Assembly: GCF_900182795.1 (NCBI RefSeq)
Contig: NZ_FXTX01000002.1
Span: 1-64,000 of the forward strand
DNA: 64,000 nucleotides
Direction of reading: 5' to 3'
Source of the DNA: Venenivibrio stagnispumantis
GTDB taxonomy: Bacteria > Aquificota > Aquificia > Aquificales > Hydrogenothermaceae
Below the pieces are notes generated by a model, which was not told the origin of the DNA, did not search any database, and worked only from the letters and a program-made list of their open reading frames with translations. Position numbers and translations under genes: made by a program. Of the stretch, positions 1-64,000 are shown piece by piece (position 1 is the stretch's first letter; each line of letters opens with the position of its first letter).

Positions 1-1
1 A

Positions 2-1096
2 TTATGGTTTATGAAATTAAATATAAAACTACCAACAATAAATAAACAATTTAGATGGTTTGAGATAAAGAAATTAGTTCCAACAAAAATAGCAAGATTA
101 CTAACAAAAGGAGCAAAACCACAAGCACCATTAATAAAAAAAGAGTTGCTTTCAAATGGATATAACATATACAGATTAATCATTCCATTTGAAATAGAAA
201 TAAAATCCTTTGATATAGAGAATATAGAAGAAAACAGAGTATTATCAATAGACCTATCACCAAGTGAAAACAGGCTTGCAGTAGCAACAATATTAGAAGA
301 GAAAAGACATTCAAAACCAATATTTTTTAAAGCAAAAAGAATAATAAGAAAAATAGACAGAATACAAAAAGAGATAGACAAAATAGAAAAGAAAATAGAC
401 CATATAGCAGATGATATACACACAACAAAAAGCAAAAATCATAAAGAAAAACTACAAAACAGATTAAAACATCTATACCAAGAACAAAAAAGAAAACAAA
501 GAAAAATAAAACAAATCAGAAAAGAGATACTGAATATATTCACAAACTGGATAATAGAATATGCTATAAACTACAACATAAAGATAATAGCAATAGAGAA
601 ACTATCATTTAAAAAGATACCAAACTGGCAAAGCAGTAAAGCAATAAAAAGATTTACAGAATGGTTTTACGGCAAGATAAAAGATAAACTCCAATACAAA
701 GCAAAACTAAAAGGTATAAGAATATTAGAAGTTCCACCATCATATACAAGCCAATATTGTCATAAATGCAATAAAAAAGCAGAAGCAGACAGATTAACAT
801 TTAAATGTGAATGTGGAAAATATGATAGAGATTACAATGCAAGTGTAAATATAGGAAAAAGAGCAATAAGAATAATAAATAGAATAAGAGCTGGCAAGTC
901 AAAATCCGGAGAGTATATCTCAAAGGATACTCCTGCCAGAAATCCGTCTCGTCAGGGGCTTGCCAGTTTTACCGGTCTAATATCAGTATTACCATTAACC
1001 AGACTTGTAGCATACAGCAGTTTAGTAGAAATTTCAGCAATAAAACTCAAAAGACTAATCAAATGGATAGATACACGAAATTATGGATATGGATAG
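2..1096 (+). CDS. tnpB: TnpB-type RNA-guided nuclease of an IS200/IS605-family element (5' end cut by window edge)
   Basis: The reading frame is open to the left edge, so the true start is probably outside; the first ATG inside is at 11. Counting from that ATG, the RuvC residues are present: Asp81 (SIDLSPSE), Glu196 (IIAIEKLSF) and Asp274 (DRDYNAS). The zinc finger has Cys250, Cys253, Cys266 and Cys268. A basic coiled-coil segment lies at about 105-172. TnpB proteins are RNA-guided DNA nucleases that help IS605 elements persist at donor sites. No tnpA is visible. The last ~65 codons overlap strong inverted repeats and look more like element-end or guide-RNA DNA than a conserved domain. The catalytic core looks intact. 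Confidence 0.9.
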   Translation, partial: LWFMKLNIKLPTINKQFRWFEIKKLVPTKIARLLTKGAKPQAPLIKKELLSNGYNIYRLIIPFEIEIKSFDIENIEENRVLSIDLSPSENRLAVATILEEKRHSKPIFFKAKRIIRKIDRIQKEIDKIEKKIDHIADDIHTTKSKNHKEKLQNRLKHLYQEQKRKQRKIKQIRKEILNIFTNWIIEYAINYNIKIIAIEKLSFKKIPNWQSSKAIKRFTEWFYGKIKDKLQYKAKLKGIRILEVPPSYTSQYCHKCNKKAEADRLTFKCECGKYDRDYNASVNIGKRAIRIINRIRAGKSKSGEYISKDTPARNPSRQGLASFTGLISVLPLTRLVAYSSLVEISAIKLKRLIKWIDTRNYGYG

Positions 1097-1105
1097 ATGG
1101 GACGG
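891..1105 (+). ncRNA. Possible guide (omega) RNA scaffold overlapping the tnpB 3' end
   Basis: An outer stem pairs CTGGCAAG (891-898) with CTTGCCAG (959-966). Inside it GAGTAT (911-916) pairs with ATACTC (927-932). Both lie within the tnpB coding frame. In characterised IS605 TnpB systems the guide RNA scaffold comes from the tnpB 3' end and the right end of the element, with the guide just downstream. The 3' limit given here is where similarity to a second copy at 10.1 kb stops. It is inferred from structure and position only. Confidence 0.4.
1061..1105 (+). repeat. 45-base element, copy 1 (tnpB tail / upstream of PilZ gene)
   Basis: This stretch matches the reverse complement of 10116-10160 at 36 of 45 positions with no gaps. 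The two outer blocks, starting AAATGGATAG and ending AGATGGGACGG, are almost identical and the middle ten bases differ. Similarity stops at GACGG on the right. It may be the right end of the IS element or a copy of the rpsB leader motif. Confidence 0.7.
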
Positions 1106-1114
1106 ACGGAAGCA

Positions 1115-1768
1115 ATGAATATAGTAGATGAGTTTATAGAATATTTAAAGAAAAATAAAAATATAGAAGCATATACTTTTTTTCAGGAAGTACCTGTTAA
1201 AGTAAAAGCAGAAGTTTTAGATATAGATGAAATAAGAAAACAGATAGAGCTAAAAGTTAATGAAAAATTTGTTTTTGCAATAGCAGATGAAAAAGAAGTA
1301 TATTTTAATTTTAAAAATGAAGTTCTTGTTTCTTCTGCAGTATATTGGGACAAAGATATTGTTGTTATTTTTTTTCCTAAGATAGCATTAGAACCAAAAA
1401 CAAAAAGAAAAACCGTCAGAGTAAAAGTTTCATCTAAAAACCCTATAAAGATGGAGTTATTTTTTGATGAAAATGATTCTGTTTGTGTCTTTCTGAATGA
1501 TATATCTGAAGATGGAGTCGGATTTATGGTTTCTCATGATATAGAACAGAAATTACATATAGGTAAAACATACAAAGCTAAGCTTTTTCTAAATGGAGAA
1601 TACGATATTTTAATAGAAATTAGATATTTATATAAACTGAAAGATGATATATATACAGTTGGAGCAAAAATTGTGGAAGCTCCAAAGAATTTACCGGATA
1701 AAATAGCAAAATATGTTGCAGAAAGGCAAAAAGAGATTATAAAATTAATAAATGAGATAAAAGGTTAA
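1115..1768 (+). CDS. PilZ-domain protein (probable c-di-GMP receptor)
   Basis: 217 residues from the ATG at 1115. Residues 1-90 form a variable beta-rich N-terminal domain like those of YcgR-type proteins. A PilZ domain follows, with the RxxxR motif (RKTVR, about 98-102) and the DxSxxG motif (DISEDG, about 129-134) that bind cyclic di-GMP. Such proteins usually tune motility, adhesion or exopolysaccharide output. An earlier in-frame ATG at 1097 is possible, but neither start has a convincing ribosome site, perhaps because the IS element replaced the native upstream DNA. The stop shares the palindrome TTAA with the stop of the converging queE. The partner pathway is unknown. Confidence 0.75.
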   Translation: MNIVDEFIEYLKKNKNIEAYTFFQEVPVKVKAEVLDIDEIRKQIELKVNEKFVFAIADEKEVYFNFKNEVLVSSAVYWDKDIVVIFFPKIALEPKTKRKTVRVKVSSKNPIKMELFFDENDSVCVFLNDISEDGVGFMVSHDIEQKLHIGKTYKAKLFLNGEYDILIEIRYLYKLKDDIYTVGAKIVEAPKNLPDKIAKYVAERQKEIIKLINEIKG

Positions 1769-2409
1769 GGTAATCCAAGAACTTTATGGCATTGAGGGAT
1801 GACCCTGCTTTCTATACCAAAAGATAATAATTTATCCTGTAAATCTATAGCTTTTTTTACTTTATCAGGAAGATTACTTTGGGGTTGTAAAATTATATTT
1901 TTGTTAAATTTTATTACTTCTTTTATATTTTGTAATGTTATAAAATCATCTATAACAAATTTAAATTCTGAGATATATGAAGCTAAATTTGGATTTATGA
2001 AATATGAAGGTGGTTTTGGAGAACAGACTATATAAAGATTTTTATTATTATAATCTATATTTTCATTAAACAATGTGCCATTTGTCTCAATGAATACTGT
2101 GTATTTATTTTCTAATAAAAAATTAACAAGAATGTCAAGATTTTCCGTAAAAAATGGCTCTCCTCCGGTTATACAAACCCTTTTGATATTATATTTTTTT
2201 ATTTCATTAAGTATTTGGTCTAAATCTAAAATTTTGAAACTTTTTCCATCGTAAGAATATGTTGTATCGCACCAAGGACATCTCAGATTACATCCTTCCA
2301 ATCTTATAAAAACAACAGGTAATCCTACCCAGCTCCCTTCTCCCTCTACTGTTCTAAATATTTCTACAATTTTAAATTCTTTATTGAGGTCTTTCTTCAA
2401 CAATTTCAT
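1765..2409 (-). CDS. queE: 7-carboxy-7-deazaguanine synthase QueE (radical SAM)
   Basis: 214 residues. It carries the radical SAM cluster motif CX3CX2C at Cys40, Cys44 and Cys47 (CNLRCPWC), preceded by the QueE-like start [20 protein letters not shown] motif follows near residue 85. QueE rearranges 6-carboxytetrahydropterin to 7-carboxy-7-deazaguanine, an early step in queuosine synthesis for tRNA wobble position 34. The ATG lies inside the end of infB (29-base overlap), so the gene is the last member of the rimP-nusA-infB operon and is probably translationally coupled. queH, a later queuosine step, lies at the other end of the window. Confidence 0.93.
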
Positions 2410-5254
2410 AAGCTTCTATAATATCACCTACTTTAATATCATTAAAGTTTTCTATTGTTAATCCACATTCAAAGCCTTTGGCAACTTCTTTTACATCTTC
2501 CTTAAATCTTTTAAGTGATGCTATTTTACCATCATATATCACAATTCCATCTCTTATAACCCTTGCTAATGCATTTCTTCTTATTACTCCTTCCGTTACA
2601 TAACAACCGGCTATTGTTCCAATAGATTTTACTTTAAATGTTTGTCTTACTTCTGCAGTTCCAAGTATTACTTCTCTTTGTACCGGTGCAAGTAATCCTT
2701 TAAGTGCTTTTTCTAAATCTTCTATTACATTATAAATAATGTTATAAATTTTTATATCTACATTTTCCTCTTCTGCTGTTTTTCTGGCACCGGTATCTGG
2801 TCTTACATTGAAGCCTATTATAATAGCATTTGAAGCTGCTGCAAGCATTACATCACTTTCAGTAATAGCACCAACACCACTATGGATAATATTTATAGTT
2901 ATATCTGGGAATTTTTCTGCTAAATCTTCTATGGATTTCTTTAAAGCTTCTGCAGAACCTTGAACATCTGTTTTTATAATAAGATTTATCTCTTTTTGTC
3001 CACTTAAATTTTCAAGATGTATTCTTGTTTTCTTTGCAAGAAGTTCTTCTTCTCTTCTTTGTTTTCTTATTTCCGCAAGCTGTTTTGCTTCCCTTTCTGT
3101 TTCTTTTGCTATGAATTTATCTCCTGCCTCGGGTATTTCATCAAAACCAAGAACCTCAACAGGAGTAGAAGGTGGTGCCTTGCTTACCCTCTCACCTCTT
3201 TCATTAAACATTGCTTTAACTTTACCCCATGTATATCCTGCAACAAAATAATCTCCTATATGCAATGTTCCGTTTTGAACTAAAACTGTAGCAACTGCTC
3301 CTCTTTTTGGGTCTAATTTTGATTCTATAACAGTTCCAATAGCCAATCTATTAGGATTAGCTTTCAGTTCAAGCATTTCTGCAACAAGAAGAACCATCTC
3401 AAGAAGAGTTTCTACATTGTATCCGGTTTTTGCAGATATATCTACAAATATAGTATCCCCACCCCATTCTTCCGGCACAAGTCCGTATTGGGTAAGTTGC
3501 TGTCTAACCCTCATCGGGTCAGCACCCGGTTTATCTATCTTGTTAACGGCAACAATTATAGGGACTTTTGCGTTTTTAGCGTGGTTAATAGCTTCAATTG
3601 TTTGTGGTTTTACACCATCATCTGCTGCCACAACAAGTATAGCAATATCTGCGACTTTTGAACCTCTTGCTCTTAATGTAGTAAAGGCTTCGTGTCCCGG
3701 TGTATCTAAGAAAGTTATTTCTTTTCCATTTGGTAATTTTATTTTATAAGCACCTATATGTTGTGTTATCCCACCATGTTCTTTTGATGCAACATCGGTT
3801 TTTCTGATTGTATCAAGTAATGTTGTTTTACCATGGTCAACGTGTCCCATTACAGTTACAATAGGTGGTCTTTCTACTAAATTTTCTTCTTCCTCTTGTA
3901 TCTCTTCTTCCGCTATTTCTAAGGTTTTCTCTTCTTCTTCTGTTTCTTCACCTTCTATTTTTATCTCTGCTAAAAATCCGTGAGCTTCTGCAATCTCCAA
4001 TGCTATCTTAGGGTCTATTATCTGATTTACAGTAGCCAATATTTTTCTTGATAATAAATCCATTAAAATTTGATTAACCGGAATATTTAATAAATCTGCA
4101 AGTTCTCTTACAGTTATTATTTCAGGAATAGAAACTATTTTAATTTCTTCTTCTTCCTTAATTTCTTCCTCTTTTTCTTTTTTCTCTTTCTTAGGTTTCT
4201 TTTTCTTCTTAGATTCTGTTTCCATTAATTTTCTTAAAGCTTCTCTCTCTTCTCTTTCTTCTTTTGCTAATCTTAACTCTCTATCTTCTTTTGTTTCCTT
4301 TTTTTCTACTCTTTTTTCTTCTTTTAATAACTCTTGAACATATCCTGTAAATTCTTCTTTTCTTTCTGGTTTTTTCTCAAATTTTCTTTCTGGTTTTTCT
4401 TCAAACTCTTTTTTTGGAGGTTTTTTCTCAAATCTTTCTTTTCTTTCAAACTCCTTCTTTTCAGGTCTTTCCTTTCTTTCAAATCTCTCTCTTTTCTCAA
4501 ACTCTTTTCTTTCAGGCTTTTTCTCAAATCTTTCTTTTCTTTCAAACTCTTTTTTTTCTGCTCTTTCTTTCTTTTCAAACTCTCTTCTTTCAGGTTTTTC
4601 TCTTTTTTCAAATCTTTCTCTTGGTCTATATTCTCTTTTTTCTTCTACAACTTCAACAACAATAGCTTCTTCTTGCTCTTTTCTTTTTTCTTCTTCTAAT
4701 TTTTCCTTTTCTTCTTCTAATCTTTTTTGCTCTTCTTCTTTTTTTCTTTTTTCTTCCTCTTCTTTTTTCTTTAATTCTTCTTCAATTCTTTTTTGCTCTT
4801 CTAATTTTCTTTGTTCTTCTAATTTTTTCTCTTCTTCTAATCTTCTTTTTTCTTCCTCTAACTTTCTTTTTTCTTCTTCTTCCCTTTTCCTTTCTTCCTC
4901 TACAAGAGATTTTACTTTATTTACTATATCTTCTTCTATTTTATCAAGATTAGAAACTTCTTTTGTATAACCAATCTCTTTTAGTTTTTCCCTTAATTCT
5001 TCAAGAGAAAGACCAAGCTGGTGATATACATCAAAAACTTGATATTCTTTTTTCTTTTCTATTTTTTCAGGCTCTTTCTTTTCCTCTACCGGTTTAGCAA
5101 AAATATCTCTTATTGTTTCTACAAGTTCATCTTCTAAACCACTGGTAGCTTTAAGCTCTTCTCCTGTTAATCTTTTTATTTCTTCTATGATTTCCTTAGA
5201 TTTAACATTAAGCTCTTTTGCCAAATCCGAAACTTTAAGTTTTTTCTTACTCAA
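2381..5254 (-). CDS. infB: Translation initiation factor IF-2
   Basis: 957 residues from a TTG start (5254) with AGGAGG eight bases upstream. Order: IF2_N helical domain (1-55); a Glu/Lys/Arg-rich coiled coil (about 105-200); a run of near-repeats of ERKEFEKK and ERFEKKP type (about 205-300); a second IF2_N domain (about 375-430); and the GTPase domain beginning [16 protein letters not shown] (about 463-478) with DTPGHE and NKID motifs. The usual C-terminal IF2 domains follow. IF2 places initiator tRNA on the 30S subunit and promotes subunit joining. The charged linker is unusually long and repetitive. The operon order nusA, L7Ae-like gene, infB is the common bacterial one. Confidence 0.97.
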
Positions 5255-5266
5255 AAATAAAACCTC

Positions 5267-5566
5267 CTAAAACTGCTTAAAATAAGATTGTATCAAATTT
5301 TTTAAATTTATGCCAAATTTATTATAAGGAACAAATATAACTGCAACTTCCTTTTTTCCTATTAAAGCTCCAAGCTCTTCTTTTTTAAAAAGGATATAAT
5401 ATTCTTTAAAATTGTTTATAACCTTTTTTTTCGTATTTTCAGAGCTATCTTCAGCCAATATAATAAAACCTTTCTTATTCTTGCTTTTCAATGCTTCTTC
5501 CAAACTTATTTTTATTAATCTTCCTTTCCAGCCTATCTGTATTAGATTTTTAATCTTTTCTATCAC
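5267..5566 (-). CDS. L7Ae/YlxQ-like RNA-binding protein
   Basis: 99 residues from a GTG start that overlaps the nusA stop in GTGA. Features such as KGFIILAEDSSENTKKKV and ALIGKKEVAVIFV fit the L7Ae/L30e fold of YlxQ proteins, which sit between nusA and infB in many bacteria and are thought to bind structured RNA. The sequence is weakly conserved, so the call rests on length, fold-like pattern and the exact operon position. It ends 12 bases before infB. No enzymatic role is expected. Confidence 0.75.
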   Translation of the reverse strand: MIEKIKNLIQIGWKGRLIKISLEEALKSKNKKGFIILAEDSSENTKKKVINNFKEYYILFKKEELGALIGKKEVAVIFVPYNKFGINLKNLIQSYFKQF

Positions 5567-6675
5567 TTTGTTTTTAATTTCTGTATTTTTTCAAAATCTT
5601 CTTCACTTAATATATCTATATGCCATCCTGTTATTTTATGAGCAAGCTTTGCATTAACACCATTTTTTCCTATTGCAAGAGACAACTCACTTTTTGGCAC
5701 TGCAATCTCAATTCTTTTATCTTTTGGTAATAATCTGTATCTTTTTGCTCTTGCAGGAGATATTGCTCTTAATATAAATTTAGCAGGGTCTTCACTCCAT
5801 TCTATAACATCAATCTTTTCTCCGGATAACTCTTTTGATACATTTTGTATTCTTTGTCCTTTTAAACCTACAACAACTCCTACAGGGTCTATATTTTTAT
5901 CATGGGAATATACTGCAACTTTTGCCCTTTCTCCCGGTTCTCTTGCTATAGCTTTTATCTCAATCTCTCCTTCCTGTATTTCCGGAACTTCTATTTCTAA
6001 TAGTTTTCTTAAAAAGTTTGGATGTGTTCTGGATAAAAGTATAAGAGGTGGTTCGGAAACTTTTATCAATCTTTTTCTGTTTTCTCTATCAAATAATGTA
6101 TAGCTATCATCATTTACTACCTTAAATATTAATGCCCTAATTCTGTCTCCTATTTTGTATTTTTCTGTAGGTATCTGTTCTTCTTCCGGAAGAACTGCTT
6201 CTACCCTTCCAAGGTCTACTATAATATCATTTCCTTCAAATCTTCTTACTGTACCGGTAATAATATTTCCTTCCAGCTTTTTAAATTCTTTATAAAGAAT
6301 ATCCCTTTCTACTTTTGAAACTTTTTGAGATATAACTTCTCTTGCAACATTTACTGCAATTCTTCCTATATCTTCTAAAGGAAGAGGAACTTCAACATAT
6401 TTTCCTACTTCTGCATTTGGGTCTATCTTTTTTGCTTCTGATAAAGATATTTCTTTTCTTTCATCTTCTACAAATGGAGTAATTTTCTTCTTAACTAAAA
6501 CTTTAAGTTCATCATTTTCTTTGTCAAATATAACTTTTATATCTTTATCTTTATATTTAAACTCTTTTTTAACTGCAAGTAAAATACCATCTTTTAATGC
6601 TTTTTCTATAACTTCTTCCGGCACATTTTTTTCTTTTGCTACTGTTTCAATTACATTTTTTAATTTTATCGGCAT
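5563..6675 (-). CDS. nusA: Transcription termination/antitermination factor NusA
   Basis: About 370 residues. The ATG at 6675 is chosen because a TTGGAG ribosome site lies about eight bases upstream; a TTG two codons earlier is the alternative. Order: N-terminal RNA-polymerase-binding domain, S1 domain (about 130-200; GNIITGTVRRFEGNDIIVDLG), then two KH domains (GVVVGLKGQRIQNV and SLAIGKNGVNAKLA). It lacks the C-terminal acidic repeats of enteric NusA, as in most bacteria outside the Gammaproteobacteria. NusA modulates pausing, termination and antitermination. It lies in the rimP-nusA-infB operon. Confidence 0.96.
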   Translation of the reverse strand: MPIKLKNVIETVAKEKNVPEEVIEKALKDGILLAVKKEFKYKDKDIKVIFDKENDELKVLVKKKITPFVEDERKEISLSEAKKIDPNAEVGKYVEVPLPLEDIGRIAVNVAREVISQKVSKVERDILYKEFKKLEGNIITGTVRRFEGNDIIVDLGRVEAVLPEEEQIPTEKYKIGDRIRALIFKVVNDDSYTLFDRENRKRLIKVSEPPLILLSRTHPNFLRKLLEIEVPEIQEGEIEIKAIAREPGERAKVAVYSHDKNIDPVGVVVGLKGQRIQNVSKELSGEKIDVIEWSEDPAKFILRAISPARAKRYRLLPKDKRIEIAVPKSELSLAIGKNGVNAKLAHKITGWHIDILSEEDFEKIQKLKTK

Positions 6676-6677
6676 TT

Positions 6678-7121
6678 TCAAAACTCCAATTTTGCTTGTG
6701 ATATATTTTCAAAAGGTATTTTTATTTTATTGTCATCTTGATTTAAAACCACATTTTCATCTTCTAAGCCTTCCAATACTCCCCTAAATACTTTTTTTTC
6801 TTCTATCGGTTCTTTTGTTTTTATTACTATATCCCTTCCTTTAAATATATTAAATTCTTCTTTATTTTTAAGTTTTCTATCAAGTCCCGGTGAAGATATT
6901 TCCAATGTATAAGAGGTTGGTATTAAATCTTCTACATCAAGTAATGCTCCAAGTCTTTTGCTTACCCATTCACAATCATCTATAGATGTTCCTTCTGGAT
7001 TATAAATATATACACGGAGTATAGGTCTTTTCCCTTTATTTAACTCAATATCAACAAGCTTCAAACCTTTTTCTTCCAAAATAGGAATAACAAGCTCTTT
7101 TACTTTTTCAACAATTTCCAT
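6678..7121 (-). CDS. rimP: Ribosome maturation factor RimP
   Basis: 147 residues. The N-terminal alpha/beta domain has the family segment SPGLDRKL (about residues 77-84), and a C-terminal SH3-like barrel ends EFENISQAKLEF-like. RimP assists late 30S subunit assembly. It is the first gene of the nusA-infB operon and its stop lies three bases before the preferred nusA ATG. The start has an AAGGAG site. A 192-base leader/promoter region precedes it. Confidence 0.93.
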   Translation of the reverse strand: MEIVEKVKELVIPILEEKGLKLVDIELNKGKRPILRVYIYNPEGTSIDDCEWVSKRLGALLDVEDLIPTSYTLEISSPGLDRKLKNKEEFNIFKGRDIVIKTKEPIEEKKVFRGVLEGLEDENVVLNQDDNKIKIPFENISQAKLEF

Positions 7122-7194
7122 ACTCCAATCTACTCCTTAAATTTTAAATATGCAAAAATACCTTTGCATTTAAACTATTACATTAACTACCAAT

Positions 7195-7231
7195 CCTTAC
7201 CAGCTCGGCAAAAATGTTCGAGCAGGACAGG
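7195..7231 (-). promoter_or_regulatory. Long hairpin in the rimP-nusA-infB leader
   Basis: On the minus strand this reads CCT-gt-CC-t-GCTCG, an 11-base loop, then CGAGC-t-GG-ta-AGG, a symmetric stem with two small internal loops. No U-tract follows, so it does not look like a simple terminator. It is flanked by two copies of TTTGCATT (7163 and 7232). It lies between the likely promoter and rimP, so it is probably a leader RNA structure. NusA operons are often autoregulated; that role here is inference. Confidence 0.4.
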
Positions 7232-7272
7232 TTTGCATTAAAATTTAAATAATATCAATAAAATGCGTTAAT

Positions 7273-7300
7273 ATTATATTATTTTTTCGTAAAAATGCAA
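7273..7300 (-). promoter_or_regulatory. Promoter for rimP-nusA-infB-queE
   Basis: A -35 TTGCAT (7295-7300) and a -10 TATAAT (7273-7278) are separated by 16 bases on the minus strand, just after the frr stop. This gives a leader of about 145 bases before rimP. Confidence 0.55.
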
Positions 7301-7313
7301 TTATAAAGAAAAC

Positions 7314-7868
7314 TTAGAGGGAGAGAATCTCCTTCTCTTTTGACTCGGTGAGGTTGTTGATTTCTTCTATATATTTGTCGGTTAATTTTTGTAATTTATC
7401 TAAGGCTTTTTTTACTTCGTCTTCAGAAACACCTTCTTTTTTAAGTTTTTCTATTTTTTCTTTGTCATCTCTTCTTACATTTCTAACAGCTATTCTTGCT
7501 TCTTCTGCAAATTTATGGATTAATTTAACTACTTCTCTTCTTCTTTCTTCTGTCATAGGTGGAAGATTTAATCTTATTACATTTCCTTCTGTTTGTGGAT
7601 TGGCTCCGAGATTTGCTTCTATCAATGCTTTTTCTATCAATTTTACTGCTGATTTATCCCAGGACTGAATTAATATAACAGATGGTTCCGGTATTGAGAT
7701 AGTTGCAAGCTGTTTTATAGGAAGTTCTGAGCCATAATAATCTACTTTTATATTTTCAACAAGACCGGTAGAAGCTCTTCCTGTTCTTATTCCTGCAAGC
7801 TCTTCTTTATATTTTGATACTGCCGCTTTCATTCTTTTTTCTGCATCTTTTAGTATTTCCTCTATCAT
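7314..7868 (-). CDS. frr: Ribosome recycling factor
   Basis: 184 residues, the standard RRF length, with the family start RMKAAVSKYKEELAGIRTGRAS and the conserved RLNLPPMTEERRREVVK segment. Two long helices flank the small beta domain. RRF with EF-G splits post-termination ribosomes. It is the last gene of rpsB-tsf-pyrH-frr, the common bacterial order. An AGGTCCGGT-type upstream context gives only a weak ribosome site. Confidence 0.97.
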   Translation of the reverse strand: MIEEILKDAEKRMKAAVSKYKEELAGIRTGRASTGLVENIKVDYYGSELPIKQLATISIPEPSVILIQSWDKSAVKLIEKALIEANLGANPQTEGNVIRLNLPPMTEERRREVVKLIHKFAEEARIAVRNVRRDDKEKIEKLKKEGVSEDEVKKALDKLQKLTDKYIEEINNLTESKEKEILSL

Positions 7869-7880
7869 AACCGGACCTCC

Positions 7881-8594
7881 TTAATTTTTCACTATAGAGC
7901 CTATTTCTTCACCGAAAACGAATTTTCTTAAATTTCCTCTTTCTTTTATATTAAAAACAGCTATTGGTAAATTATTTTCCATACATAATGTTAAGGCTGT
8001 ATGATCCATTACCCTTAAATCCTGATTAATTGCATCAAGATATTTTACTTCTTTAAGTAGCTTAGCATCCAGATATTTATTTGGGTCTTTATCATATATG
8101 CCATCAACTTTTGTTGCTTTTATAAGAACATCTGCTTTTATTTCTGCTGCTCTTAATGCTCCTGTTGTATCAGTTGTAAAAAATGGACTTCCTGTTCCGG
8201 CTGCAAATATTACAACTCTGCCTTTTTCAAGATGCCTGATTGCTCTTCTTCTTATATAAGGTTCTGCAATCTGCCTCATCTCTATTGCTGTCATTACCCT
8301 TGTTGGAACCTCTTTTTTTTCAAGCACATCTTGAAGTGCAAGGGCATTCATTACAGTTGCAAGCATTCCCATATAATCTGCAGTAGCCCTATCCATACCA
8401 ACTTTTGTTCCCTGAACTCCTCTAAATATATTACCACCGCCAATAACAATAGCTACCTGAACGCCTATCTCATATATATCTTTAATTTCATCACATAACT
8501 CATTAACAAAATCAGGGTCAATCCCGTATTCGAGATTGCCCATCAATGCTTCGCCTGATAATTTAAGTAAAATTCTTTTATATTTTAAAGCCAA
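7881..8594 (-). CDS. pyrH: Uridylate kinase (UMP kinase)
   Basis: 237 residues from a TTG start (8594) three bases after the tsf stop, with GGAGAG upstream. Features of the bacterial hexameric amino-acid-kinase-fold enzyme are present: KLSGEALMG near the N-terminus, the glycine-rich [10 protein letters not shown], and [12 protein letters not shown] near residue 140. It phosphorylates UMP to UDP in pyrimidine nucleotide synthesis. The pyrH-frr pairing is widely conserved. Confidence 0.97.
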
Positions 8595-8596
8595 TT

Positions 8597-9190
8597 TTAC
8601 TCTCCGAGTTCATATCTACAAAATCTTCTTACCTGAATATTTTCTCCTATTTTTGCAATATATTCTTTTATCAAATCTTCTATCGTTTTTTTCTCATCTT
8701 TTATATAAGGTTGTTCAAGTAAGCAAACTTCTTTGAAAAATTTTTCAAGCTTTCCTTCTGCTATTTTTTCTGCAATATGTGCCGGCTTTCCTTCTGCCAT
8801 TGCAGCTTCTCTTGCAATTTCTCCTTCTTTTTCTATTACTTCTCTCGGTATATCTTCTCTTTTAACATATTGAGGTCTCATTGCTGCAATTTGAAGTGCT
8901 ATTTCATTTGCAAGCTCTTTAAATAACTCATTTCTTGCAACAAAATCAGTTTCACAATTTATTTCAAGTAAAACTCCTATTCTTCCACCTGCATGTATGT
9001 AAGAATGGATTAAACCTTCTTTTGTTTCTCTACCTGCTTTTTTTGCAGCTTTTGCTATTCCTTTTTTTCTAAGTAATTCAACTGCTTCTTCAAGATTTCC
9101 GTTTGTTTCTTCTAATGCTTTTTTGCATTCAAGCATTCCTGCACCGGTCATCTCTCTTAAAGTTTTAACTAAGTTTGCATCTATTGCCAT
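8597..9190 (-). CDS. tsf: Elongation factor Ts
   Basis: 197 residues, the short form seen in several thermophiles. The N-terminal UBA-like domain ([16 protein letters not shown]) and the TDFVARNE motif that contacts EF-Tu are both present. It is the nucleotide-exchange factor for EF-Tu. It lies 14 bases downstream of rpsB in a clear operon. Confidence 0.97.
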
Positions 9191-9204
9191 TTTATAACTC
9201 CTCC

Positions 9205-10056
9205 TTAAACTTCTTCTTTAATTTCTTTATCTACAGCTCTTTCTATAGCTTCTTCCTTAGAAGGATTTCTTGCTCCATATACACCTGATTCAACTACATT
9301 AGCTCTTTCAAGCAACTCTTCCTCTACAGATTTCATTTCACCGGAAGATACTGCTAAACCTGTAGATTCTCTTACTTGTTTTCCTTCTATGATAGCATCT
9401 GCTATTTTTGACGTAATCAATTGGATAGCTTTAATTGCATCATCATTCCCTGGTATAGGATAATCTATCATATCTGGGTCGCAGTTTGTATCTGCTATCG
9501 CTACAACCGGAATTCCAAGCTTTCTTGCTTCTACCAATGCAAGATGTTCTCTAACTGTATCAACAACAAAAAGGATATCTGGCAATCTATCCATATCAAT
9601 GATACCTTTTAAATTCTTTTCAAGTTTTTCTTTTTGTTTTTTTATCTTTACTACTTCTTTCTTAGGAAGTATTTCAAAAGCCCCTTCAGCTTCCATTCTT
9701 TCAAGTTTTCTTAATTTTGCTATACTTTTTTGAACTGTTTGGAAGTTTGTAAGCATTCCACCAAGCCATCTGTGATTTACATAAGGAGAGCCACACCTTT
9801 TAGCTTCTTCTTCAATTATTGCCTGAGCTTGTTTTTTTGTTCCTACAAATAAAACTGTAGCTCCATTAGCCACTTGTTCTGATACAAAATCAAGAGCCTG
9901 TCTGAAAAGTGGTATAGTTTTAGCAAGGTCAATGATATGAATGCCGTTTCTTTTTGTAAAGATATACGGCTTCATTTTCGGGTTCCATCTTCTTGCCTGA
10001 TGCCCGAAATGCACTCCTGCTTCAAGGAGTTCTCTCATACTGATTTCTACTGTCAT
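9205..10056 (-). CDS. rpsB: 30S ribosomal protein S2
   Basis: 283 residues. The S2 signature [24 protein letters not shown] is at the N-terminus, with [13 protein letters not shown] near residue 95 and the [13 protein letters not shown] region near 185. The extra acidic C-terminal tail (after about 235) is rich in Glu. The ATG is preceded by AGGAGG at 10065-10070. The upstream leader is about 160 bases and strongly structured, which suggests autoregulation of the rpsB-tsf operon as known for S2 elsewhere. Confidence 0.97.
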
Positions 10057-10070
10057 AAAACATTCCTCCT

Positions 10071-10210
10071 AAGGGTTTTTTTCTTCCGCTTCTTAAAAAA
10101 GACCCATAAGGGCAACCGTCCCATCTTTCCGTATCCATAATCGTATAAACCTATCCATTTAAATGGGTCAAAAAATCAATGTACTGTATGCAACCCTTTT
10201 TCAAAGAAGC
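10071..10210 (-). promoter_or_regulatory. Structured rpsB leader with pseudoknot-like pairings
   Basis: On the transcript GCUUCUU (10210-10204) can pair with AAGAAGC (10094-10088), and AAGGGUU (10198-10192) with AACCCUU (10077-10071). The order A-B-A'-B' is that of an H-type pseudoknot. A third helix, GACCCAU (10169-10163) with AUGGGUC (10107-10101), is nested inside and closes a loop holding the 45-base element. The B' strand directly abuts the AGGAGG ribosome site, so the fold could gate S2 translation. Confidence 0.55.
10116..10160 (-). repeat. 45-base element, copy 2 (rpsB leader)
   Basis: The reverse complement matches 1061-1105 at 36 of 45 positions without gaps. It fills the loop closed by the inner helix of the rpsB leader. 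Read in the same frame, both copies encode KWI....YGYG and then (K or stop) MGR. Confidence 0.7.
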
Positions 10211-10229
10211 GTGCTTAATTAAGTAAAAT

Positions 10230-10259
10230 ATTGTATCATATTATAAAAAATTTTTCCAA
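10230..10259 (-). promoter_or_regulatory. Promoter for rpsB-tsf-pyrH-frr
   Basis: On the minus strand a -35 TTGGAA (10254-10259) and a -10 TACAAT (10230-10235) are separated by 18 bases. The start site would be near 10223, giving a ~165-base leader. Confidence 0.5.
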
Positions 10260-10268
10260 TGAGGTTTG

Positions 10269-11333
10269 ATGAAGAAATTATATATATACCTGTATCAAAG
10301 GCTATTATTTTATATATTAGTAGTGTTTCCTTCTTTTGCTTTCGTTTCAATTTTTATAGAATTGATAGAGATACTTAGAAAAACAAAAATTTTAGATTAT
10401 AAATTAATTTCTTTATATATTTTATTTAAAATTCCGGAAAAAATTTATTATATTTTGCCTTTATCTGTGGTTATCTCTTTATTTTTGACAATAAATGAGA
10501 TGTATAAAAAAAGAGAAATAGATATTATTTTAATAAATGGCATATCTTTGAAAAATCTATCTTATAGATTTATACTATTTTCAATTTTTGTATTTTTTGT
10601 CCAATTGATAAATCTTGAAGCAGTTATGTCACCGGCTCAAAAAAATTCTATGCTTATATACTCAAAATTAAAATCAGAAGATATAACAGAAGAAAAAAAT
10701 CTATTAGTTTATAATTTGTGGCTTAGTTATGATGAAAATAAATTTATATATTTTGATTTTTTAGATTTAGATAAAAAATCCGGTAAAAATTTTATATTTA
10801 TTCAGCTTGATAAAGATTTTAAACCGGTATATAAAATAGAAAGCTCATCTTTTAATATTAAAGAAAATGATAAAATAGAAGTAGAAAATGCTAAATTTAT
10901 AAAAATAAACAGCATTTATGATTTTCAGATTGAAAATATCACAAAAAGCACATTATTTATATCTTTGGATATAGATAAAATAAAAAAATTAGTGATAACA
11001 AAAAAACCTGTTTCTTTGTCAGAACTTTACAAAATAGCAACTATTGCCCAAAGATATGGATATGAAGCATTATATTACTGGTCTCAGTTTTATTTAAAGT
11101 TAGCAACCGTAATATCTCCTATTATTCTTACTATCTTTATACTTCCATTTTTATGGAGAAATAATATTAGAGAGATTACTGTTGGAATGATATTTGTATT
11201 ATTTTACTGGTATATCATAACTTTTTTCTCATCTCTTTCAGAAAGTGGTGTTATTCCGCATTTTGCCATATTTACAGTAGATTTTGCTTATGCCATAATA
11301 GGATTTTATAGATTATTCCGGTTAGAAAATTAA
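10269..11333 (+). CDS. LptF/LptG-family permease (YjgP/YjgQ), LPS export
   Basis: 354 residues from the ATG at 10269, with GAGG just upstream. Three transmembrane segments lie before residue 110, a beta-rich periplasmic domain at about 115-270, and three more segments at the C-terminus. This is the layout of LptF and LptG, the inner-membrane half of the LptB2FGC transporter that moves lipopolysaccharide to the outer membrane. Sequence alone does not separate F from G. It is divergent from rpsB and its stop is three bases from the end of pheA. lpxK elsewhere in the window supports an LPS-bearing envelope. Confidence 0.85.
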   Translation: MKKLYIYLYQRLLFYILVVFPSFAFVSIFIELIEILRKTKILDYKLISLYILFKIPEKIYYILPLSVVISLFLTINEMYKKREIDIILINGISLKNLSYRFILFSIFVFFVQLINLEAVMSPAQKNSMLIYSKLKSEDITEEKNLLVYNLWLSYDENKFIYFDFLDLDKKSGKNFIFIQLDKDFKPVYKIESSSFNIKENDKIEVENAKFIKINSIYDFQIENITKSTLFISLDIDKIKKLVITKKPVSLSELYKIATIAQRYGYEALYYWSQFYLKLATVISPIILTIFILPFLWRNNIREITVGMIFVLFYWYIITFFSSLSESGVIPHFAIFTVDFAYAIIGFYRLFRLEN

Positions 11334-11336
11334 ATC

Positions 11337-12419
11337 TTAATCTATCACAGCTTTTGGATAAGAGCCAAGTATTTTAAAATAAGGAGACCTTTCTTTTAAC
11401 TCTTCAAGAGCTTTTTTTACATTTTCTTCCGATATATGCCCTTCTATATCTGTAAAAAATATATACTCCCAAGCTTCTCTTTTAGAAGGTCTTGATTCTA
11501 TCTTTGTCATATTTATTCCATATCTATAAAGAGGCTCTAAATTTTTATATAATGCTCCTACTTCATTTCTTAAAGAAAAAATAAATGTTGTTTTATCATT
11601 ACCGGAAGGTGGTGGAATATCTTTTCCTATAATTAAAAATCGTGTGTAGTTATATAGATGTTTATCTATTTTTCTTTCTAAGATATGAAGTCCATAAACA
11701 TCTGCTGCTGCTTCTGAGGCTATTGCTGCGGACTGAAAATCATCTTTTGCTATCTCTGCTGCTTTTGCAGTGCTTTCTACTTCTATAATCTGGGCATGGG
11801 GCATATTTTTCATTATCCAATCTCTACATTCTGCTATTGCATGTCTGTGGGAATATATTCTTTCTATTTTAGATATATCGGTATTTATAGATAATAGATG
11901 TAAAGAGATTTCTAAAATTACTTCTCCGATTATTTTTAAATCATAATCTAAAAACATATCAAGGGTATAATTTACAACTCCTTCTATTGTATTTTCTACC
12001 GGTACTATTCCGTAATCCACTTTTTTCTTCACTATCTCCTCAAAAACATCTTTGATTGTCATCACAGGAATATGTTCTACAGTTTGTCCAAAATGTTTAA
12101 TACTTGCTTGATGAGTAAAAGTTGCTTTTGGCCCAAGATATGCTACTTTTATAACTTCCTCTGTTCCTCTACAAGCCGATATTATCTCTTTAAAAATATG
12201 TTTTAAAGCTTCTTTTGGAAAAGGCCCATCACTTATTTTCTGTATTCTTTCAAAGATTTCTGCTTCTCTACTTGGCACATATATTGGCAGATTATATTTC
12301 TTTTTTATTTCTCCTACTTGCTGGGCTAACTTTGCCCTTTCATTAAGTAATTTCACAATATTTTCATCTATTTTATCTATCTCTTCCCTTAATTTTTTTA
12401 ACTGCTCCTGATAATCCAT
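11337..12419 (-). CDS. pheA: Bifunctional chorismate mutase / prephenate dehydratase (P-protein)
   Basis: 360 residues. Residues 1-90 are an AroQ chorismate mutase (LREEIDKIDENIVKLLNERAKLA). Residues 95-275 are the prephenate dehydratase domain (YLGPKATFTHQA, IVPVENTIEGVV, NYTRFLIIG). Residues 280-355 are an ACT domain (NEVGALYKNLEP and KIESRPSK) that normally binds phenylalanine for feedback inhibition. It converts chorismate to phenylpyruvate for phenylalanine synthesis. It is a single gene converging on the LptF/G permease. Confidence 0.96.
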   Translation of the reverse strand: MDYQEQLKKLREEIDKIDENIVKLLNERAKLAQQVGEIKKKYNLPIYVPSREAEIFERIQKISDGPFPKEALKHIFKEIISACRGTEEVIKVAYLGPKATFTHQASIKHFGQTVEHIPVMTIKDVFEEIVKKKVDYGIVPVENTIEGVVNYTLDMFLDYDLKIIGEVILEISLHLLSINTDISKIERIYSHRHAIAECRDWIMKNMPHAQIIEVESTAKAAEIAKDDFQSAAIASEAAADVYGLHILERKIDKHLYNYTRFLIIGKDIPPPSGNDKTTFIFSLRNEVGALYKNLEPLYRYGINMTKIESRPSKREAWEYIFFTDIEGHISEENVKKALEELKERSPYFKILGSYPKAVID

Positions 12420-12459
12420 TTGCTTCCTCTTCTATTTTTTCTTAATATTATAAACAAAA

Positions 12460-12508
12460 TTGATAAAATCTAAAATAGACGCTATTATCATTAATAATAA
12501 TTATTAAT
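12460..12508 (+). promoter_or_regulatory. Promoter with Fur/PerR-type operator
   Basis: A -35 TTGATA (12460-12465) and a -10 TATTAT (12483-12488) have 17-base spacing. Directly after the -10 is a perfect 9-1-9 palindrome, ATTAATAAT-A-ATTATTAAT (12490-12508). Its 7-1-7 core differs at two positions from both the PerR and the Fur consensus boxes. The position fits repression by blocking the start site. It serves the peroxidase remnant just downstream. Confidence 0.6.
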
Positions 12509-12523
12509 AAGGAGGTTGAAAAG

Positions 12524-12751
12524 ATGAAAAAGTTAAAACTTGCCCTTGGAGTTTCAGCTTTAATTGCAGTAGACGGTTTATCTATCTCTGCTTCTAAATC
12601 TTCAGATACTGAACTTTTAAAACAAGCTAAGCAGTATTTCCAACCTTTACCAAAACAAATTCCATCTCCGAAAGATAATCCTATCACAAAAGAAAAGGTA
12701 GAACTTGGGAATTTTATAAAATTATTTTGGAATTTCTACATAAAAAGTTGA
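12524..12751 (+). pseudogene. N-terminal remnant of a di-haem cytochrome c peroxidase
   Basis: 75 codons with AAGGAGG upstream and a signal-peptide-like start (MKKLKLALGVSALIAV). The segment LLKQAKQYFQPLPKQIP...NPITKEKVELG matches the N-terminal conserved region of periplasmic di-haem peroxidases, whose full length is over 300 residues. After KVELG the frame runs into the end of the converging phoR gene and stops. Both CXXCH haem sites are missing, so it cannot be an active peroxidase. A deletion that joined this locus to phoR is the simplest explanation. A short exported peptide may still be made. Confidence 0.75.
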
Positions 12752-13711
12752 ACCTTCGCCAATTTTACTTTCCACCCATACTTTGCCTTTATGGGCTTCT
12801 GCTATATGTTTTACAATAGAAAGACCAAGACCGGTTCCACCTACTTCTCTGCTTCTTGATTTGTCTACCCTGTAAAATCTTTCAAATATAAGCGGTAGAG
12901 ATTCTTTTGGTATTCCTATACCGGTATCTTTTACTGATAATATAAAGCTATTATCTTTTTCTTTTGCTTTTACAATAACTTTTCCGTATTCTTTATTATA
13001 TTTAATAGCATTTTCTACCAGATTTTTAACTAAAATTTTAAATTTTTGTTCATCAACATTAATATACAAATTTTTATCTACTTCATTTATTAAAGATACC
13101 TTTTTATCTAAGGTAAGATGTTTTAAATCTTCAAAGATATTTTCAACTAAATTATATAAATTCACAAGCTCTTTATTTATGTTTTCCTCTTTTGATTCAA
13201 GCTTTGCAAGAATAAGTAAATCATTTATCAAGCTATCCATCTGGTCTATTCTGTTTTTTGCCTTTTCTAAAAATATACCGGCATTCTTCGGATTATCTTC
13301 ATTTTCTAAGGTTTCAATTACTGCTTTTAAAACTGCAAGTGGTGTTTTAAGTTCATGGGAAACATTTGATACAAAATCTTTCTTTGCCTGTTTATAAACT
13401 TCTATCATTGTTATATCTTGAAGATGTATTATTTTTGTTTCTTCAATATGATAAATATGCACTAAATATATATTATCTTTTATAGAAATCTCTTCTTTTG
13501 TATCTTTTTTATAATCGTGGGATATAATAGAATAAAGATAGTTATCTTTTACTACCTGAGAAAAATGTTTTCCTTCTATATCTTCTTCTTGTAATAAATT
13601 TTTTATATATCTATTTGCATAAATAATATTTTTATCTTTATCTACTATCAGAATGCCTTCTTTTAGAAAATCTAAAAATTTAAGCAGTATCTTAATATCT
13701 ATGTTATTCAT
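12722..13711 (-). CDS. phoR: PhoR-like sensor histidine kinase
   Basis: About 329 residues; the ATG at 13711 overlaps the phoU stop. A PAS domain (about 15-100; GILIVDKDKNIIYANRY) is followed by the HisKA motif FVSNVSHELKTPL (His about 119) and an HATPase with NLVENAIKYN, DTGIGIPKE and GTGLGLSIVK. No transmembrane segment is seen, so it would sense through PhoU/PstB or a cytosolic signal. It is the last gene of the pst-phoU operon, which fits phosphate-starvation sensing. No phoB lies in the window. Its 3' end overlaps the peroxidase remnant on the other strand by 30 bases. Confidence 0.88.
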   Translation of the reverse strand: MNNIDIKILLKFLDFLKEGILIVDKDKNIIYANRYIKNLLQEEDIEGKHFSQVVKDNYLYSIISHDYKKDTKEEISIKDNIYLVHIYHIEETKIIHLQDITMIEVYKQAKKDFVSNVSHELKTPLAVLKAVIETLENEDNPKNAGIFLEKAKNRIDQMDSLINDLLILAKLESKEENINKELVNLYNLVENIFEDLKHLTLDKKVSLINEVDKNLYINVDEQKFKILVKNLVENAIKYNKEYGKVIVKAKEKDNSFILSVKDTGIGIPKESLPLIFERFYRVDKSRSREVGGTGLGLSIVKHIAEAHKGKVWVESKIGEGSTFYVEIPK

Positions 13712-14360
13712 CAAGTTCTTGGTGTCTTAACATTTTTCCTTCTTTCATATATATAACTTCTTCTGCAAGGTTTGTGGATATATCTGCTACCCTTTCTATA
13801 TTTTTTACAACATCTATTAGTCTAATTGCTACTTTTATTTTTGATGGGTCTTCTACCATATATGTGTATAGCTCCCTTATAATCTGCTCTTCTAATACAT
13901 CTACTTTTTCATCTCTTTTTATTACATCTCTTGCAAGTTCCGTATCCATTTCCGAAAATGCTTTTATTGCATCTTTTAACATTGATAATGTTATATCTTT
14001 CATAAGTGGTAAATCTATATACTCTTTTAATTTGGGTTTTTCTATTATTGAGAGAGCGTGTTCTTTTATATTTTCTGCATGGTCTCCTATTCTTTCTAAA
14101 TCCCTATTAACAAATAAATCCATAGCAAGTATTCTTAAATCTTTTGCTTCCGGTTGGTATCTTGCTATTGTTGTAATAATAAAGCTTTCATTTTCTACTT
14201 CCATTTTATCTATAATTTCTTCATTTTGGTCAACTATTTTTAAATACTCTCCATTATGTTCTACAATAGCTTTTATTGCATTTTCTATCATTTCAGTAGC
14301 TATATTTGCCATATTTATTAATCTGTTTCTTATTTCTTCCATTCTTGGTTTTATAAGCAT
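13704..14360 (-). CDS. phoU: Phosphate transport regulator PhoU
   Basis: 218 residues from the ATG at 14360, chosen because AAGGAGG lies six bases upstream; a TTG at 14378 would add six residues inside pstB. It is two three-helix PhoU repeats with the metal-binding E/DxxxD pattern (for example DLFVNRDLERIGDHAENI and VIRLIDVVKNIERVADISTNLAEE). PhoU links the Pst transporter to PhoR signalling. Its end overlaps phoR. Confidence 0.95.
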   Translation of the reverse strand: MLIKPRMEEIRNRLINMANIATEMIENAIKAIVEHNGEYLKIVDQNEEIIDKMEVENESFIITTIARYQPEAKDLRILAMDLFVNRDLERIGDHAENIKEHALSIIEKPKLKEYIDLPLMKDITLSMLKDAIKAFSEMDTELARDVIKRDEKVDVLEEQIIRELYTYMVEDPSKIKVAIRLIDVVKNIERVADISTNLAEEVIYMKEGKMLRHQELDE

Positions 14361-14370
14361 CTTTACCTCC

Positions 14371-15129
14371 TTAACCAAATCTTCCGGTTACATAATCTTC
14401 TGTTAGTTTAACTTTTGGCTTTGTGAATATAATATCAGTTTCTCCAAATTCTATCAATTCTCCAAGATACATAAAAGCAGTGTAATCGGATACCCTCGCT
14501 GCCTGTTGCATATTGTGGGTAACTATCAATATTGTAACATTCTCTTTTAACTGAACTATCAATTCCTCTATTTTTGCTGTTGAGATAGGGTCCAATGCCG
14601 AAGTTGGTTCATCAAAAAGTAAAACTTCCGGCTCTACTGCTAATGCCCTTGCTATAACAAGTCTTTGTTGCTGACCTCCGGAAAGCCCCATAGCACTTTG
14701 ATTTAATCTATCTTTCACTTCATCCCATAATGCTGCTTGTTTTAAAGCTTTTTCTACTCTATCTTTTAGTTCTGTTTTATTTTTTATACCCCTTAATCTA
14801 AGGCCATAAGCTATATTATCAAATATTGACATAGGAAATGGCGTTGGTTTTTGGAACACCATACCTATTCTGGAGCGTATATCTATAACATCTACATCTT
14901 TGGATAATATATTCATTCCATCCATTATTATTTCGCCTTCATATCTGTTCCCGTGATAAAGGTCATGCATTCTGTTAAAGCATCTAAGTAATGTTGTTTT
15001 TCCACATCCAGATGGCCCGATTAAAGCTGTTACTTTTTTTTCATAAACAGGCATATTTATATTTTTTAATGCCGGCTCGTTAGATTTTGCATAATAAAAA
15101 TATAGATTTTTAACTTCTGCTTTTATCAA
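14371..15129 (-). CDS. pstB: Phosphate ABC transporter ATP-binding protein PstB
   Basis: 252 residues from a TTG start overlapping the pstA stop in TTGA, with GGAGG about eight bases upstream. Walker [10 protein letters not shown] (about 38-46), signature LSGGQQQR, Walker [14 protein letters not shown] and the PstB-typical [11 protein letters not shown] are present. It drives high-affinity phosphate import with PstA and PstC. Confidence 0.97.
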
Positions 15130-15968
15130 CTTTTAAACCTCCAATGGATAATAGCTCTTGATATGATTGTAGTTAACAATATTACCAATGTTATCACAAA
15201 GGCTGCAGCCCATGCTTTTTCATGCCAATCATCATAAGGCCCCATAGCATACTGGAATATTGTAACTGTTAAAGATGCCATCGGCTCTGACAATTTTAAA
15301 GTAAAATATTGGTTATTAAATGAAGTAAATAAAAGGGGTGCTGTTTCTCCTGCTACCCTTGATATAGATAAAATAACCCCTGTTAAAATACCTGTAGCTG
15401 CCGCTCTATAAACAATATCTTTAATCACTTTAAAGTAAGAAGCCCCAAGGGCAAAAGCAGCTTCCCTTAATGTCCATGGGATAAGAGAAAGCATATCCTG
15501 AGTAGTTCTAAGCACTACCGGAACCATAATAAAAGCAAGTGAAGCAGCTCCGGCATAAGCATTAAAACCACCAAAAGGTTTAACTAAAATTGCATACATA
15601 AATGTACCTACAACTATAGAAGGCACACTTGTCATAATATCGGATAATACACTTACAATTTCTGCATATTTTGTTCCCCTTGCATACTCTGCTAAGAATG
15701 TCCCTGCAAGAATACCAACAGGAATACCGATTACAGCCGCCAAAGATGTAATAATCAAATGACCGACAAAAGCATTTCTTAATCCACCACCTTCAACTCC
15801 CGGTGGAGTTGGGTCTTGGGTAAACAAATCCAAATTTAAAGATGCAATTCCATGTTTTAAAACATCAAATAAAATAAATCCAAGCCAAAATAATCCAAGA
15901 AATGCAGCAAATGTTGATAAAGTTAAGGCTATATAACTTCTTATTTTTCTTCTTGCTTTTAAATCCAT
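15126..15968 (-). CDS. pstA: Phosphate ABC transporter permease PstA
   Basis: 280 residues with six predicted membrane segments. The EAA-type loop [27 protein letters not shown] is near residue 170, where PstB docks. It follows pstC with no gap. Confidence 0.96.
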
Positions 15969-16910
15969 TTATATACCTCTTTTTGCAGCTTTGATTACTA
16001 AAAATTTTGCTATTGCAAGTATAATAAAACTCATAACAAATAAAATTAAAGCTAAATAAAATAAAGATGATAAATAAATATCTGTATCTGCTTCTGTAAA
16101 TTCATTAGCAAGGGTTACTGTTATAGTTGCAGCTGCATCAAAAAGAGATGTTGTAATTTGATGATTATTTCCAAGAACAAAAGCTACTGCCATTGTTTCT
16201 CCAAGTGCCCTACCAAGTGCAAGAACTATACCACCATAAACACCGAGTTTTGCATAAGGAATAACTACATCTTTAACAACTTCCCATTTTGTAGCTCCAA
16301 GAGCATAAGCAGATTCTTTTACTATGGAAGGAGTTAGATTGAATGAATCCCTTGCTATACTTGCTATAAATGGCACTATCATTATGCTTAATATAACACT
16401 TGCAGTAAATAAATCTATTCCCATAGGTGTTCCTTCAAAGAGCTTGCCTATAATCGGTAATTTACCGATTGTTTTTTGTATAAATGGCTCAACATATTCT
16501 GCCATTATAGGAGCAAGGGTAAACAATCCCCACATACCATAAATAATACTTGGAATTGCTGCAAGCATCTCTATGGCTATACCTATTGGTGTTCTCATAA
16601 TAAAAGGAGAAATCTCTGTTAAAAATATAGCTATACCAATACCTACCGGAATAGCAAGTATTAAAGATAATACAGTTGTTACCAAAGTTCCATAAAGACT
16701 TGCAGCAGCTCCAAAATCTTGCTGAACAGGGTCCCAATTCTCTTTAAATATAAAATTTAATATTCCAAATTTATGTATTGCAAGAGAAGATTCATCATAC
16801 AAAACAATTAAAGTAGAAATTATAAGCACCAATATCAAAAAAGAAGCAGAAAAAGATAAAGTAGCAAAAAACATATCTGAAATTGGGTATTTAGATAATC
16901 TTTTTATCAT
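15969..16910 (-). CDS. pstC: Phosphate ABC transporter permease PstC
   Basis: 313 residues with about six membrane segments and the EAA-type loop KESAYALGATKWEVVKDVVIPYAKLG (about residue 200). The N-terminal periplasmic loop containing DPVQQDFGAAASLYGTL is typical for PstC. It is separated from pstS by a terminator-like hairpin, so its dose is probably lower than that of the binding protein. Confidence 0.96.
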   Translation of the reverse strand: MIKRLSKYPISDMFFATLSFSASFLILVLIISTLIVLYDESSLAIHKFGILNFIFKENWDPVQQDFGAAASLYGTLVTTVLSLILAIPVGIGIAIFLTEISPFIMRTPIGIAIEMLAAIPSIIYGMWGLFTLAPIMAEYVEPFIQKTIGKLPIIGKLFEGTPMGIDLFTASVILSIMIVPFIASIARDSFNLTPSIVKESAYALGATKWEVVKDVVIPYAKLGVYGGIVLALGRALGETMAVAFVLGNNHQITTSLFDAAATITVTLANEFTEADTDIYLSSLFYLALILFVMSFIILAIAKFLVIKAAKRGI

Positions 16911-16960
16911 TTTTTACTAAACCTTCCTTAGTTATTTTTCATTTAAAATATTATAACAAA

Positions 16961-16990
16961 ATAAAAAAGAGAAGCTAAAAAGCTTCTCTT
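16961..16990 (-). terminator. Partial terminator between pstS and pstC
   Basis: On the minus strand AAGAGAAGC pairs with GCTTCTCTT (16990-16982 with 16975-16967) around a six-base loop, followed by six T. It follows the pstS stop by about 35 bases. Such internal terminators raise the ratio of binding protein to permease. Confidence 0.8.
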
Positions 16991-17025
16991 AGATAAGGAG
17001 TACAAGAGTAGGTTTAGCAGCGGCA

Positions 17026-18048
17026 TTACGGTGCAATACCGTGTTCTTTCCAATATGCTCTAACTTTATCTTTAACTTCTTTTGGTAGAGGAGCATAAAT
17101 AAGAGATTTTGCTATTTCATCTCCTTCAGGAGAAAATGCCCAATCAAAGAATTTTGTTACTTTTTTATTTGCTTCAGGTTTTTCTCTTGCTACTAATATA
17201 TTTGTTGCTGCAGTAATAGGCCATGCATCAGCGCCTTTTGTATTTGTTATCCAGGTATAGAAATGTTTCTTAGGGTCATAATCTCCATATTTTGCAGCAG
17301 CAGAGAATGTATCAAGTGTAGGTCTTACAACTTTTCCGGCAGGATTTATAAGAAGTGTGTAAGTTAAATTATTTTGTTTTGCATAAGCAAACTCTACATA
17401 TCCAACAGAATATCTAACCCTTTTTACATAGTTGGCTACACCTTCATTTCCTTTTCCACCTATACCGGTTGGCCATTTTACAGATTTACCTTCACCTACT
17501 TTTTCTTTCCATTCAGGACAAGCTTCTGCAAGATAGTGGGTAAATACTGCTGTTGTTCCTGAACCATCAGACCTATGAACAATAGTGATTTCTGCATCCG
17601 GTAAATTTAGATTTGGATTTAATTTTTTAATTAATGGGTCATTCCATTTTTTAATGTTTCCGAGGAATATCTGACATACTGCATTAGAATCTAAAACCAT
17701 CTGCTCAGATTTTAAACCCGGTATATTTACAGCTATTACTTCACCACCTATAACCTGTGGCCATTGTAATAATTTATTTTTCTCTATTTCAGATGGAGGA
17801 AGTGCATCATCAGAAGCTCCAAAATCTACTGTTCTTTCTACTATCTGTCTAACTCCACCACCGGAGCCGATAGATTGGTAATTTAATTTTATACCGGTTT
17901 TTTTGTAATAAGCATCAGCCCATGCAGCATATAACGGATAAGGGAATGTAGCACCTGCACCATTTATCATCTCAGCAGCAGATACTGTAAAAACAACTGC
18001 AGAACTAACTGTCAAAGCAGCCAAACCTAAATTTTTTAAAGTTTTCAT
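17026..18048 (-). CDS. pstS: Phosphate-binding protein PstS
   Basis: 340 residues from the ATG at 18048 (a GTG codon lies just before it; AAGGAGG is upstream). A signal peptide covers about 1-25 (LGLAALTVSSAVVFTVSAAE). Phosphate-site motifs are present: INGAGATFPYPLY, IGSGGGVRQI, DFGASDDAL and HRSDGSGTTAVFTHYL. It is the periplasmic receptor of the Pst system. It lies between an OprP-like porin and pstC, giving a full outer-to-inner-membrane phosphate route. Confidence 0.97.
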   Translation of the reverse strand: MKTLKNLGLAALTVSSAVVFTVSAAEMINGAGATFPYPLYAAWADAYYKKTGIKLNYQSIGSGGGVRQIVERTVDFGASDDALPPSEIEKNKLLQWPQVIGGEVIAVNIPGLKSEQMVLDSNAVCQIFLGNIKKWNDPLIKKLNPNLNLPDAEITIVHRSDGSGTTAVFTHYLAEACPEWKEKVGEGKSVKWPTGIGGKGNEGVANYVKRVRYSVGYVEFAYAKQNNLTYTLLINPAGKVVRPTLDTFSAAAKYGDYDPKKHFYTWITNTKGADAWPITAATNILVAREKPEANKKVTKFFDWAFSPEGDEIAKSLIYAPLPKEVKDKVRAYWKEHGIAP

Positions 18049-18115
18049 CACTTAAATACCTCCTTCAAAGATTTTTTTTAAATTAAACTCCCTCTCCCCT
18101 TCCCTTTTCAAATAT

Positions 18116-19462
18116 TTACCATTTTACTTCAGCAGTAATCATATATTTTGTATAATCTTTATAATCAGCAGATTTGTCAGCCTTAGCAGGGTCATTAGCA
18201 CCTTTATAATCAGCATAAGCAACGTTAGCTATCCATTTTATATATTTATTCATACTCCAAGCTACACCTGCATAATAAACATCTCTTTTATCCCAGTAAG
18301 CAGTAGCAGTTCCTTGTTTCTTTTCAGGTTCCCAGTGGTCATATCTTGCAAATACAGACCAGTCTTGTATTGGTCTAACTTCTGCATTTACAGAATATCC
18401 ATCTCCCATTTTTGCATCTTTATTATTATAATCTGTTTTTAAATATTGAGCAGCTATTAGGAACATAGGATTGTTATATACTGCATGAATATGGTAAGCA
18501 TTTAAGTTATTATGAGAAGTATAATAATCATTATATCCAAAATCACTCATTAGGTGTAAAGAAATATTTGCATAAGTATCTTTTTCAGGTTTTAATTTTT
18601 TATCTCCATTTCCGAAAATATGATATGTTAATCTACCTTCTAAGGAGTTATGAAAACCGGAGCTTTTTGATGAACTTGTATTTATTTTGTCATAACCTTC
18701 ACCGTTAAATACTCCGTATTCTGCAGTTATGTATGGAGTTTTAGTTTTAAACTCAAGACCTGCATCTGCAGAAGGAAGCATTCCGGCACCATCACCTGAC
18801 TCGTAGAAGGTTTTATCTACAGAACGATACAACCAACCTGAATGCTCTTCATAATCTATCCATGGAGTATGAACTATACCAACTTCAAATCCTGTAAATG
18901 GTATTATATCTGAGATATCTTTATACAGATATGCATATTTTACTTTCATTTTTATGCTTTGAGTATTATCAGCTTTTAAGTAATTGTTGTTATTACTATC
19001 AGGTTTACTATTGTAATCATTTGAAACATCAAGAGTTAATCTTGCATAATCCTTATCATTTAGATATGCCATTGTAGTAAAGTAAGCTCTTCTTAACTCA
19101 AAATCTCCGGAATCATTTTTACCTGTATATTGCTTTTTTCTTGAAGTATAAGTATAACCGATATAATCTAAACCTTCAAACTTTATCTTTTTGAATGCAC
19201 CGGCAATTGTTGGAATGTTTGCAAATTTTTTGTCAAGTTTTTTAATTTTCTCAGTTGCTTCCATTGCTCTTTTGTCAATTTCAGCCTCATACTTTGCCTT
19301 TTCCGCCTCTTCATTTGCTAATTGCTCATCAATTTGAGCAGCCTCTTCTGCCGAAAGAATACCCTTTTCCACAAGTTTTTTAAGGATAGGGTTTTCTACT
19401 TCCTGTGCAGATGCCACTGCAAAACTTGAAAGTAATGCTGCTACTAAAACTTTCTTTTTCAT
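18116..19462 (-). CDS. Phosphate-selective porin (OprP/OprO family)
   Basis: 448 residues. A signal peptide ends near VASAQ (about 19). Residues 22-80 form an acidic, helical N-terminal segment (KLVEKGILSAEEAAQIDEQLA) typical of these porins. A long run of alternating beta strands then ends in an aromatic/Trp residue (AEVKW), the outer-membrane targeting signature. It should let phosphate or polyphosphate cross the outer membrane. It leads the pst operon and has 11-base direct repeats upstream that resemble a Pho box. Confidence 0.85.
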   Translation of the reverse strand: MKKKVLVAALLSSFAVASAQEVENPILKKLVEKGILSAEEAAQIDEQLANEEAEKAKYEAEIDKRAMEATEKIKKLDKKFANIPTIAGAFKKIKFEGLDYIGYTYTSRKKQYTGKNDSGDFELRRAYFTTMAYLNDKDYARLTLDVSNDYNSKPDSNNNNYLKADNTQSIKMKVKYAYLYKDISDIIPFTGFEVGIVHTPWIDYEEHSGWLYRSVDKTFYESGDGAGMLPSADAGLEFKTKTPYITAEYGVFNGEGYDKINTSSSKSSGFHNSLEGRLTYHIFGNGDKKLKPEKDTYANISLHLMSDFGYNDYYTSHNNLNAYHIHAVYNNPMFLIAAQYLKTDYNNKDAKMGDGYSVNAEVRPIQDWSVFARYDHWEPEKKQGTATAYWDKRDVYYAGVAWSMNKYIKWIANVAYADYKGANDPAKADKSADYKDYTKYMITAEVKW

Positions 19463-19506
19463 AACATACCTCCATAAATAAATTTTTTATGTAAAAACTA
19501 TAACAG

Positions 19507-19539
19507 ACGAATGTTAAAAGAATATGAAGATTGTATTAA
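19507..19539 (-). promoter_or_regulatory. Possible Pho box (three 11-base direct repeats)
   Basis: Minus strand: TTAATACAATC, TTCATATTCTT, TTAACATTCGT in tandem. The second and third agree at 8 of 11 positions. A -10-like TATAGT follows and no good -35 is seen, the arrangement expected of PhoB-activated promoters. It lies about 45 bases from the porin start codon. Confidence 0.45.
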
Positions 19540-19574
19540 ATTTTCTTAACAAAAGATTGTGGTAAAATGAATTT

Positions 19575-20711
19575 ATGGTTTTTGAAAAAATATTTTACGG
19601 ATACCGGATAGGAAGAATTGCCTTCTCTTTTTCATTTTTGATTTTACTTTTTATATATCTTTCAATAACCCAATCAATCCATATATCCATTTTAATACTT
19701 TCCTTATATTTTTTAAGCTCTATTGCATTATTTTTTTATAATCAGTTAAATACATTAGAATTTTTACTTGATATAGTTTTTCTTACCGCATTTTTTTATT
19801 TTACAATTGGAATTACTCCTTATATCTCAATTTTATATCTTTTCCCTATATTTTTTTACTCTTTACTTTCAGGAAAAAAATCATCTTTTATTGTTTGCTT
19901 AGTTTCTTTTATCTCTTTTTTATCTGTTAAAATTTTTTATGAAGATATCTCTATTATTGAGATATTTCTAAATGGTTTTTCTTTTTTTATGATTACCTTA
20001 GCCGGTTTAAACCTTCATAATAAATTGGAAAATCAAGAAAAAGAGATAGAAAAGTTTGAAAAATTAAAAAAAGAAAAAGATTTTTATAAAAAACTTTATG
20101 AAGTAGCTGGATACTTAGCCCATGAGATAAGAAATCCCCTTGCATCTATAAGCGGTGCTTCACAGCTCTTAAAAGAAGGAGAAAAAAATGATTTATTGAT
20201 AGATATCATTTATAATGAAACAAAAAGATTAGACAATCTTATCAAAGATTTTATTATTTTATCTATGCCAAGAAGTGAAGAAAAAGAAAAAATAAATATA
20301 GAAGAAATTATAAAAAATTTTACATTAAGCTGTCAAAAAAATATAAAGTTAAATATTCAGCAAAAATCTATAAATTTTAATAAAAAAAGTTTTGAATATA
20401 TGATAGGCAATATTATAAAAAATGCTTGTGAATGGGCAAAAGAAAATATAATTATAAATGTTTATAAACAAGATAAATTTTTGTATATAATAGTAGAAGA
20501 TGATGGAGTTGGAGTAGATGATGAGATAAAAGATAAAGTATTTGAGCCATTTTTTTCAAAAAATCCAAAAGGAACCGGACTTGGACTTGCAATTGCAAAA
20601 AATATAGCCATAAATAATAATGGAGATATTAGCATAGAAAAAAGCCAAAATCTTGGTGGTGCTAAATTTATAATAACCTTAGAGGTAAACAATGAAAACA
20701 TTGATACTTGA
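19575..20711 (+). CDS. PilS/NtrB-like membrane sensor histidine kinase
   Basis: 378 residues. About six transmembrane segments fill residues 15-148, then a short coiled coil (150-172). HisKA follows with AHEIRNPLAS (His183), and HATPase with NIIKNACEWAKEN, DDGVGVDDEIKDKVFEPFF and GTGLGLAIAKN. The layout matches PilS, the sensor for sigma-54 activators of pilin genes. It overlaps the downstream response regulator by 20 bases. No ribosome site precedes the ATG, but TAAAAT lies seven bases before it, so the mRNA may be leaderless. The signal is unknown. Confidence 0.85.
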   Translation: MVFEKIFYGYRIGRIAFSFSFLILLFIYLSITQSIHISILILSLYFLSSIALFFYNQLNTLEFLLDIVFLTAFFYFTIGITPYISILYLFPIFFYSLLSGKKSSFIVCLVSFISFLSVKIFYEDISIIEIFLNGFSFFMITLAGLNLHNKLENQEKEIEKFEKLKKEKDFYKKLYEVAGYLAHEIRNPLASISGASQLLKEGEKNDLLIDIIYNETKRLDNLIKDFIILSMPRSEEKEKINIEEIIKNFTLSCQKNIKLNIQQKSINFNKKSFEYMIGNIIKNACEWAKENIIINVYKQDKFLYIIVEDDGVGVDDEIKDKVFEPFFSKNPKGTGLGLAIAKNIAINNNGDISIEKSQNLGGAKFIITLEVNNENIDT

Positions 20712-22035
20712 TGATGAAAAAAATATTGTGGAAATATTATCCATTTTGCTTAAAAAAGAAGGATTTGATGTAGATGTTGCCTATTCTTTAAAAGAAGTGG
20801 AAGATAAAATATATGATATAGCATTTATTGACCTTAGGCTCCCTGATGGCTCCGGTATAGATATAATCCATAGATTAAAACAAAAAAATAATGATATTCT
20901 TATTGTTATGATTACTGCTTTTGCTTCACCGGATACGGCAGTAGAAGCCCTAAAAAGAGGAGCTTATGATTATATATCCAAACCTTTTGATATAAATGAT
21001 ATAAAAAAATTTATAAAAAAAGTAAAAGAAAAAATAAATATTCAAAATCTTTTATCAGAAGATGAAGAAGAAAATTTTTTAGTAGGAAATTCAACAGCAA
21101 TAAGATTATTAAGAGAAACTATAAAAAAAGTAGCCCCTTATGATATAAATATACTCATAACCGGAGAAACAGGAACAGGAAAAGAAGTGACAGCAAGAGT
21201 TATCCATAAATACAGCAATAGAAAAGATAAACCTTTTGTAGCAGTAAATTGTGCTGCTATCCCTTCTGAACTCTTGGAGTCAGAACTATTTGGATATAAA
21301 AAAGGAGCATTTACCGGTGCAGAAAAAGATAAAATAGGATTAATAGAAGAAGCAGACGGCGGAACATTATTCTTAGATGAGATAGCAGAAATGCCACTAC
21401 CACTTCAAGCAAAACTGCTTAGATTCTTAGAAGAAAGAAAAATAAGACCTCTTGGAACAACAAAAGAGATAGAGGTAGATGTCAGGATAATATCTGCTAC
21501 AAACAAAGATTTAAAACAAGAGATAGAAAAAGGCAATTTTAGAGAAGATTTATATTATAGATTATCAACAATACATATCCAGTTGCCACCACTTAGAAAA
21601 AGAAAAGAAGATATACCGATTTTAATTTCTCAGCTTCTAAAAGAGATAAACAAAAAATATAATAAAAATATAACAAAAATAAATCCGGACTTTATAGATT
21701 ATGTAAAGAGTTTAGAGCTAAAAGGTAATGTAAGAGAACTTAAAAATATTATTGAAAAAGCAGTAATATTGGCAGAGGGAGATGAACTAAAACCGGTAGA
21801 ATATATAAAACCAATAAATAAAAACTCTATCTTTATAGATGACCCGAAAGCAGATTTTGAAATAAAATTATTTCCGGAAGAATTAAATCTAAAAGAAGTT
21901 ATGGATAATATAGAAAAATCAATTATAAAATATGTATATGAAAAAACCAGAAAAAACAAAACAAAATCAGCCCAAATCCTCGGTCTAACATTTAGAGAAT
22001 TCAGATACAGATATGAAAAATATTTTAAAGATTGA
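20692..22035 (+). CDS. Sigma-54-dependent response regulator (NtrC/PilR type)
   Basis: 447 residues. The receiver domain has Asp47 as phosphoacceptor (FIDLRLPDG). The AAA+ domain has Walker A GETGTGKE (about 156-163), the sigma-54-contacting GAFTGA loop, and Walker B GGTLFLDEIAEM. A Fis-type helix-turn-helix lies at the C-terminus; its ending, ILGLTFREFRYRYEKYF, resembles PilR more than NtrC. With its partner kinase it should switch on RpoN promoters, possibly for type IV pili. The stop is eight bases from the end of rpoZ. Confidence 0.9.
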   Translation: MKTLILDDEKNIVEILSILLKKEGFDVDVAYSLKEVEDKIYDIAFIDLRLPDGSGIDIIHRLKQKNNDILIVMITAFASPDTAVEALKRGAYDYISKPFDINDIKKFIKKVKEKINIQNLLSEDEEENFLVGNSTAIRLLRETIKKVAPYDINILITGETGTGKEVTARVIHKYSNRKDKPFVAVNCAAIPSELLESELFGYKKGAFTGAEKDKIGLIEEADGGTLFLDEIAEMPLPLQAKLLRFLEERKIRPLGTTKEIEVDVRIISATNKDLKQEIEKGNFREDLYYRLSTIHIQLPPLRKRKEDIPILISQLLKEINKKYNKNITKINPDFIDYVKSLELKGNVRELKNIIEKAVILAEGDELKPVEYIKPINKNSIFIDDPKADFEIKLFPEELNLKEVMDNIEKSIIKYVYEKTRKNKTKSAQILGLTFREFRYRYEKYFKD

Positions 22036-22043
22036 AAAAATTA

Positions 22044-22244
22044 TTACTCTCTAACTATTTTTGCTTTACCTTCAGCTATCTCTTCTATAGCTATTACTGT
22101 CTTTTTTAAAGGAATACCTTCTTCTGTTGTGTATTCTGTTCCTCTTTCATGCATCTCTTTTGCAAGTTTTGCAGCTGCATGGACAAGTTCATATCTATTA
22201 TTAACTTTTGTTAAAGCTTTTTCTATCGGTGGTCTTTTATTCAA
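22044..22244 (-). CDS. rpoZ: RNA polymerase omega subunit
   Basis: 66 residues from a TTG start with GGAGGTG nine bases upstream. RPPIEKALTKVNNRYELVHAAAKLA is the conserved omega N-terminal helix region. Omega stabilises the beta' subunit. It follows gmk, the classic gmk-rpoZ pair. Confidence 0.88.
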   Translation of the reverse strand: MNKRPPIEKALTKVNNRYELVHAAAKLAKEMHERGTEYTTEEGIPLKKTVIAIEEIAEGKAKIVRE

Positions 22245-22280
22245 ATTAAATACACCTCCAACTGATTGTGTAAATTATAA

Positions 22281-22907
22281 TTATATCATATTTTGCATTA
22301 ATATTTTTAATTTTTCATCTTTTATATTGCTAATATCAAATCTATCTGTTTTTAATCTATTTGATATTATTATTGATTTAGCTTTTTCTACTGCATCATC
22401 TAAATTTTCATTTATGATGATATAATCATAATTTTTCCATTGTGGTATCTCTTTTTCAGCAGTTTTTAATCTTTTATTTATCTCTTCTTCTGTTTCTCCC
22501 CTTTTCTTCATTCTGTTTATAAGTTCATTAATAGATGGTGGAAGTATAAATATACCTACTGCTTCTTTAAAATTTTGTTTTATTTGCAAATAACCTTGAA
22601 CATCTATCACTAAAAGTAAATCATAACCTTTTCTTAATAGCTCTAAGGTTTCTTTTTTCGGTGTGCCATAATAATTACCATGGACTATTGCATATTCTAA
22701 GAAGGCATTTTCTTTTATAAGTTTCTCAAATTTATCTTTTCCAACAAAATAATAATCAACACCATCTATTTCGTTTGGTCTTTTTTCTCTTGTTGTGTAA
22801 GTAATTACTCTTTTAAGATTTTCTATTTTTGACAAAAGAATATTAGCAATTGTGGTCTTGCCTCCCCCGGCAGGGGAAGACAAGATATATAAAAGCCCTC
22901 CTCCCAC
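22281..22907 (-). CDS. gmk: Guanylate kinase
   Basis: 208 residues from a GTG start (22907) preceded by GAGGT. A GGAGGAGGG run just inside the gene could instead serve a TTG start a few codons later. The P-loop is SSPAGGGKTTI, slightly unusual because the common form is SGPSGxGKST. TTREKRPNEIDGVDYYFV and LLVIDVQGYLQIKQ are the GMP-binding and lid regions. It converts GMP to GDP. It lies between nuoN and rpoZ. Confidence 0.93.
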   Translation of the reverse strand: MGGGLLYILSSPAGGGKTTIANILLSKIENLKRVITYTTREKRPNEIDGVDYYFVGKDKFEKLIKENAFLEYAIVHGNYYGTPKKETLELLRKGYDLLLVIDVQGYLQIKQNFKEAVGIFILPPSINELINRMKKRGETEEEINKRLKTAEKEIPQWKNYDYIIINENLDDAVEKAKSIIISNRLKTDRFDISNIKDEKLKILMQNMI

Positions 22908-22915
22908 GATATTAC

Positions 22916-24385
22916 TTACCTCAAACTCACATTAAATATTAAAACCGAACTTAAAGTATTTGAAATTTCCCAAAAGATAGTAGGATATATACCAAGGAAA
23001 AGAACTAAAACTGCAAAGAATGCTACCGTCAATCCTTCAAAAATTGTTATTCTATATTTATTTGTATTTTCAGGTTCATGCATATACATATTAGATACAA
23101 CTTTTAAATAATATCCGGCAGATATAATACTCATAATAACAAGAACTACTGCAAGCCACCAAAGATTGCTTCCTATGAGAGCAATAAACACTCCAAATTT
23201 ACCCATAAATCCAACCGTAGGAGGTATTCCAAGCATTGAGAACATATATATAAGCATAAATAAAGCAATCATAGGATGTTTTTTTGCTAATCCTTTAAAA
23301 TCATCAAATGTATTATTCCATCCTTCATTTTTTTCTAATGCAGAAAGTAATATAAACGCACCTATAGTCATAAAAAGATAAACAATTGAATAAAATATTA
23401 ATGCAGAAAATCCTACCATAGTAGGAGCAGCAATAGCAGCAGTTATATATCCGGTATGGGCAATAGAAGAGTATGCAAGCATTCTTTTAACACTTTTCTG
23501 TCTTAAAGCTATAGAATTACCTACTATCATAGAAGCAGCAGCTAATATACCCCATGCATATCCCCAGTAATTTCCTATAAAAGGAAATGCCTCAACCATT
23601 ACCCTAAGAAGCACTGCATAAGTAGCAACTTTTGAAACACCGGCTAAAAATGCAGTAATAGGAGTAGGTGCTGCTTCGTAAGCATCCGGTGTCCAGAAAT
23701 GTAAAGGAACAGCAGAAGCTTTTAATGCAAGTCCAAGGATTAATATTCCAAGTCCTGCAAGTGTAGCTATATCAGCTTGATTTCCTATACTATATGCAAT
23801 TGTTGAAAAATCAAAAGAACCTGTTTTTCCATATATTAATGCTATACCATAACTAATTATAGCAGTACCGGTTCCACCAATCACTAAATATTTAAATGCA
23901 CCTTCTTTTGATTTATAATCTTTTCTCCACATACCAATCAGAATATATAAGCTTACAGACATAAGCTCTAAACCTATATAAAATGTTACAAGATTAGGAG
24001 AAGAAACCATTATCATCATTCCAAGGAGGGCAAAAGTTATAAGATAATAAAACTCACCATAATGGGTTTTCTTAGCATTAAGATAACTATCCATTGTTAA
24101 AAGTATAGCAATAGTTGAAAATATTAAAAATAATTTAAAAGCAAGAGAAAATGTATCAACAATATATAATCCGTATAAGGTTATTCCACCTTCTTGTATA
24201 AAAAAGATAGATATAAATGCTACAGATAAGCCTATTATAGTTAAGAAATTAAGCAAGCTTTTATTTTTAGTAAATAATTCTAAAACAAATACAATTATAG
24301 CTGTAGTAAGAACTATTATTTCAGGTATTAAAAGATAAAAATTAGGAACTCCTAATCCTGCAACAACCTGTTGAATGATATTCAT
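22916..24385 (-). CDS. nuoN: NADH-quinone oxidoreductase subunit N
   Basis: 489 residues, about 14 membrane helices. Antiporter-like proton-pumping features include [22 protein letters not shown], the Lys in [21 protein letters not shown] and [13 protein letters not shown]. It is the last gene of the nuo operon and lies nine bases before gmk. Confidence 0.95.
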
Positions 24386-24387
24386 CG

Positions 24388-25890
24388 CTACCCTCCTATT
24401 ACCTTAGAAAGAACAAATTCTGATGTTGTTTTTATTAAATCTATCCACCATTTTGGGTATATTCCGATAACAAACATAAATATCACAAGCGGTAAGAAAG
24501 ATAAAAGTTCTGCTTTATTTAAATCTGATATTTTTTCCCAGTAGGATTTTTTCTCTTCTGTAATAGCTTCTTCCTCAAACATTGTTTTCTTATAAAGCCA
24601 TAATGTATATGCTGCACCTACAATTAAGCTAAGTCCTGCCAATGCAGCTGCCAATATACTTACTTTAAATGTTCCAAGTAAAGCTAAAAATTCACCTACA
24701 AATCCGGATAATCCAGGTAAACCGGCAGAAGCCATTGCAGAAATCATAAATAAAGTTGCAAATACAGGCACAAATCTTGCCATGCCGCCTAAATCTTTCA
24801 TTTCATAAGAATGGGCTCTTTCATAAATAAATCCAGCAGCAAGGAACAATGCTGCTGATGTCAAACCGTGGGAAATCATTGTTATAATGGCACCGTTTAC
24901 TCCTTCAACATTAAGGGCAAATGTCCCGATAGTGACAAATCCCATATGAGAAACGGAAGAATAAGCAATTAATCTTTTTATATGGGTTTGGGCTAAAGCC
25001 ATAGCAGCAGTATATATAATAGCAATTACACCAAGGGCAAACATAACCGGAACAAATTCTTTTGAAGCTTCAGGAAACCATGGAAGATTAAATCTTACAA
25101 AACCATAAGTTCCCATTTTTAGTAATACAGCTGCAAGGATTACAGAACCGGCAGTAGGAGCCTGCACGTGAGCATCCGGAAGCCATGTATGAAATGGCCA
25201 CATCGGAACTTTAACTGCAAACCCAAGGGCAAGAAGTAAGAAAAATATTACTTCAAGATTATGAGGAAGTTGTAGTTTTAATAAATCAAAATAACTTGTT
25301 GATAAAACATCATTATGTAAATAATTATAAATATACATTCCGATTACTCCAATTAGTAAGAAAAGAGAACCGAAAAATGTATATATAAAGAATTTGGTTG
25401 CAGCATATAATCTATCTTGATAACCCCATACTCCAATAATCAAAAACATAGGAATAAGCATAGCTTCCCAGAACAGATAAAAAGCTACCAAATCCCAAGC
25501 AACAAAAACACCTATACAGGCAGCTTCAAGCAGTAGGAATGCAATAAAATATTCCTTTATTCTTTTATTTATATTTGTGCTCCAAACAAAAGCTACCACA
25601 AAAGATAAAGCAGTAAGCCATACCATTGTTAAACTAAGAGCATCTACTCCAACTTCATAGCTTATTCCAAATTGTGGTATCCATGGATATTTTTCATAAA
25701 ACTGAATTTTATAACTACTATAATCATAATTAAGTAGCATATAAGAGGATATTATAAAAACAATTATGGAACTGATAATACTTATAGGTTTTGCCATTTT
25801 TTCATTTAAGAAAAACAGTAAAACAGCAGCAATAATCGGAATAATTATAGATACCGATATTATCGGAAAACTAAATGTCTGAAACTCCAT
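24388..25890 (-). CDS. nuoM: NADH-quinone oxidoreductase subunit M
   Basis: 500 residues, about 14 membrane helices. Conserved segments are [20 protein letters not shown] (with the essential Glu), [22 protein letters not shown] and [17 protein letters not shown]. It is one of the three antiporter-like proton pumps of complex I. Confidence 0.96.
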
Positions 25891-25893
25891 CTT

Positions 25894-27849
25894 TCAGCCC
25901 CCTTGTCTCAAGAATAAAAATAAAGTAAGAAATACAAATATACCTATAAGCATTTGTAGAACATAAGCAGATATTCTACCGGTTTGAGTTTTTCTTAATA
26001 TATCACCTGAAAATACCGATAAAGTAGCAGAGCCATTTACTATTCCTTCTATAATAAATCTATCTCCTACTTTCCACATTATTTTAGAAAGATTATAATA
26101 TCCATAAACAAATATCATGTAATAGATATAATCAAAGAACCATCTGTTATAAAGGGTTATATATATAGGCTTAAATGTATTTGCAACATAAACAGGGTCT
26201 ATCTTTCTTGCTTGATACATCAAATAAGCTAAGAAAATACCGGAAAGTGCAGTAAGTAATATTAATATTCCAAGTCCCGAAGTTAATGAATGGATTAAAA
26301 ATTCAAAAGCATTTGCTTCTATATGAACATTGTGGGCTCTTGATAGTCCTTCTTCAACTATAACCCTTGTTTTTTCTGATAAAAATTTCATATTTGAAGG
26401 GTCAAGGGAAGGTCTTAAGAAATTAATAAAGAACTCTCTGAAAAATCCAAGTATTACTGTAGCAGAAGCAAGAACTATCAAAGGTATTGTCATATTTGGT
26501 GGAGATTCGTGAACATGCTCTCTTATATGAGGATCTAATCTGTCTGTGCTAAAGAATGTTAAGAAGAATAATCTGAATATATAAAATGCAGTCATAAATG
26601 CACCACCCCAAAGTAAAAGCCATACGAATTTATTAATCTCAAAAGCACCTTCTATAATAGGGTCTTTACTGAAGAATCCTACAAGAGGGGGAATGCCTGC
26701 AAGAGATAAAGAACCAATCAAGAATGTTCCCATTGTTATAGGCATAGCTCTTCCAATCTGCCCCATTTTTTGAACATCTAATAAGTGATGTAAAGCAATT
26801 AAAACACTACCTGAGCCAAGGAATAATAATGCTTTAAATACTGCGTGGGAAGTTAAATGGAACATTCCTTCTGAGAATAATCCAAGTCCTTCTGCTGCAA
26901 ACATATATCCAAGCTGAGATAATGTAGAATATGCAATAATTCTCTTTATATCATTTTGAACTAATCCCATTGTTGCTGCTAAGAATGCAGATATTGTGCC
27001 TATGAATAAAACAGTATCTAAAGCTATTTCTGATGCAGCAAATATAGGCATTACCCTTGCAACCATATAAACACCGGCAGCAACCATTGTAGCTGCGTGG
27101 ATTAAAGCTGAAACCGGTGTTGGGCCTTCCATCGCATTAGGAAGCCAGATATGTAATGGTATCTGAGCAGATTTACCGACTGCACCACCGAATAATAAAA
27201 GTGCAATTGCAGTAATTACAGGATAGCTTACCTCAGGAATTTTGTTAAACATATCTAAATAATCTAATGTTCCAAAAGTAACAAATGCAAGAAGAACCCC
27301 AAGTAAGAATAACCAATCACCTACCCTGTTTACAACAAAAGCTTCCATTGCCGCATTGGCAGCAGATTTTTTATAATGCCAAAAACCTATAAGCAGATAT
27401 GAAGCAAGACCAACTCCTTCCCATCCGAAAAATAGCTGAACTAAATTATCTGCAAGTGTGAGCATTAACATTGCAAAAACGAATAAAGATAGATAAGCAA
27501 AAAATCTTGGATAAGAAGGATCTCCTTTCATATAACCGGTTGCGAATATAAATATAAAAGTAGATACACAGGTAACAACACAGGTCATCAATGCAGATAA
27601 AGGATCCCAGAATAAACTAACTGATATATCATAATTACCGATTGACATCCAAGTAAATAATTTTAAATCATAATGATTTCCGGTTTTGGCAACATCTATA
27701 AATCCAATTAAAGATGTAATAGCAGATATGGCTACACCTACAACTGCAACAATACCTGATAAAGGCTCTTTTAAAAATTTATAACCAAATAAGCCAATAA
27801 TGATGAATGCAATTAAAGGCGAAAAAGGTATAATCCATAAATACTCCAT
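25894..27849 (-). CDS. nuoL: NADH-quinone oxidoreductase subunit L
   Basis: 651 residues. Antiporter core features are LFFGWEGVGLASYLLIGFWHYKKSA, GKSAQIPLHIWLPNAMEGPTPVSALIHAATMVAAGVY (given as landmarks near residues 140 and 225) and RIIAYSTLSQLGYMFAA. The C-terminal part should form the lateral helix that links the pumps. It lies four bases from nuoM. Confidence 0.96.
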   Translation of the reverse strand: MEYLWIIPFSPLIAFIIIGLFGYKFLKEPLSGIVAVVGVAISAITSLIGFIDVAKTGNHYDLKLFTWMSIGNYDISVSLFWDPLSALMTCVVTCVSTFIFIFATGYMKGDPSYPRFFAYLSLFVFAMLMLTLADNLVQLFFGWEGVGLASYLLIGFWHYKKSAANAAMEAFVVNRVGDWLFLLGVLLAFVTFGTLDYLDMFNKIPEVSYPVITAIALLLFGGAVGKSAQIPLHIWLPNAMEGPTPVSALIHAATMVAAGVYMVARVMPIFAASEIALDTVLFIGTISAFLAATMGLVQNDIKRIIAYSTLSQLGYMFAAEGLGLFSEGMFHLTSHAVFKALLFLGSGSVLIALHHLLDVQKMGQIGRAMPITMGTFLIGSLSLAGIPPLVGFFSKDPIIEGAFEINKFVWLLLWGGAFMTAFYIFRLFFLTFFSTDRLDPHIREHVHESPPNMTIPLIVLASATVILGFFREFFINFLRPSLDPSNMKFLSEKTRVIVEEGLSRAHNVHIEANAFEFLIHSLTSGLGILILLTALSGIFLAYLMYQARKIDPVYVANTFKPIYITLYNRWFFDYIYYMIFVYGYYNLSKIMWKVGDRFIIEGIVNGSATLSVFSGDILRKTQTGRISAYVLQMLIGIFVFLTLFLFLRQGG

Positions 27850-27853
27850 AGCC

Positions 27854-28156
27854 CTAACCTCTCAACTCTGATATTTTTTCAACATCAACATCTTTCTTCA
27901 TTCTGTATATAGCCATTATTAAGCCAAGACCTACTGCTGCTTCAGCTGCTGCTATTGTTAAGATAAAGAAAACAAAAACCTGTCCGGCAACATCATGTAA
28001 TTTCATATCAAAAGCCACAAAAGCTATATTTACAGCATTAAGCATAAGTTCTGTTGATATTAGCATTGCAATAATATTTCTTCTAACAATAACACCGATT
28101 AAACCAAGCACCATCAAAAGACCACTTAGGGCTACATAGTATTCATAGGGAACCAT
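27854..28156 (-). CDS. nuoK: NADH-quinone oxidoreductase subunit K
   Basis: 100 residues, three membrane helices, with the conserved Glu in LISTELMLNAVNIAF (about 36) and AAAEAAVGLGLIMAIYR (about 70). It is one base from nuoJ. Confidence 0.96.
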   Translation of the reverse strand: MVPYEYYVALSGLLMVLGLIGVIVRRNIIAMLISTELMLNAVNIAFVAFDMKLHDVAGQVFVFFILTIAAAEAAVGLGLIMAIYRMKKDVDVEKISELRG

Positions 28157-28157
28157 A

Positions 28158-28676
28158 TTACTCCTCCTCTACCTGTTCTTTTCTTCCAAGTATAATAGCA
28201 CCAATCATAGCAACAAGTAATATAAGAGAGGCAACTTCAAATGGGAATAAATATTTTGTAAATAACATAGTAGCAACAGCCTTAGGATTTCCTATTTGCT
28301 GAATAATATTAGGAGAAAATGCACCTGTTGCAGATTTAAATGCTCCATAAACTGAAACATAAGCAAGCTCAAGAAATAACAAAAACCCAAAAGGTAATGA
28401 TAAAAGTGTATATTTTCCATCAACAGATTTTCCTTTAAACTCCGGAACGGTAGATATAACTAAAACATAAAATACAACTATTGCAACAGCATAAATTAAT
28501 ATCTGCAAAGCACCTATCAAATCAGCACCGATATTGAAAAATAGCCCTGAGATAGCAATTAAAGTAGATATTAAAGATAATACTGCATGAACTATATTTT
28601 TAAAAAATACCACTCCAATAGCAGATATAACTGCTATAAATGATAATACCCAGAAAGCAATGTTATTTAGCTCCAT
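28158..28676 (-). CDS. nuoJ: NADH-quinone oxidoreductase subunit J
   Basis: 172 residues from the ATG at 28676, which overlaps the nuoI stop; a TTG at 28691 would add five residues. Five membrane helices are predicted, with the conserved LQILIYAVAIVVFYVLVI (about residues 55-75). It is part of the membrane arm next to the quinone site. Confidence 0.93.
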   Translation of the reverse strand: MELNNIAFWVLSFIAVISAIGVVFFKNIVHAVLSLISTLIAISGLFFNIGADLIGALQILIYAVAIVVFYVLVISTVPEFKGKSVDGKYTLLSLPFGFLLFLELAYVSVYGAFKSATGAFSPNIIQQIGNPKAVATMLFTKYLFPFEVASLILLVAMIGAIILGRKEQVEEE

Positions 28677-29269
28677 TCTATATGCCCCCAAAGTTTTTTT
28701 CTTTCTTCATCATCTATCCATATTCTATCAGGCTCATTTTTTCTTCTTAAATCGTAATCTCTACCTCTTTCAGACATATCATCTTTATGAATAACACAAT
28801 TTTTTCTTTGATAATCTGCAAGCTCATATATATCTGTCATAATTATACAATCAACAGGACAGGCATCTACACATAATCCACAAAATAAACAATTTAATAA
28901 ATTCATATCAAATCTAACTACTTTCTTTTTTCCATTTGGAAGTTGAACTGCCTCTATCTTAAATAAAGAAGGCACAGGGCAGGCTTGCTGACACATATAA
29001 CAGGCAACACATCTACTTTCTCCGGTATTTATATCCATAAATTTTTCAAGGACAGAAAAAGAAGGTGGTTCGTTTCCATTTTTTATCCTATGGGCATGGG
29101 CACCTCTAAATCTTTTAGGTGGAGTTAATTTTTCATAAGGATATTTTGTAGTAATAGTTTTCTTTATAAGATTTTTAAATGTAACCTTTAGACCTTTTAT
29201 AAAATCTAAGAAAAATATCCTTTCTAATATAGTTAGATTAGGTCTTTCTACATACTTAACTTTAACCAT
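28667..29269 (-). CDS. nuoI: NADH-quinone oxidoreductase subunit I, copy 1
   Basis: 200 residues with two 4Fe-4S motifs, CVACYMCQQACPVP (about 98-111) and CLFCGLCVDACPVD (about 136-149). These carry clusters N6a and N6b, which pass electrons to NuoB. The N-terminal amphipathic part (RIFFLDFIKGLKVTFKNL) docks on the membrane. A second nuoI with longer central and C-terminal parts lies at 40.3-41.0 kb. Confidence 0.95.
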   Translation of the reverse strand: MVKVKYVERPNLTILERIFFLDFIKGLKVTFKNLIKKTITTKYPYEKLTPPKRFRGAHAHRIKNGNEPPSFSVLEKFMDINTGESRCVACYMCQQACPVPSLFKIEAVQLPNGKKKVVRFDMNLLNCLFCGLCVDACPVDCIIMTDIYELADYQRKNCVIHKDDMSERGRDYDLRRKNEPDRIWIDDEERKKLWGHIEWS

Positions 29270-29272
29270 TTT

Positions 29273-30283
29273 TTACCCTATTATCATAATTTCTATTGCA
29301 GTAATGAATATATTCAATAAAGATAACGGAAGCATAACTTTCCAGGCTATCTCTGTAATCTGGTCAACTCTATATCTTGGCAATGTCCAATGAACCCATA
29401 AGAAGAACATAAACATCATTGCTATTTTAAGGAAAAACCAAATAAATCCTGAGAATGGTCCAAAAATTTCAGGTCCTCTCCATCCTCCGAAAAATAGTAT
29501 TACTGCAATAGCACTTAATAAAAATGTTCCTATATACCATTCTGCAAGCGGGAATAATCCAAATTTCATTCCGGAATATTCTGTATTGTATCCGGAAACA
29601 AGCTCTGCTTCTGCTTCCTGAACATCAAAAGGAGTTCTTCCTGTTTCTGCAAGGATTGCAAAAAGTATAACTATAAATGCAATAGGTTGATACCATATAA
29701 AAGCACCAAAAAATCCTTCCTGAGCATTGACAATCTCTTTTAGAGAAAAAGAACCGGCAAGCATTATAGGGCCAACCATAGCAAAACCGAGAGCCACCTC
29801 ATAACCTATTAAAACTGCTGCTTTTCTAAGCCCACCAATCATAGGATATTTACTATTAGAAGCCCAACCTGCAAATATTACTCCGTATATACTAATGCTA
29901 CCAAAAGCAAGGGCAAGTATTAAACCTATATTTAAATCGGTTATATAAGGAGCTATTTTTATTCCGAAAATTTCAAACTCATTTCCAAAAGGCACAACGG
30001 CAAGTATCATAATTGCCGGAACAAATGCAAGTAAAGAAGCTAAATAAAATAAAACTTTATCTACAGAGGATGGAACTAAATCTTCTTTTGTTAAAACTTT
30101 AAGAGCATCTGCTATAGGTTGTAGTAAGCCATGATAACCAACATGTAAAGGTCCTGGTCTTTGCTGGACATGTCCTGCAAATTTCCTTTCAATAAGAGTA
30201 AGGTATGCTGATAATAGGAACATTCCTACTATGAAAATAACAGATTTTACCGTCAAACTTATCAATAATCCTACTAACTCCAT
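29273..30283 (-). CDS. nuoH: NADH-quinone oxidoreductase subunit H
   Basis: 336 residues, eight membrane helices. Quinone-channel signatures are TLIERKFAGHVQQRPGP, LQPIADALKVLTKED, and the acidic loop ETGRTPFDVQEAEAELVSGYNTEY. It is preceded by a 119-base gap that holds a palindrome and may carry an internal promoter. Confidence 0.96.
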   Translation of the reverse strand: MELVGLLISLTVKSVIFIVGMFLLSAYLTLIERKFAGHVQQRPGPLHVGYHGLLQPIADALKVLTKEDLVPSSVDKVLFYLASLLAFVPAIMILAVVPFGNEFEIFGIKIAPYITDLNIGLILALAFGSISIYGVIFAGWASNSKYPMIGGLRKAAVLIGYEVALGFAMVGPIMLAGSFSLKEIVNAQEGFFGAFIWYQPIAFIVILFAILAETGRTPFDVQEAEAELVSGYNTEYSGMKFGLFPLAEWYIGTFLLSAIAVILFFGGWRGPEIFGPFSGFIWFFLKIAMMFMFFLWVHWTLPRYRVDQITEIAWKVMLPLSLLNIFITAIEIMIIG

Positions 30284-30315
30284 AGCAACCTCTTCTTTTG
30301 TATTTTCTTTAAACT

Positions 30316-30354
30316 ATATTACCACAAATATTAAAAAAATTAAACACTGTTTTA
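30316..30354 (-). promoter_or_regulatory. nuoH upstream region: palindrome and possible -10
   Basis: The coding strand holds TAAAACAGTGTTTA (30354-30341), identical over 13 bases to the site before nuoA. Nineteen bases further is TAATAT (30321-30316), a possible -10; its -35 would overlap the palindrome and is poor. It lies in the 119-base gap between nuoCD and nuoH. Confidence 0.45.
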
Positions 30355-30402
30355 TTTATTTTTAACATATTTTAAAAATAAAAAGTTTTTATAATAACTT
30401 AA

Positions 30403-32154
30403 TTATCTATCTGTTTCCCCAACAACAGGGTCTATACTACCAAGTAAGGCTACTGCATCTGCTACAGTTCTTCCTTTTATTAATTCTGGAAATATTTGAA
30501 GATTATAAAATGCTCCGGAGCGAATTCTTAATCTATAAGGTTTTCCTTCTCCTTTTGAGATTATGTAAAATCCAAGTTCTCCCCTTGGATTTTCTCCGGA
30601 AAGATATACTTCACCTTCCGGAGCTTGTTCTCCGTATATCCTTAGATTAAAATCTTTAACCATCGCTTCTATTGATAAAAATGTTTCTTGTAATGTTGGA
30701 AGAACATAAGGATTTTCTGTTGCTATATATTTATCATTTTTCAATTTTTCAAGTTTTTCAACACATTGTTTTACTATATTTAAACTTTGTTTCATCTCTT
30801 CCATTCTTATTAGATACCTATCATAAGCATCTCCAACTTTTCCTAAGGGTATTTCAAAATCTACATAAGGATATGCATCTATCGGCTCTATTGCTCTAAG
30901 GTCGTAAGCAACACCGGCAGACCTTGCCATTACACCTGTTAATCCATATTGGTAAACATCTTCCTCCGAAACTATACCTATATCTTTATTTCTTCTTATC
31001 CATATTCTATTTTTTGTAAGTAAATCTTCATAATCTTTTATTCTCTGAGGAAAATCTTTTATAAAATGCTTAATAACATCCAATGCTCCTTCCGGCAAAT
31101 CATATCTTACTCCCCCTATTCTTATAAATGAAGAATTAAGCCTTATTCCTGCAATTCCTTCTATAATATCCATAATTTTTTCTCTTTCTCTAAATGTATA
31201 TAAAAACATTGTGAGGGCACCTATATCAAGGGCAGTCGTTCCAAGCCATAAAAGGTGGCTATTTATTCTCTGCAGTTCAAATAACATTGTTCTAATCCAT
31301 TTAGCTTTTTCCGGCACCTCTACGCCAAGAAGTTTTTCAACAGCATTAACATAAACAACATTACTACATATAGCAGATATATAATCCATTCTATCTGTAT
31401 AAGGTATTATCTGGGTATATGTTATATCTTCTGCAAGTTTTTCTATTCCCCTATGGAGTTGTCCAATAATAATATCACAATGCTGGACAACCTCCCCTTC
31501 TAAATCAAATAAAAACCATATAGTTCCATGGGTTCCTGGATGAAGAGGTCCCCAGTTTAAAACTATCTGGGATTGTTTTTTTGGCATTCTTGCTTTTTGT
31601 GTTCTTTCTAAATCTTCCAAAGTAGGAATAGCAGTATGATATGGAGAGTAATCATGGGATGGTATATTTTCTCTTTCATTTAAAGATGGAAGATATGTAT
31701 CCTGAATACCTTCCTTAGGAAAATCTTTTCTAAGTGGATGATAAGGATATCCTTCCCATAAAAATATTCTAACAAGATTCTCATGCCCTTCAAATTTTAT
31801 ACCGAACATATCATATATCTCTCTTTCAGCCCATTTAGCACCTTTCCAGAGAGATGTTAAAGAGGGAAAACTTTCTCCTTTTACAAAACTTTTTACAATA
31901 ACCCTTTGATTTAATAAAGGAGAATAAAGAATAATAACTATCTCAAATCTTGGATTATTTAATAGATAATCAACAGCAGTCATATCTATAAACATTTTAA
32001 ATTGGAAATCTTTATCTTCTTTTAAGAATTTAAGAACCGAAATTATATTATCTTGATTTGAAATAATGGAAACAATATCTTTATTTTTTTGAATTTGAAT
32101 ATGCGGAAAAGCCATTTTTAACTTTTCCGCTTTTTCTGTATCTAACCAAGGCAA
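30403..32154 (-). CDS. nuoCD: Fused NADH-quinone oxidoreductase subunits C and D, copy 1
   Basis: 583 residues from a TTG start with GAGGT seven bases upstream. Residues 1-160 are NuoC (AKWAEREIYDMFGIKFEGH, YPYHPLRKDFP). Residues ~195-583 are NuoD (NWGPLHPGTHG, LHRGIEKL with Arg235, MDYISAICSN, and the C-terminal DPVVGETDR). This fusion forms the connecting module next to the quinone site. A close paralogue lies at 41.4-43.2 kb. Confidence 0.96.
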   Translation of the reverse strand: MPWLDTEKAEKLKMAFPHIQIQKNKDIVSIISNQDNIISVLKFLKEDKDFQFKMFIDMTAVDYLLNNPRFEIVIILYSPLLNQRVIVKSFVKGESFPSLTSLWKGAKWAEREIYDMFGIKFEGHENLVRIFLWEGYPYHPLRKDFPKEGIQDTYLPSLNERENIPSHDYSPYHTAIPTLEDLERTQKARMPKKQSQIVLNWGPLHPGTHGTIWFLFDLEGEVVQHCDIIIGQLHRGIEKLAEDITYTQIIPYTDRMDYISAICSNVVYVNAVEKLLGVEVPEKAKWIRTMLFELQRINSHLLWLGTTALDIGALTMFLYTFREREKIMDIIEGIAGIRLNSSFIRIGGVRYDLPEGALDVIKHFIKDFPQRIKDYEDLLTKNRIWIRRNKDIGIVSEEDVYQYGLTGVMARSAGVAYDLRAIEPIDAYPYVDFEIPLGKVGDAYDRYLIRMEEMKQSLNIVKQCVEKLEKLKNDKYIATENPYVLPTLQETFLSIEAMVKDFNLRIYGEQAPEGEVYLSGENPRGELGFYIISKGEGKPYRLRIRSGAFYNLQIFPELIKGRTVADAVALLGSIDPVVGETDR

Positions 32155-32166
32155 TATTTTACCTCT

Positions 32167-32685
32167 TTATTTTTGTATAGGGAAGGAAGCAGTAGGAACT
32201 CTTGCAGGAATTTCTTTAAGTTCTTTTCCTTCTTGTTTTGCTTTTATCTTTTTCTGAAGTTGCATAATTCCCCAAAGCAATGCTTGTGGTGTTGGAGGAC
32301 ATCCAGGAATATATACATCAACCGGAATAATTCTATCTACTCCTTGAAGTGTAGAATAAGTTGGGAATGGTCCGCCTGCAGAAGCACATCCACCCATAGA
32401 TATAACCCATTTAGGGTCTGGCATCTGCTCATATATAAGCTTTAACATAGGAGCCACTTTATTTACAACTGTTCCGGCTACTATTAAAACATCAGACTGT
32501 CTTGGAGAACCTCTAAAAATAATTCCAAGTCTATCTGTATCAAATCTGGAAGCGGCTGTATGCATCATCTCAATAGCACAGCATGCAAGCCCTATGGAAA
32601 CAGGCCAGAGAGAGTTTTTTCTTCCCCAGCTTAAAACTTCTTCTACTGTTGTTAAAATTATTCCGCTATTATTAATCACTGCCAT
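32167..32685 (-). CDS. nuoB: NADH-quinone oxidoreductase subunit B
   Basis: 172 residues. Cluster N2 ligands are the paired cysteines Cys35-Cys36 (LACCAIEMM), the Cys in [12 protein letters not shown] and the Cys in [15 protein letters not shown]. It is the last electron carrier before quinone. It overlaps the nuoA end by ten bases. Only one nuoB is visible although nuoCD and nuoI are duplicated. Confidence 0.97.
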
Positions 32686-33050
32686 TTTAATGCTCCTTTT
32701 TTCCAGGCATAAATATAACCGAGAATTAATATAAATAAGAATAAAAACATCTCTGTAAATATAAATCCTACATTGACCTGAGCTATTTCTCTAAATACTA
32801 CAGCCCAAGGAAATACAAAAGCAGATTCAAGGTCAAATAAAACAAGTAGCAGTCCAAGAAGATAATATTTTTGGTCTATGGTTGTTCTGGCAGTTTTATC
32901 ATAAAGAGGAACACCACATTCATAAGGATAGCCTTCCAAAGGCTCAGGAGTTTTTGGAGCAAGTAATCTATTTAAAACAAGCAAAACTACCCCTATGGCA
33001 GTAGCCACTATAAAAAATACTGCTAATCCTAAATAACCTGTCCCAGTCAT
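32676..33050 (-). CDS. nuoA: NADH-quinone oxidoreductase subunit A
   Basis: 124 residues, three membrane helices, with [40 protein letters not shown] near the centre (landmark cysteine in YECGVP). It is the first gene of the complex I operon, with its own promoter and palindrome upstream. Confidence 0.95.
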
Positions 33051-33082
33051 ATTCCTTCCTCTTTATTAAAATTTATTAATCT

Positions 33083-33131
33083 AAGATACAACATATTTAA
33101 AAATTTTGCAACTTTTTAAAACACTGTTTTA
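33083..33131 (-). promoter_or_regulatory. nuoA promoter with upstream palindrome
   Basis: Minus strand: -35 TTGCAA (33111-33106), 17 bases, -10 TATCTT (33088-33083). Five bases upstream of the -35 is a perfect palindrome, TAAAACA-G-TGTTTTA (33131-33117), which abuts the purH stop codon. That position suits an activator. Related sites precede nuoH and nuoCD2. Confidence 0.5.
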
Positions 33132-34673
33132 TTAATGTTTAAAATGCCTCATATTGGTAAAAATCATTGCTATATTATGTTCATTACAAGCTTGTATTAC
33201 TTCTTTATCCCTTATTGAGCCTCCAGGCTGTATTACTGCTTTTATTCCGTATTTTGCTGCATAATCTATACTATCTCTGAAAGGGAAAAATGCTTCTGAT
33301 GCAAGGACAGAACCTTCTAAATCAAAGCCAAACTCCTGAGCTTTTTTTATTGCAGTTTCTAAACTATCTACTCTTGAAGTTTGTCCTGCTCCTATCCCAA
33401 GGGTTTTTTTATCTTTTGCTATTACTACCGAATTTGATTTTACATGTTTTACAACTTTAAAGGCAAATATTAAATCTTCAAGTTCTTTTTCGGTAGGTTT
33501 TCTTTCTGTAACTATCTGCAACTCTTTATATAACTGCTTATCTTTATCCTGTAATAATAATCCTCCGGAAATTCTTCTATAATCTAAGCCTTTATCTTCT
33601 TCAAAGAAATTATTAATCTTAACTACCCTTAAATTTTTCTTACTTTTTAATATCTCTAATGCTTCTTCTGTATAATCTGGTGCTATCACAACTTCTAAAA
33701 ATGTTTCAGTTAAAGCTTTTGATAATTCTAAATCTACTTTTCTATTTAATGCAACTATACCACCGAATGCTGATTTAGGGTCTCTTGAAAATGCTATTTT
33801 ATAAGCATCAACTATATTATCTGCGATAGCAACTCCACAGGGATTATTATGCTTGACTATAACAGCTGCAATTTCTTCAAATTCTTTAATGAGAGATACA
33901 GCAGATTCTACATCCAAATAATTATTATAGGACATCTCTTTTCCTTGTAAAATTTCTGCACCGGCTATGCTAAATCTATCTTCTATTGGTGAGATATATA
34001 AAGCCGCTTCTTGATGTGGATTTTCACCATATCTTAGGGTTTGTTTTTTTCTTACCGGAATGGTTAATTCTTCCGGAAATTTTTCATTTATCTCAAATTT
34101 TTCATTTAATACATTGGATATAATACTATCGTAAATAGCAGTATGTCTAAAAGCTTTTAACGCAAGTTTTTTCTTTGTTTGGATAGATATTTCGCTGTTA
34201 TTTTTAAGTTCTTCTATTACTATTTTATAATCTTTTGGGTCAACAATTATTGCTACAAATTTATAATTTTTGGCAGAAGCTCTAACAAGAGCCGGTCCGC
34301 CTATATCTATATTTTCAATAAGCTCATCTAAATCTGCTCCTTTTTTTAATGTCGCTTCAAATGGATAAAGATTGATTGCTACTATATCTATTGGTGTTAT
34401 ATCGTTTTCTTCAAGTTGTTTTATATGTTTTTCATTGTCTCTTATTGCAAGAATTCCACCGTGTATTTTAGGATGTAATGTTTTTACCCTTCCATCTAAT
34501 ATTTCCGGAAAACCGGTTATTTCAGAAACTTCTAAAACCGGTATTCCCATTGATTTTATATATTTAGCTGTTCCGGAAGATGATATTATTTCATAACCCA
34601 GTGCATATAACTCTTTTGCAAAAAAATCTAAATCCGTTTTATCAGATACAGAGATTAAGGCTCTTTTTTTCAA
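33132..34673 (-). CDS. purH: Bifunctional AICAR transformylase / IMP cyclohydrolase
   Basis: 513 residues from a TTG start overlapping the upstream stop in TTGA, with GGAGG six bases before. Residues 1-190 are IMP cyclohydrolase (SVSDKTDL, SSSGTAKYI, RVKTLHPKIHGGIL). The rest is AICAR transformylase (LRYGENPHQEAALY, VKHNNPCGVAI, DPKSAFGGIVALNR). It catalyses the last two steps of IMP synthesis. It ends an operon with efp, accB and thrB. Confidence 0.97.
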   Translation of the reverse strand: MKKRALISVSDKTDLDFFAKELYALGYEIISSSGTAKYIKSMGIPVLEVSEITGFPEILDGRVKTLHPKIHGGILAIRDNEKHIKQLEENDITPIDIVAINLYPFEATLKKGADLDELIENIDIGGPALVRASAKNYKFVAIIVDPKDYKIVIEELKNNSEISIQTKKKLALKAFRHTAIYDSIISNVLNEKFEINEKFPEELTIPVRKKQTLRYGENPHQEAALYISPIEDRFSIAGAEILQGKEMSYNNYLDVESAVSLIKEFEEIAAVIVKHNNPCGVAIADNIVDAYKIAFSRDPKSAFGGIVALNRKVDLELSKALTETFLEVVIAPDYTEEALEILKSKKNLRVVKINNFFEEDKGLDYRRISGGLLLQDKDKQLYKELQIVTERKPTEKELEDLIFAFKVVKHVKSNSVVIAKDKKTLGIGAGQTSRVDSLETAIKKAQEFGFDLEGSVLASEAFFPFRDSIDYAAKYGIKAVIQPGGSIRDKEVIQACNEHNIAMIFTNMRHFKH

Positions 34674-35914
34674 TTATTTTCCTCCGGTTTATTTTCTTCT
34701 TCCTGCAGAGACCTTTTTATAATATCATCCATTATATTTGCCAATAACTCTCCCCTATTATAAAGGGTATGTTCTCTGAATGCTCTTTCTCTGCCTGCTT
34801 TTGCTATCTCTTCTCTTCTTTTAACATCTTCTTCTAAATATTGATATAACTTTCCTTCTATCTCTATAAAATCCATTGGGTGATAGGTGATTATTTCTTC
34901 ATCCGGTGTAAAGAATGCTTTTGAAGATAATCTTTCTTCTACAAAAGTTAAAGCTCCGGTAGCTACACTATCAAAAACCGTAAATCCAAGTCCGGAAGGT
35001 AAGAAAGGCGGTTGGCTTAAAAGGGATATTTTTGTCCTTGATAAGAAATTTATTATCTCTTGCTGGGTTTGTATATCTTCATAGATAACTATATTTTCTT
35101 TAGTTTCTCCTATCACCTGTCCTAAGATACTAACTTCAAAATTATCTATATTATCAATGATATTCCATCTTCTTAAATTCATAGCATATAAGCCAATTTC
35201 TACAAGTAAATTCATAAAATCATCTTCATTTTGTCTTTGGAAGTTATATATTGCTTCTTGAAACTGAGGATTAAATTGGGATATTAAATATCCGGAAGCA
35301 AATCTTATAGGAATATCTGGATTTCTATAAATTAATCTTCCAAGTTCTACTGCAAAGCCAAAAAGAGTGTCATCAAATCTTTCTCTCCAATTTTGCTCAA
35401 TAATTGAAGGGTCTGTTATGGGACCTATAAAAGCTATATCAAAATCTTTTTCCATCATCGGTGGAATTTTGGAAGGATTTATTCCGGGAGCTAAAAATGC
35501 TACATTTTTTCCTATACTTGAAATCCATTGTCCGTGTTCAACATCTATTGTAAGGTAAAGTATCTGATTTGAGTTTAACACAGATTTTAATTTTGTAAAA
35601 TGTATCATAGGGTCATCTATAAACCATGTTAAATGTATATTACCTAAAATATCGCAAAATGGTTTTTTCTCATTATCTCTTTCTGCAAAAATCATTCCAT
35701 CAAGATTTATATCAAAGCTAAAAAGTGGTTTAAACTCAATAATTTCTTCTACTGTTTGCTGTATATTTTCAGGGGTTGGTTCTACCGTTTTTGTTTCATA
35801 ACCTCTTGCAGATAATGACTTAGATAATGCTTCTATTATACTTTCATTAAAGCTTTTTGGGTCAGGTGTTTTTATAAATAAAACTCTTGGTTTGAAAACT
35901 TTATTTTCTTCCAT
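34670..35914 (-). CDS. CgeB/DUF3880-like glycosyltransferase family protein
   Basis: 414 residues. The N-terminal half resembles the DUF3880 domain (PRVLFIKTPDP, FSFDINLDG, LTWFIDDPMIHF). The C-terminal half looks like a GT-B glycosyltransferase donor domain (FLPSGLGFTVFDSVATGALTFVEERL, EIAKAGRERAFREHTLYNRGELL). Proteins of this type modify flagellin, spore coat or surface polysaccharide. The DxD-like motif is not clear, so the activity is uncertain. It lies between thrB and purH, an unexpected place. Confidence 0.6.
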   Translation of the reverse strand: MEENKVFKPRVLFIKTPDPKSFNESIIEALSKSLSARGYETKTVEPTPENIQQTVEEIIEFKPLFSFDINLDGMIFAERDNEKKPFCDILGNIHLTWFIDDPMIHFTKLKSVLNSNQILYLTIDVEHGQWISSIGKNVAFLAPGINPSKIPPMMEKDFDIAFIGPITDPSIIEQNWRERFDDTLFGFAVELGRLIYRNPDIPIRFASGYLISQFNPQFQEAIYNFQRQNEDDFMNLLVEIGLYAMNLRRWNIIDNIDNFEVSILGQVIGETKENIVIYEDIQTQQEIINFLSRTKISLLSQPPFLPSGLGFTVFDSVATGALTFVEERLSSKAFFTPDEEIITYHPMDFIEIEGKLYQYLEEDVKRREEIAKAGRERAFREHTLYNRGELLANIMDDIIKRSLQEEENKPEENN

Positions 35915-35916
35915 TT

Positions 35917-36819
35917 TTAAATCTCCTCTATTTTTGTTCCTTTTTTATCTACATTTAATATTTTGTATTCTGCATTTATACCGGCTTCTTCAAATGCTTT
36001 AACCATAGATTTTCCTATTTCTTCAAAATTTTTATCTGATAATGCTACCATACTACTTCCGGCTCCACTTAAAGAAACACCTAATGCACCTGCTTGATAA
36101 GCATATTGGATAACTTTATCAAAATTTGGTATAAAAGATTTTCTATAAGGTTGATGAAATCTATCTTCCATTGCAACTTTAAGAAACTCATAATTTTTAT
36201 TTATTATAGATGTAAGAAATAAAGATGCCCTTTGTAAATTAAATATTCCATCTTTTAATGGTATTTCTTTTGGAAGAACTGACCTTGCTTTTTCTGTTGA
36301 AAGCTCAAAATCAGGTATCGCTACTATAAATTTTAAATCTTCTGGAAAATCAATCTTTTGATAATAAGTTTTTTCTTCTGTTTTTAAAGCAGTTATAAAT
36401 CCACCTTTCCATGCAGGAAGCAAATTATCCGGATGTGGCTCAAATCTGTATGCCCATTTAAAAAATTCTTCATCTGTAAGTTCTTTTTTATGAACATAAA
36501 AAGCAGTTACAATTCCTGCAACTATTGCAGTAGCACTGCTTCCAAGACCTCTTGCAACAGGAACATTATTTATCTGTTTTAATTTTGCACCTTTAAATTT
36601 TTTTCCTTCTGCTTCACAAAGTGTTTTTACCACTTGAATATAAAGATTATTTTCCGGATTTTGTAAAAATTTATTTTCCGGATAACTTTCTATATAAACT
36701 CCTTCTGCTTCTTCAACGATAAACTCATTATATAAATCAAGAGCTATACCGAATGTATCAAAACCTGCTCCGAGATTGGCAGATGTGGCAGGAACTCTTA
36801 CTTTTATAACTTTACCCAT
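35917..36819 (-). CDS. thrB: Homoserine kinase
   Basis: 300 residues of the GHMP kinase fold. The ATP loop ARGLGSSATAIVAG lies near residue 90, the N-terminal VRVPATSANLGAGFDTFGIAL near residue 7, and the C-terminal VSLSGAGSSMVAL near 245. It phosphorylates homoserine for threonine synthesis. It overlaps the upstream epimerase by eight bases. Confidence 0.95.
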   Translation of the reverse strand: MGKVIKVRVPATSANLGAGFDTFGIALDLYNEFIVEEAEGVYIESYPENKFLQNPENNLYIQVVKTLCEAEGKKFKGAKLKQINNVPVARGLGSSATAIVAGIVTAFYVHKKELTDEEFFKWAYRFEPHPDNLLPAWKGGFITALKTEEKTYYQKIDFPEDLKFIVAIPDFELSTEKARSVLPKEIPLKDGIFNLQRASLFLTSIINKNYEFLKVAMEDRFHQPYRKSFIPNFDKVIQYAYQAGALGVSLSGAGSSMVALSDKNFEEIGKSMVKAFEEAGINAEYKILNVDKKGTKIEEI

Positions 36820-37747
36820 TTATTCTACCTTCTAATATATCCACATATTCTTTTATTCCTTTTTGGATATTGTATTTTGGAATAAACCCAAGCTCTTCTT
36901 TTATTTTTGTCATATCTGCCTGAGTATATTCTTGATAAAAATCATAAGGACAATCAAAATATTCCGGTTCTAAATCTGTGCCTAGGGCTAAATTGAGATA
37001 TTTAATTATATCATTAAAAGATGTGGCTTCTCCACTTCCTACATTGTAAACTGTTGACCTTGGAGCTTTAGCTGCGATGATTGTAGCATCTACTGCATCT
37101 TTTACATAAACAAAATCTCTTTTTTGTTGTCCCCATTTAAATATTCTCGGATTTTTGCCTTCTTTCATCTGTTTATAAAGCTGGTATATCATACTTGCAA
37201 ATTTACCTTTATGGGCTTCTCTTGGTCCGTATACATTAAAATATCTAACACCTACTACTTTTAAAGCTGTTCTTTCAGAAAAATCTTCGGCAATATTATC
37301 CATAATATACTTAGAAAATGCATAAATATTTTCAGGATGTTTTTCCCTATCTTCTTTTAATGGAATTTGCTCTTTTACATTTCCATAAACAGATGCAGAA
37401 GAAGCATAAACTACTATGGATTCATTATCATAAGCATAATCAAGAATATTTCTAAATCCATCTACATTTTTTCTCATCATTAACTCTTGGTCTTTGACAG
37501 TTGTATCAGTTATAGAAGCAAGATGGAATATAACATCCGGTTTAAAATCTTCTAATTTAAAAAATATCTCATCTGTTGATACATCACAGGATAAAACAAT
37601 ACCTTTAAATCCAATTAAATTTTTAAAATTTGCAGAAGAAAAATCATCTAAGATTACAATTTTACTATTTGGATATAATTCTTGAAGTTTTAAAGCCAAA
37701 TTGGAACCTATAAATCCTGCACCACCGGTTATAAGTATATTATGCAT
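36812..37747 (-). CDS. NAD(P)-dependent sugar epimerase, probable ADP-heptose 6-epimerase
   Basis: 311 residues of the extended SDR family. The nucleotide site is ITGGAGFIGSNLA; the catalytic triad region has SSASVYG and YAFSKYIMD. VGVRYFNVYGPREAHKGKFASMIYQ and FKWGQQKRDFVYVKDAVDA closely fit RfaD/HldD, which makes ADP-L-glycero-D-manno-heptose for LPS inner core. Another UDP-sugar epimerase remains possible. LPS genes elsewhere in the window agree with the heptose role. Confidence 0.82.
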   Translation of the reverse strand: MHNILITGGAGFIGSNLALKLQELYPNSKIVILDDFSSANFKNLIGFKGIVLSCDVSTDEIFFKLEDFKPDVIFHLASITDTTVKDQELMMRKNVDGFRNILDYAYDNESIVVYASSASVYGNVKEQIPLKEDREKHPENIYAFSKYIMDNIAEDFSERTALKVVGVRYFNVYGPREAHKGKFASMIYQLYKQMKEGKNPRIFKWGQQKRDFVYVKDAVDATIIAAKAPRSTVYNVGSGEATSFNDIIKYLNLALGTDLEPEYFDCPYDFYQEYTQADMTKIKEELGFIPKYNIQKGIKEYVDILEGRING

Positions 37748-37748
37748 T

Positions 37749-38189
37749 TTACACCTCTATATACATTAATTCCTGTCCGTATTCAACCGGCTGTCCGTTT
37801 TCTACCAATATTTTCACAACCTTTCCATCTACATCGCTTTCTATTTCATTCATAACTTTAAGGGCTTCTATTATACAAACAACCTGTCCTTTTGATACCA
37901 TATCCCCTTCTTCAACAAAAGGAGGAGCTCCCGGAGCAGGTGCTCTATAAAAAGTCCCAACCAATGGAGATTTTATAACATGATATTTTTTCTCTTCTGC
38001 TTTTTTCTCTTCTGTTATTACAGGTTGTTGTATTGCAGGTTGCTGGATATTAGCAGTCTGAACCGGAACTTCTTTTGGAGCTATATTCTGTTTTACCCTT
38101 AATTGAAAATCACCGGCTATAATCTCTATTTCCTGAATATTGGAGCTTTTTATTCTTTCTATAATTTCAAAAATAAATTCATTATTCAT
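37749..38189 (-). CDS. accB: Biotin carboxyl carrier protein of acetyl-CoA carboxylase
   Basis: 146 residues. The N-terminal 40 residues form a helical segment, then a Gln/Pro/Glu linker (40-68), then a biotinyl domain with the modified Lys111 in EALKVMNEIES (usual form EAMKMMNEI). It carries CO2 for malonyl-CoA formation. accB follows efp, as in many bacteria. Confidence 0.94.
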   Translation of the reverse strand: MNNEFIFEIIERIKSSNIQEIEIIAGDFQLRVKQNIAPKEVPVQTANIQQPAIQQPVITEEKKAEEKKYHVIKSPLVGTFYRAPAPGAPPFVEEGDMVSKGQVVCIIEALKVMNEIESDVDGKVVKILVENGQPVEYGQELMYIEV

Positions 38190-38198
38190 AACAAACTC

Positions 38199-38768
38199 CT
38201 ATTTAACTCTTTCAATATATGTTCCTGAGCGGGTATCTACCTTTATTTTATCTCCAACATTTATAAATAACGGAACATTTATAACTGCACCGGTTTCTAT
38301 TTTTGCAGGTTTGGTTGCAGATGTGGCAGTATCACCTTTTACTCCCGGTTCTGTTTCTATAACTTCATAAACTTCATGTTTTGGAAGCTCTATACCGATA
38401 GGATTTCCTCTATCTAAGAAAACCACAACTTGCATACCTTCTTTTAAAAATTTTGCTTCTTCTTCCATAAGTTCTGCCGGAACCGCAAAAGTTTCATAAG
38501 TATTTGTATCCATAAAATAGTAGTTAGAACCATCAGCATAAGAATAATTCATAAATCTTTGTTCAAAATCAGCAAGCTCAATAGAATCAGAAGATTTAAA
38601 TGTAAATTCTGTAACATTGCCTGTTTTCATATTTTTTGCTTTAACCCTAACAAATGCCTGTCCTTTTCCCGGTTTTACATGTTCATATCCAACTACTCTA
38701 AATGGTTGATTGTCAACAAGAATAAACATGTCTCTTTTAATGCTGTTAATATCAATTTTAACGCCCAT
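38199..38768 (-). CDS. efp: Elongation factor P
   Basis: 189 residues in three beta domains. The tip loop is HVKPGKGQAFVRVK, with Lys35 in the position modified in many species. The C-terminal signature NVPLFINVGDKIKVDTRSGTYIERVK is clear. EF-P relieves stalling at proline runs. No epmA/earP-type modification gene is seen nearby. Confidence 0.96.
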   Translation of the reverse strand: MGVKIDINSIKRDMFILVDNQPFRVVGYEHVKPGKGQAFVRVKAKNMKTGNVTEFTFKSSDSIELADFEQRFMNYSYADGSNYYFMDTNTYETFAVPAELMEEEAKFLKEGMQVVVFLDRGNPIGIELPKHEVYEVIETEPGVKGDTATSATKPAKIETGAVINVPLFINVGDKIKVDTRSGTYIERVK

Positions 38769-38810
38769 TAAAAATATGCCTCCTTTAAATAATTTTGAAA
38801 AAATATTATA

Positions 38811-39164
38811 TCATTTTATAGGTATTTTAAGGTAAGTTAAAGCTATACCTGCCAATACGAGTATAGGAAGCCCTATAATAATTGTTACCACAAAAGCAAG
38901 TAAAACGGTAAATATAGATTTTTTTAAGTTTTCTTTAAATAAAAGATTTGTAATTATTATCTGGAATAAAAAATAAACGAAAATTGCAATATACAAAGAA
39001 GACAAAATAATTTTAGTAATACCCATCATTACAAAACTTATCAAAACTACAATAAAAGAATAAAAAAAGGAAGGTTTTTTAAAAAGAGTTAATTTTGAAG
39101 AATACCAAAAAGAAAATGTTGCAATTAATAATAATGATATTGCTACAACAAAAGAAGAAATCAA
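38811..39164 (-). CDS. Small membrane protein of unknown function
   Basis: 117 residues from a TTG start that overlaps the upstream methyltransferase stop in TTGA. Four hydrophobic segments (about 1-20, 33-52, 56-80, 88-112) suggest an integral inner-membrane protein. I do not recognise the family. It lies between midA and efp in a tight operon. It could be a complex I assembly or lipid-related protein, but nothing in the sequence shows that. Confidence 0.6.
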   Translation of the reverse strand: MISSFVVAISLLLIATFSFWYSSKLTLFKKPSFFYSFIVVLISFVMMGITKIILSSLYIAIFVYFLFQIIITNLLFKENLKKSIFTVLLAFVVTIIIGLPILVLAGIALTYLKIPIK

Positions 39165-40315
39165 ATTTTATACCTCTGAGATAGATATGGTAATATTTTA
39201 ACAGATTCTAAATCTATATCTGCTACATTTTTTGCCTGAATAAGTATCTTAAATTTTTCTCCCATTCCCCCTGGTAATACAAGGGTTTTTAGTCTGTTAA
39301 TTCTTTCATAAGATTTGTAATCATCATTTTCTTGAAGCTGTGCGATTATATCCATAATTCCAAGATTGATAAGAAAATGTGCTTGGTCTGTAAAAGCAAC
39401 AAAATTTAGACCGGCTTTTTCTCCAAAATATTTTAAAGCAGAAAAATTTACATGGGATGTTATATCTTGCAGTCCTACATTTTGATAAAAATTTTCAGAA
39501 TATTTATGTTTATGATAGCAAAGGATTGTTCCTCTTGGTCTGTATTCTTTATAAAGCTCATTGGAAGGATAACCATAATCTATTGTTATTACAAAACCTT
39601 TTTTTAATTTTCTTCCAATTAGTTGTATAAAATCTTTTGCTATTAAATTAACTTCTGCCCTTATTCCCTCCGGAAGCTCAACATTTAACTCTTTAAAATA
39701 ATCTATTATTTTCTTTGAAGCCTCTTTTTTTATCTCAATAACTTCATCATCTTTTAAACTGATATAAATTTCATATAAAATATTGTTTTGTTTTTCTACA
39801 ATATGCACAGAAAATGCATCAAATAGCTCATTTGAGAAAATTACTCCTTCTATGCTGTTATCTTCAAAACTTTCCAAGCTTTCTACCCATTTTGCTATCT
39901 CAAAATCTTTAAGTAGCTCTTTTTGTGTTTTTATATGATATTTTGATTTTTCTATCAGGATATACTCTGATTTTTGATAAATCTCATTATATTCTGTTTT
40001 TAATGTTTGAAGTATATCATAAGCAAGATAGCCTTTTCCGGCTCCTATTTCTACTATCTGAAATTTTTCTTTTGGATTTATTTTATAAAAGATTTCTGCA
40101 AATTGTTTTGCAAGTAGTTGTCCAAATGCTTTATCTACTTCACTGCTTGTAAAAAAATCTCCAAATCCACCAATTTTTTCTTTATCTGATGTGTAATATC
40201 CTAAATCCGGATAATAAAGGGCTATATCCATAAAATCTTTAAAAGAGATAGCCCCCTCTTCCTCTATCTTTTTCTTTATTATCTCAATTAACTCTTTTTT
40301 GCCTGTTAATTTCAT
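39161..40315 (-). CDS. MidA/NDUFAF7-family SAM-dependent methyltransferase
   Basis: 384 residues from the ATG at 40315, whose ATGA overlaps the nuoI2 stop; an upstream ATG at 40363 lies inside nuoI2 and is unlikely. The SAM site VEIGAGKGYLAYDIL is near residue 85. YYPDLGYYTSDKEKIGGFGDFFTSSEV and FSNELFDAFSVH are typical for MidA. The mitochondrial member NDUFAF7 dimethylates an arginine of the NuoD homologue NDUFS2 during complex I assembly. The location beside nuoI2 and nuoCD2 suggests the same target here. Confidence 0.82.
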   Translation of the reverse strand: MKLTGKKELIEIIKKKIEEEGAISFKDFMDIALYYPDLGYYTSDKEKIGGFGDFFTSSEVDKAFGQLLAKQFAEIFYKINPKEKFQIVEIGAGKGYLAYDILQTLKTEYNEIYQKSEYILIEKSKYHIKTQKELLKDFEIAKWVESLESFEDNSIEGVIFSNELFDAFSVHIVEKQNNILYEIYISLKDDEVIEIKKEASKKIIDYFKELNVELPEGIRAEVNLIAKDFIQLIGRKLKKGFVITIDYGYPSNELYKEYRPRGTILCYHKHKYSENFYQNVGLQDITSHVNFSALKYFGEKAGLNFVAFTDQAHFLINLGIMDIIAQLQENDDYKSYERINRLKTLVLPGGMGEKFKILIQAKNVADIDLESVKILPYLSQRYKI

Positions 40316-41001
40316 TTTTGGTCTGCATAATTTGGGCCAAGGGTAGGTATATTGAAATCCCAAAGTCTAGGTCTGGTTTGGTCATACTCAGGCCATAATT
40401 TTTGGTCTTCTCTCCATGCAGATTTTTCATCAAATTTTTCTTTTCCTCTTCTTGCAACAAAATCATTAGCTATCTGTGTAAGCATATCTTTATCAAGAAC
40501 CCAATTTCTTCTTGTGTAAGCAGACAAATCATATATATCTGTCATTATAATGCAATCTGTTGGACAAGCCTGTGTGCATAAACCGCAAAATGTACATTTT
40601 GATAAATCCATATTAAACACAGTCATAACTTTTAATCCATAATGAGGATGATCTTCAGGCACATCTAATTTTTCAGCTTGAATATCAAATAATTCAGGCA
40701 CAGGGCAGGCAGCTTGGCAAAATTTACAGGCAATACATCTTGTTTCCCCAACTTCTGGTGGCTTAATTTTTAATCTTTTTACCCAATCATAAAACTCTTC
40801 ATTTTCAGTTCCATCTACTGTTCTAAGTCCATGCACTCCTCTAAATCTTGCAGGTGGTGTTACAACTTCATAAGGAAAATCTACCGTTATGGTTTTTTTA
40901 AATAGATGTTTTATTGTTGTTTTTAAACCTTTCATAAAATCTATAAAAAATATTTTTTCAATTAAAGTTTGTGGCTTTGCTCCTACTTTTTTTATACCCA
41001 T
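40312..41001 (-). CDS. nuoI: NADH-quinone oxidoreductase subunit I, copy 2
   Basis: 229 residues with two 4Fe-4S motifs, CIACKFCQAACPVP and CTFCGLCTQACPTD. Compared with copy 1 it has an insert before the first cluster (EEFYDWVKRLKIKPPEVGE) and a longer C-terminus. The N-terminal membrane-docking segment is very alike. It could replace copy 1 in an alternative complex I under another growth condition. It is translationally coupled to midA. Confidence 0.93.
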   Translation of the reverse strand: MGIKKVGAKPQTLIEKIFFIDFMKGLKTTIKHLFKKTITVDFPYEVVTPPARFRGVHGLRTVDGTENEEFYDWVKRLKIKPPEVGETRCIACKFCQAACPVPELFDIQAEKLDVPEDHPHYGLKVMTVFNMDLSKCTFCGLCTQACPTDCIIMTDIYDLSAYTRRNWVLDKDMLTQIANDFVARRGKEKFDEKSAWREDQKLWPEYDQTRPRLWDFNIPTLGPNYADQK

Positions 41002-41049
41002 ATTTAAAACCTCCTCCTATGAAATACGTTTACTATAAAATTCAAAATC

Positions 41050-41424
41050 TTAATCTAATATGGCGTAAGTTCCCGTCGCGTAAGCTACTAACTCTTTATC
41101 AGCATATAGCTCTACCACTGCAAAGGCTACCTTTTTCCCTAATTTAAGGACTTTTCCTATTGCTTTAAGTATTCCCTTTTTAGCAGGTTTTAGATAGTTT
41201 ATCTTTATCTCTATAGTTACTGCAGTTTTATCCTCGGGAAGGTTTGATATTACTGCATACCATCCTGTATTGTCAGCAAGGCTTGATATTACACCACCAT
41301 GCACGTATCCTAAGTGTTGCAAGTGATACTCTTTTACGTCTAAACTAAGGACTGCTTTTTCTTTGCTCAGTTCTTCAAGAGTAGCTCCTATATGTTCTAA
41401 AAAGGGAAGGTTAATGCCTTTCAT
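41050..41424 (-). CDS. PaaI-like hotdog-fold thioesterase
   Basis: 124 residues from the ATG at 41424, which has AAGGA about nine bases upstream; a GTG at 41451 overlapping nuoCD2 would add nine residues. The hotdog helix motif HLGYVHGGVISSLADNTGWYA (the HGG segment) is near residue 40. INYLKPAKKGILKAIGKVLKLGKKVAFAVVELY is the central sheet. Such proteins cleave acyl-CoA or aryl-CoA thioesters. Its position between two complex I genes is unusual; its substrate is unknown. Confidence 0.8.
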   Translation of the reverse strand: MKGINLPFLEHIGATLEELSKEKAVLSLDVKEYHLQHLGYVHGGVISSLADNTGWYAVISNLPEDKTAVTIEIKINYLKPAKKGILKAIGKVLKLGKKVAFAVVELYADKELVAYATGTYAILD

Positions 41425-41434
41425 CTTAAATTCC

Positions 41435-43165
41435 TTATCTATCAGTTTCACCTACTACAGGGTCTATTGTTGATAATAATGTTATTGCATCTGCTATAGG
41501 TCTTCCAAGGATTGCTTTTGTAAATACTTGAAGGTTATAAAATGCTCCGGAACGGATTCTCATTCTGTGGGCTTTTAATCCATCTTTTTTGTTATAAATA
41601 TAAAATCCAAGCTCTCCCCTTGGGTTATCGGAAGATGCATAAGTTTCTCCTGCCGGTAATTTCATACCTCTACCATCTATCGTAACTTTTAATTTTTTTT
41701 CATCAGGGGTTTGGAAGAAATAAGGGTCATTCTTAGACATTTTTCTAAGTTTTGCTACACATTGCTCTATTATTCTTATACTTTGTCTCATTTCTTCCAT
41801 TCTTACAAGGTATCTATCATAAGAATCTCCTACTTCTCCAACCGGTATATCAAACTCAACTTCTCCATAGGCATCATATTTATCAAGTTTTCTAACATCA
41901 TAAGGAACTCCTGAACCTCTTGCTACTGCACCGGTTAATCCATATTGATATACATCTTCTTCTGTGATTATACAAACATCTTTATTTCTTTTAAGCCATA
42001 TTCTGTTTCTTGTAAGTAATGTTTCATAATCATTTATTCTTTGAGGTAAATCTTTTATAAGATGCTCTATTGCATCTAATGCTCCATAAGGTAAATCAGC
42101 AAATACCCCACCTATTCTGAAATAATTTATTGTAAATCTTGCTCCTGTAATACCCTCTATAATATCCATAATTTTTTCTCTTTCTCTAAATGTATATAAG
42201 AACATTGTGAGGGCACCAAGGTCAAGTGCATAGGTTCCAAGCCAAAGTAGATGGCTGTTTATCCTTGAAAGTTCAGCCATCATTGTTCTAATCCATTTAG
42301 CTTTTTCAGGCACTTCTATTCCGAGTAATTTTTCTGCTGCAAGCACATAAGCATGATTTTCATTTATAGCTGCGATATAATCCATTCTATCTGTGTAAGG
42401 TATAAATTGTTGCCAATTTACATTTTCTCCAAGTTTTTCAACACCTCTATGAAGCTGACCTATGATAATATCACATTGTTTTACATACTCTCCATCAAGG
42501 TCAAATAAAAACCAGATGGTTCCGTGGGTTCCCGGATGAAGAGGCCCCCAGTTTAAAACTATCTGAGATTGTTTTACAGGCATTCTTGTTTTTTGGGTAA
42601 TCTCTAAATCTTCCATAGTTGGAATGGCAGTATGCATTTTAGAATAATTAAACATTCCTTCAAGCTGGTCTCCCCTTTCTGTCTCATTTAAAGAAGGAAG
42701 CTCGGTATCCTGTATTCCTTCAAGTGGAAAATCTTTTCTAAGTGGATGATAAGGATATGTTTCCCAAAGAAGCATTCTGACAAGATTTTCATGTCCTTCA
42801 AATCTTATACCAAACATATCCCAGGCTTCTCTTTCAGCCCATTTAGCACCGGCCCAGAGTTTAGTAAGTGTAGGTAGTGTTTCATCTTCTGCCCATGTTT
42901 TTACAATAATTCTTTCTTTATATTCCGGAGAAAATAATATTACAACACCTTGAAATCTTGGATTTTCTTTTTCTCCGTGGTCTATTATTGTCAAATCAAT
43001 AAACATTTTAAATTGATAATCTTTATCTTCTTTTAAGAATTTGAGAAGATTTATAAAGTTATTTTTTGGAATTTCTATAACTGTGCAACCTTTACCTTCG
43101 TAAGCTTTTATATCCGGAAATCTTTCTTTAAGTTTTTCAGCTTTTTCCAATGTTATCCACGACAT
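41435..43165 (-). CDS. nuoCD: Fused NADH-quinone oxidoreductase subunits C and D, copy 2
   Basis: 576 residues, closely similar to copy 1 along its whole length. NuoC part: AKWAEREAWDMFGIRFEGH. NuoD part: NWGPLHPGTHG, LHRGVEKL with Arg240, and the C-terminal DPVVGETDR. Differences concentrate in the NuoC first 90 residues and in the segment before the C-terminus. It has its own promoter with a palindrome at the start site. With nuoI2 it offers an alternative connecting module for the single nuoAB/HJKLMN set. Confidence 0.95.
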   Translation of the reverse strand: MSWITLEKAEKLKERFPDIKAYEGKGCTVIEIPKNNFINLLKFLKEDKDYQFKMFIDLTIIDHGEKENPRFQGVVILFSPEYKERIIVKTWAEDETLPTLTKLWAGAKWAEREAWDMFGIRFEGHENLVRMLLWETYPYHPLRKDFPLEGIQDTELPSLNETERGDQLEGMFNYSKMHTAIPTMEDLEITQKTRMPVKQSQIVLNWGPLHPGTHGTIWFLFDLDGEYVKQCDIIIGQLHRGVEKLGENVNWQQFIPYTDRMDYIAAINENHAYVLAAEKLLGIEVPEKAKWIRTMMAELSRINSHLLWLGTYALDLGALTMFLYTFREREKIMDIIEGITGARFTINYFRIGGVFADLPYGALDAIEHLIKDLPQRINDYETLLTRNRIWLKRNKDVCIITEEDVYQYGLTGAVARGSGVPYDVRKLDKYDAYGEVEFDIPVGEVGDSYDRYLVRMEEMRQSIRIIEQCVAKLRKMSKNDPYFFQTPDEKKLKVTIDGRGMKLPAGETYASSDNPRGELGFYIYNKKDGLKAHRMRIRSGAFYNLQVFTKAILGRPIADAITLLSTIDPVVGETDR

Positions 43166-43190
43166 CTTCTCACTCCGTATTAAAAATTTT

Positions 43191-43236
43191 TAAAACTGTG
43201 TTATAAAATATTACAATTTTTTTTCAAAATTATCAA
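43191..43236 (-). promoter_or_regulatory. nuoCD2 promoter with palindrome at the start site
   Basis: Minus strand: -35 TTGATA (43236-43231), 17 bases, -10 TAATAT (43213-43208). Two bases after the -10 lies a site matching 13 of 15 positions of the nuoA palindrome (43191-43205, plus-strand TAAAACTGTGTTATA). This position suits repression, unlike the upstream position at nuoA. Confidence 0.5.
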
Positions 43237-43275
43237 TAGCAAAAAGAATAATATTATTATTTTTTATAAACAATT

Positions 43276-43650
43276 TTAAACTATTAACATACTTAAAATG
43301 AGTATGAATCCGATGAAAGCAAGAGAAATGCTTAGTAGCAAATATATTTTTTTATCTTTATATAGCTCTCCTTTGCTTAGGTATTCAATCCATTTAATAT
43401 AGTAATAATAGGCATAAAGAGATATTAAAACTCCTATTATAATAATAAAAATACCAAGATAGTTGTAAAATTCGGCATGTTGTAAAGCTGCAGGAAGTGA
43501 TTTTCCTTTTATTTCATAGATTATAACATCTAAGAAAAGTTGAAATTTTTCAATAACAAATCCTAAAACCATCATAGATATTGCAAGTCTTATAATAGCT
43601 ATTGTGGAACGTTGAACAGCCATAATATCCTTTGGGTCTATTTTATTCAT
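43276..43650 (-). CDS. DUF202/YidH-like membrane protein
   Basis: 124 residues with three membrane segments. The start DIMAVQRSTIAIIRLAISMMVLGFVIEKF is typical of DUF202 proteins (RTxLAxxRTxLA pattern). The function of the family is unknown. It overlaps the upstream gene by eight bases, so the two are probably co-expressed. Confidence 0.7.
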   Translation of the reverse strand: MNKIDPKDIMAVQRSTIAIIRLAISMMVLGFVIEKFQLFLDVIIYEIKGKSLPAALQHAEFYNYLGIFIIIIGVLISLYAYYYYIKWIEYLSKGELYKDKKIYLLLSISLAFIGFILILSMLIV

Positions 43651-44509
43651 TTTTCTTATTTCCTAATAGTTCAAGATTTTTGATAAGATAAGAAAAAACA
43701 AAGAGAAGAAAAGAAAGAGCAATAATTAGCAAAGCAACATATAGAGGCACATGGGTAAAACCACTTAGAGAAGCTTTAAAGAAAAATAAAAGAGTTTCTA
43801 TGAATAGAGCAATTATTATTGATGTTAAAAATGTGATAAAGGATTTAGCCTCAAATATCTCAAGAACATCTGAACGCACAAAAACTTCATGAAGTATAAT
43901 TGCTTTTCCAAGGTCAAAGAAAGCTAAACCAAGTGTTACTGCTATAACAGGTTTAAAAATCTTTTCAATATTAAAGTTATTAAAATTATATAAATCATAT
44001 AAAAAATTACCTATTCCAAAAAAAACAGAGAAAATAGCAAAAAATAGTATTGCCGATCCCATAAACAGATAGCTGGCTTTCATGAAAAGTGTAAATTTTT
44101 CATTTTCATATATCAAATTAAGACAACTAAGAAGTTCCGAAAGGTTAATGTCAAAAAAACGATAGCCATTCTCATTTTCTACAATAACGGTAACTGTTAA
44201 CCTTTTTGTCTCGGAAGAGATATATGGTTCAGTAATAAAATATGGAGATGTTTTATCCCTTAATTCCACAATTTGATTAAGATTTTTGCCAATCCTTTCA
44301 GTAATTTCGGAATGTCTGGTATATAAAGGAGTGCGTTGAATATAATTTTTATCACTTTCATAAACTGCATCAAGGCAATCAAGAATTTCAAACCACTCTT
44401 TAATATTTACATCATTTATAGTTTGCTCGGCAAATTTATCTATTGAATTTATAATAAATTTTTCTATCCAGTTCTTGTTTTCTTTATATATTTTTATGAT
44501 ACTTTGCAT
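43643..44509 (-). CDS. Membrane protein with sensor-like N-terminal domain, unknown function
   Basis: About 288 residues from the ATG at 44509, which has GGAGG five bases upstream; earlier starts up to 44524 exist. Residues ~1-125 look like a partial Cache/PDC sensor domain (KNLNQIVELRDKTSPYFITEPYISSETKRLTVTVIV). Four membrane segments follow (about 150-180, 190-215, 225-250, 260-285). There is no output kinase, cyclase or methyl-accepting domain. It is coupled to a DUF202 protein. The family is not one I can name with certainty. Confidence 0.6.
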   Translation of the reverse strand: MQSIIKIYKENKNWIEKFIINSIDKFAEQTINDVNIKEWFEILDCLDAVYESDKNYIQRTPLYTRHSEITERIGKNLNQIVELRDKTSPYFITEPYISSETKRLTVTVIVENENGYRFFDINLSELLSCLNLIYENEKFTLFMKASYLFMGSAILFFAIFSVFFGIGNFLYDLYNFNNFNIEKIFKPVIAVTLGLAFFDLGKAIILHEVFVRSDVLEIFEAKSFITFLTSIIIALFIETLLFFFKASLSGFTHVPLYVALLIIALSFLLFVFSYLIKNLELLGNKKNE

Positions 44510-44570
44510 CATATCCTCCATCAAAGCTTCTATATCCTAAGTATTATAACAAAAAATTTATCTTATAAAG

Positions 44571-44599
44571 TTGAAAAAATTTTTATGATACTTTATTAT
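44571..44599 (+). promoter_or_regulatory. Promoter for rnr
   Basis: A -35 TTGAAA (44571-44576), 17 bases and a -10 TATTAT (44594-44599) precede the rnr ATG by 36 bases. Confidence 0.6.
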
Positions 44600-44635
44600 T
44601 TAGGTAATTAAAAAAATAAAATGTAGGTGAAATAG

Positions 44636-46723
44636 ATGGAAATAACAGAGAAAGAGATTATTGATTATTTATCTAAATCAAAAAAAGGTTTTTATTTCAA
44701 AACTCTACTAAAAGCATTTAATATCCCAAAGGAAGAAAAAAGAAAATTTAAAAAATTTTTAAAATCACTTATAAAGAAAGGAGTAATACATTTTGAAAAA
44801 GGAAATTACAAAGTAATAAAACCAAAAGAGGAAAATCTGTATAAAGGAAAAGTTCAGGCACATGAAAGTGGATTTGGATTTTTAATTATCGGTGAAGAAA
44901 GGGAAGATTTGTTTATACCACCACCACAGATGAGATATCTATTTGATGGAGATATAGTCCTTGCAAAAGCAATAAAAAGAAAAGGTAAAGAAGAAGCTAA
45001 AATAATCAGAGTATTGGAAAGGGCAGTAAAAACAGCTGTTGGTAAATTACAAAAAGAGAAAGGAAGATATTTTGTTTTACTTCTTGATTTTGTTATTCCA
45101 CATAAAGTTTATCTTTCAAAATCAGAAGCTAAAAAGATAGAACCGGGAACATATGTTGTAGTAGAATTAACCCAGTATCCTTCTGAAAAAACAGAAGCAA
45201 AAGGAAAAATTATAAAACTCCTTGGTAAAACTAAAAATACACAAACAGTAGCAGAAATAGTAGCAAGAAAATACAATTTACCTTTATCCCATTCAGAAGA
45301 AGCTATAAAAGAAGCAGAAAAACTTCCTTCTACCGTGAAAAAAACAAAAAATAGAAAAGATTTAACTTCACAAATATGTTTTACAATAGACCCTGAATCA
45401 GCCAGAGACCATGATGATGCAGTAGCAATTGAGAAAGAAGGTGAAAATTATAGATTATTCGTCCATATAGCCGATGTTTCTTATTATGTAAAAGAAGGTT
45501 CTACAATAGACAAAGAAGCTTTTGAAAGAGGAAATACCTATTATTTGCCTGAAAGAGCCCTGCACATGCTACCTGAAAGACTTGCAGCAGAGCTTTGTAG
45601 TTTAAGACCTAATGAAAAAAAATATGCATTTACCTGTGAAATGCTTATAAATAAAAAAGGAGAAGTTATAGAGTATGATATATATGAAAGCATAATAGAA
45701 AGTAAAGCAAAATTAACATATGACCAAGCCCTTGCCCTTATAGTAGGTGACCCTGCCCTTGAAAAAAAATATCCGGAGCTTATTCAGCCTTTGAAATATA
45801 TGGAAGAGCTTGCAAAAATATTAATGAAAGCAAAAGAAGAAAGAGGAAGTATAGATTTTGATATGCCGGAATCCCAAATTTTATTTACAGAAACCGGTGA
45901 GCCTTATGATGTTGTTCCTTATGAAAGACATCTTGCCCATAGAATAATAGAAGAATTTATGATTATAGCAAATGAAACAGTTGCAAGACATATGTATGAA
46001 AGAAATTTACCATTTATATATAGAACCCATGAAGAGCCAAAACTTGAAAAAGTTATGGAATTTGTAGATATAGTTGCAGGACTTGGATATAAAGTATCTT
46101 ATCCGGAAAAAGTTAGCTCAAAATTTATACAACAGATGCTACAAATGGTAGCAGGCACACCGGAAGAAAGTTTAATAAGATTTTTAGCATTAAGAACAAT
46201 GAAACAGGCTAAATATACAGTAGAAAATATAGGACATTTTGGATTGGCTTCTGAATGTTATACCCATTTTACTTCCCCTATCAGAAGATATTCAGATATA
46301 ATTGTCCATAGAATGCTAAAAAAAGCTATATATAAAAAATTTACAAAAAAAGATTTAGAGGAATTACCACAGAAATTAAAAATTATTGCAGAACAATGCT
46401 CAAACAGAGAAAGAGTTGCAGATGAAGCAGAAAGGGATGCCCTTGATATATTAAAGCTCAGAATATTGGCAAACCATGTAGGTGAAGAGTTTGAAGGAAT
46501 TATAACCGGTGTTGTGCCTTTTGGAATATTTGTAGAGCTAAAAAAATATCTTATAGAAGGGTTAATAAAATCTTCAATCCTTGGAAAGGATATGCAGTAT
46601 GACGAGAAAAATCATATGTTTGTTGGAAAAGATAAAAGATACAGACTTGGTGATAAAGTAAAAGTTAGAATAACCCGTGTAGATGAAGATTTAAAAGAAA
46701 TTGATTTAGAGATGGTTGATTAA
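44636..46723 (+). CDS. rnr: Ribonuclease R
   Basis: 695 residues. An N-terminal winged-helix-like part (1-60) is followed by cold-shock OB domains (about 65-220). The RNB catalytic domain has the acidic cluster ARDHDDAVAIE (about 255-265) and HFTSPIRRYSDIIVHR. An S1 domain ends the protein (FEGIITGVVPFGIFVELKKY). It is a 3'-to-5' exoribonuclease for structured RNA. It converges on oppC-like with the two stops sharing TTAA. Confidence 0.95.
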   Translation: MEITEKEIIDYLSKSKKGFYFKTLLKAFNIPKEEKRKFKKFLKSLIKKGVIHFEKGNYKVIKPKEENLYKGKVQAHESGFGFLIIGEEREDLFIPPPQMRYLFDGDIVLAKAIKRKGKEEAKIIRVLERAVKTAVGKLQKEKGRYFVLLLDFVIPHKVYLSKSEAKKIEPGTYVVVELTQYPSEKTEAKGKIIKLLGKTKNTQTVAEIVARKYNLPLSHSEEAIKEAEKLPSTVKKTKNRKDLTSQICFTIDPESARDHDDAVAIEKEGENYRLFVHIADVSYYVKEGSTIDKEAFERGNTYYLPERALHMLPERLAAELCSLRPNEKKYAFTCEMLINKKGEVIEYDIYESIIESKAKLTYDQALALIVGDPALEKKYPELIQPLKYMEELAKILMKAKEERGSIDFDMPESQILFTETGEPYDVVPYERHLAHRIIEEFMIIANETVARHMYERNLPFIYRTHEEPKLEKVMEFVDIVAGLGYKVSYPEKVSSKFIQQMLQMVAGTPEESLIRFLALRTMKQAKYTVENIGHFGLASECYTHFTSPIRRYSDIIVHRMLKKAIYKKFTKKDLEELPQKLKIIAEQCSNRERVADEAERDALDILKLRILANHVGEEFEGIITGVVPFGIFVELKKYLIEGLIKSSILGKDMQYDEKNHMFVGKDKRYRLGDKVKVRITRVDEDLKEIDLEMVD

Positions 46724-47778
46724 AGCATTTTTCTTAATTTTGGGTCTAAGGAATCCCTGAGAGCATCTCCAACAAGATTAAAAGCAAGTATTGTAATAAA
46801 TATGGCTATTCCTGGAGCTAAAATCCAAGGATAAGAAGATATAGAAGCGATACTTCTCGCAGAAGAAAGCATATTACCCCAGCTTGCGTAAGGCTCTTGG
46901 ATACCAAGTCCTATCAAACTAAGAGCACTTTCTCCAAGGATATAAGCCGGAATAGATAAAGTAGCCGCAACAAGAAGATAAGAAAATGTATTAGGTATAA
47001 TATGCTTTGTTATTATTCTAAATGATGAAGCCCCATAAGATTTTGCAGCTATTACGAATTCTTGCTCCCTTACTCCTAAAACCATACCCCTGATAACCCT
47101 TGCAAGACCAGCCCATCCTACGAATGATAAAATAATAACAATCAAAAGATAAACTTTTATGGAAGAAAGATTTATAGGAAATATAGCCCTTAAAGCAAGC
47201 ATAAGATAAAATCCGGGAAAAGACATAACAATCTCAGATAATCTCATCAATATATTATCAACTTTTCCACCAAAATATCCGGCTATTCCACCTACCAATG
47301 CTCCTATGGTGAAAGATACCAAGACACCAATAATACCTATGGATAAAGAAATTCTTGCTCCATACAAAATCCTTGAAAATATATCCCTGCCAAGATGGTC
47401 AGCCCCGAGCAAAAAAATCTTTCCTTCTTTTACTCCAAAAAGATGAATATCTGTTTCAAAAATACCCAAAATATAATGTTTTTCCCCTTCTGTAAAGAAA
47501 TATACCGGATATTTTTCATTAAAATTTATCTGATATTTTTTAAAAATAGGGTCAATAAGCTCATATTTATAAACAAAAGGTCTTAGATGAAAATTTCCTT
47601 TTTCATCAAAAAAATGAATTTGGGTTGGTGGGTGATAAGGTGTATCCCTATGTTGAATATCATAAGGATAAGGTGCAATAAAATCTGCAAAAATTGCCAA
47701 AAAATAAAGAACTCCAAGAATATATAAAGATAAATAAGCTAATTTATTTTTTTGTAGATAATAAAAAATCTCCTTCAA
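46720..47778 (-). CDS. Peptide/nickel-type ABC transporter permease (OppC/DppC family)
   Basis: 352 residues from a TTG start overlapping the upstream stop. One N-terminal membrane segment (15-35), then an unusually long soluble loop (35-145) containing PYPYDIQHRDTPYHPP and LLGADHLGRDIFSRILYGARISL, then five more segments with the EAA loop VIAAKSYGASSFRIITKHIIPN. It pairs with the upstream permease. No binding protein or ATPase gene is adjacent, so the substrate is open. Confidence 0.88.
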   Translation of the reverse strand: MKEIFYYLQKNKLAYLSLYILGVLYFLAIFADFIAPYPYDIQHRDTPYHPPTQIHFFDEKGNFHLRPFVYKYELIDPIFKKYQINFNEKYPVYFFTEGEKHYILGIFETDIHLFGVKEGKIFLLGADHLGRDIFSRILYGARISLSIGIIGVLVSFTIGALVGGIAGYFGGKVDNILMRLSEIVMSFPGFYLMLALRAIFPINLSSIKVYLLIVIILSFVGWAGLARVIRGMVLGVREQEFVIAAKSYGASSFRIITKHIIPNTFSYLLVAATLSIPAYILGESALSLIGLGIQEPYASWGNMLSSARSIASISSYPWILAPGIAIFITILAFNLVGDALRDSLDPKLRKML

Positions 47779-48761
47779 TTTAAAACCCCTTCAACTTCTC
47801 TCTGTCTTATTCTTGGGTCAAGTTTTGCAAGTAAAATATCAGCCACAAGATTACCTATTATTAGCATAATAGCTCCTATATACAATCCACCCATAACAAG
47901 ATATAAATCTTGGGATAGGACAGCATCAAGCATAAGCATACCCATCCCAGGCCAATTTACTATAATCTCAACAAGTGCTGCACCGGATAATAAAGATGCA
48001 ATCTCAAATCCAAGAAGTGTAATAAAAGGATTTAAAGCATTTCTCAAAGCATGTTTTAAGATAATATCTTTATCTTTTAATCCCTTTGTTTTTGCAAAAA
48101 GAACATAATCGGAAGAGAGGGACTCTATCATAGCACTTCTAACTAATCTAACTAAGCCTGCAAGAGAAGTTATAGCCAAAACAAAAGCAGGTAAGCTTAC
48201 ATGCCATAATCTATCCAAGATTTTTTCAAATAGAGACAGATTTTCATAATTTATACTTGTTGCTCCACCGGTAGGAAATATACCTGTATTTACTGCAAGT
48301 AGAAGCATTAAAAATGCAAGGAAAAAAGAAGGTATAGACATAAATGTAAATGAAAAAAGCTGTATAAATTTATCTATAATACTATTTGGTTTGATTGCTG
48401 CAATAATTCCAAGAGGAATAGCCAAAAGCCATGCCAATAAACCGGATACTACCGACAAAAATAAAGTATTTCCAACCCTTTCCTTAATAAGTTCTAAAAC
48501 CGGTAGATGATAACTAAATGAATACCCAAACTCAAATCTTAAAGCATTTAATAACCATTTGAAATATTGAATAATCAAAGGTTGATTTAATCCATAACTT
48601 TCTTCAAGCTGTTTTATTGTTTCTTCTGAAATCTGAGGGTTCATTTTTAGCTGGTCTAAATAATTTCCCGGAGCTAACTGAATAATAACAAATGATAAAA
48701 ATGTTATCCCTATTAAAAGTGGTATCATATTTAATAATCTTTTAAGTATATATAAAAGCAT
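47775..48761 (-). CDS. Peptide/nickel-type ABC transporter permease (OppB/DppB family)
   Basis: 328 residues with six membrane segments. The N-terminal LLYILKRLLNMIPLLIGITFLSFVIIQLAPG is typical of DppB/OppB. The EAA loop VLFAKTKGLKDKDIILKHALRNALNP is near residue 215. It forms the permease heterodimer with the next gene. Import of oligopeptides, dipeptides or nickel cannot be separated from this alone. Confidence 0.9.
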   Translation of the reverse strand: MLLYILKRLLNMIPLLIGITFLSFVIIQLAPGNYLDQLKMNPQISEETIKQLEESYGLNQPLIIQYFKWLLNALRFEFGYSFSYHLPVLELIKERVGNTLFLSVVSGLLAWLLAIPLGIIAAIKPNSIIDKFIQLFSFTFMSIPSFFLAFLMLLLAVNTGIFPTGGATSINYENLSLFEKILDRLWHVSLPAFVLAITSLAGLVRLVRSAMIESLSSDYVLFAKTKGLKDKDIILKHALRNALNPFITLLGFEIASLLSGAALVEIIVNWPGMGMLMLDAVLSQDLYLVMGGLYIGAIMLIIGNLVADILLAKLDPRIRQREVEGVLN

Positions 48762-48825
48762 TTTTTTCCTACCATCAGCAATATGTTATAATCAATTATA
48801 AAATTATACATTATTGGGGCTGTAA

Positions 48826-49263
48826 ATGGAATTTATATATTTTTTATCTTTTATACCACCATCAAAAGCAAATAGGGTAAAAATAAACACAAGGGCTTTC
48901 TCAAAAAGTGGAAAAAGATTTATAATACCAAAATCTGTCGGACTGAAAATAAATAAAGCAATATGGGAACTTCAAAAACAACAGGAAAAATATAACTTTA
49001 TATTTGATACTCCGGTAGAAGTAGAAATAACATTTTTCTTAAAAAGTAAAAGAAGAAGAGATTTAGATAATATAATGAAAACCCTCGGTGATTGTCTGAT
49101 GTATGCAAATATATTAAAAGATGACAACCTTATATATAAGCAAACCCTTGAAAAGATTTACACAAAAGAGGAAGGTGTTATTATAAAAATAAAAAATTAC
49201 GAAAAAAATGATAATTATGATTTGGAAAGATTAAAAAATTTTAAAGAATGGATAAATGGTTGA
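48826..49263 (+). CDS. rusA: RusA-family Holliday junction resolvase
   Basis: 145 residues. The metal-binding core KRRRDLDNIMKTLGDCL (three acidic positions), followed by LKDDNLIYKQTLEKIY, matches RusA. RusA enzymes resolve Holliday junctions as dimers and are often phage-borne, but no phage gene is near. A TATAAT lies at 48787-48792. It overlaps the downstream mgtC remnant by eight bases. Confidence 0.85.
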   Translation: MEFIYFLSFIPPSKANRVKINTRAFSKSGKRFIIPKSVGLKINKAIWELQKQQEKYNFIFDTPVEVEITFFLKSKRRRDLDNIMKTLGDCLMYANILKDDNLIYKQTLEKIYTKEEGVIIKIKNYEKNDNYDLERLKNFKEWING

Positions 49264-49444
49264 ACTTCAATTTTCAGATGATGAGCTTTTATCTAAGATT
49301 TTATTATCCTTAGTGCTTGGATTAATTATTGGAGCAGAAAGGGAATTTAAGGCAAAAGAAGCAATATTTGCCGGAATTAGAACATTTCCTCTTTTGGCTT
49401 TACTTGGAACTATTTCTTCTTTTATTTATGACAAATATTCTTAA
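49256..49444 (+). pseudogene. N-terminal remnant of an MgtC/DUF4010-family membrane protein
   Basis: 62 codons. LVLGLIIGAEREFKAKEAIFAGIRTFPLLALLG is the family's N-terminal signature (landmark ERE and AGIRT). Complete members run from about 150 to over 400 residues with many membrane helices. Here the frame stops after the second helix, five bases before the end of the converging bioD, with no continuation in another frame. A deletion that brought bioD in is the likely cause. Confidence 0.72.
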
Positions 49445-49449
49445 GTATT

Positions 49450-50103
49450 TTATATATTTATTTTATTCAATAATTTTTTATAACATTCTTCTGTAGGATT
49501 GTCTGATTTGTTGCATATAGCCAAGATGGGTATATTTGTCATTTTTTCAATAATTTCCGGATTCGTTTTTTCGGATATATCATTTCCTTCATATTCGTTT
49601 ATTATTATTCCTTTTATATCTGCATTTATATCTTTTAAGGCTTTTATTGTTAGATATGTATGATTTATTGTTCCAAGTTTTGAGCGACTTACTACCAAAA
49701 CAGGAATTTTTGTTTCTTTTATAAAATCTAAATATGTGTAATCTATCTTTATAGGAACTGCAACTCCTCCGGCTCCCTCCACAATAACAAAATCATATTT
49801 ATTTTTAAGATTTTCAAGATGATTTTTTATTAAATCAATATCAATATCTACCCCTTCTAATAATGTTGCAGTATAAGGTGCTACCGGATTTTTAAATTTA
49901 TATAGGACAGCTAAATCTTCCTGTTTTGTTATCTGTAAAAGAGAGTAATAATCAGTATTTTCCTCTTTTTCTATACCTGTTTCTATTGGCTTAAAATAAG
50001 CAACTTTATAACCTTTATCTTTTAATAATTTCGCCAATGCTTTGGATATGGTAGTTTTACCTACACCTGTATCTGTTGCTGTTATAAATATTGCTTTATC
50101 CAA
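49450..50103 (-). CDS. bioD: Dethiobiotin synthetase
   Basis: 217 residues from a TTG start overlapping fabD. The P-loop is TATDTGVGKTTISKALA (near residue 8), and VEGAGGVAVPI (near 110) and VSRSKLGTINHT follow. It makes the ureido ring of biotin, which fits the accB carrier elsewhere in the window. No other bio genes lie nearby. Confidence 0.94.
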   Translation of the reverse strand: MDKAIFITATDTGVGKTTISKALAKLLKDKGYKVAYFKPIETGIEKEENTDYYSLLQITKQEDLAVLYKFKNPVAPYTATLLEGVDIDIDLIKNHLENLKNKYDFVIVEGAGGVAVPIKIDYTYLDFIKETKIPVLVVSRSKLGTINHTYLTIKALKDINADIKGIIINEYEGNDISEKTNPEIIEKMTNIPILAICNKSDNPTEECYKKLLNKINI

Positions 50104-51007
50104 TTTTGTTAATATCTTCCAATGTTTCTATATTATAAAGTTGAATATTTTTATTTATTCTTTTTATTAATCCGGTTAAAACTTTTTTAGGCCCTATTTC
50201 ATATATTGTATTTACACCTTCTGATACAAGATATTCTATGGTTTTTGTCCATCTAACAGGAGAATAAAAATGCATCTTTAACTCTTCTTTTATTTCTTCT
50301 TTTTTCATTATTGGTTTTGCAGTAATATTTGATATAACCGGTATTTTTGCATCTTTTATATCTATCTTTTCTATATATTCTCCGAATTCTTTTGCTTTTT
50401 CTTTTAAAAGGGAAGAGTGTGCCGGCACAGATACTGCCAAAGGAACTACTTTTTTAGCTCCTTCTGATTTGAGTATCTCCATAGCTTTCTCAACTGCTTC
50501 TTTTTCACCTGATATTACAGTTTGCTCATAAGAGTTATAATTAGCTATCTCTACTATTCCATCTACTCTTTTTAAAATTTCTTCTATTTTATCAGCATCT
50601 AAGCCTATTATTGCTGCCATTAATCCTTTGTCAGAAGGAACAGCCGTTTGCATAAGCTTACCTCTAATATGGGTAAGATAAACAGCATCTTTAATATCTA
50701 TACTTTCTGCTACCGTCAAAGCAGTAAATTCTCCAAGTGAATGTCCTGCAACGAAATCAGGTTTTATTCCTTTTTTACTAAATATTTTGTAAATTGCATA
50801 AGAAGTAAGTAATATAGCCGGTTGAGTATATTCTGTTAGATTTAATTTTTCTTCATCTGAAAATATAATATCCGTTAAACTAAAACCAATTTTTTCATCT
50901 ACTTCTTTATATAAATTTCTGATTTCTTCAAAATTATCATAAATATCTTTTCCCATTCCAAGATATTGAGAACCCTGTCCCGGAAAAACAAAAGCTATTT
51001 TAGCCAT
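50096..51007 (-). CDS. fabD: Malonyl-CoA:ACP transacylase
   Basis: 303 residues. FPGQGSQYLGMGKD is at the N-terminus, the nucleophile Ser is in GHSLGEFTAL (near 92), and the catalytic His is in VPAHSSLL. It loads malonyl groups on acyl carrier protein. The pairing with bioD is not typical but both serve fatty acid supply. Confidence 0.96.
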   Translation of the reverse strand: MAKIAFVFPGQGSQYLGMGKDIYDNFEEIRNLYKEVDEKIGFSLTDIIFSDEEKLNLTEYTQPAILLTSYAIYKIFSKKGIKPDFVAGHSLGEFTALTVAESIDIKDAVYLTHIRGKLMQTAVPSDKGLMAAIIGLDADKIEEILKRVDGIVEIANYNSYEQTVISGEKEAVEKAMEILKSEGAKKVVPLAVSVPAHSSLLKEKAKEFGEYIEKIDIKDAKIPVISNITAKPIMKKEEIKEELKMHFYSPVRWTKTIEYLVSEGVNTIYEIGPKKVLTGLIKRINKNIQLYNIETLEDINKIG

Positions 51008-51044
51008 TTACTTTTTCCTCCTTTTTTAAGAGATTATATCAGAT

Positions 51045-51665
51045 TTAAGAGAATTTTGGCAAATGCCAATTATAAAGTATAGCAACTACTCTTATCATAA
51101 AAACCGATAAACTACATATAACTGAACTTATTGTTAAATCGCCCGTTATTAAAATCGTTATATAAAATGAGATAGCACCAATTATACTACAACTTGCATA
51201 AAAATCATCTCTTAAAACAGATGGAACTTTTCCAAGAAGTAAATCACTTATTAATCCACCACCAACGCCGGTTATTGTAGCAAGTATTATAACACCGAAA
51301 AATGATATATTGGCATTGTAAGCAATGATTGCACCGGTAGTAGTAAATGCAGAAAGTCCAATAGCATCAGGAATAAGAATAATATATCTGTTTTGCAAAT
51401 CAGTTTTTGTTATCTTATAAACAACTATTGCAAGCCAAACTCCCAAAAGGGCAAAACTCATATCAGATAAAGATTTTAAAGCATTTGGAATTTGATTAAC
51501 CATAATATCCCTTACAATACCACCACCAAGGGCAGTCATAATACCAAGCACAGTTATGCCAAGTAAATCCAAACCTTCTTTTATAGCCTTTAATGAACCG
51601 GTAACTGCAAATGCTATAAGTCCGATTATATTCATATAAAAAAATACATCAGTTAATAATTCCAT
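51045..51665 (-). CDS. TRIC/YicG-like trimeric cation channel family protein
   Basis: 206 residues with about seven membrane segments in two repeats. Each repeat carries a glycine-rich kink, TALGGGIVRDIM and TGVGGGLISDLLLG. This pattern defines the prokaryotic TRIC (UPF0126) channels, which conduct potassium. It overlaps lpxK by 17 bases. Confidence 0.88.
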   Translation of the reverse strand: MELLTDVFFYMNIIGLIAFAVTGSLKAIKEGLDLLGITVLGIMTALGGGIVRDIMVNQIPNALKSLSDMSFALLGVWLAIVVYKITKTDLQNRYIILIPDAIGLSAFTTTGAIIAYNANISFFGVIILATITGVGGGLISDLLLGKVPSVLRDDFYASCSIIGAISFYITILITGDLTISSVICSLSVFMIRVVAILYNWHLPKFS

Positions 51666-52617
51666 TTATCAGTTCCTCAAACTCTTTATCGCAAAAGATT
51701 TCATATTTTATGGCAAAAATATTTTCCTGATTTATTTTTATTAAATCTTTTTCTGTTGTTATATATATTTTATCTTTTTCAAATTTGTAATCTTTATAAT
51801 CAAAATGGTCTGGAAACTCTATAAATTTTTCTACATTAAAATATCTTTTTACAATATCAAAAAACTGCTTATTATTTCCTAAACCGGCAAAAGCTATAAC
51901 TTTTTTATCTTTGAAAAAAGAAAAATCATAAATATTGCCATCTTTATCAACAATATGAGAAAATCTTTCTTTTGCAAAAAAATAAGGTTTATTTAATGAT
52001 TTAAGATAACCTTCTAAATCTTTTAACTTTTTTTCTTGTAGGGCTTGTGTTTTTGTGATGATTATAATATCTGCATATTTATAAAAAGAAGCCGGCTCTC
52101 TTAATCTACCATAAGGAAGTAAATTATCTTTCCAAAAAGGTTTTGTAGCATCTACCATTAAGATATTTAAATCTCTGTGTAGTTGAAAATGTTGAAATCC
52201 ATCATCAAGTATAAATATATCCGGATTAAATATATTTTTAGCTTTTAAACCAGCTTTATATCTATCAGAAGAAACAACAACATTTATCCCATTTTTGAAT
52301 ATGAGATAAGGCTCATCTCCGCAATCCGAAAATGTTTTATCGTTATCACAGATTATTATTTTTTCTTTTGATTTTCTTTTATATCCTCTTGATAAAACCA
52401 CAACTTTTTTATTTTTATTTTTAAGTAGTTTAGATAGATAAATTGTAAATGGCGTTTTACCGGTTCCGCCAACAGATAAATTACCTACCGATATTGTATA
52501 TACCGGAAGTTTTTTCTTTTTTATTAACCCTTTTTCATAGATTAATCTTCTCAATACAGCAAAAAATCCATATATATATGACAAAAATTTTAATATAATT
52601 CTCAAATCTACCAACAT
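51649..52617 (-). CDS. lpxK: Tetraacyldisaccharide 4'-kinase
   Basis: 322 residues. An N-terminal membrane-contacting helix precedes the P-loop SVGNLSVGGTGKTPFTIYL (near 45-63). ILDDGFQHFQLHRDLNILMVDA is the family signature. It phosphorylates the lipid A precursor at the 4' position. This is direct support for a lipid A-based outer membrane. Confidence 0.94.
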   Translation of the reverse strand: MLVDLRIILKFLSYIYGFFAVLRRLIYEKGLIKKKKLPVYTISVGNLSVGGTGKTPFTIYLSKLLKNKNKKVVVLSRGYKRKSKEKIIICDNDKTFSDCGDEPYLIFKNGINVVVSSDRYKAGLKAKNIFNPDIFILDDGFQHFQLHRDLNILMVDATKPFWKDNLLPYGRLREPASFYKYADIIIITKTQALQEKKLKDLEGYLKSLNKPYFFAKERFSHIVDKDGNIYDFSFFKDKKVIAFAGLGNNKQFFDIVKRYFNVEKFIEFPDHFDYKDYKFEKDKIYITTEKDLIKINQENIFAIKYEIFCDKEFEELINGIIN

Positions 52618-52674
52618 TTTTGATTTTATCTAATTATTTTACCACAGCCAATATTTATAAATATTCAGTTATTT

Positions 52675-52836
52675 ATGATTTATATATTAACTGCAACATT
52701 TTGGATTGGTGGGATGTTGTTTATGGTATTTGTTCTTTCTTCTTATGTGAGAAAATTACCTAAAAGCACAAAAATTTTTATAGCAGTAGGAAAAAGATTT
52801 AGTATTCTGGGAACTTTTACTTTCTATCCCACATAG
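52675..52836 (+). pseudogene. N-terminal fragment of a small membrane protein, ending inside the first CRISPR repeat
   Basis: 53 codons (MIYILTATFWIGGMLFMVF ... VGKRFSILGTFT) resemble the start of CopD/DUF2269-type membrane proteins, with the WIGGM motif and the RF...G motif. After GTFT the frame enters the CRISPR repeat and stops at FYPT. No ribosome site precedes the ATG. The gene seems to have been cut when the array, or a rearrangement next to it, arrived. The family call is tentative. Confidence 0.5.
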
Positions 52837-53048
52837 TTCAGATAAAACAAATTTTAAAAAGGAGGAATTGGACATGGAAAAAGTATTCTTTCTATCCCAC
52901 ATAGTTCAGATAAAACATACAGTAACAAATCTTAATGACGGGAGCAAGCAAACCTTTCTATCCCACATAGTTCAGATAAAACGATTTAATTTGATTTCAT
53001 TGTTTAACTTTTTGATTTTCTTTCTATCCCACATAGTTCAGATAAAAC
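52820..53048 (-). CRISPR. CRISPR array, four 29-base repeats and three spacers, no cas genes
   Basis: Identical repeats are at 52820-52848, 52888-52916, 52954-52982 and 53020-53048. On the minus strand they start GTTTTATCTGAAC and end GGGATAGAAAG, a form common in type I and III systems. The spacers are 39, 37 and 37 bases and unrelated to each other. A near-consensus promoter upstream on the minus strand sets the direction. All four repeats are identical, so the array does not look decayed. No cas gene lies in the window. Confidence 0.95.
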
Positions 53049-53417
53049 CCGTCAATTTTTTCATAAAAAATAATAATGAAATTTTTAAATTTTGTCAAGA
53101 GGTTTTTAGCAAAAATTAATTTAAAACTGAATAACCGCAAATTAATATTTTTTGCATCGAACCTCCGATAATGCAAATATATTTTCTGTTATATTCTCGC
53201 TAATTATTGATACAAGCCAAGTCAAGCAGAAATATATTTTCTATTGAAAATGCAAAATTTTTGAAAAAATAAAACAGCGTTTGATTAATAGATTTATCTT
53301 TCCCCCTTAAAATCAAGAAAGAAAGCCTATTCTCTTATTCTGTTGCCAAGTAATTTAATTAACTTTAAACAACTTAAAAAAATTATATCATATTTCTAAA
53401 AAATTTTCTTAAAAAAT
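53049..53417 (-). other. AT-rich gap between obgE and CRISPR array: leader region
   Basis: 369 bases without a gene. They hold the array promoter, a stem TTGCAT...ATGCAA (53152-53157 with 53171-53176), a direct repeat AAATATATTTTCT (53175-53187 and 53230-53242), and a weak match to the nuo palindrome (TAAAACAGCGTTTGA at 53270-53284). Position and base content fit a CRISPR leader. Nothing else was recognised. Confidence 0.5.
53070..53098 (-). promoter_or_regulatory. Promoter of the CRISPR array
   Basis: Minus strand: a perfect -35 TTGACA (53098-53093), 17 bases, -10 TATTAT (53075-53070). The start site would fall about 15 bases before the first repeat. Confidence 0.75.
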
Positions 53418-54428
53418 TTAAACCTTTGATAACATAGATTCCTTTATTTTTCTTAACTCATTTATAAGTTCATCTAAACCTTCTTTTGTAATCAGGGAAA
53501 CTGCGAAAAATTTATAACCTTCTTTTGTAAAATAATCCTTTAATTTATCTATTAAGCTTTTATCTGAAAGTGCATCTATTTTATTTGCCACAACTATTTG
53601 TGGCTTTTTTAGCAATTTAGGTGAATATTCTTTAAGTTCTTTATTTATTATTTTAAAGGCTTCTATAGGGTCTCTTTCCCTAAAATCTGATACATCTATT
53701 AGATGGATTAAATATTTTGTCCTTTCTATATGTCTTAAGAATTCATGACCAAGTCCGGCTCCTTTGGAAGCTCCTTCTATAAGTCCTGGAATATCTGCTA
53801 ATATAAGATAATCTCCTATATCAAACTCAATAACTCCGAGAACCGGTGTTAATGTAGTAAATGGATAATCTGCTATTTTTGGTCTTGCTTTTGATAATAC
53901 TGATATCAATGTTGATTTACCGGCATTTGGAAATCCAATAATTCCTACATCTGCAATTAATTTTAATTCAAGTTCTATCCATCTTTCTTCACCTTTTTCT
54001 CCCGGTTCTGCATTTGTAGGTGCTTGGTTAGTTGCCGTTTTAAATGCAGCATTTCCTTTGCCTCCTTTTCCTCCTTTTGCAACTATCACAGATTGTCCTT
54101 CTTCTACTAAATCTGCCAATATTTCTCCTGTTTGAGCATCTTTTACAACAGTTCCAACAGGCACTTTTATATATAAATCTTTACCATCTTTTCCGGTTTT
54201 ATTTCCTCCCTGTCCATTTTGTCCTTTCTCTGCTTTGTAATGTCTTTTATATTTAAAATCCATCAATGTTTGCAATTTAGAATCTGCAACAATAATAACA
54301 TCTCCACCTTTTCCACCATTTCCACCGGATGGCCCTCCCATAGGGACAAACTTTTCCCTATGAAAAGCTACACAACCATTTCCACCATCTCCTGCTTTTA
54401 CATATATTTTAGCTTTGTCTATAAACAT
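53418..54428 (-). CDS. obgE: Obg GTPase (CgtA)
   Basis: 336 residues. The glycine-rich Obg domain (1-158; GGPSGGNGGKGGDV, KGGKGGKGNAAF) is followed by the GTPase domain with GFPNAGKSTL (near 168), DIPGLIEGA and ANKID. It lacks the variable C-terminal OCT extension. It acts in 50S maturation and stress control. The start overlaps the SemiSWEET gene by 20 bases. Confidence 0.96.
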   Translation of the reverse strand: MFIDKAKIYVKAGDGGNGCVAFHREKFVPMGGPSGGNGGKGGDVIIVADSKLQTLMDFKYKRHYKAEKGQNGQGGNKTGKDGKDLYIKVPVGTVVKDAQTGEILADLVEEGQSVIVAKGGKGGKGNAAFKTATNQAPTNAEPGEKGEERWIELELKLIADVGIIGFPNAGKSTLISVLSKARPKIADYPFTTLTPVLGVIEFDIGDYLILADIPGLIEGASKGAGLGHEFLRHIERTKYLIHLIDVSDFRERDPIEAFKIINKELKEYSPKLLKKPQIVVANKIDALSDKSLIDKLKDYFTKEGYKFFAVSLITKEGLDELINELRKIKESMLSKV

Positions 54429-54678
54429 ATTTCACCACCGCAATAGTTAATAAACTCATAATAGATATTCCATTAGCAAATATTAAAGCTAAACTTTTTA
54501 ACATCAATCCATATAAAAACCATAGCAATATTCCTATAATCATAAAAATAAGCCATATCCAAGAAAAATCTTTTGCTGATTTTGATTTTATTACTTTTAT
54601 TGTTTGTGGTATATATGCAGAAGTTGTTAATATCCCTGCGATTATACCTATTAACTCTTTATTTTCCAAATTCTCCAT
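54409..54678 (-). CDS. SemiSWEET (PQ-loop/MtN3) transporter
   Basis: 89 residues, three membrane helices: one PQ-loop unit with the motif TTSAYIPQTIKVIKSKSAKDFSW. SemiSWEETs dimerise to move sugars across the membrane. The length and motif are standard. It overlaps obgE. Confidence 0.88.
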   Translation of the reverse strand: MENLENKELIGIIAGILTTSAYIPQTIKVIKSKSAKDFSWIWLIFMIIGILLWFLYGLMLKSLALIFANGISIMSLLTIAVVKYVYRQS

Positions 54679-54746
54679 TTCTCCATTTTATTTTTTCTTA
54701 AAATCAGAACTAAATAATTTATTCTAAATTTTGATTTTTACAAATA

Positions 54747-55775
54747 TTAAATAACTGCCCAGCCTTTTGGAATAAATATTTCTGTATATTTTTTGATTGC
54801 AAATCTATCTGTCATTCCGGCTACATAATCAACAGAGGCCTGTATAGGATTGTATTCTCCCCATTTATCAAGATATTTATAATAAAAAGGAATTTCCCAA
54901 TAATTTTTTGCATAATATTCAAATAAAGCTTTGACAACAGATTTTGCTTTATCTAATTGGGATGTAACCGGTTTTGAGTTATAAACATTCTCAAATAAAA
55001 AATCCCTCAATTTATACATTGCATCATAGATTTTATCTTCCATAACTATATATTTATAATCATTTTCAATAGTTGAATTTATAACACTTAAAACAATTGT
55101 TGTAATTCTTTCAGATTTAGTTTTTCCAAGGATTGATGTTATCTCTTTTGGAATATCTTGATAGCTAATTATACCAGCTCTAATTGCATCTTCTAAATCG
55201 TGATTTATATATGCTATTTTGTCAGCTATTCTTATTATCTGTCCTTCTAAGGTTTGTGGCATACCATTTTCTGCAATTAATGGTGATTTTCCTTTACTAT
55301 GTTTTAAAATACCGTCTTTTACCTGGATTGTTAGATTTAATCCTTCTCCTTCATTCTCAAGTTTTTCTACAACTCTAAGACTATGTTTGGCATGATGATA
55401 ACTTCCACCTTCTTTTAGTATAAACTCTCCTGCATGTCCAAATGGTGTATGTCCTAAATCATGCCCGTAAGCTATAGCTTCTACTAAATCTTCATTTAAT
55501 CTTAAAGCTCTGGCTATTGTTCTTGCTATCTGTGATACTTCTAAGGTATGTGTTAATCTTGTTCTATAATGGTCACCTTCCGGTGCCATAAAAACCTGTG
55601 TTTTATGTTTTAATCTTCTAAATGCTTTTGAATGTAAAATTCTATCCCTATCTCTTTGGAAAGCTGTTCTGATATTACATTCTTTTTCTTCTCTTTCTCT
55701 TTTTGCATCTTTGCTTTTGGTAGCCTTTGGATGTAAATATTTTTCTTCTATATTTTCAATATTTTCTCTAATCAT
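54747..55775 (-). CDS. dGTPase-like HD-domain deoxynucleoside triphosphate triphosphohydrolase
   Basis: 342 residues. The metal-site motifs are HSKAFRRLKHKTQVF, YRTRLTHTLEVSQIARTIAR, AYGHDLGHTPFGHAGE and ADKIAYINHDLEDA. The enzyme releases tripolyphosphate from dNTPs and helps control pool balance or phage replication. Its family length and motifs are normal. The RNR genes lie 2 kb away on the other strand. Confidence 0.93.
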   Translation of the reverse strand: MIRENIENIEEKYLHPKATKSKDAKREREEKECNIRTAFQRDRDRILHSKAFRRLKHKTQVFMAPEGDHYRTRLTHTLEVSQIARTIARALRLNEDLVEAIAYGHDLGHTPFGHAGEFILKEGGSYHHAKHSLRVVEKLENEGEGLNLTIQVKDGILKHSKGKSPLIAENGMPQTLEGQIIRIADKIAYINHDLEDAIRAGIISYQDIPKEITSILGKTKSERITTIVLSVINSTIENDYKYIVMEDKIYDAMYKLRDFLFENVYNSKPVTSQLDKAKSVVKALFEYYAKNYWEIPFYYKYLDKWGEYNPIQASVDYVAGMTDRFAIKKYTEIFIPKGWAVI

Positions 55776-55789
55776 TTTTATTTTCTCAG

Positions 55790-56233
55790 TTATAAATTTT
55801 TAGAATTTAAAATAAATGTAACAGGACCATCATTCTCTATGAAAACTTTCATATCTGCTCCAAAAATACCGGTTTTTACCGGAAGATATACAGATAGTTC
55901 TTTAACAAATCTTTCATAAAGAGTTTTTGCTTTTTCCGGTAGTTCTGCATTTTCAAAAGAAGGTCTATTCCCCTTTTTCAAATTAGCTACCAATGTAAAT
56001 TGAGAAACTATTAAAATCTCACCTTTAATATCAAGAATAGATAAATTCATTTTTTTATTTTCATCTTCAAATATTCTGAGATTAATTATTTTTTTCACTA
56101 ATTTATTTAAATCTTCTTCTGTATCTCCCTTTTCTATACCAAGAAGAATATTTATTCCTTTTCCTATTTCTCCTACTATTTTTCCATCAACTTCTACATA
56201 AGATTTATTAACTCTTTGCAAAACTGCTATCAT
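55790..56233 (-). CDS. dtd: D-aminoacyl-tRNA deacylase
   Basis: 147 residues. [20 protein letters not shown] (Ser-Gln motif near residue 77) and the C-terminal NDGPVTFIL motif define DTD. It removes D-amino acids from tRNA. It overlaps the TetR gene by four bases. Confidence 0.96.
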
Positions 56234-56823
56234 CTTTTTAATATTCCGTAAAATAGTTCTGAAATTAACATTTCTGGGTCTTGTATTATTTTTCCTTCTC
56301 TATTTTCCATTACATAAGCAAATGTTTTTGCCTGTATTAATCCAACAAATAACATAGCTGTATCTTCCGGATTTATATCTTCTCTGATAATACCTTCTTT
56401 TTGTCCTATTCTTATTATAGCAGATAATTTTGTTTTATAACTTTCTACAAATTTATGTAATATATCAAAAAATTTTTTATTTCCTGACCTACTAAACTCA
56501 AAACAAAGAATCGGAACAGCTCCTCTTGTTTCTTCCAAAACAGATATATGCTCTCTCATAACTTGCTTTAAAATATCTACAGTAGAACCACCTATCTCTA
56601 CTGCCCTATCTACACTTTCGGAACATTTTTTTATATATCTTTCTATTATCTGAATAATAATATCATCAAGAGATGGGAAATGTTTATATAATGCTGCATC
56701 TGTAAGTCCTATTTTATTTGCAACATTTCTTGCTGTGAATTTTCTAAGTCCTTCCTTAACTATTATCTCTGCTCCGGCTTTGATTATTTTTTCTTTTGTT
56801 GAAAGCTCTTCTGCCACTGCCAT
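56230..56823 (-). CDS. TetR/AcrR-family transcriptional regulator
   Basis: 197 residues from the ATG at 56823, chosen because GAGGTGG lies six bases upstream; an ATG at 56838 would include that site. The helix-turn-helix is [30 protein letters not shown] (about 30-60). The ligand domain resembles fatty-acid-type regulators but no specific signature is visible. It lies between a DHH phosphoesterase and dtd, and has no obvious target next to it. Confidence 0.9.
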
Positions 56824-56834
56824 CTTATTCCACC

Positions 56835-57692
56835 TCATATATTAATTAATTTTATAAATTCCGATACTGTTATCATTGCTCCGGAAGCATTTCTATGTCC
56901 ACCACCACCAAGGATTTGTGCCAAATCAGCTGCTGAAGGATTATGATGGTCTAAACTCCTAAAACTTAATTTTACATTTATTCCGGAAAAGTTAAATAAA
57001 GCAACTGCTTGGTCATTTTGAGTTGATAAAAGATTTCCTATTTCTGATTGGAATAAACAAGCATTATATCCTTTTACAATATAATCACCTATTTTTAATG
57101 GAAGTTCTTTTGCTTTTTCTACAAATCTATTTATTAAAAAATCATTATAATCGGATATAATTTTGCCTTTTTCAAGAAGCTGATTTATATCTTGATTTAA
57201 CATATTTTTTATCTCTTCCGGTTTGTCTGTATACATGGTAAGGAATGCATTTAAATATTTTGTTTTTTCTCCATATTCCCATTTCCATATATCTTTATCT
57301 TCTACAAGTTTAACAAACTCCGGATAATTATCTCCATAAAGATACTGCCAAGTAATACTCGCACCGGATTTATTATTATCAAATATAAATTTAAAATTCG
57401 GATATTTTTGGGCTATCTGCTGTAATTTATCTTTTACGGTAATATGATGGTCTAAATTTATAATTTCTTTTGCTTTTTGAAATATTTTTTCATAATCTTT
57501 TTCGCTCCGTAAGGCAAAATCAACTATATATACAATATCACCTTCTTCTATATTATTTAATAAATTTTCCATATCTTCATCTTTATATCCGTGGTCAAAA
57601 GCAAATAATTTACAATCCGGAAATTTAGTCAAAAGTATTGCTGCTGCCGTAGAACCATCATTACAATTTTTGTGATAAATACAAACAGTCAT
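56835..57692 (-). CDS. DHH/DHHA1-family phosphoesterase
   Basis: 285 residues. Metal-site motifs are IYHKNCNDGSTAAA, VDFALR and the DHH signature NLDHHITVKD (near 100). The DHHA1 motif GGGHRNASGAM lies at the C-terminus. Related enzymes cut short oligonucleotides, pAp or cyclic dinucleotides. The divergent N-terminal loop (HKNCNDG in place of HxxxDxDG) leaves the substrate open. It is divergent from nrdB. Confidence 0.85.
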   Translation of the reverse strand: MTVCIYHKNCNDGSTAAAILLTKFPDCKLFAFDHGYKDEDMENLLNNIEEGDIVYIVDFALRSEKDYEKIFQKAKEIINLDHHITVKDKLQQIAQKYPNFKFIFDNNKSGASITWQYLYGDNYPEFVKLVEDKDIWKWEYGEKTKYLNAFLTMYTDKPEEIKNMLNQDINQLLEKGKIISDYNDFLINRFVEKAKELPLKIGDYIVKGYNACLFQSEIGNLLSTQNDQAVALFNFSGINVKLSFRSLDHHNPSAADLAQILGGGGHRNASGAMITVSEFIKLINI

Positions 57693-57863
57693 CTTTTCCT
57701 CCTTCTAAATTATTATAAGTTAATATTTACTAACTGTAAAGTTTTACCGTAAAACATCTTTATAATCTATAAAATGACAGGCTATTTTTCAACTTTTATC
57801 TTTTTTTTAATAACTTAACAAATGGAGTTTTCAAATCGTTGAAAATCTTTAAAAAATTTTTGC

Positions 57864-57912
57864 TTGACAACTATATATAGTGATTATATAATGTAGCACT
57901 ACTATATATAGT
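57864..57912 (+). promoter_or_regulatory. nrdBA promoter with two NrdR boxes
   Basis: A -35 TTGACA (57864-57869), 17 bases and a perfect -10 TATAAT (57887-57892). Two identical palindromes ACTATATATAGT lie at 57870-57881 (within the -35/-10 spacer) and 57901-57912 (at the start site), 31 bases apart. Both the sequence and the three-turn spacing match NrdR operators. NrdR represses ribonucleotide reductase genes when dATP is high. No nrdR gene is in the window. Confidence 0.9.
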
Positions 57913-57930
57913 ATAAAAGGAGGCACAACG

Positions 57931-58908
57931 ATGTTTATAGCTAAAACTTCTGTCAGAGATAATATCAGACTTACAGAAAATCCAAAATATCCTGTATTTA
58001 AAGAATTATACACTAAACAGAAAAAAGCTGTCTGGTTTCCTGAAGAGCTTAATATTCAACAGGATACTCTTGATTATAAATCATTGACACCAACAGAAAA
58101 AGAGTTATTTGATAGTGCAGTTGGATATTTTGCTTCTTCAGAATTATTAGTTCAAAATGTTATGGGGAATGGATTTTTCCCTGTTTTAACAGACCCTTAT
58201 GTAAAGATGAGTTTTGTTACCCAGATGTTTATGGAAAATATACATTCTGACTTTTTTGAGATAATTTTACAATCTTTTGATATGGATAGAAGAAGAATTT
58301 ATAACATAACCCTTGAAGATAAATTACTTATGGAAAAACAAGAATTGATAATAAGAGCAGTAGATAGAATAACTTACGGAAAAGCAGACCCTGATACCTT
58401 AGAGGGAAAAAAACAGATATTAACTTCAATTTTATTAAATAATATTATTCAAGAAGGTTTATTCTTTTATTCTGCTTTTGCACATTTCTTTGCTATGAAA
58501 GATTGTGGAAAAATGAAAAATGTAGTTTCCGGAATAGAGCTTGTTTTAATAGATGAATCATTACATCTTCAAAACGGCATAGAAGCTATATTAACAATAG
58601 TTGAAGAAAATCCAGAGATAGTTGAGGATATAAAATTTGTAGAAAATATAAGAGATACAATAATAGATGCAGTAGAACTTGAATTAAATTATCTAAAAAC
58701 AAAATTCGGTGGAACAACAATATTCGGGGTATCTTATAAAGAATTAGAACAATATATGAAATACATAGCAGATAGAAGACTTATAGAACTTGGTTTTGAA
58801 CCACAATTTAATATATCCCAAAATCCACTTAAATTTTTACAAAAAGAAGATGTTAAGAAGTTGACTAACTTCTTTGAAGTAGCGGCTACCGAGTATACTA
58901 ATTTTTAA
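57931..58908 (+). CDS. nrdB: Ribonucleotide reductase small subunit, class Ic-like
   Basis: 325 residues with AAGGAGG upstream. Metal ligands by spacing: Glu71 (SSELLVQN), Glu102 and His105 (MENIHSDFF), Glu175 (IIQEGLFF), Glu209 and His212 (IDESLHLQ). The position of the radical tyrosine, four residues after His105, is Phe109. The first ligand is Glu rather than Asp. Both changes are hallmarks of class Ic enzymes such as that of Chlamydia trachomatis, which use a Mn/Fe cofactor and no tyrosyl radical. It supplies the radical for NrdA, encoded 49 bases downstream. Control by NrdR is likely. Confidence 0.95.
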   Translation: MFIAKTSVRDNIRLTENPKYPVFKELYTKQKKAVWFPEELNIQQDTLDYKSLTPTEKELFDSAVGYFASSELLVQNVMGNGFFPVLTDPYVKMSFVTQMFMENIHSDFFEIILQSFDMDRRRIYNITLEDKLLMEKQELIIRAVDRITYGKADPDTLEGKKQILTSILLNNIIQEGLFFYSAFAHFFAMKDCGKMKNVVSGIELVLIDESLHLQNGIEAILTIVEENPEIVEDIKFVENIRDTIIDAVELELNYLKTKFGGTTIFGVSYKELEQYMKYIADRRLIELGFEPQFNISQNPLKFLQKEDVKKLTNFFEVAATEYTNF

Positions 58909-58957
58909 TTTTTTTCAATAACTTAGTTGACACTAATAGAAAACAGGAGGTCTATTT

Positions 58958-61900
58958 ATGGAAAGAGTTGTTATTAAGAGAGATGGTAGTGTAGAAAGAT
59001 TTCAGATGAAAAAATTGATAAACGCTATATTTGCATTGTTTGATGGGATGAATCTTCCGGATGATTGGGAAATAGCCTTTAAAATAGCAAAAGAGCTTGA
59101 TTTAAAAATACCTGAAAAAGTAACAACAGAAGAACTTGATTTTCTTGTCCTAAAAGCAATAGAGCATCTTATTCCTTCTCATTATATATATGATACATTG
59201 GCATCAAGACAATTACTTAAAATTATAAATAGAAAGATAGATAAAAGATTTAGCTCTTTTGAAGAGATGATAAGATATGGTATAAAAGAAAATCTATATA
59301 AAGAAGAAATAGGAAAATTTGATTTAGAAAGATTATCTAAGGTTATAGATTACTCAAGAGACCATCTTCTTGATTATTTTGGCTTGACTACATTAAAAGA
59401 TAGATATTTTACAAGAGATAGGAATGGAGAAATAATAGAAAAACCTCAATGGTTTTTTATGAGAGTAGCCCTTGGAATAGGTAATAATGAGGAAGAAATA
59501 ATAAAAATATATGATAAAATTTCAAAACTTGAATATCTCCACTCAACCCCAACATTATACAATTCCGGAACTATAACAAATCAGTATTCTTCATGTTTCC
59601 CTGCAGGAACTCCGATAATAACAAAAAATGGAGTTAAAAATATAGAGGATATACAAGTAGGTGATGTAGTATTAACTGCAGAAGGTAATTTTAAAGTAGT
59701 TTCAGGAACTTTTCAGAGAAAATATAGTAGCAAACTTTATAAAATAAAAGTATGGGGACTTTGGGGGGATGAAGAAACAGTAAAAGCAACTGATGACCAT
59801 AAATTTTTGGTTTTACCAAAAGAGGAAGTTGATTGTAATAGAAAATTTTTCAAAGTATGTCCTCCATATCAAAATACGCTAAAATGCCAACCTGTCTATA
59901 GAGAGTATGCAAATGTTTGTGAAAGAACAGAAATAGATTTATTGGAAGCACTAAAATGGACAGAAGCTAAAGATTTAAATGAAGGCGATTTTATAGTTAT
60001 TCCTTATCCAAAAGAGGTGAAAGATAAAGAATTTTTAAATATTTTAGATTATATAGATAATATAAATCTTATAGAAAAAGATGGATATATTTTGAAAAAA
60101 AATTATGATAAACAAAAAAGAACCCCTGAATTTAATAATCAAATAAACACTATAAAAGCAAAAATTCCATTAAATTCGGATTTCATGAGATTTTTAGGAT
60201 ATTATCTTGCAGAAGGATACATTTTAGATAATAGATTAATAGTTTTCACATTCAATTCAAAAGAAAAAGAGTATATAGAAGATGTTAGAAATCTTTCTAT
60301 AAAATTATTTGGTATAGTGCCAACTATACACGATAATAAAGATAATTCAACAAGAATATCCATACATAGCACATATTTATCTAAATTTATAAATAATCTT
60401 GTAGGAACCGGATATAACAAAAAAGTTCTTCCTGAAGAAATTTTACTTGCCAAACCTGAAAGTCAAAGAGGATTAATAATAGGAATATTCAGAGGTGATG
60501 GAACTACGGTTTCCGATGGAATGAGATTAACCATATCAAATAAATCTTTAGCATATCAAATATTTATAATTCTTTTAAGACTCGGATATATGCCGAGAAT
60601 TTCAAAAGCATATAAAAATCATTTAGCAAAAGAACAACCCTATTCTATACATTTATCAATTAATGATGGATTAGATTTAATTAAGGAAATAAATAAAGAT
60701 TTATATAAGATAAAAGCAAAACCAGATATGAAAAAAATTAATAGTTACAGATTCAGATATGGTGATTATGTATTTTATAAAATCCAATCTATAAAAACAG
60801 AAAACTTTGATGGTATAGTATATGATTTTGAAGTAAAAGGAGACCATAGCTTTAGTGCAAATTTAGTAGCAGCACATAATTGTTATGTAAATGTTATAGA
60901 TGACTCATTAGAATCTATTATGGATAAAGCGAAAGAAACTGCTTTCTTGGCTAAATATGCCGGTGGAGTTGGAACAGATATTACAAGAATTAGAGCAACC
61001 GGTTCTCCGATAAAATCCTTAAATGCAAAATCTTCCGGAATTATTCCATTTATAAAAATATTTGATACCATTGTAAATGCTATACAACAAGGAGGTAGAA
61101 GAAGAAGTTCTCAGGTTATGTATTTACAACCATGGCATCTTGATGTTGATGCATTCTTAGATTTAAGAGAAACAACCGGTAATCCTTATTTTAGAACACC
61201 ATCACTTAATACTGCCTTCTGGATGCCTGATGAAATAATGAGAAGAATAAAAGAAGGAGAACCTTTTTATCTTTTTGACCCGGCAGAATGTCCGGAGCTT
61301 ATAACAAGCTATGGAGAAAATTTTAAAATAAAATATGAAGAATGCATAAAAAAAGCAGAAAATGGAGAACTAAAATTATGGAAAAAAGTAGAAGATAGTC
61401 AAGGATGGTTTAACAGATATTTATTTAAACTTGCTAAAACCGGACATCCATGGTTAATATTTAAAGACAGACACAACGAAGCTAATCCTGTTCCAAAATA
61501 TGGTGTTATAAACTCTTCTAATTTATGTAGTGAGATTTCCTTGCCAAACTCTCCGGAAAGAACAGCAGTCTGCACACTTGCCTCTGTAAATCTTACAAAA
61601 CATATAAATGAAAACAAAACAGATATAGATTGGGAGAAATTAAAAGAAACATTAGAAATTATGGTAGTTGCCCTTGATAATATTTTAGATAAAAACTTTT
61701 ATCCATCGGAAGAATCAAGACTTCATACAATGGAACTTAGACCACTTGGCATTGGATTAATGGGATTTGCCGAAACTTTAATAGAACTTGGTATCCCTTA
61801 TGATAGTGAAGAGGCAGTAGAGTTTGCAAGAAAAATAGCAAAATTTATGAGAGAAGTTACTTTTAGAAAATCAGAAGAACTTGCAGAAGAAAGAGGTGCT

Positions 61901-62614
61901 TTCCCTCATTATTATGAAGGAAATTATGATTTTAAACCAAGAAGAAATTCGCATTTACTTGCAATAGCACCTACTGCTTCTATCTCTATAATTGCCGGAA
62001 CATCTTCTTCTATTGATAGCATTTTCTCTAATATATATAGCAGAGATACACTTTCCGGTAAGTTTATAGTAATAAATAAACAATTAATAAAAGCCCTTGA
62101 AGAACAAGGCTTATGGAATGAAGAGATAGCAGAAAAGATAAAAGCAAATAGTGGTTCAGTCCAATATATAGAAGAACTTGAAGGAAAAATAAATAAAGCA
62201 TTATTTAAAACAGCTTATGAAATCCATCCAAAAAGACAGATAGATATAGCCGCAGCATTCCAAGAATATATAGACCAAGCAGTAAGTAAATCCCTTTATA
62301 TAGAAGAAGATTTAAGAGATGATATGTTTAATATTTATATGTATGCTTGGGAAAAAGGATTAAAATCTACTTATTACTGCTTTATTGATAAAACAGTAAA
62401 AGGAGAAAAATACACATTAAATGTAAATAAAAGAGGAGAAAGAAGAGGATTTGGTGCTGCTCTAAAAACAGCTAAAAACCAAGAGATAGAAGAAATTGAA
62501 AAAATGGCACGGGAAAAATACGGTGATGAGGTAGTAGAAAAAGTAAAATCCGGCAATATAGAAGCCTGTCCAACAGACCCATTACTTGCTAAAATCTGTC
62601 CAAGCTGTGAATAA
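58958..62614 (+). CDS. nrdA: Ribonucleotide reductase large subunit with intein
   Basis: 1218 residues, of which 429 (213-641) are an intein; the spliced protein would be 789 residues, normal for NrdA. An N-terminal ATP-cone (VIKRDGSVERFQMKKL...) allows dATP control. Active-site residues are Cys642, the first residue after the intein (equivalent to E. coli Cys225), Asn, Cys and Glu of NLCSEISLP, and the Cys of AVCTLASVNL. The C-terminal CPTDPLLAKICPSCE has the redox cysteine pair. AGGAGG precedes the start. It is paired with class Ic-like nrdB. Confidence 0.96.
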   Translation: MERVVIKRDGSVERFQMKKLINAIFALFDGMNLPDDWEIAFKIAKELDLKIPEKVTTEELDFLVLKAIEHLIPSHYIYDTLASRQLLKIINRKIDKRFSSFEEMIRYGIKENLYKEEIGKFDLERLSKVIDYSRDHLLDYFGLTTLKDRYFTRDRNGEIIEKPQWFFMRVALGIGNNEEEIIKIYDKISKLEYLHSTPTLYNSGTITNQYSSCFPAGTPIITKNGVKNIEDIQVGDVVLTAEGNFKVVSGTFQRKYSSKLYKIKVWGLWGDEETVKATDDHKFLVLPKEEVDCNRKFFKVCPPYQNTLKCQPVYREYANVCERTEIDLLEALKWTEAKDLNEGDFIVIPYPKEVKDKEFLNILDYIDNINLIEKDGYILKKNYDKQKRTPEFNNQINTIKAKIPLNSDFMRFLGYYLAEGYILDNRLIVFTFNSKEKEYIEDVRNLSIKLFGIVPTIHDNKDNSTRISIHSTYLSKFINNLVGTGYNKKVLPEEILLAKPESQRGLIIGIFRGDGTTVSDGMRLTISNKSLAYQIFIILLRLGYMPRISKAYKNHLAKEQPYSIHLSINDGLDLIKEINKDLYKIKAKPDMKKINSYRFRYGDYVFYKIQSIKTENFDGIVYDFEVKGDHSFSANLVAAHNCYVNVIDDSLESIMDKAKETAFLAKYAGGVGTDITRIRATGSPIKSLNAKSSGIIPFIKIFDTIVNAIQQGGRRRSSQVMYLQPWHLDVDAFLDLRETTGNPYFRTPSLNTAFWMPDEIMRRIKEGEPFYLFDPAECPELITSYGENFKIKYEECIKKAENGELKLWKKVEDSQGWFNRYLFKLAKTGHPWLIFKDRHNEANPVPKYGVINSSNLCSEISLPNSPERTAVCTLASVNLTKHINENKTDIDWEKLKETLEIMVVALDNILDKNFYPSEESRLHTMELRPLGIGLMGFAETLIELGIPYDSEEAVEFARKIAKFMREVTFRKSEELAEERGAFPHYYEGNYDFKPRRNSHLLAIAPTASISIIAGTSSSIDSIFSNIYSRDTLSGKFIVINKQLIKALEEQGLWNEEIAEKIKANSGSVQYIEELEGKINKALFKTAYEIHPKRQIDIAAAFQEYIDQAVSKSLYIEEDLRDDMFNIYMYAWEKGLKSTYYCFIDKTVKGEKYTLNVNKRGERRGFGAALKTAKNQEIEEIEKMAREKYGDEVVEKVKSGNIEACPTDPLLAKICPSCE
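59594..60880 (+). mobile_element. Intein with LAGLIDADG homing endonuclease in nrdA
   Basis: 429 residues starting CFPAGTPIITKNG (Cys1) and ending VAAHN. The block B His is in KATDDHKF (precursor residue 281). Two LAGLIDADG-type helices are FLGYYLAEG (acidic Glu419) and IGIFRGDGT (Asp514). The penultimate His640 and Asn641 are present, followed by Cys+1. All splicing residues are intact, and both endonuclease acidic residues are present, so splicing and homing may both work. Confidence 0.95.
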
Positions 62615-62619
62615 AATCA

Positions 62620-62644
62620 AAGCCTGCCCTTGAAGGGCAGGTTT
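62620..62644 (+). terminator. Terminator-like hairpin after nrdA
   Basis: CCTGCCC (62623-62629) pairs with GGGCAGG (62635-62641); flanking A-T and G-T pairs extend the stem. Only three T follow, so it is a weak intrinsic terminator. GC-rich hairpins of this form also occur at IS605-type element ends. Confidence 0.6.
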
Positions 62645-62712
62645 ATCATTTGAATAATCTAAAATAAAGAAATAAAATATAATCTATATAAAAAAATAGG
62701 AGTAGATAAATT

Positions 62713-63978
62713 ATGGATAAAATATTGGTGCATATATGCTGTGGAGTTGATTCTGTTTGGGCATTAAGAAAGTTAAGAGAAGATTATCCGGATGCTTATA
62801 TAGAAGGATTTTTTTATGACCCGAATATTCATCCGGAAGAAGAATATGAGCTTAGATGGATTGAAACAAAAAGAGTATGTAATAGCTTAGGCATAAACTG
62901 CACTAAAGGAGAGTATGACCTAAAAAATTGGTTTAATGCAGTAAAAGGATATGAAAATGAGCCGGAAAGAGGCGAAAGATGTAGTATCTGTCACGATTTA
63001 AGATTGGAAAAAACAGCACAGCTTGCAGTAGAAAAAGGATTTAACAAATTTACAACAGTCCTAATGATGAGTCCTAAGAAAGATTTTGATGTTTTAAAAA
63101 AGATAGGAGAAGATATAGCAGAAAAATATAATCTACAATTTCTTGCTGTAGATTTTAGAAAAAATAACGGAACACAAAAAATGAACCAGCTTGCCAAAGA
63201 ACAACAACTATATCATCAAAATTATTGCGGATGTATTTATGGATTGTTTTCACAAAGGAAAGTTAATTTTCAATCAGGCTCGTTTATACCGGAGTTGGTT
63301 TCTTTCTCAAAAGGAAGATTAGCCGGTAGTAGAGAAGAACTTTTATTTATAAAACAGATAAGATTATTTGCAGAAGAACTTGGATTAAAAGTAGAAGAAC
63401 AGCAATTTAGATTTCTCGGATGGAGAGTTATATCATCAAGATTACAAATAAACAAACAGGATATAAAGCACAATATATATCTTTATTCTGATAGCATAAA
63501 AGGAGTTTTAAATGATAGAGTAAAATCTATTATTGGAAATAAAATAATTCTTGAAAAATCAGATGTAGAAATTTTAATAACAGAAGATAATATAGATATG
63601 GAGCCAAGATTTACAACAAATCCTATTTTTATATTAAATAAAAAGGATATACAGGGAATAAATATAGAAAAATTAACTATGGAGCTTACTACAGAATTTA
63701 TTCCTTCTTCTAAATCTCAAAATTTATATATTGGAGATATTTATAATGCATCTGAGATTATAAAATTTTATTCAGATACAGATTTTGAAGGAAAAAATGG
63801 ATATTCTTTAAAAGAAATTAATGATACTATCTTAAAAAATAAAGAAAATATAAAAGAAGGAAAAACAGCAGTTATCGTATTTGGAGCAAACTTTTTCGGT
63901 AAAATTGGAGAAAATATTTTTAAACATTTATCCGGACAAAATTCTCTTCTAAATCCATCTGATAAAGTTTTTTGCTGA
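62713..63978 (+). CDS. queH: Epoxyqueuosine reductase QueH with long C-terminal extension
   Basis: 421 residues. The QueH core (about 1-185) has the paired cysteines ICCG (Cys9-Cys10), CSIC (Cys90, Cys93) and YHQNYCGCIYG (Cys172, Cys174) that hold the 4Fe-4S and second metal sites. QueH reduces epoxyqueuosine in tRNA to queuosine, replacing QueG. Residues ~186-421 are an extension of unknown fold that begins RLFAEELGLKVEEQQFRFLGWRV and ends KTAVIVFGANFFGKIG. It lies 98 bases after nrdA, past the hairpin. queE at the left end belongs to the same pathway. Confidence 0.85.
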   Translation: MDKILVHICCGVDSVWALRKLREDYPDAYIEGFFYDPNIHPEEEYELRWIETKRVCNSLGINCTKGEYDLKNWFNAVKGYENEPERGERCSICHDLRLEKTAQLAVEKGFNKFTTVLMMSPKKDFDVLKKIGEDIAEKYNLQFLAVDFRKNNGTQKMNQLAKEQQLYHQNYCGCIYGLFSQRKVNFQSGSFIPELVSFSKGRLAGSREELLFIKQIRLFAEELGLKVEEQQFRFLGWRVISSRLQINKQDIKHNIYLYSDSIKGVLNDRVKSIIGNKIILEKSDVEILITEDNIDMEPRFTTNPIFILNKKDIQGINIEKLTMELTTEFIPSSKSQNLYIGDIYNASEIIKFYSDTDFEGKNGYSLKEINDTILKNKENIKEGKTAVIVFGANFFGKIGENIFKHLSGQNSLLNPSDKVFC

Positions 63979-64000
63979 GATTTTGGACAACATAACAAAA

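Follow-up and report, generated by a model that had tools for sequence, protein, structure and literature searches.

The methyltransferase MidA of Venenivibrio stagnispumantis probably acts on complex I: the best overall explanation of the locus described here is that MidA methylates the fused subunit NuoCD, and that the second gene pair nuoCD2-nuoI2 (CD2-I2) supplies an interchangeable half-module of the same enzyme. Judging from the sequence, it is very probable that MidA serves to mature NuoCD in this species, and the strongest evidence found is the co-distribution of midA and nuoD among genomes, which supports this role more strongly than the gene order does. The window, that is, the whole stretch of 64,000 nucleotides that was analysed, belongs to a genome of 1.56 Mb that is 99.9% complete, and contains the following features, all of which lie on the minus strand.

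22916-33050, minus strand: main nuo operon A-B-CD1-H-I1-J-K-L-M-N (NCBIfam and Pfam)
28667-29269, minus strand: nuoI1, in the main nuo operon
30403-32154, minus strand: nuoCD1, in the main nuo operon, with target Arg235
38811-39164, minus strand: small membrane protein of no recognised family, with a TTGA overlap with midA
39161-40315, minus strand: midA (NDUFAF7 homologue), ATG start, PF02636 with E 2e-59
40312-41001, minus strand: nuoI2, second NuoI, matching NuoI models, two 4Fe-4S motifs
41050-41451, minus strand: hotdog-fold thioesterase (PF03061/TIGR00369), GTG start
41435-43165, minus strand: nuoCD2, second NuoCD fusion subunit

The four genes from nuoCD2 to midA, which the earlier note had described as a module, are indeed placed head to tail on the minus strand, and their families were confirmed by Pfam and NCBIfam. 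The four-base overlap claimed to join the duplicated nuo genes to midA was also found: the stop of nuoI2 and the start of midA share the bases ATGA. The main nuo operon is without nuoEFG, and the nuoCD2 locus lies about 8 kb away from it, at higher plus-strand coordinates. In the NuoCD proteins the 30 kDa and 49 kDa domains are fused, with the HPxxHG, HRGxE and DRxDY segments that mark complex I NuoCD. Among them, NuoCD2 matches PF00329 (E 3e-38) and PF00346 (E 1e-90) and keeps intact the His and Tyr motifs of the quinone site together with HRGxEK (Arg240). As had been claimed, both copies retain the arginine, at residue 235 in CD1 (QLHRGIEKL) and at residue 240 in CD2 (QLHRGVEKL). NuoI2 has both CxxCxxCxxxCP motifs intact, CIACKFCQAACP and CTFCGLCTQACP, for clusters N6a and N6b as in complex I NuoI, a family-specific insert between the two motifs and a longer C-terminus, and the ribosome site of its gene is of the GGAGGAGG type. 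When promoters and terminators were scanned for, the signals did not rise above those of shuffled sequences.

MidA is homologous to NDUFAF7 and to Dictyostelium MidA (5ztz). It matches Methyltransf_28 (PF02636) over positions 1-248 of 249 with an E value of 1.8e-59, carries the SAM motif I (GxGxG) as VEIGAGKG with the invariant columns E89, G91, G93 and G95, and matches the solved MidA/NDUFAF7 structures 5ztz (E 1e-19), 1zkd and 4f3n. The nearest MidA sequence outside the family is archaeal (Methanoperedens), about 50% identical. There is one midA in the genome, which also carries complex I NuoD with the target arginine (Arg235, Arg240).

In human cells, NDUFAF7 catalyses the symmetric dimethylation of Arg85 of NDUFS2 and is needed for assembly, and its knock-down leads to loss of the modification and to blocked assembly (PMC3829151). 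The arginine stabilises cluster N2, and its equivalent in Yarrowia is needed for N2 (PMC8042128). It is proposed that MidA would be the bacterial protein arginine methyltransferase of the NDUFAF7 type for complex I, which early in assembly would symmetrically dimethylate the HRGxEK arginine of NuoCD, that is, Arg235 of CD1 and Arg240 of CD2; this residue is expected to line cluster N2 of NuoB, so that its dimethylation would let NuoCD dock on NuoB. The earlier note had held that gene order supports the same job in bacteria. Distribution and linkage do fit this claim, but it is not new, since dimethylation of Arg65 of NuoD is already known in Paracoccus denitrificans, where the enzyme was not assigned (PMC3750175). 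To go by a title cited in PMC12455994, a 2018 paper argued that MidA has a proteobacterial or bacterial origin, and the role of prokaryotic MidA has been described as only inferred in silico (PMC12455994).

The presence of midA follows that of nuoD closely. In 301 Bacilli genomes, evenly drawn and filtered at 95% completeness, NuoD was found in 139, and a strong MidA match was found in exactly the same 139 and in 0 of the other 162. The weakest accepted MidA match had an E value of 5e-26 and the strongest rejected one 1.7e-8; the 24 further matches were weak, at E values of 1.7e-8 or above, and came without exception from NuoD-less genomes. Moreover, NuoD was present in all 42 of the 42 named MidA carriers, which come from Bacteroidota, Acidobacteria, Nitrospirae, Deltaproteobacteria, Bacilli and archaea, and the arginine stood at the site in every NuoD motif read (29 sequences from named MidA carriers and 45 from the best-scoring Bacilli). 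In the 118 Aquificota genomes, canonical NuoD and MidA occurred together in 95, NuoD only in 5 (all of them drafts), MidA only in 2 and neither in 16 (Fisher 1e-13, a P that ignores the relatedness of the genomes). In the same order, the counts for the Desulfurobacteriaceae-like family were 12/0/1/8. "Canonical" here means a score threshold of E < 1e-75 for NuoD, and at 1e-60 the Aquificota table becomes 96/10/1/11. All these co-occurrence counts come from related genomes and are not independent of one another.

Co-distribution also bears on a different proposal, namely that bacterial MidA is a DNA methyltransferase or a general one. When Wolbachia MidA was expressed in E. coli, m4C and m6A were reported in 2025 on the DNA of the host genome, a result which the authors themselves call preliminary (PMC12455994). 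However, there is no reason why a DNA methylase should occur in all the NuoD-bearing Bacilli and in none of the NuoD-less ones, nor why its gene should sit in nuo operons, so that this proposal is considered very improbable. From co-distribution and linkage, complex I is favoured over DNA as the real target of MidA.

Nevertheless, MidA tracks one type of complex I and not every complex I. Dimethyl-arginine is present in Paracoccus and Pichia and absent in E. coli, which has the arginine in unmodified form, while Thermus has Thr at the site (PMC3750175); the search here gave no PF02636 match for E. coli. Two Aquificota lineages have 11-subunit complexes without MidA in which the arginine is still present. 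The modification is not universal among complex I, because MidA-less complex I exists in E. coli and in these two lineages. One of the lineages is represented by genome G113, sampled in stretches, which has no PF02636 match; its operon encodes 11 subunits, lacks EFG and has LHRMQEK as its motif, so that not every complex I can strictly require MidA. The other lineage is a family with a divergent operon and the motif VTRNxEK. As for the arginine itself, its retention in both NuoCD copies had been offered as support for methylation, and this argument has to be given up, because unmethylated complexes (E. coli) and MidA-less 11-subunit complexes keep the same arginine.

The second line of evidence is the position of the gene. 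It had been proposed to survey midA-nuo linkage across Aquificota, with chance linkage in this one genome as the outcome to be feared. In the survey, midA directly followed nuoI2 in 20 of the 37 Hydrogenothermaceae genomes, belonging to four genera: the window's own genus (g1, 1/1), g7 (2/2), g8, which includes Persephonella (10/10), and g9, Sulfurihydrogenibium (7/7). The association of midA with nuoCD2-nuoI2 is thus tight in four genera, but the linkage does not extend to several other genera of the same family or to the Aquificaceae examined. In g3, g4, g5, g6 and g10 the two genes are apart, in g2 both lie at contig ends, no midA was detected in two draft g10 genomes, and in the Aquificaceae loci examined midA is away from nuo and never linked; the Bacilli midA genes that were checked are likewise far from nuo. 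Among 80 named MidA loci in GTDB, nuo genes near midA were found outside Hydrogenothermaceae in three contigs of Chitinophagaceae/Bacteroidetes, where midA is downstream of nuoN, and in a single one of Acidobacteria, where the order is nuoA-nuoB-midA. Since about 0.5 such cases would be expected by chance on a rough estimate, and the three Bacteroidetes contigs are relatives, this is only suggestive support for the complex I role.

Linked genera form two separate groups in the CD2+I2 tree, (g1,g7,g9) and g8, whose deep nodes are weakly supported, and therefore the linkage was either gained twice or lost several times. This pattern also suits the reading that MidA methylates complex I but that the location of its gene behind nuoI2 is a matter of chance: together with the adjoining membrane-protein gene, midA would have arrived there once or twice and then remained. 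The small membrane protein adjoins midA in 7 of the 10 Hydrogenothermaceae genera, including some in which nuoI2 is not adjacent; unrelated ORFs, a thioesterase or a coiled-coil protein, have also been inserted into the gene string; and the linkage is not seen in the Aquificaceae examined. Against an incidental site, the spacing between nuoI2 and midA is very tight in three genera (a 4-base overlap, a 1-base overlap or abutting genes) and about 40-95 bases in the fourth, and nuo linkage is seen again in two other phyla. An incidental site is thus rated as rather unlikely, while the position of midA behind nuoI2 likely reflects functional co-expression, as the arrangement of the genes suggests. 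With translation of the two genes coupled, the methylase would be made together with its substrate.

The thioesterase, which had been counted in the module, does not belong to it. This genome alone has it in the interval from nuoCD2 to nuoI2; in the relatives compared, that interval is a gap of 10-20 bases or of about 300 bases, and in two Sulfurihydrogenibium-type genomes it holds an unrelated coiled-coil ORF. Its start may equally well be the ATG at 41424 as the GTG.

Turning to gene copies, the genome has two intact NuoCD and one divergent hydrogenase-type NuoCD, two NuoI, one complex I NuoH and one divergent NuoH from a hydrogenase-like cluster, one complex I set of NuoL/M/N plus two of hydrogenase type, and one NuoF, which stands with NuoE on contig C17. 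These additional weak copies come from a hydrogenase-like membrane cluster located on contig C4. A second complete complex I operon with membrane subunits (H, L, M, N) of its own is absent from the genome, and no NuoB stands beside nuoCD2-nuoI2 in the window. The statement that only nuoCD and nuoI are duplicated therefore holds for the subunits tested (CD, I, H, L, M, N and F). It had been added that these are exactly the electron-path subunits near the quinone site, which is only partly right; the path is duplicated in part, because cluster N2 sits on NuoB, outside the pair.

The CD2-I2 pair was found in all 10 Hydrogenothermaceae genera sampled, without other nuo genes alongside, and in every genus both proteins are full length and keep the cofactor and quinone residues. 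In Aquificaceae the orthologues of CD2 and I2 are located in a nearly full second operon (nuo2), A2-CD2-H2-I2-J2-K2-L2-M2, which has no B, E, F or G of its own at that place. In the tree of the NuoD domain, the CD2 sequences of Hydrogenothermaceae and of Aquificaceae group together with UFBoot 100, in a clade nested among sequences specific to Aquificales, and the unrooted NuoI tree has an I1 side and an I2 side, a split compatible with the NuoD-domain tree. Because the CD2 sequences of the two families fall in one clade, the duplication predates the family split, and by this phylogenetic evidence CD2-I2 is an ancient pair. The simplest reading is that the membrane genes of nuo2 were lost in Hydrogenothermaceae, although it is also possible that nuo2 grew in Aquificaceae. 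CD2-I2 would accordingly be what is left, on the hydrophilic side, of a second nuo operon of old standing.

What CD2-I2 does at present can be read in several ways, and the best of them, held to be somewhat more probable than the rest together, is that CD2 and I2 are exchangeable isoforms which work with a shared NuoB and a shared membrane arm. The pair would provide half of the connecting (Q) module in a second version, interchangeable with the first, and would have to rely on the presumed single NuoB of the genome, its membrane arm and NuoEF. It is possible, though not probable, that CD2-I2 is instead the connecting module of some other membrane oxidoreductase, for example a ferredoxin-driven one without NuoEFG or one formed with the hydrogenase-like cluster. 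The Aquificaceae nuo2 operon, too, has no E, F or G of its own, a second nuo cluster without EFG is known in Thermovibrio (PMC5441870), NuoI2 is set apart by an insert and a tail, and in the solved peripheral arm of Aquifex (7q5y) the CD and I chains are of the CD1 and I1 type, even though the CD chain is labelled "C/D 2". However, homologues of NuoCD, NuoB and NuoH are encoded within the hydrogenase-like cluster itself, which occurs in only part of the Hydrogenothermaceae, whereas CD2-I2 is found in all the genera. To return to exchangeable isoforms, it may be tentatively speculated that in Hydrogenothermaceae a single NuoB and a single membrane arm can take either of two Q-modules, CD1-I1 or CD2-I2, the operon of the latter having its own maturation methylase, and that swapping half a module would tune the environment of N2 and perhaps the electron donor.

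Two points give the locus its wider meaning: the finding that midA and nuoD occur in precisely the same genomes among the 301 Bacilli, together with the operon linkage described here, points to complex I as the job of bacterial MidA, and the orphan CD2-I2 pair is an example from nature in which isoforms may be exchanged within the connecting module. In comparison with known systems, MidA shares with NDUFAF7 and Dictyostelium MidA (PF02636, 5ztz) the fold family, the SAM motif and the candidate target segment HRGxEK in NuoD/NDUFS2, but in part of the Hydrogenothermaceae its gene shares an operon with the presumed substrate. In Paracoccus, NuoC and NuoD are separate proteins. Paracoccus denitrificans is similar as a bacterium whose complex I carries the modification at the equivalent residue (PMC3750175), and differs in having no paralogous NuoD copy. 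The 11-subunit complex I without NuoEFG resembles CD2-I2 in having a connecting module that lacks a dedicated NADH module, while CD2-I2 is without any membrane arm of its own. Finally, CD2 is orthologous in the two families, but the Aquificaceae nuo2 operon retains A2, H2, J2, K2, L2 and M2, whereas Hydrogenothermaceae keep only CD2 and I2.

In a comparison of loci L108-L129 with midA of the window (39161-40315, minus strand), MidA of the Hydrogenothermaceae shares 47-50% identity with the MidA of Methanoperedens archaea, and the MidA of the sister family Aquificaceae falls below this, at about 35%. Since the Hydrogenothermaceae protein is thus nearer to that of Methanoperedens than to that of the sister family, horizontal transfer is suggested by these sequence comparisons.

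On one side, midA is adjoined in 7 of 10 genera, including genera in which nuoI2 lies elsewhere, by the gene of a small membrane protein (38811-39164, minus strand) without a Pfam match, which is a possible functional partner of MidA. At the other end of the gene string, directly upstream of nuoCD2, lie:

43276-44524, minus strand: two membrane proteins, one with DUF202 and the other, of 293 aa, unassigned

The same genome also carries a Hydrogenase-4/complex-I-like cluster (contig C4, about 43-50 kb; locus L046) with NuoCD-, NuoB-, NuoH- and NuoL-like genes of its own, and a cluster of similar make-up directly adjoins the midA operon of one relative (L067).

Two other ORFs were noted in the window. 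Read by eye only, the 1218-aa ORF at 58958-62614 (plus strand) is the large subunit of a Class I ribonucleotide reductase, inside which an intein, from CFPAGTPI... to ...VAAHNC, appears to be present. The ORF at 11-1096 (plus strand) resembles, by eye, a TnpB/IS605-type transposon nuclease, with a zinc-finger pattern CHKC...CEC at its C-terminal end.

At the Aquificaceae locus L031, nuoL1 and nuoL2 (2190-4037 and 11696-13624) are near-identical across about 450 residues and divergent after them, a pattern that suggests gene conversion between the two nuo operons. In Chitinophaga and Terrimonas (L185, L186, L249, L250), two complex I NuoD types, whose motifs are HHRGAEK (fused CD) and YIHRAFEK, occur together within one MidA-bearing genome.
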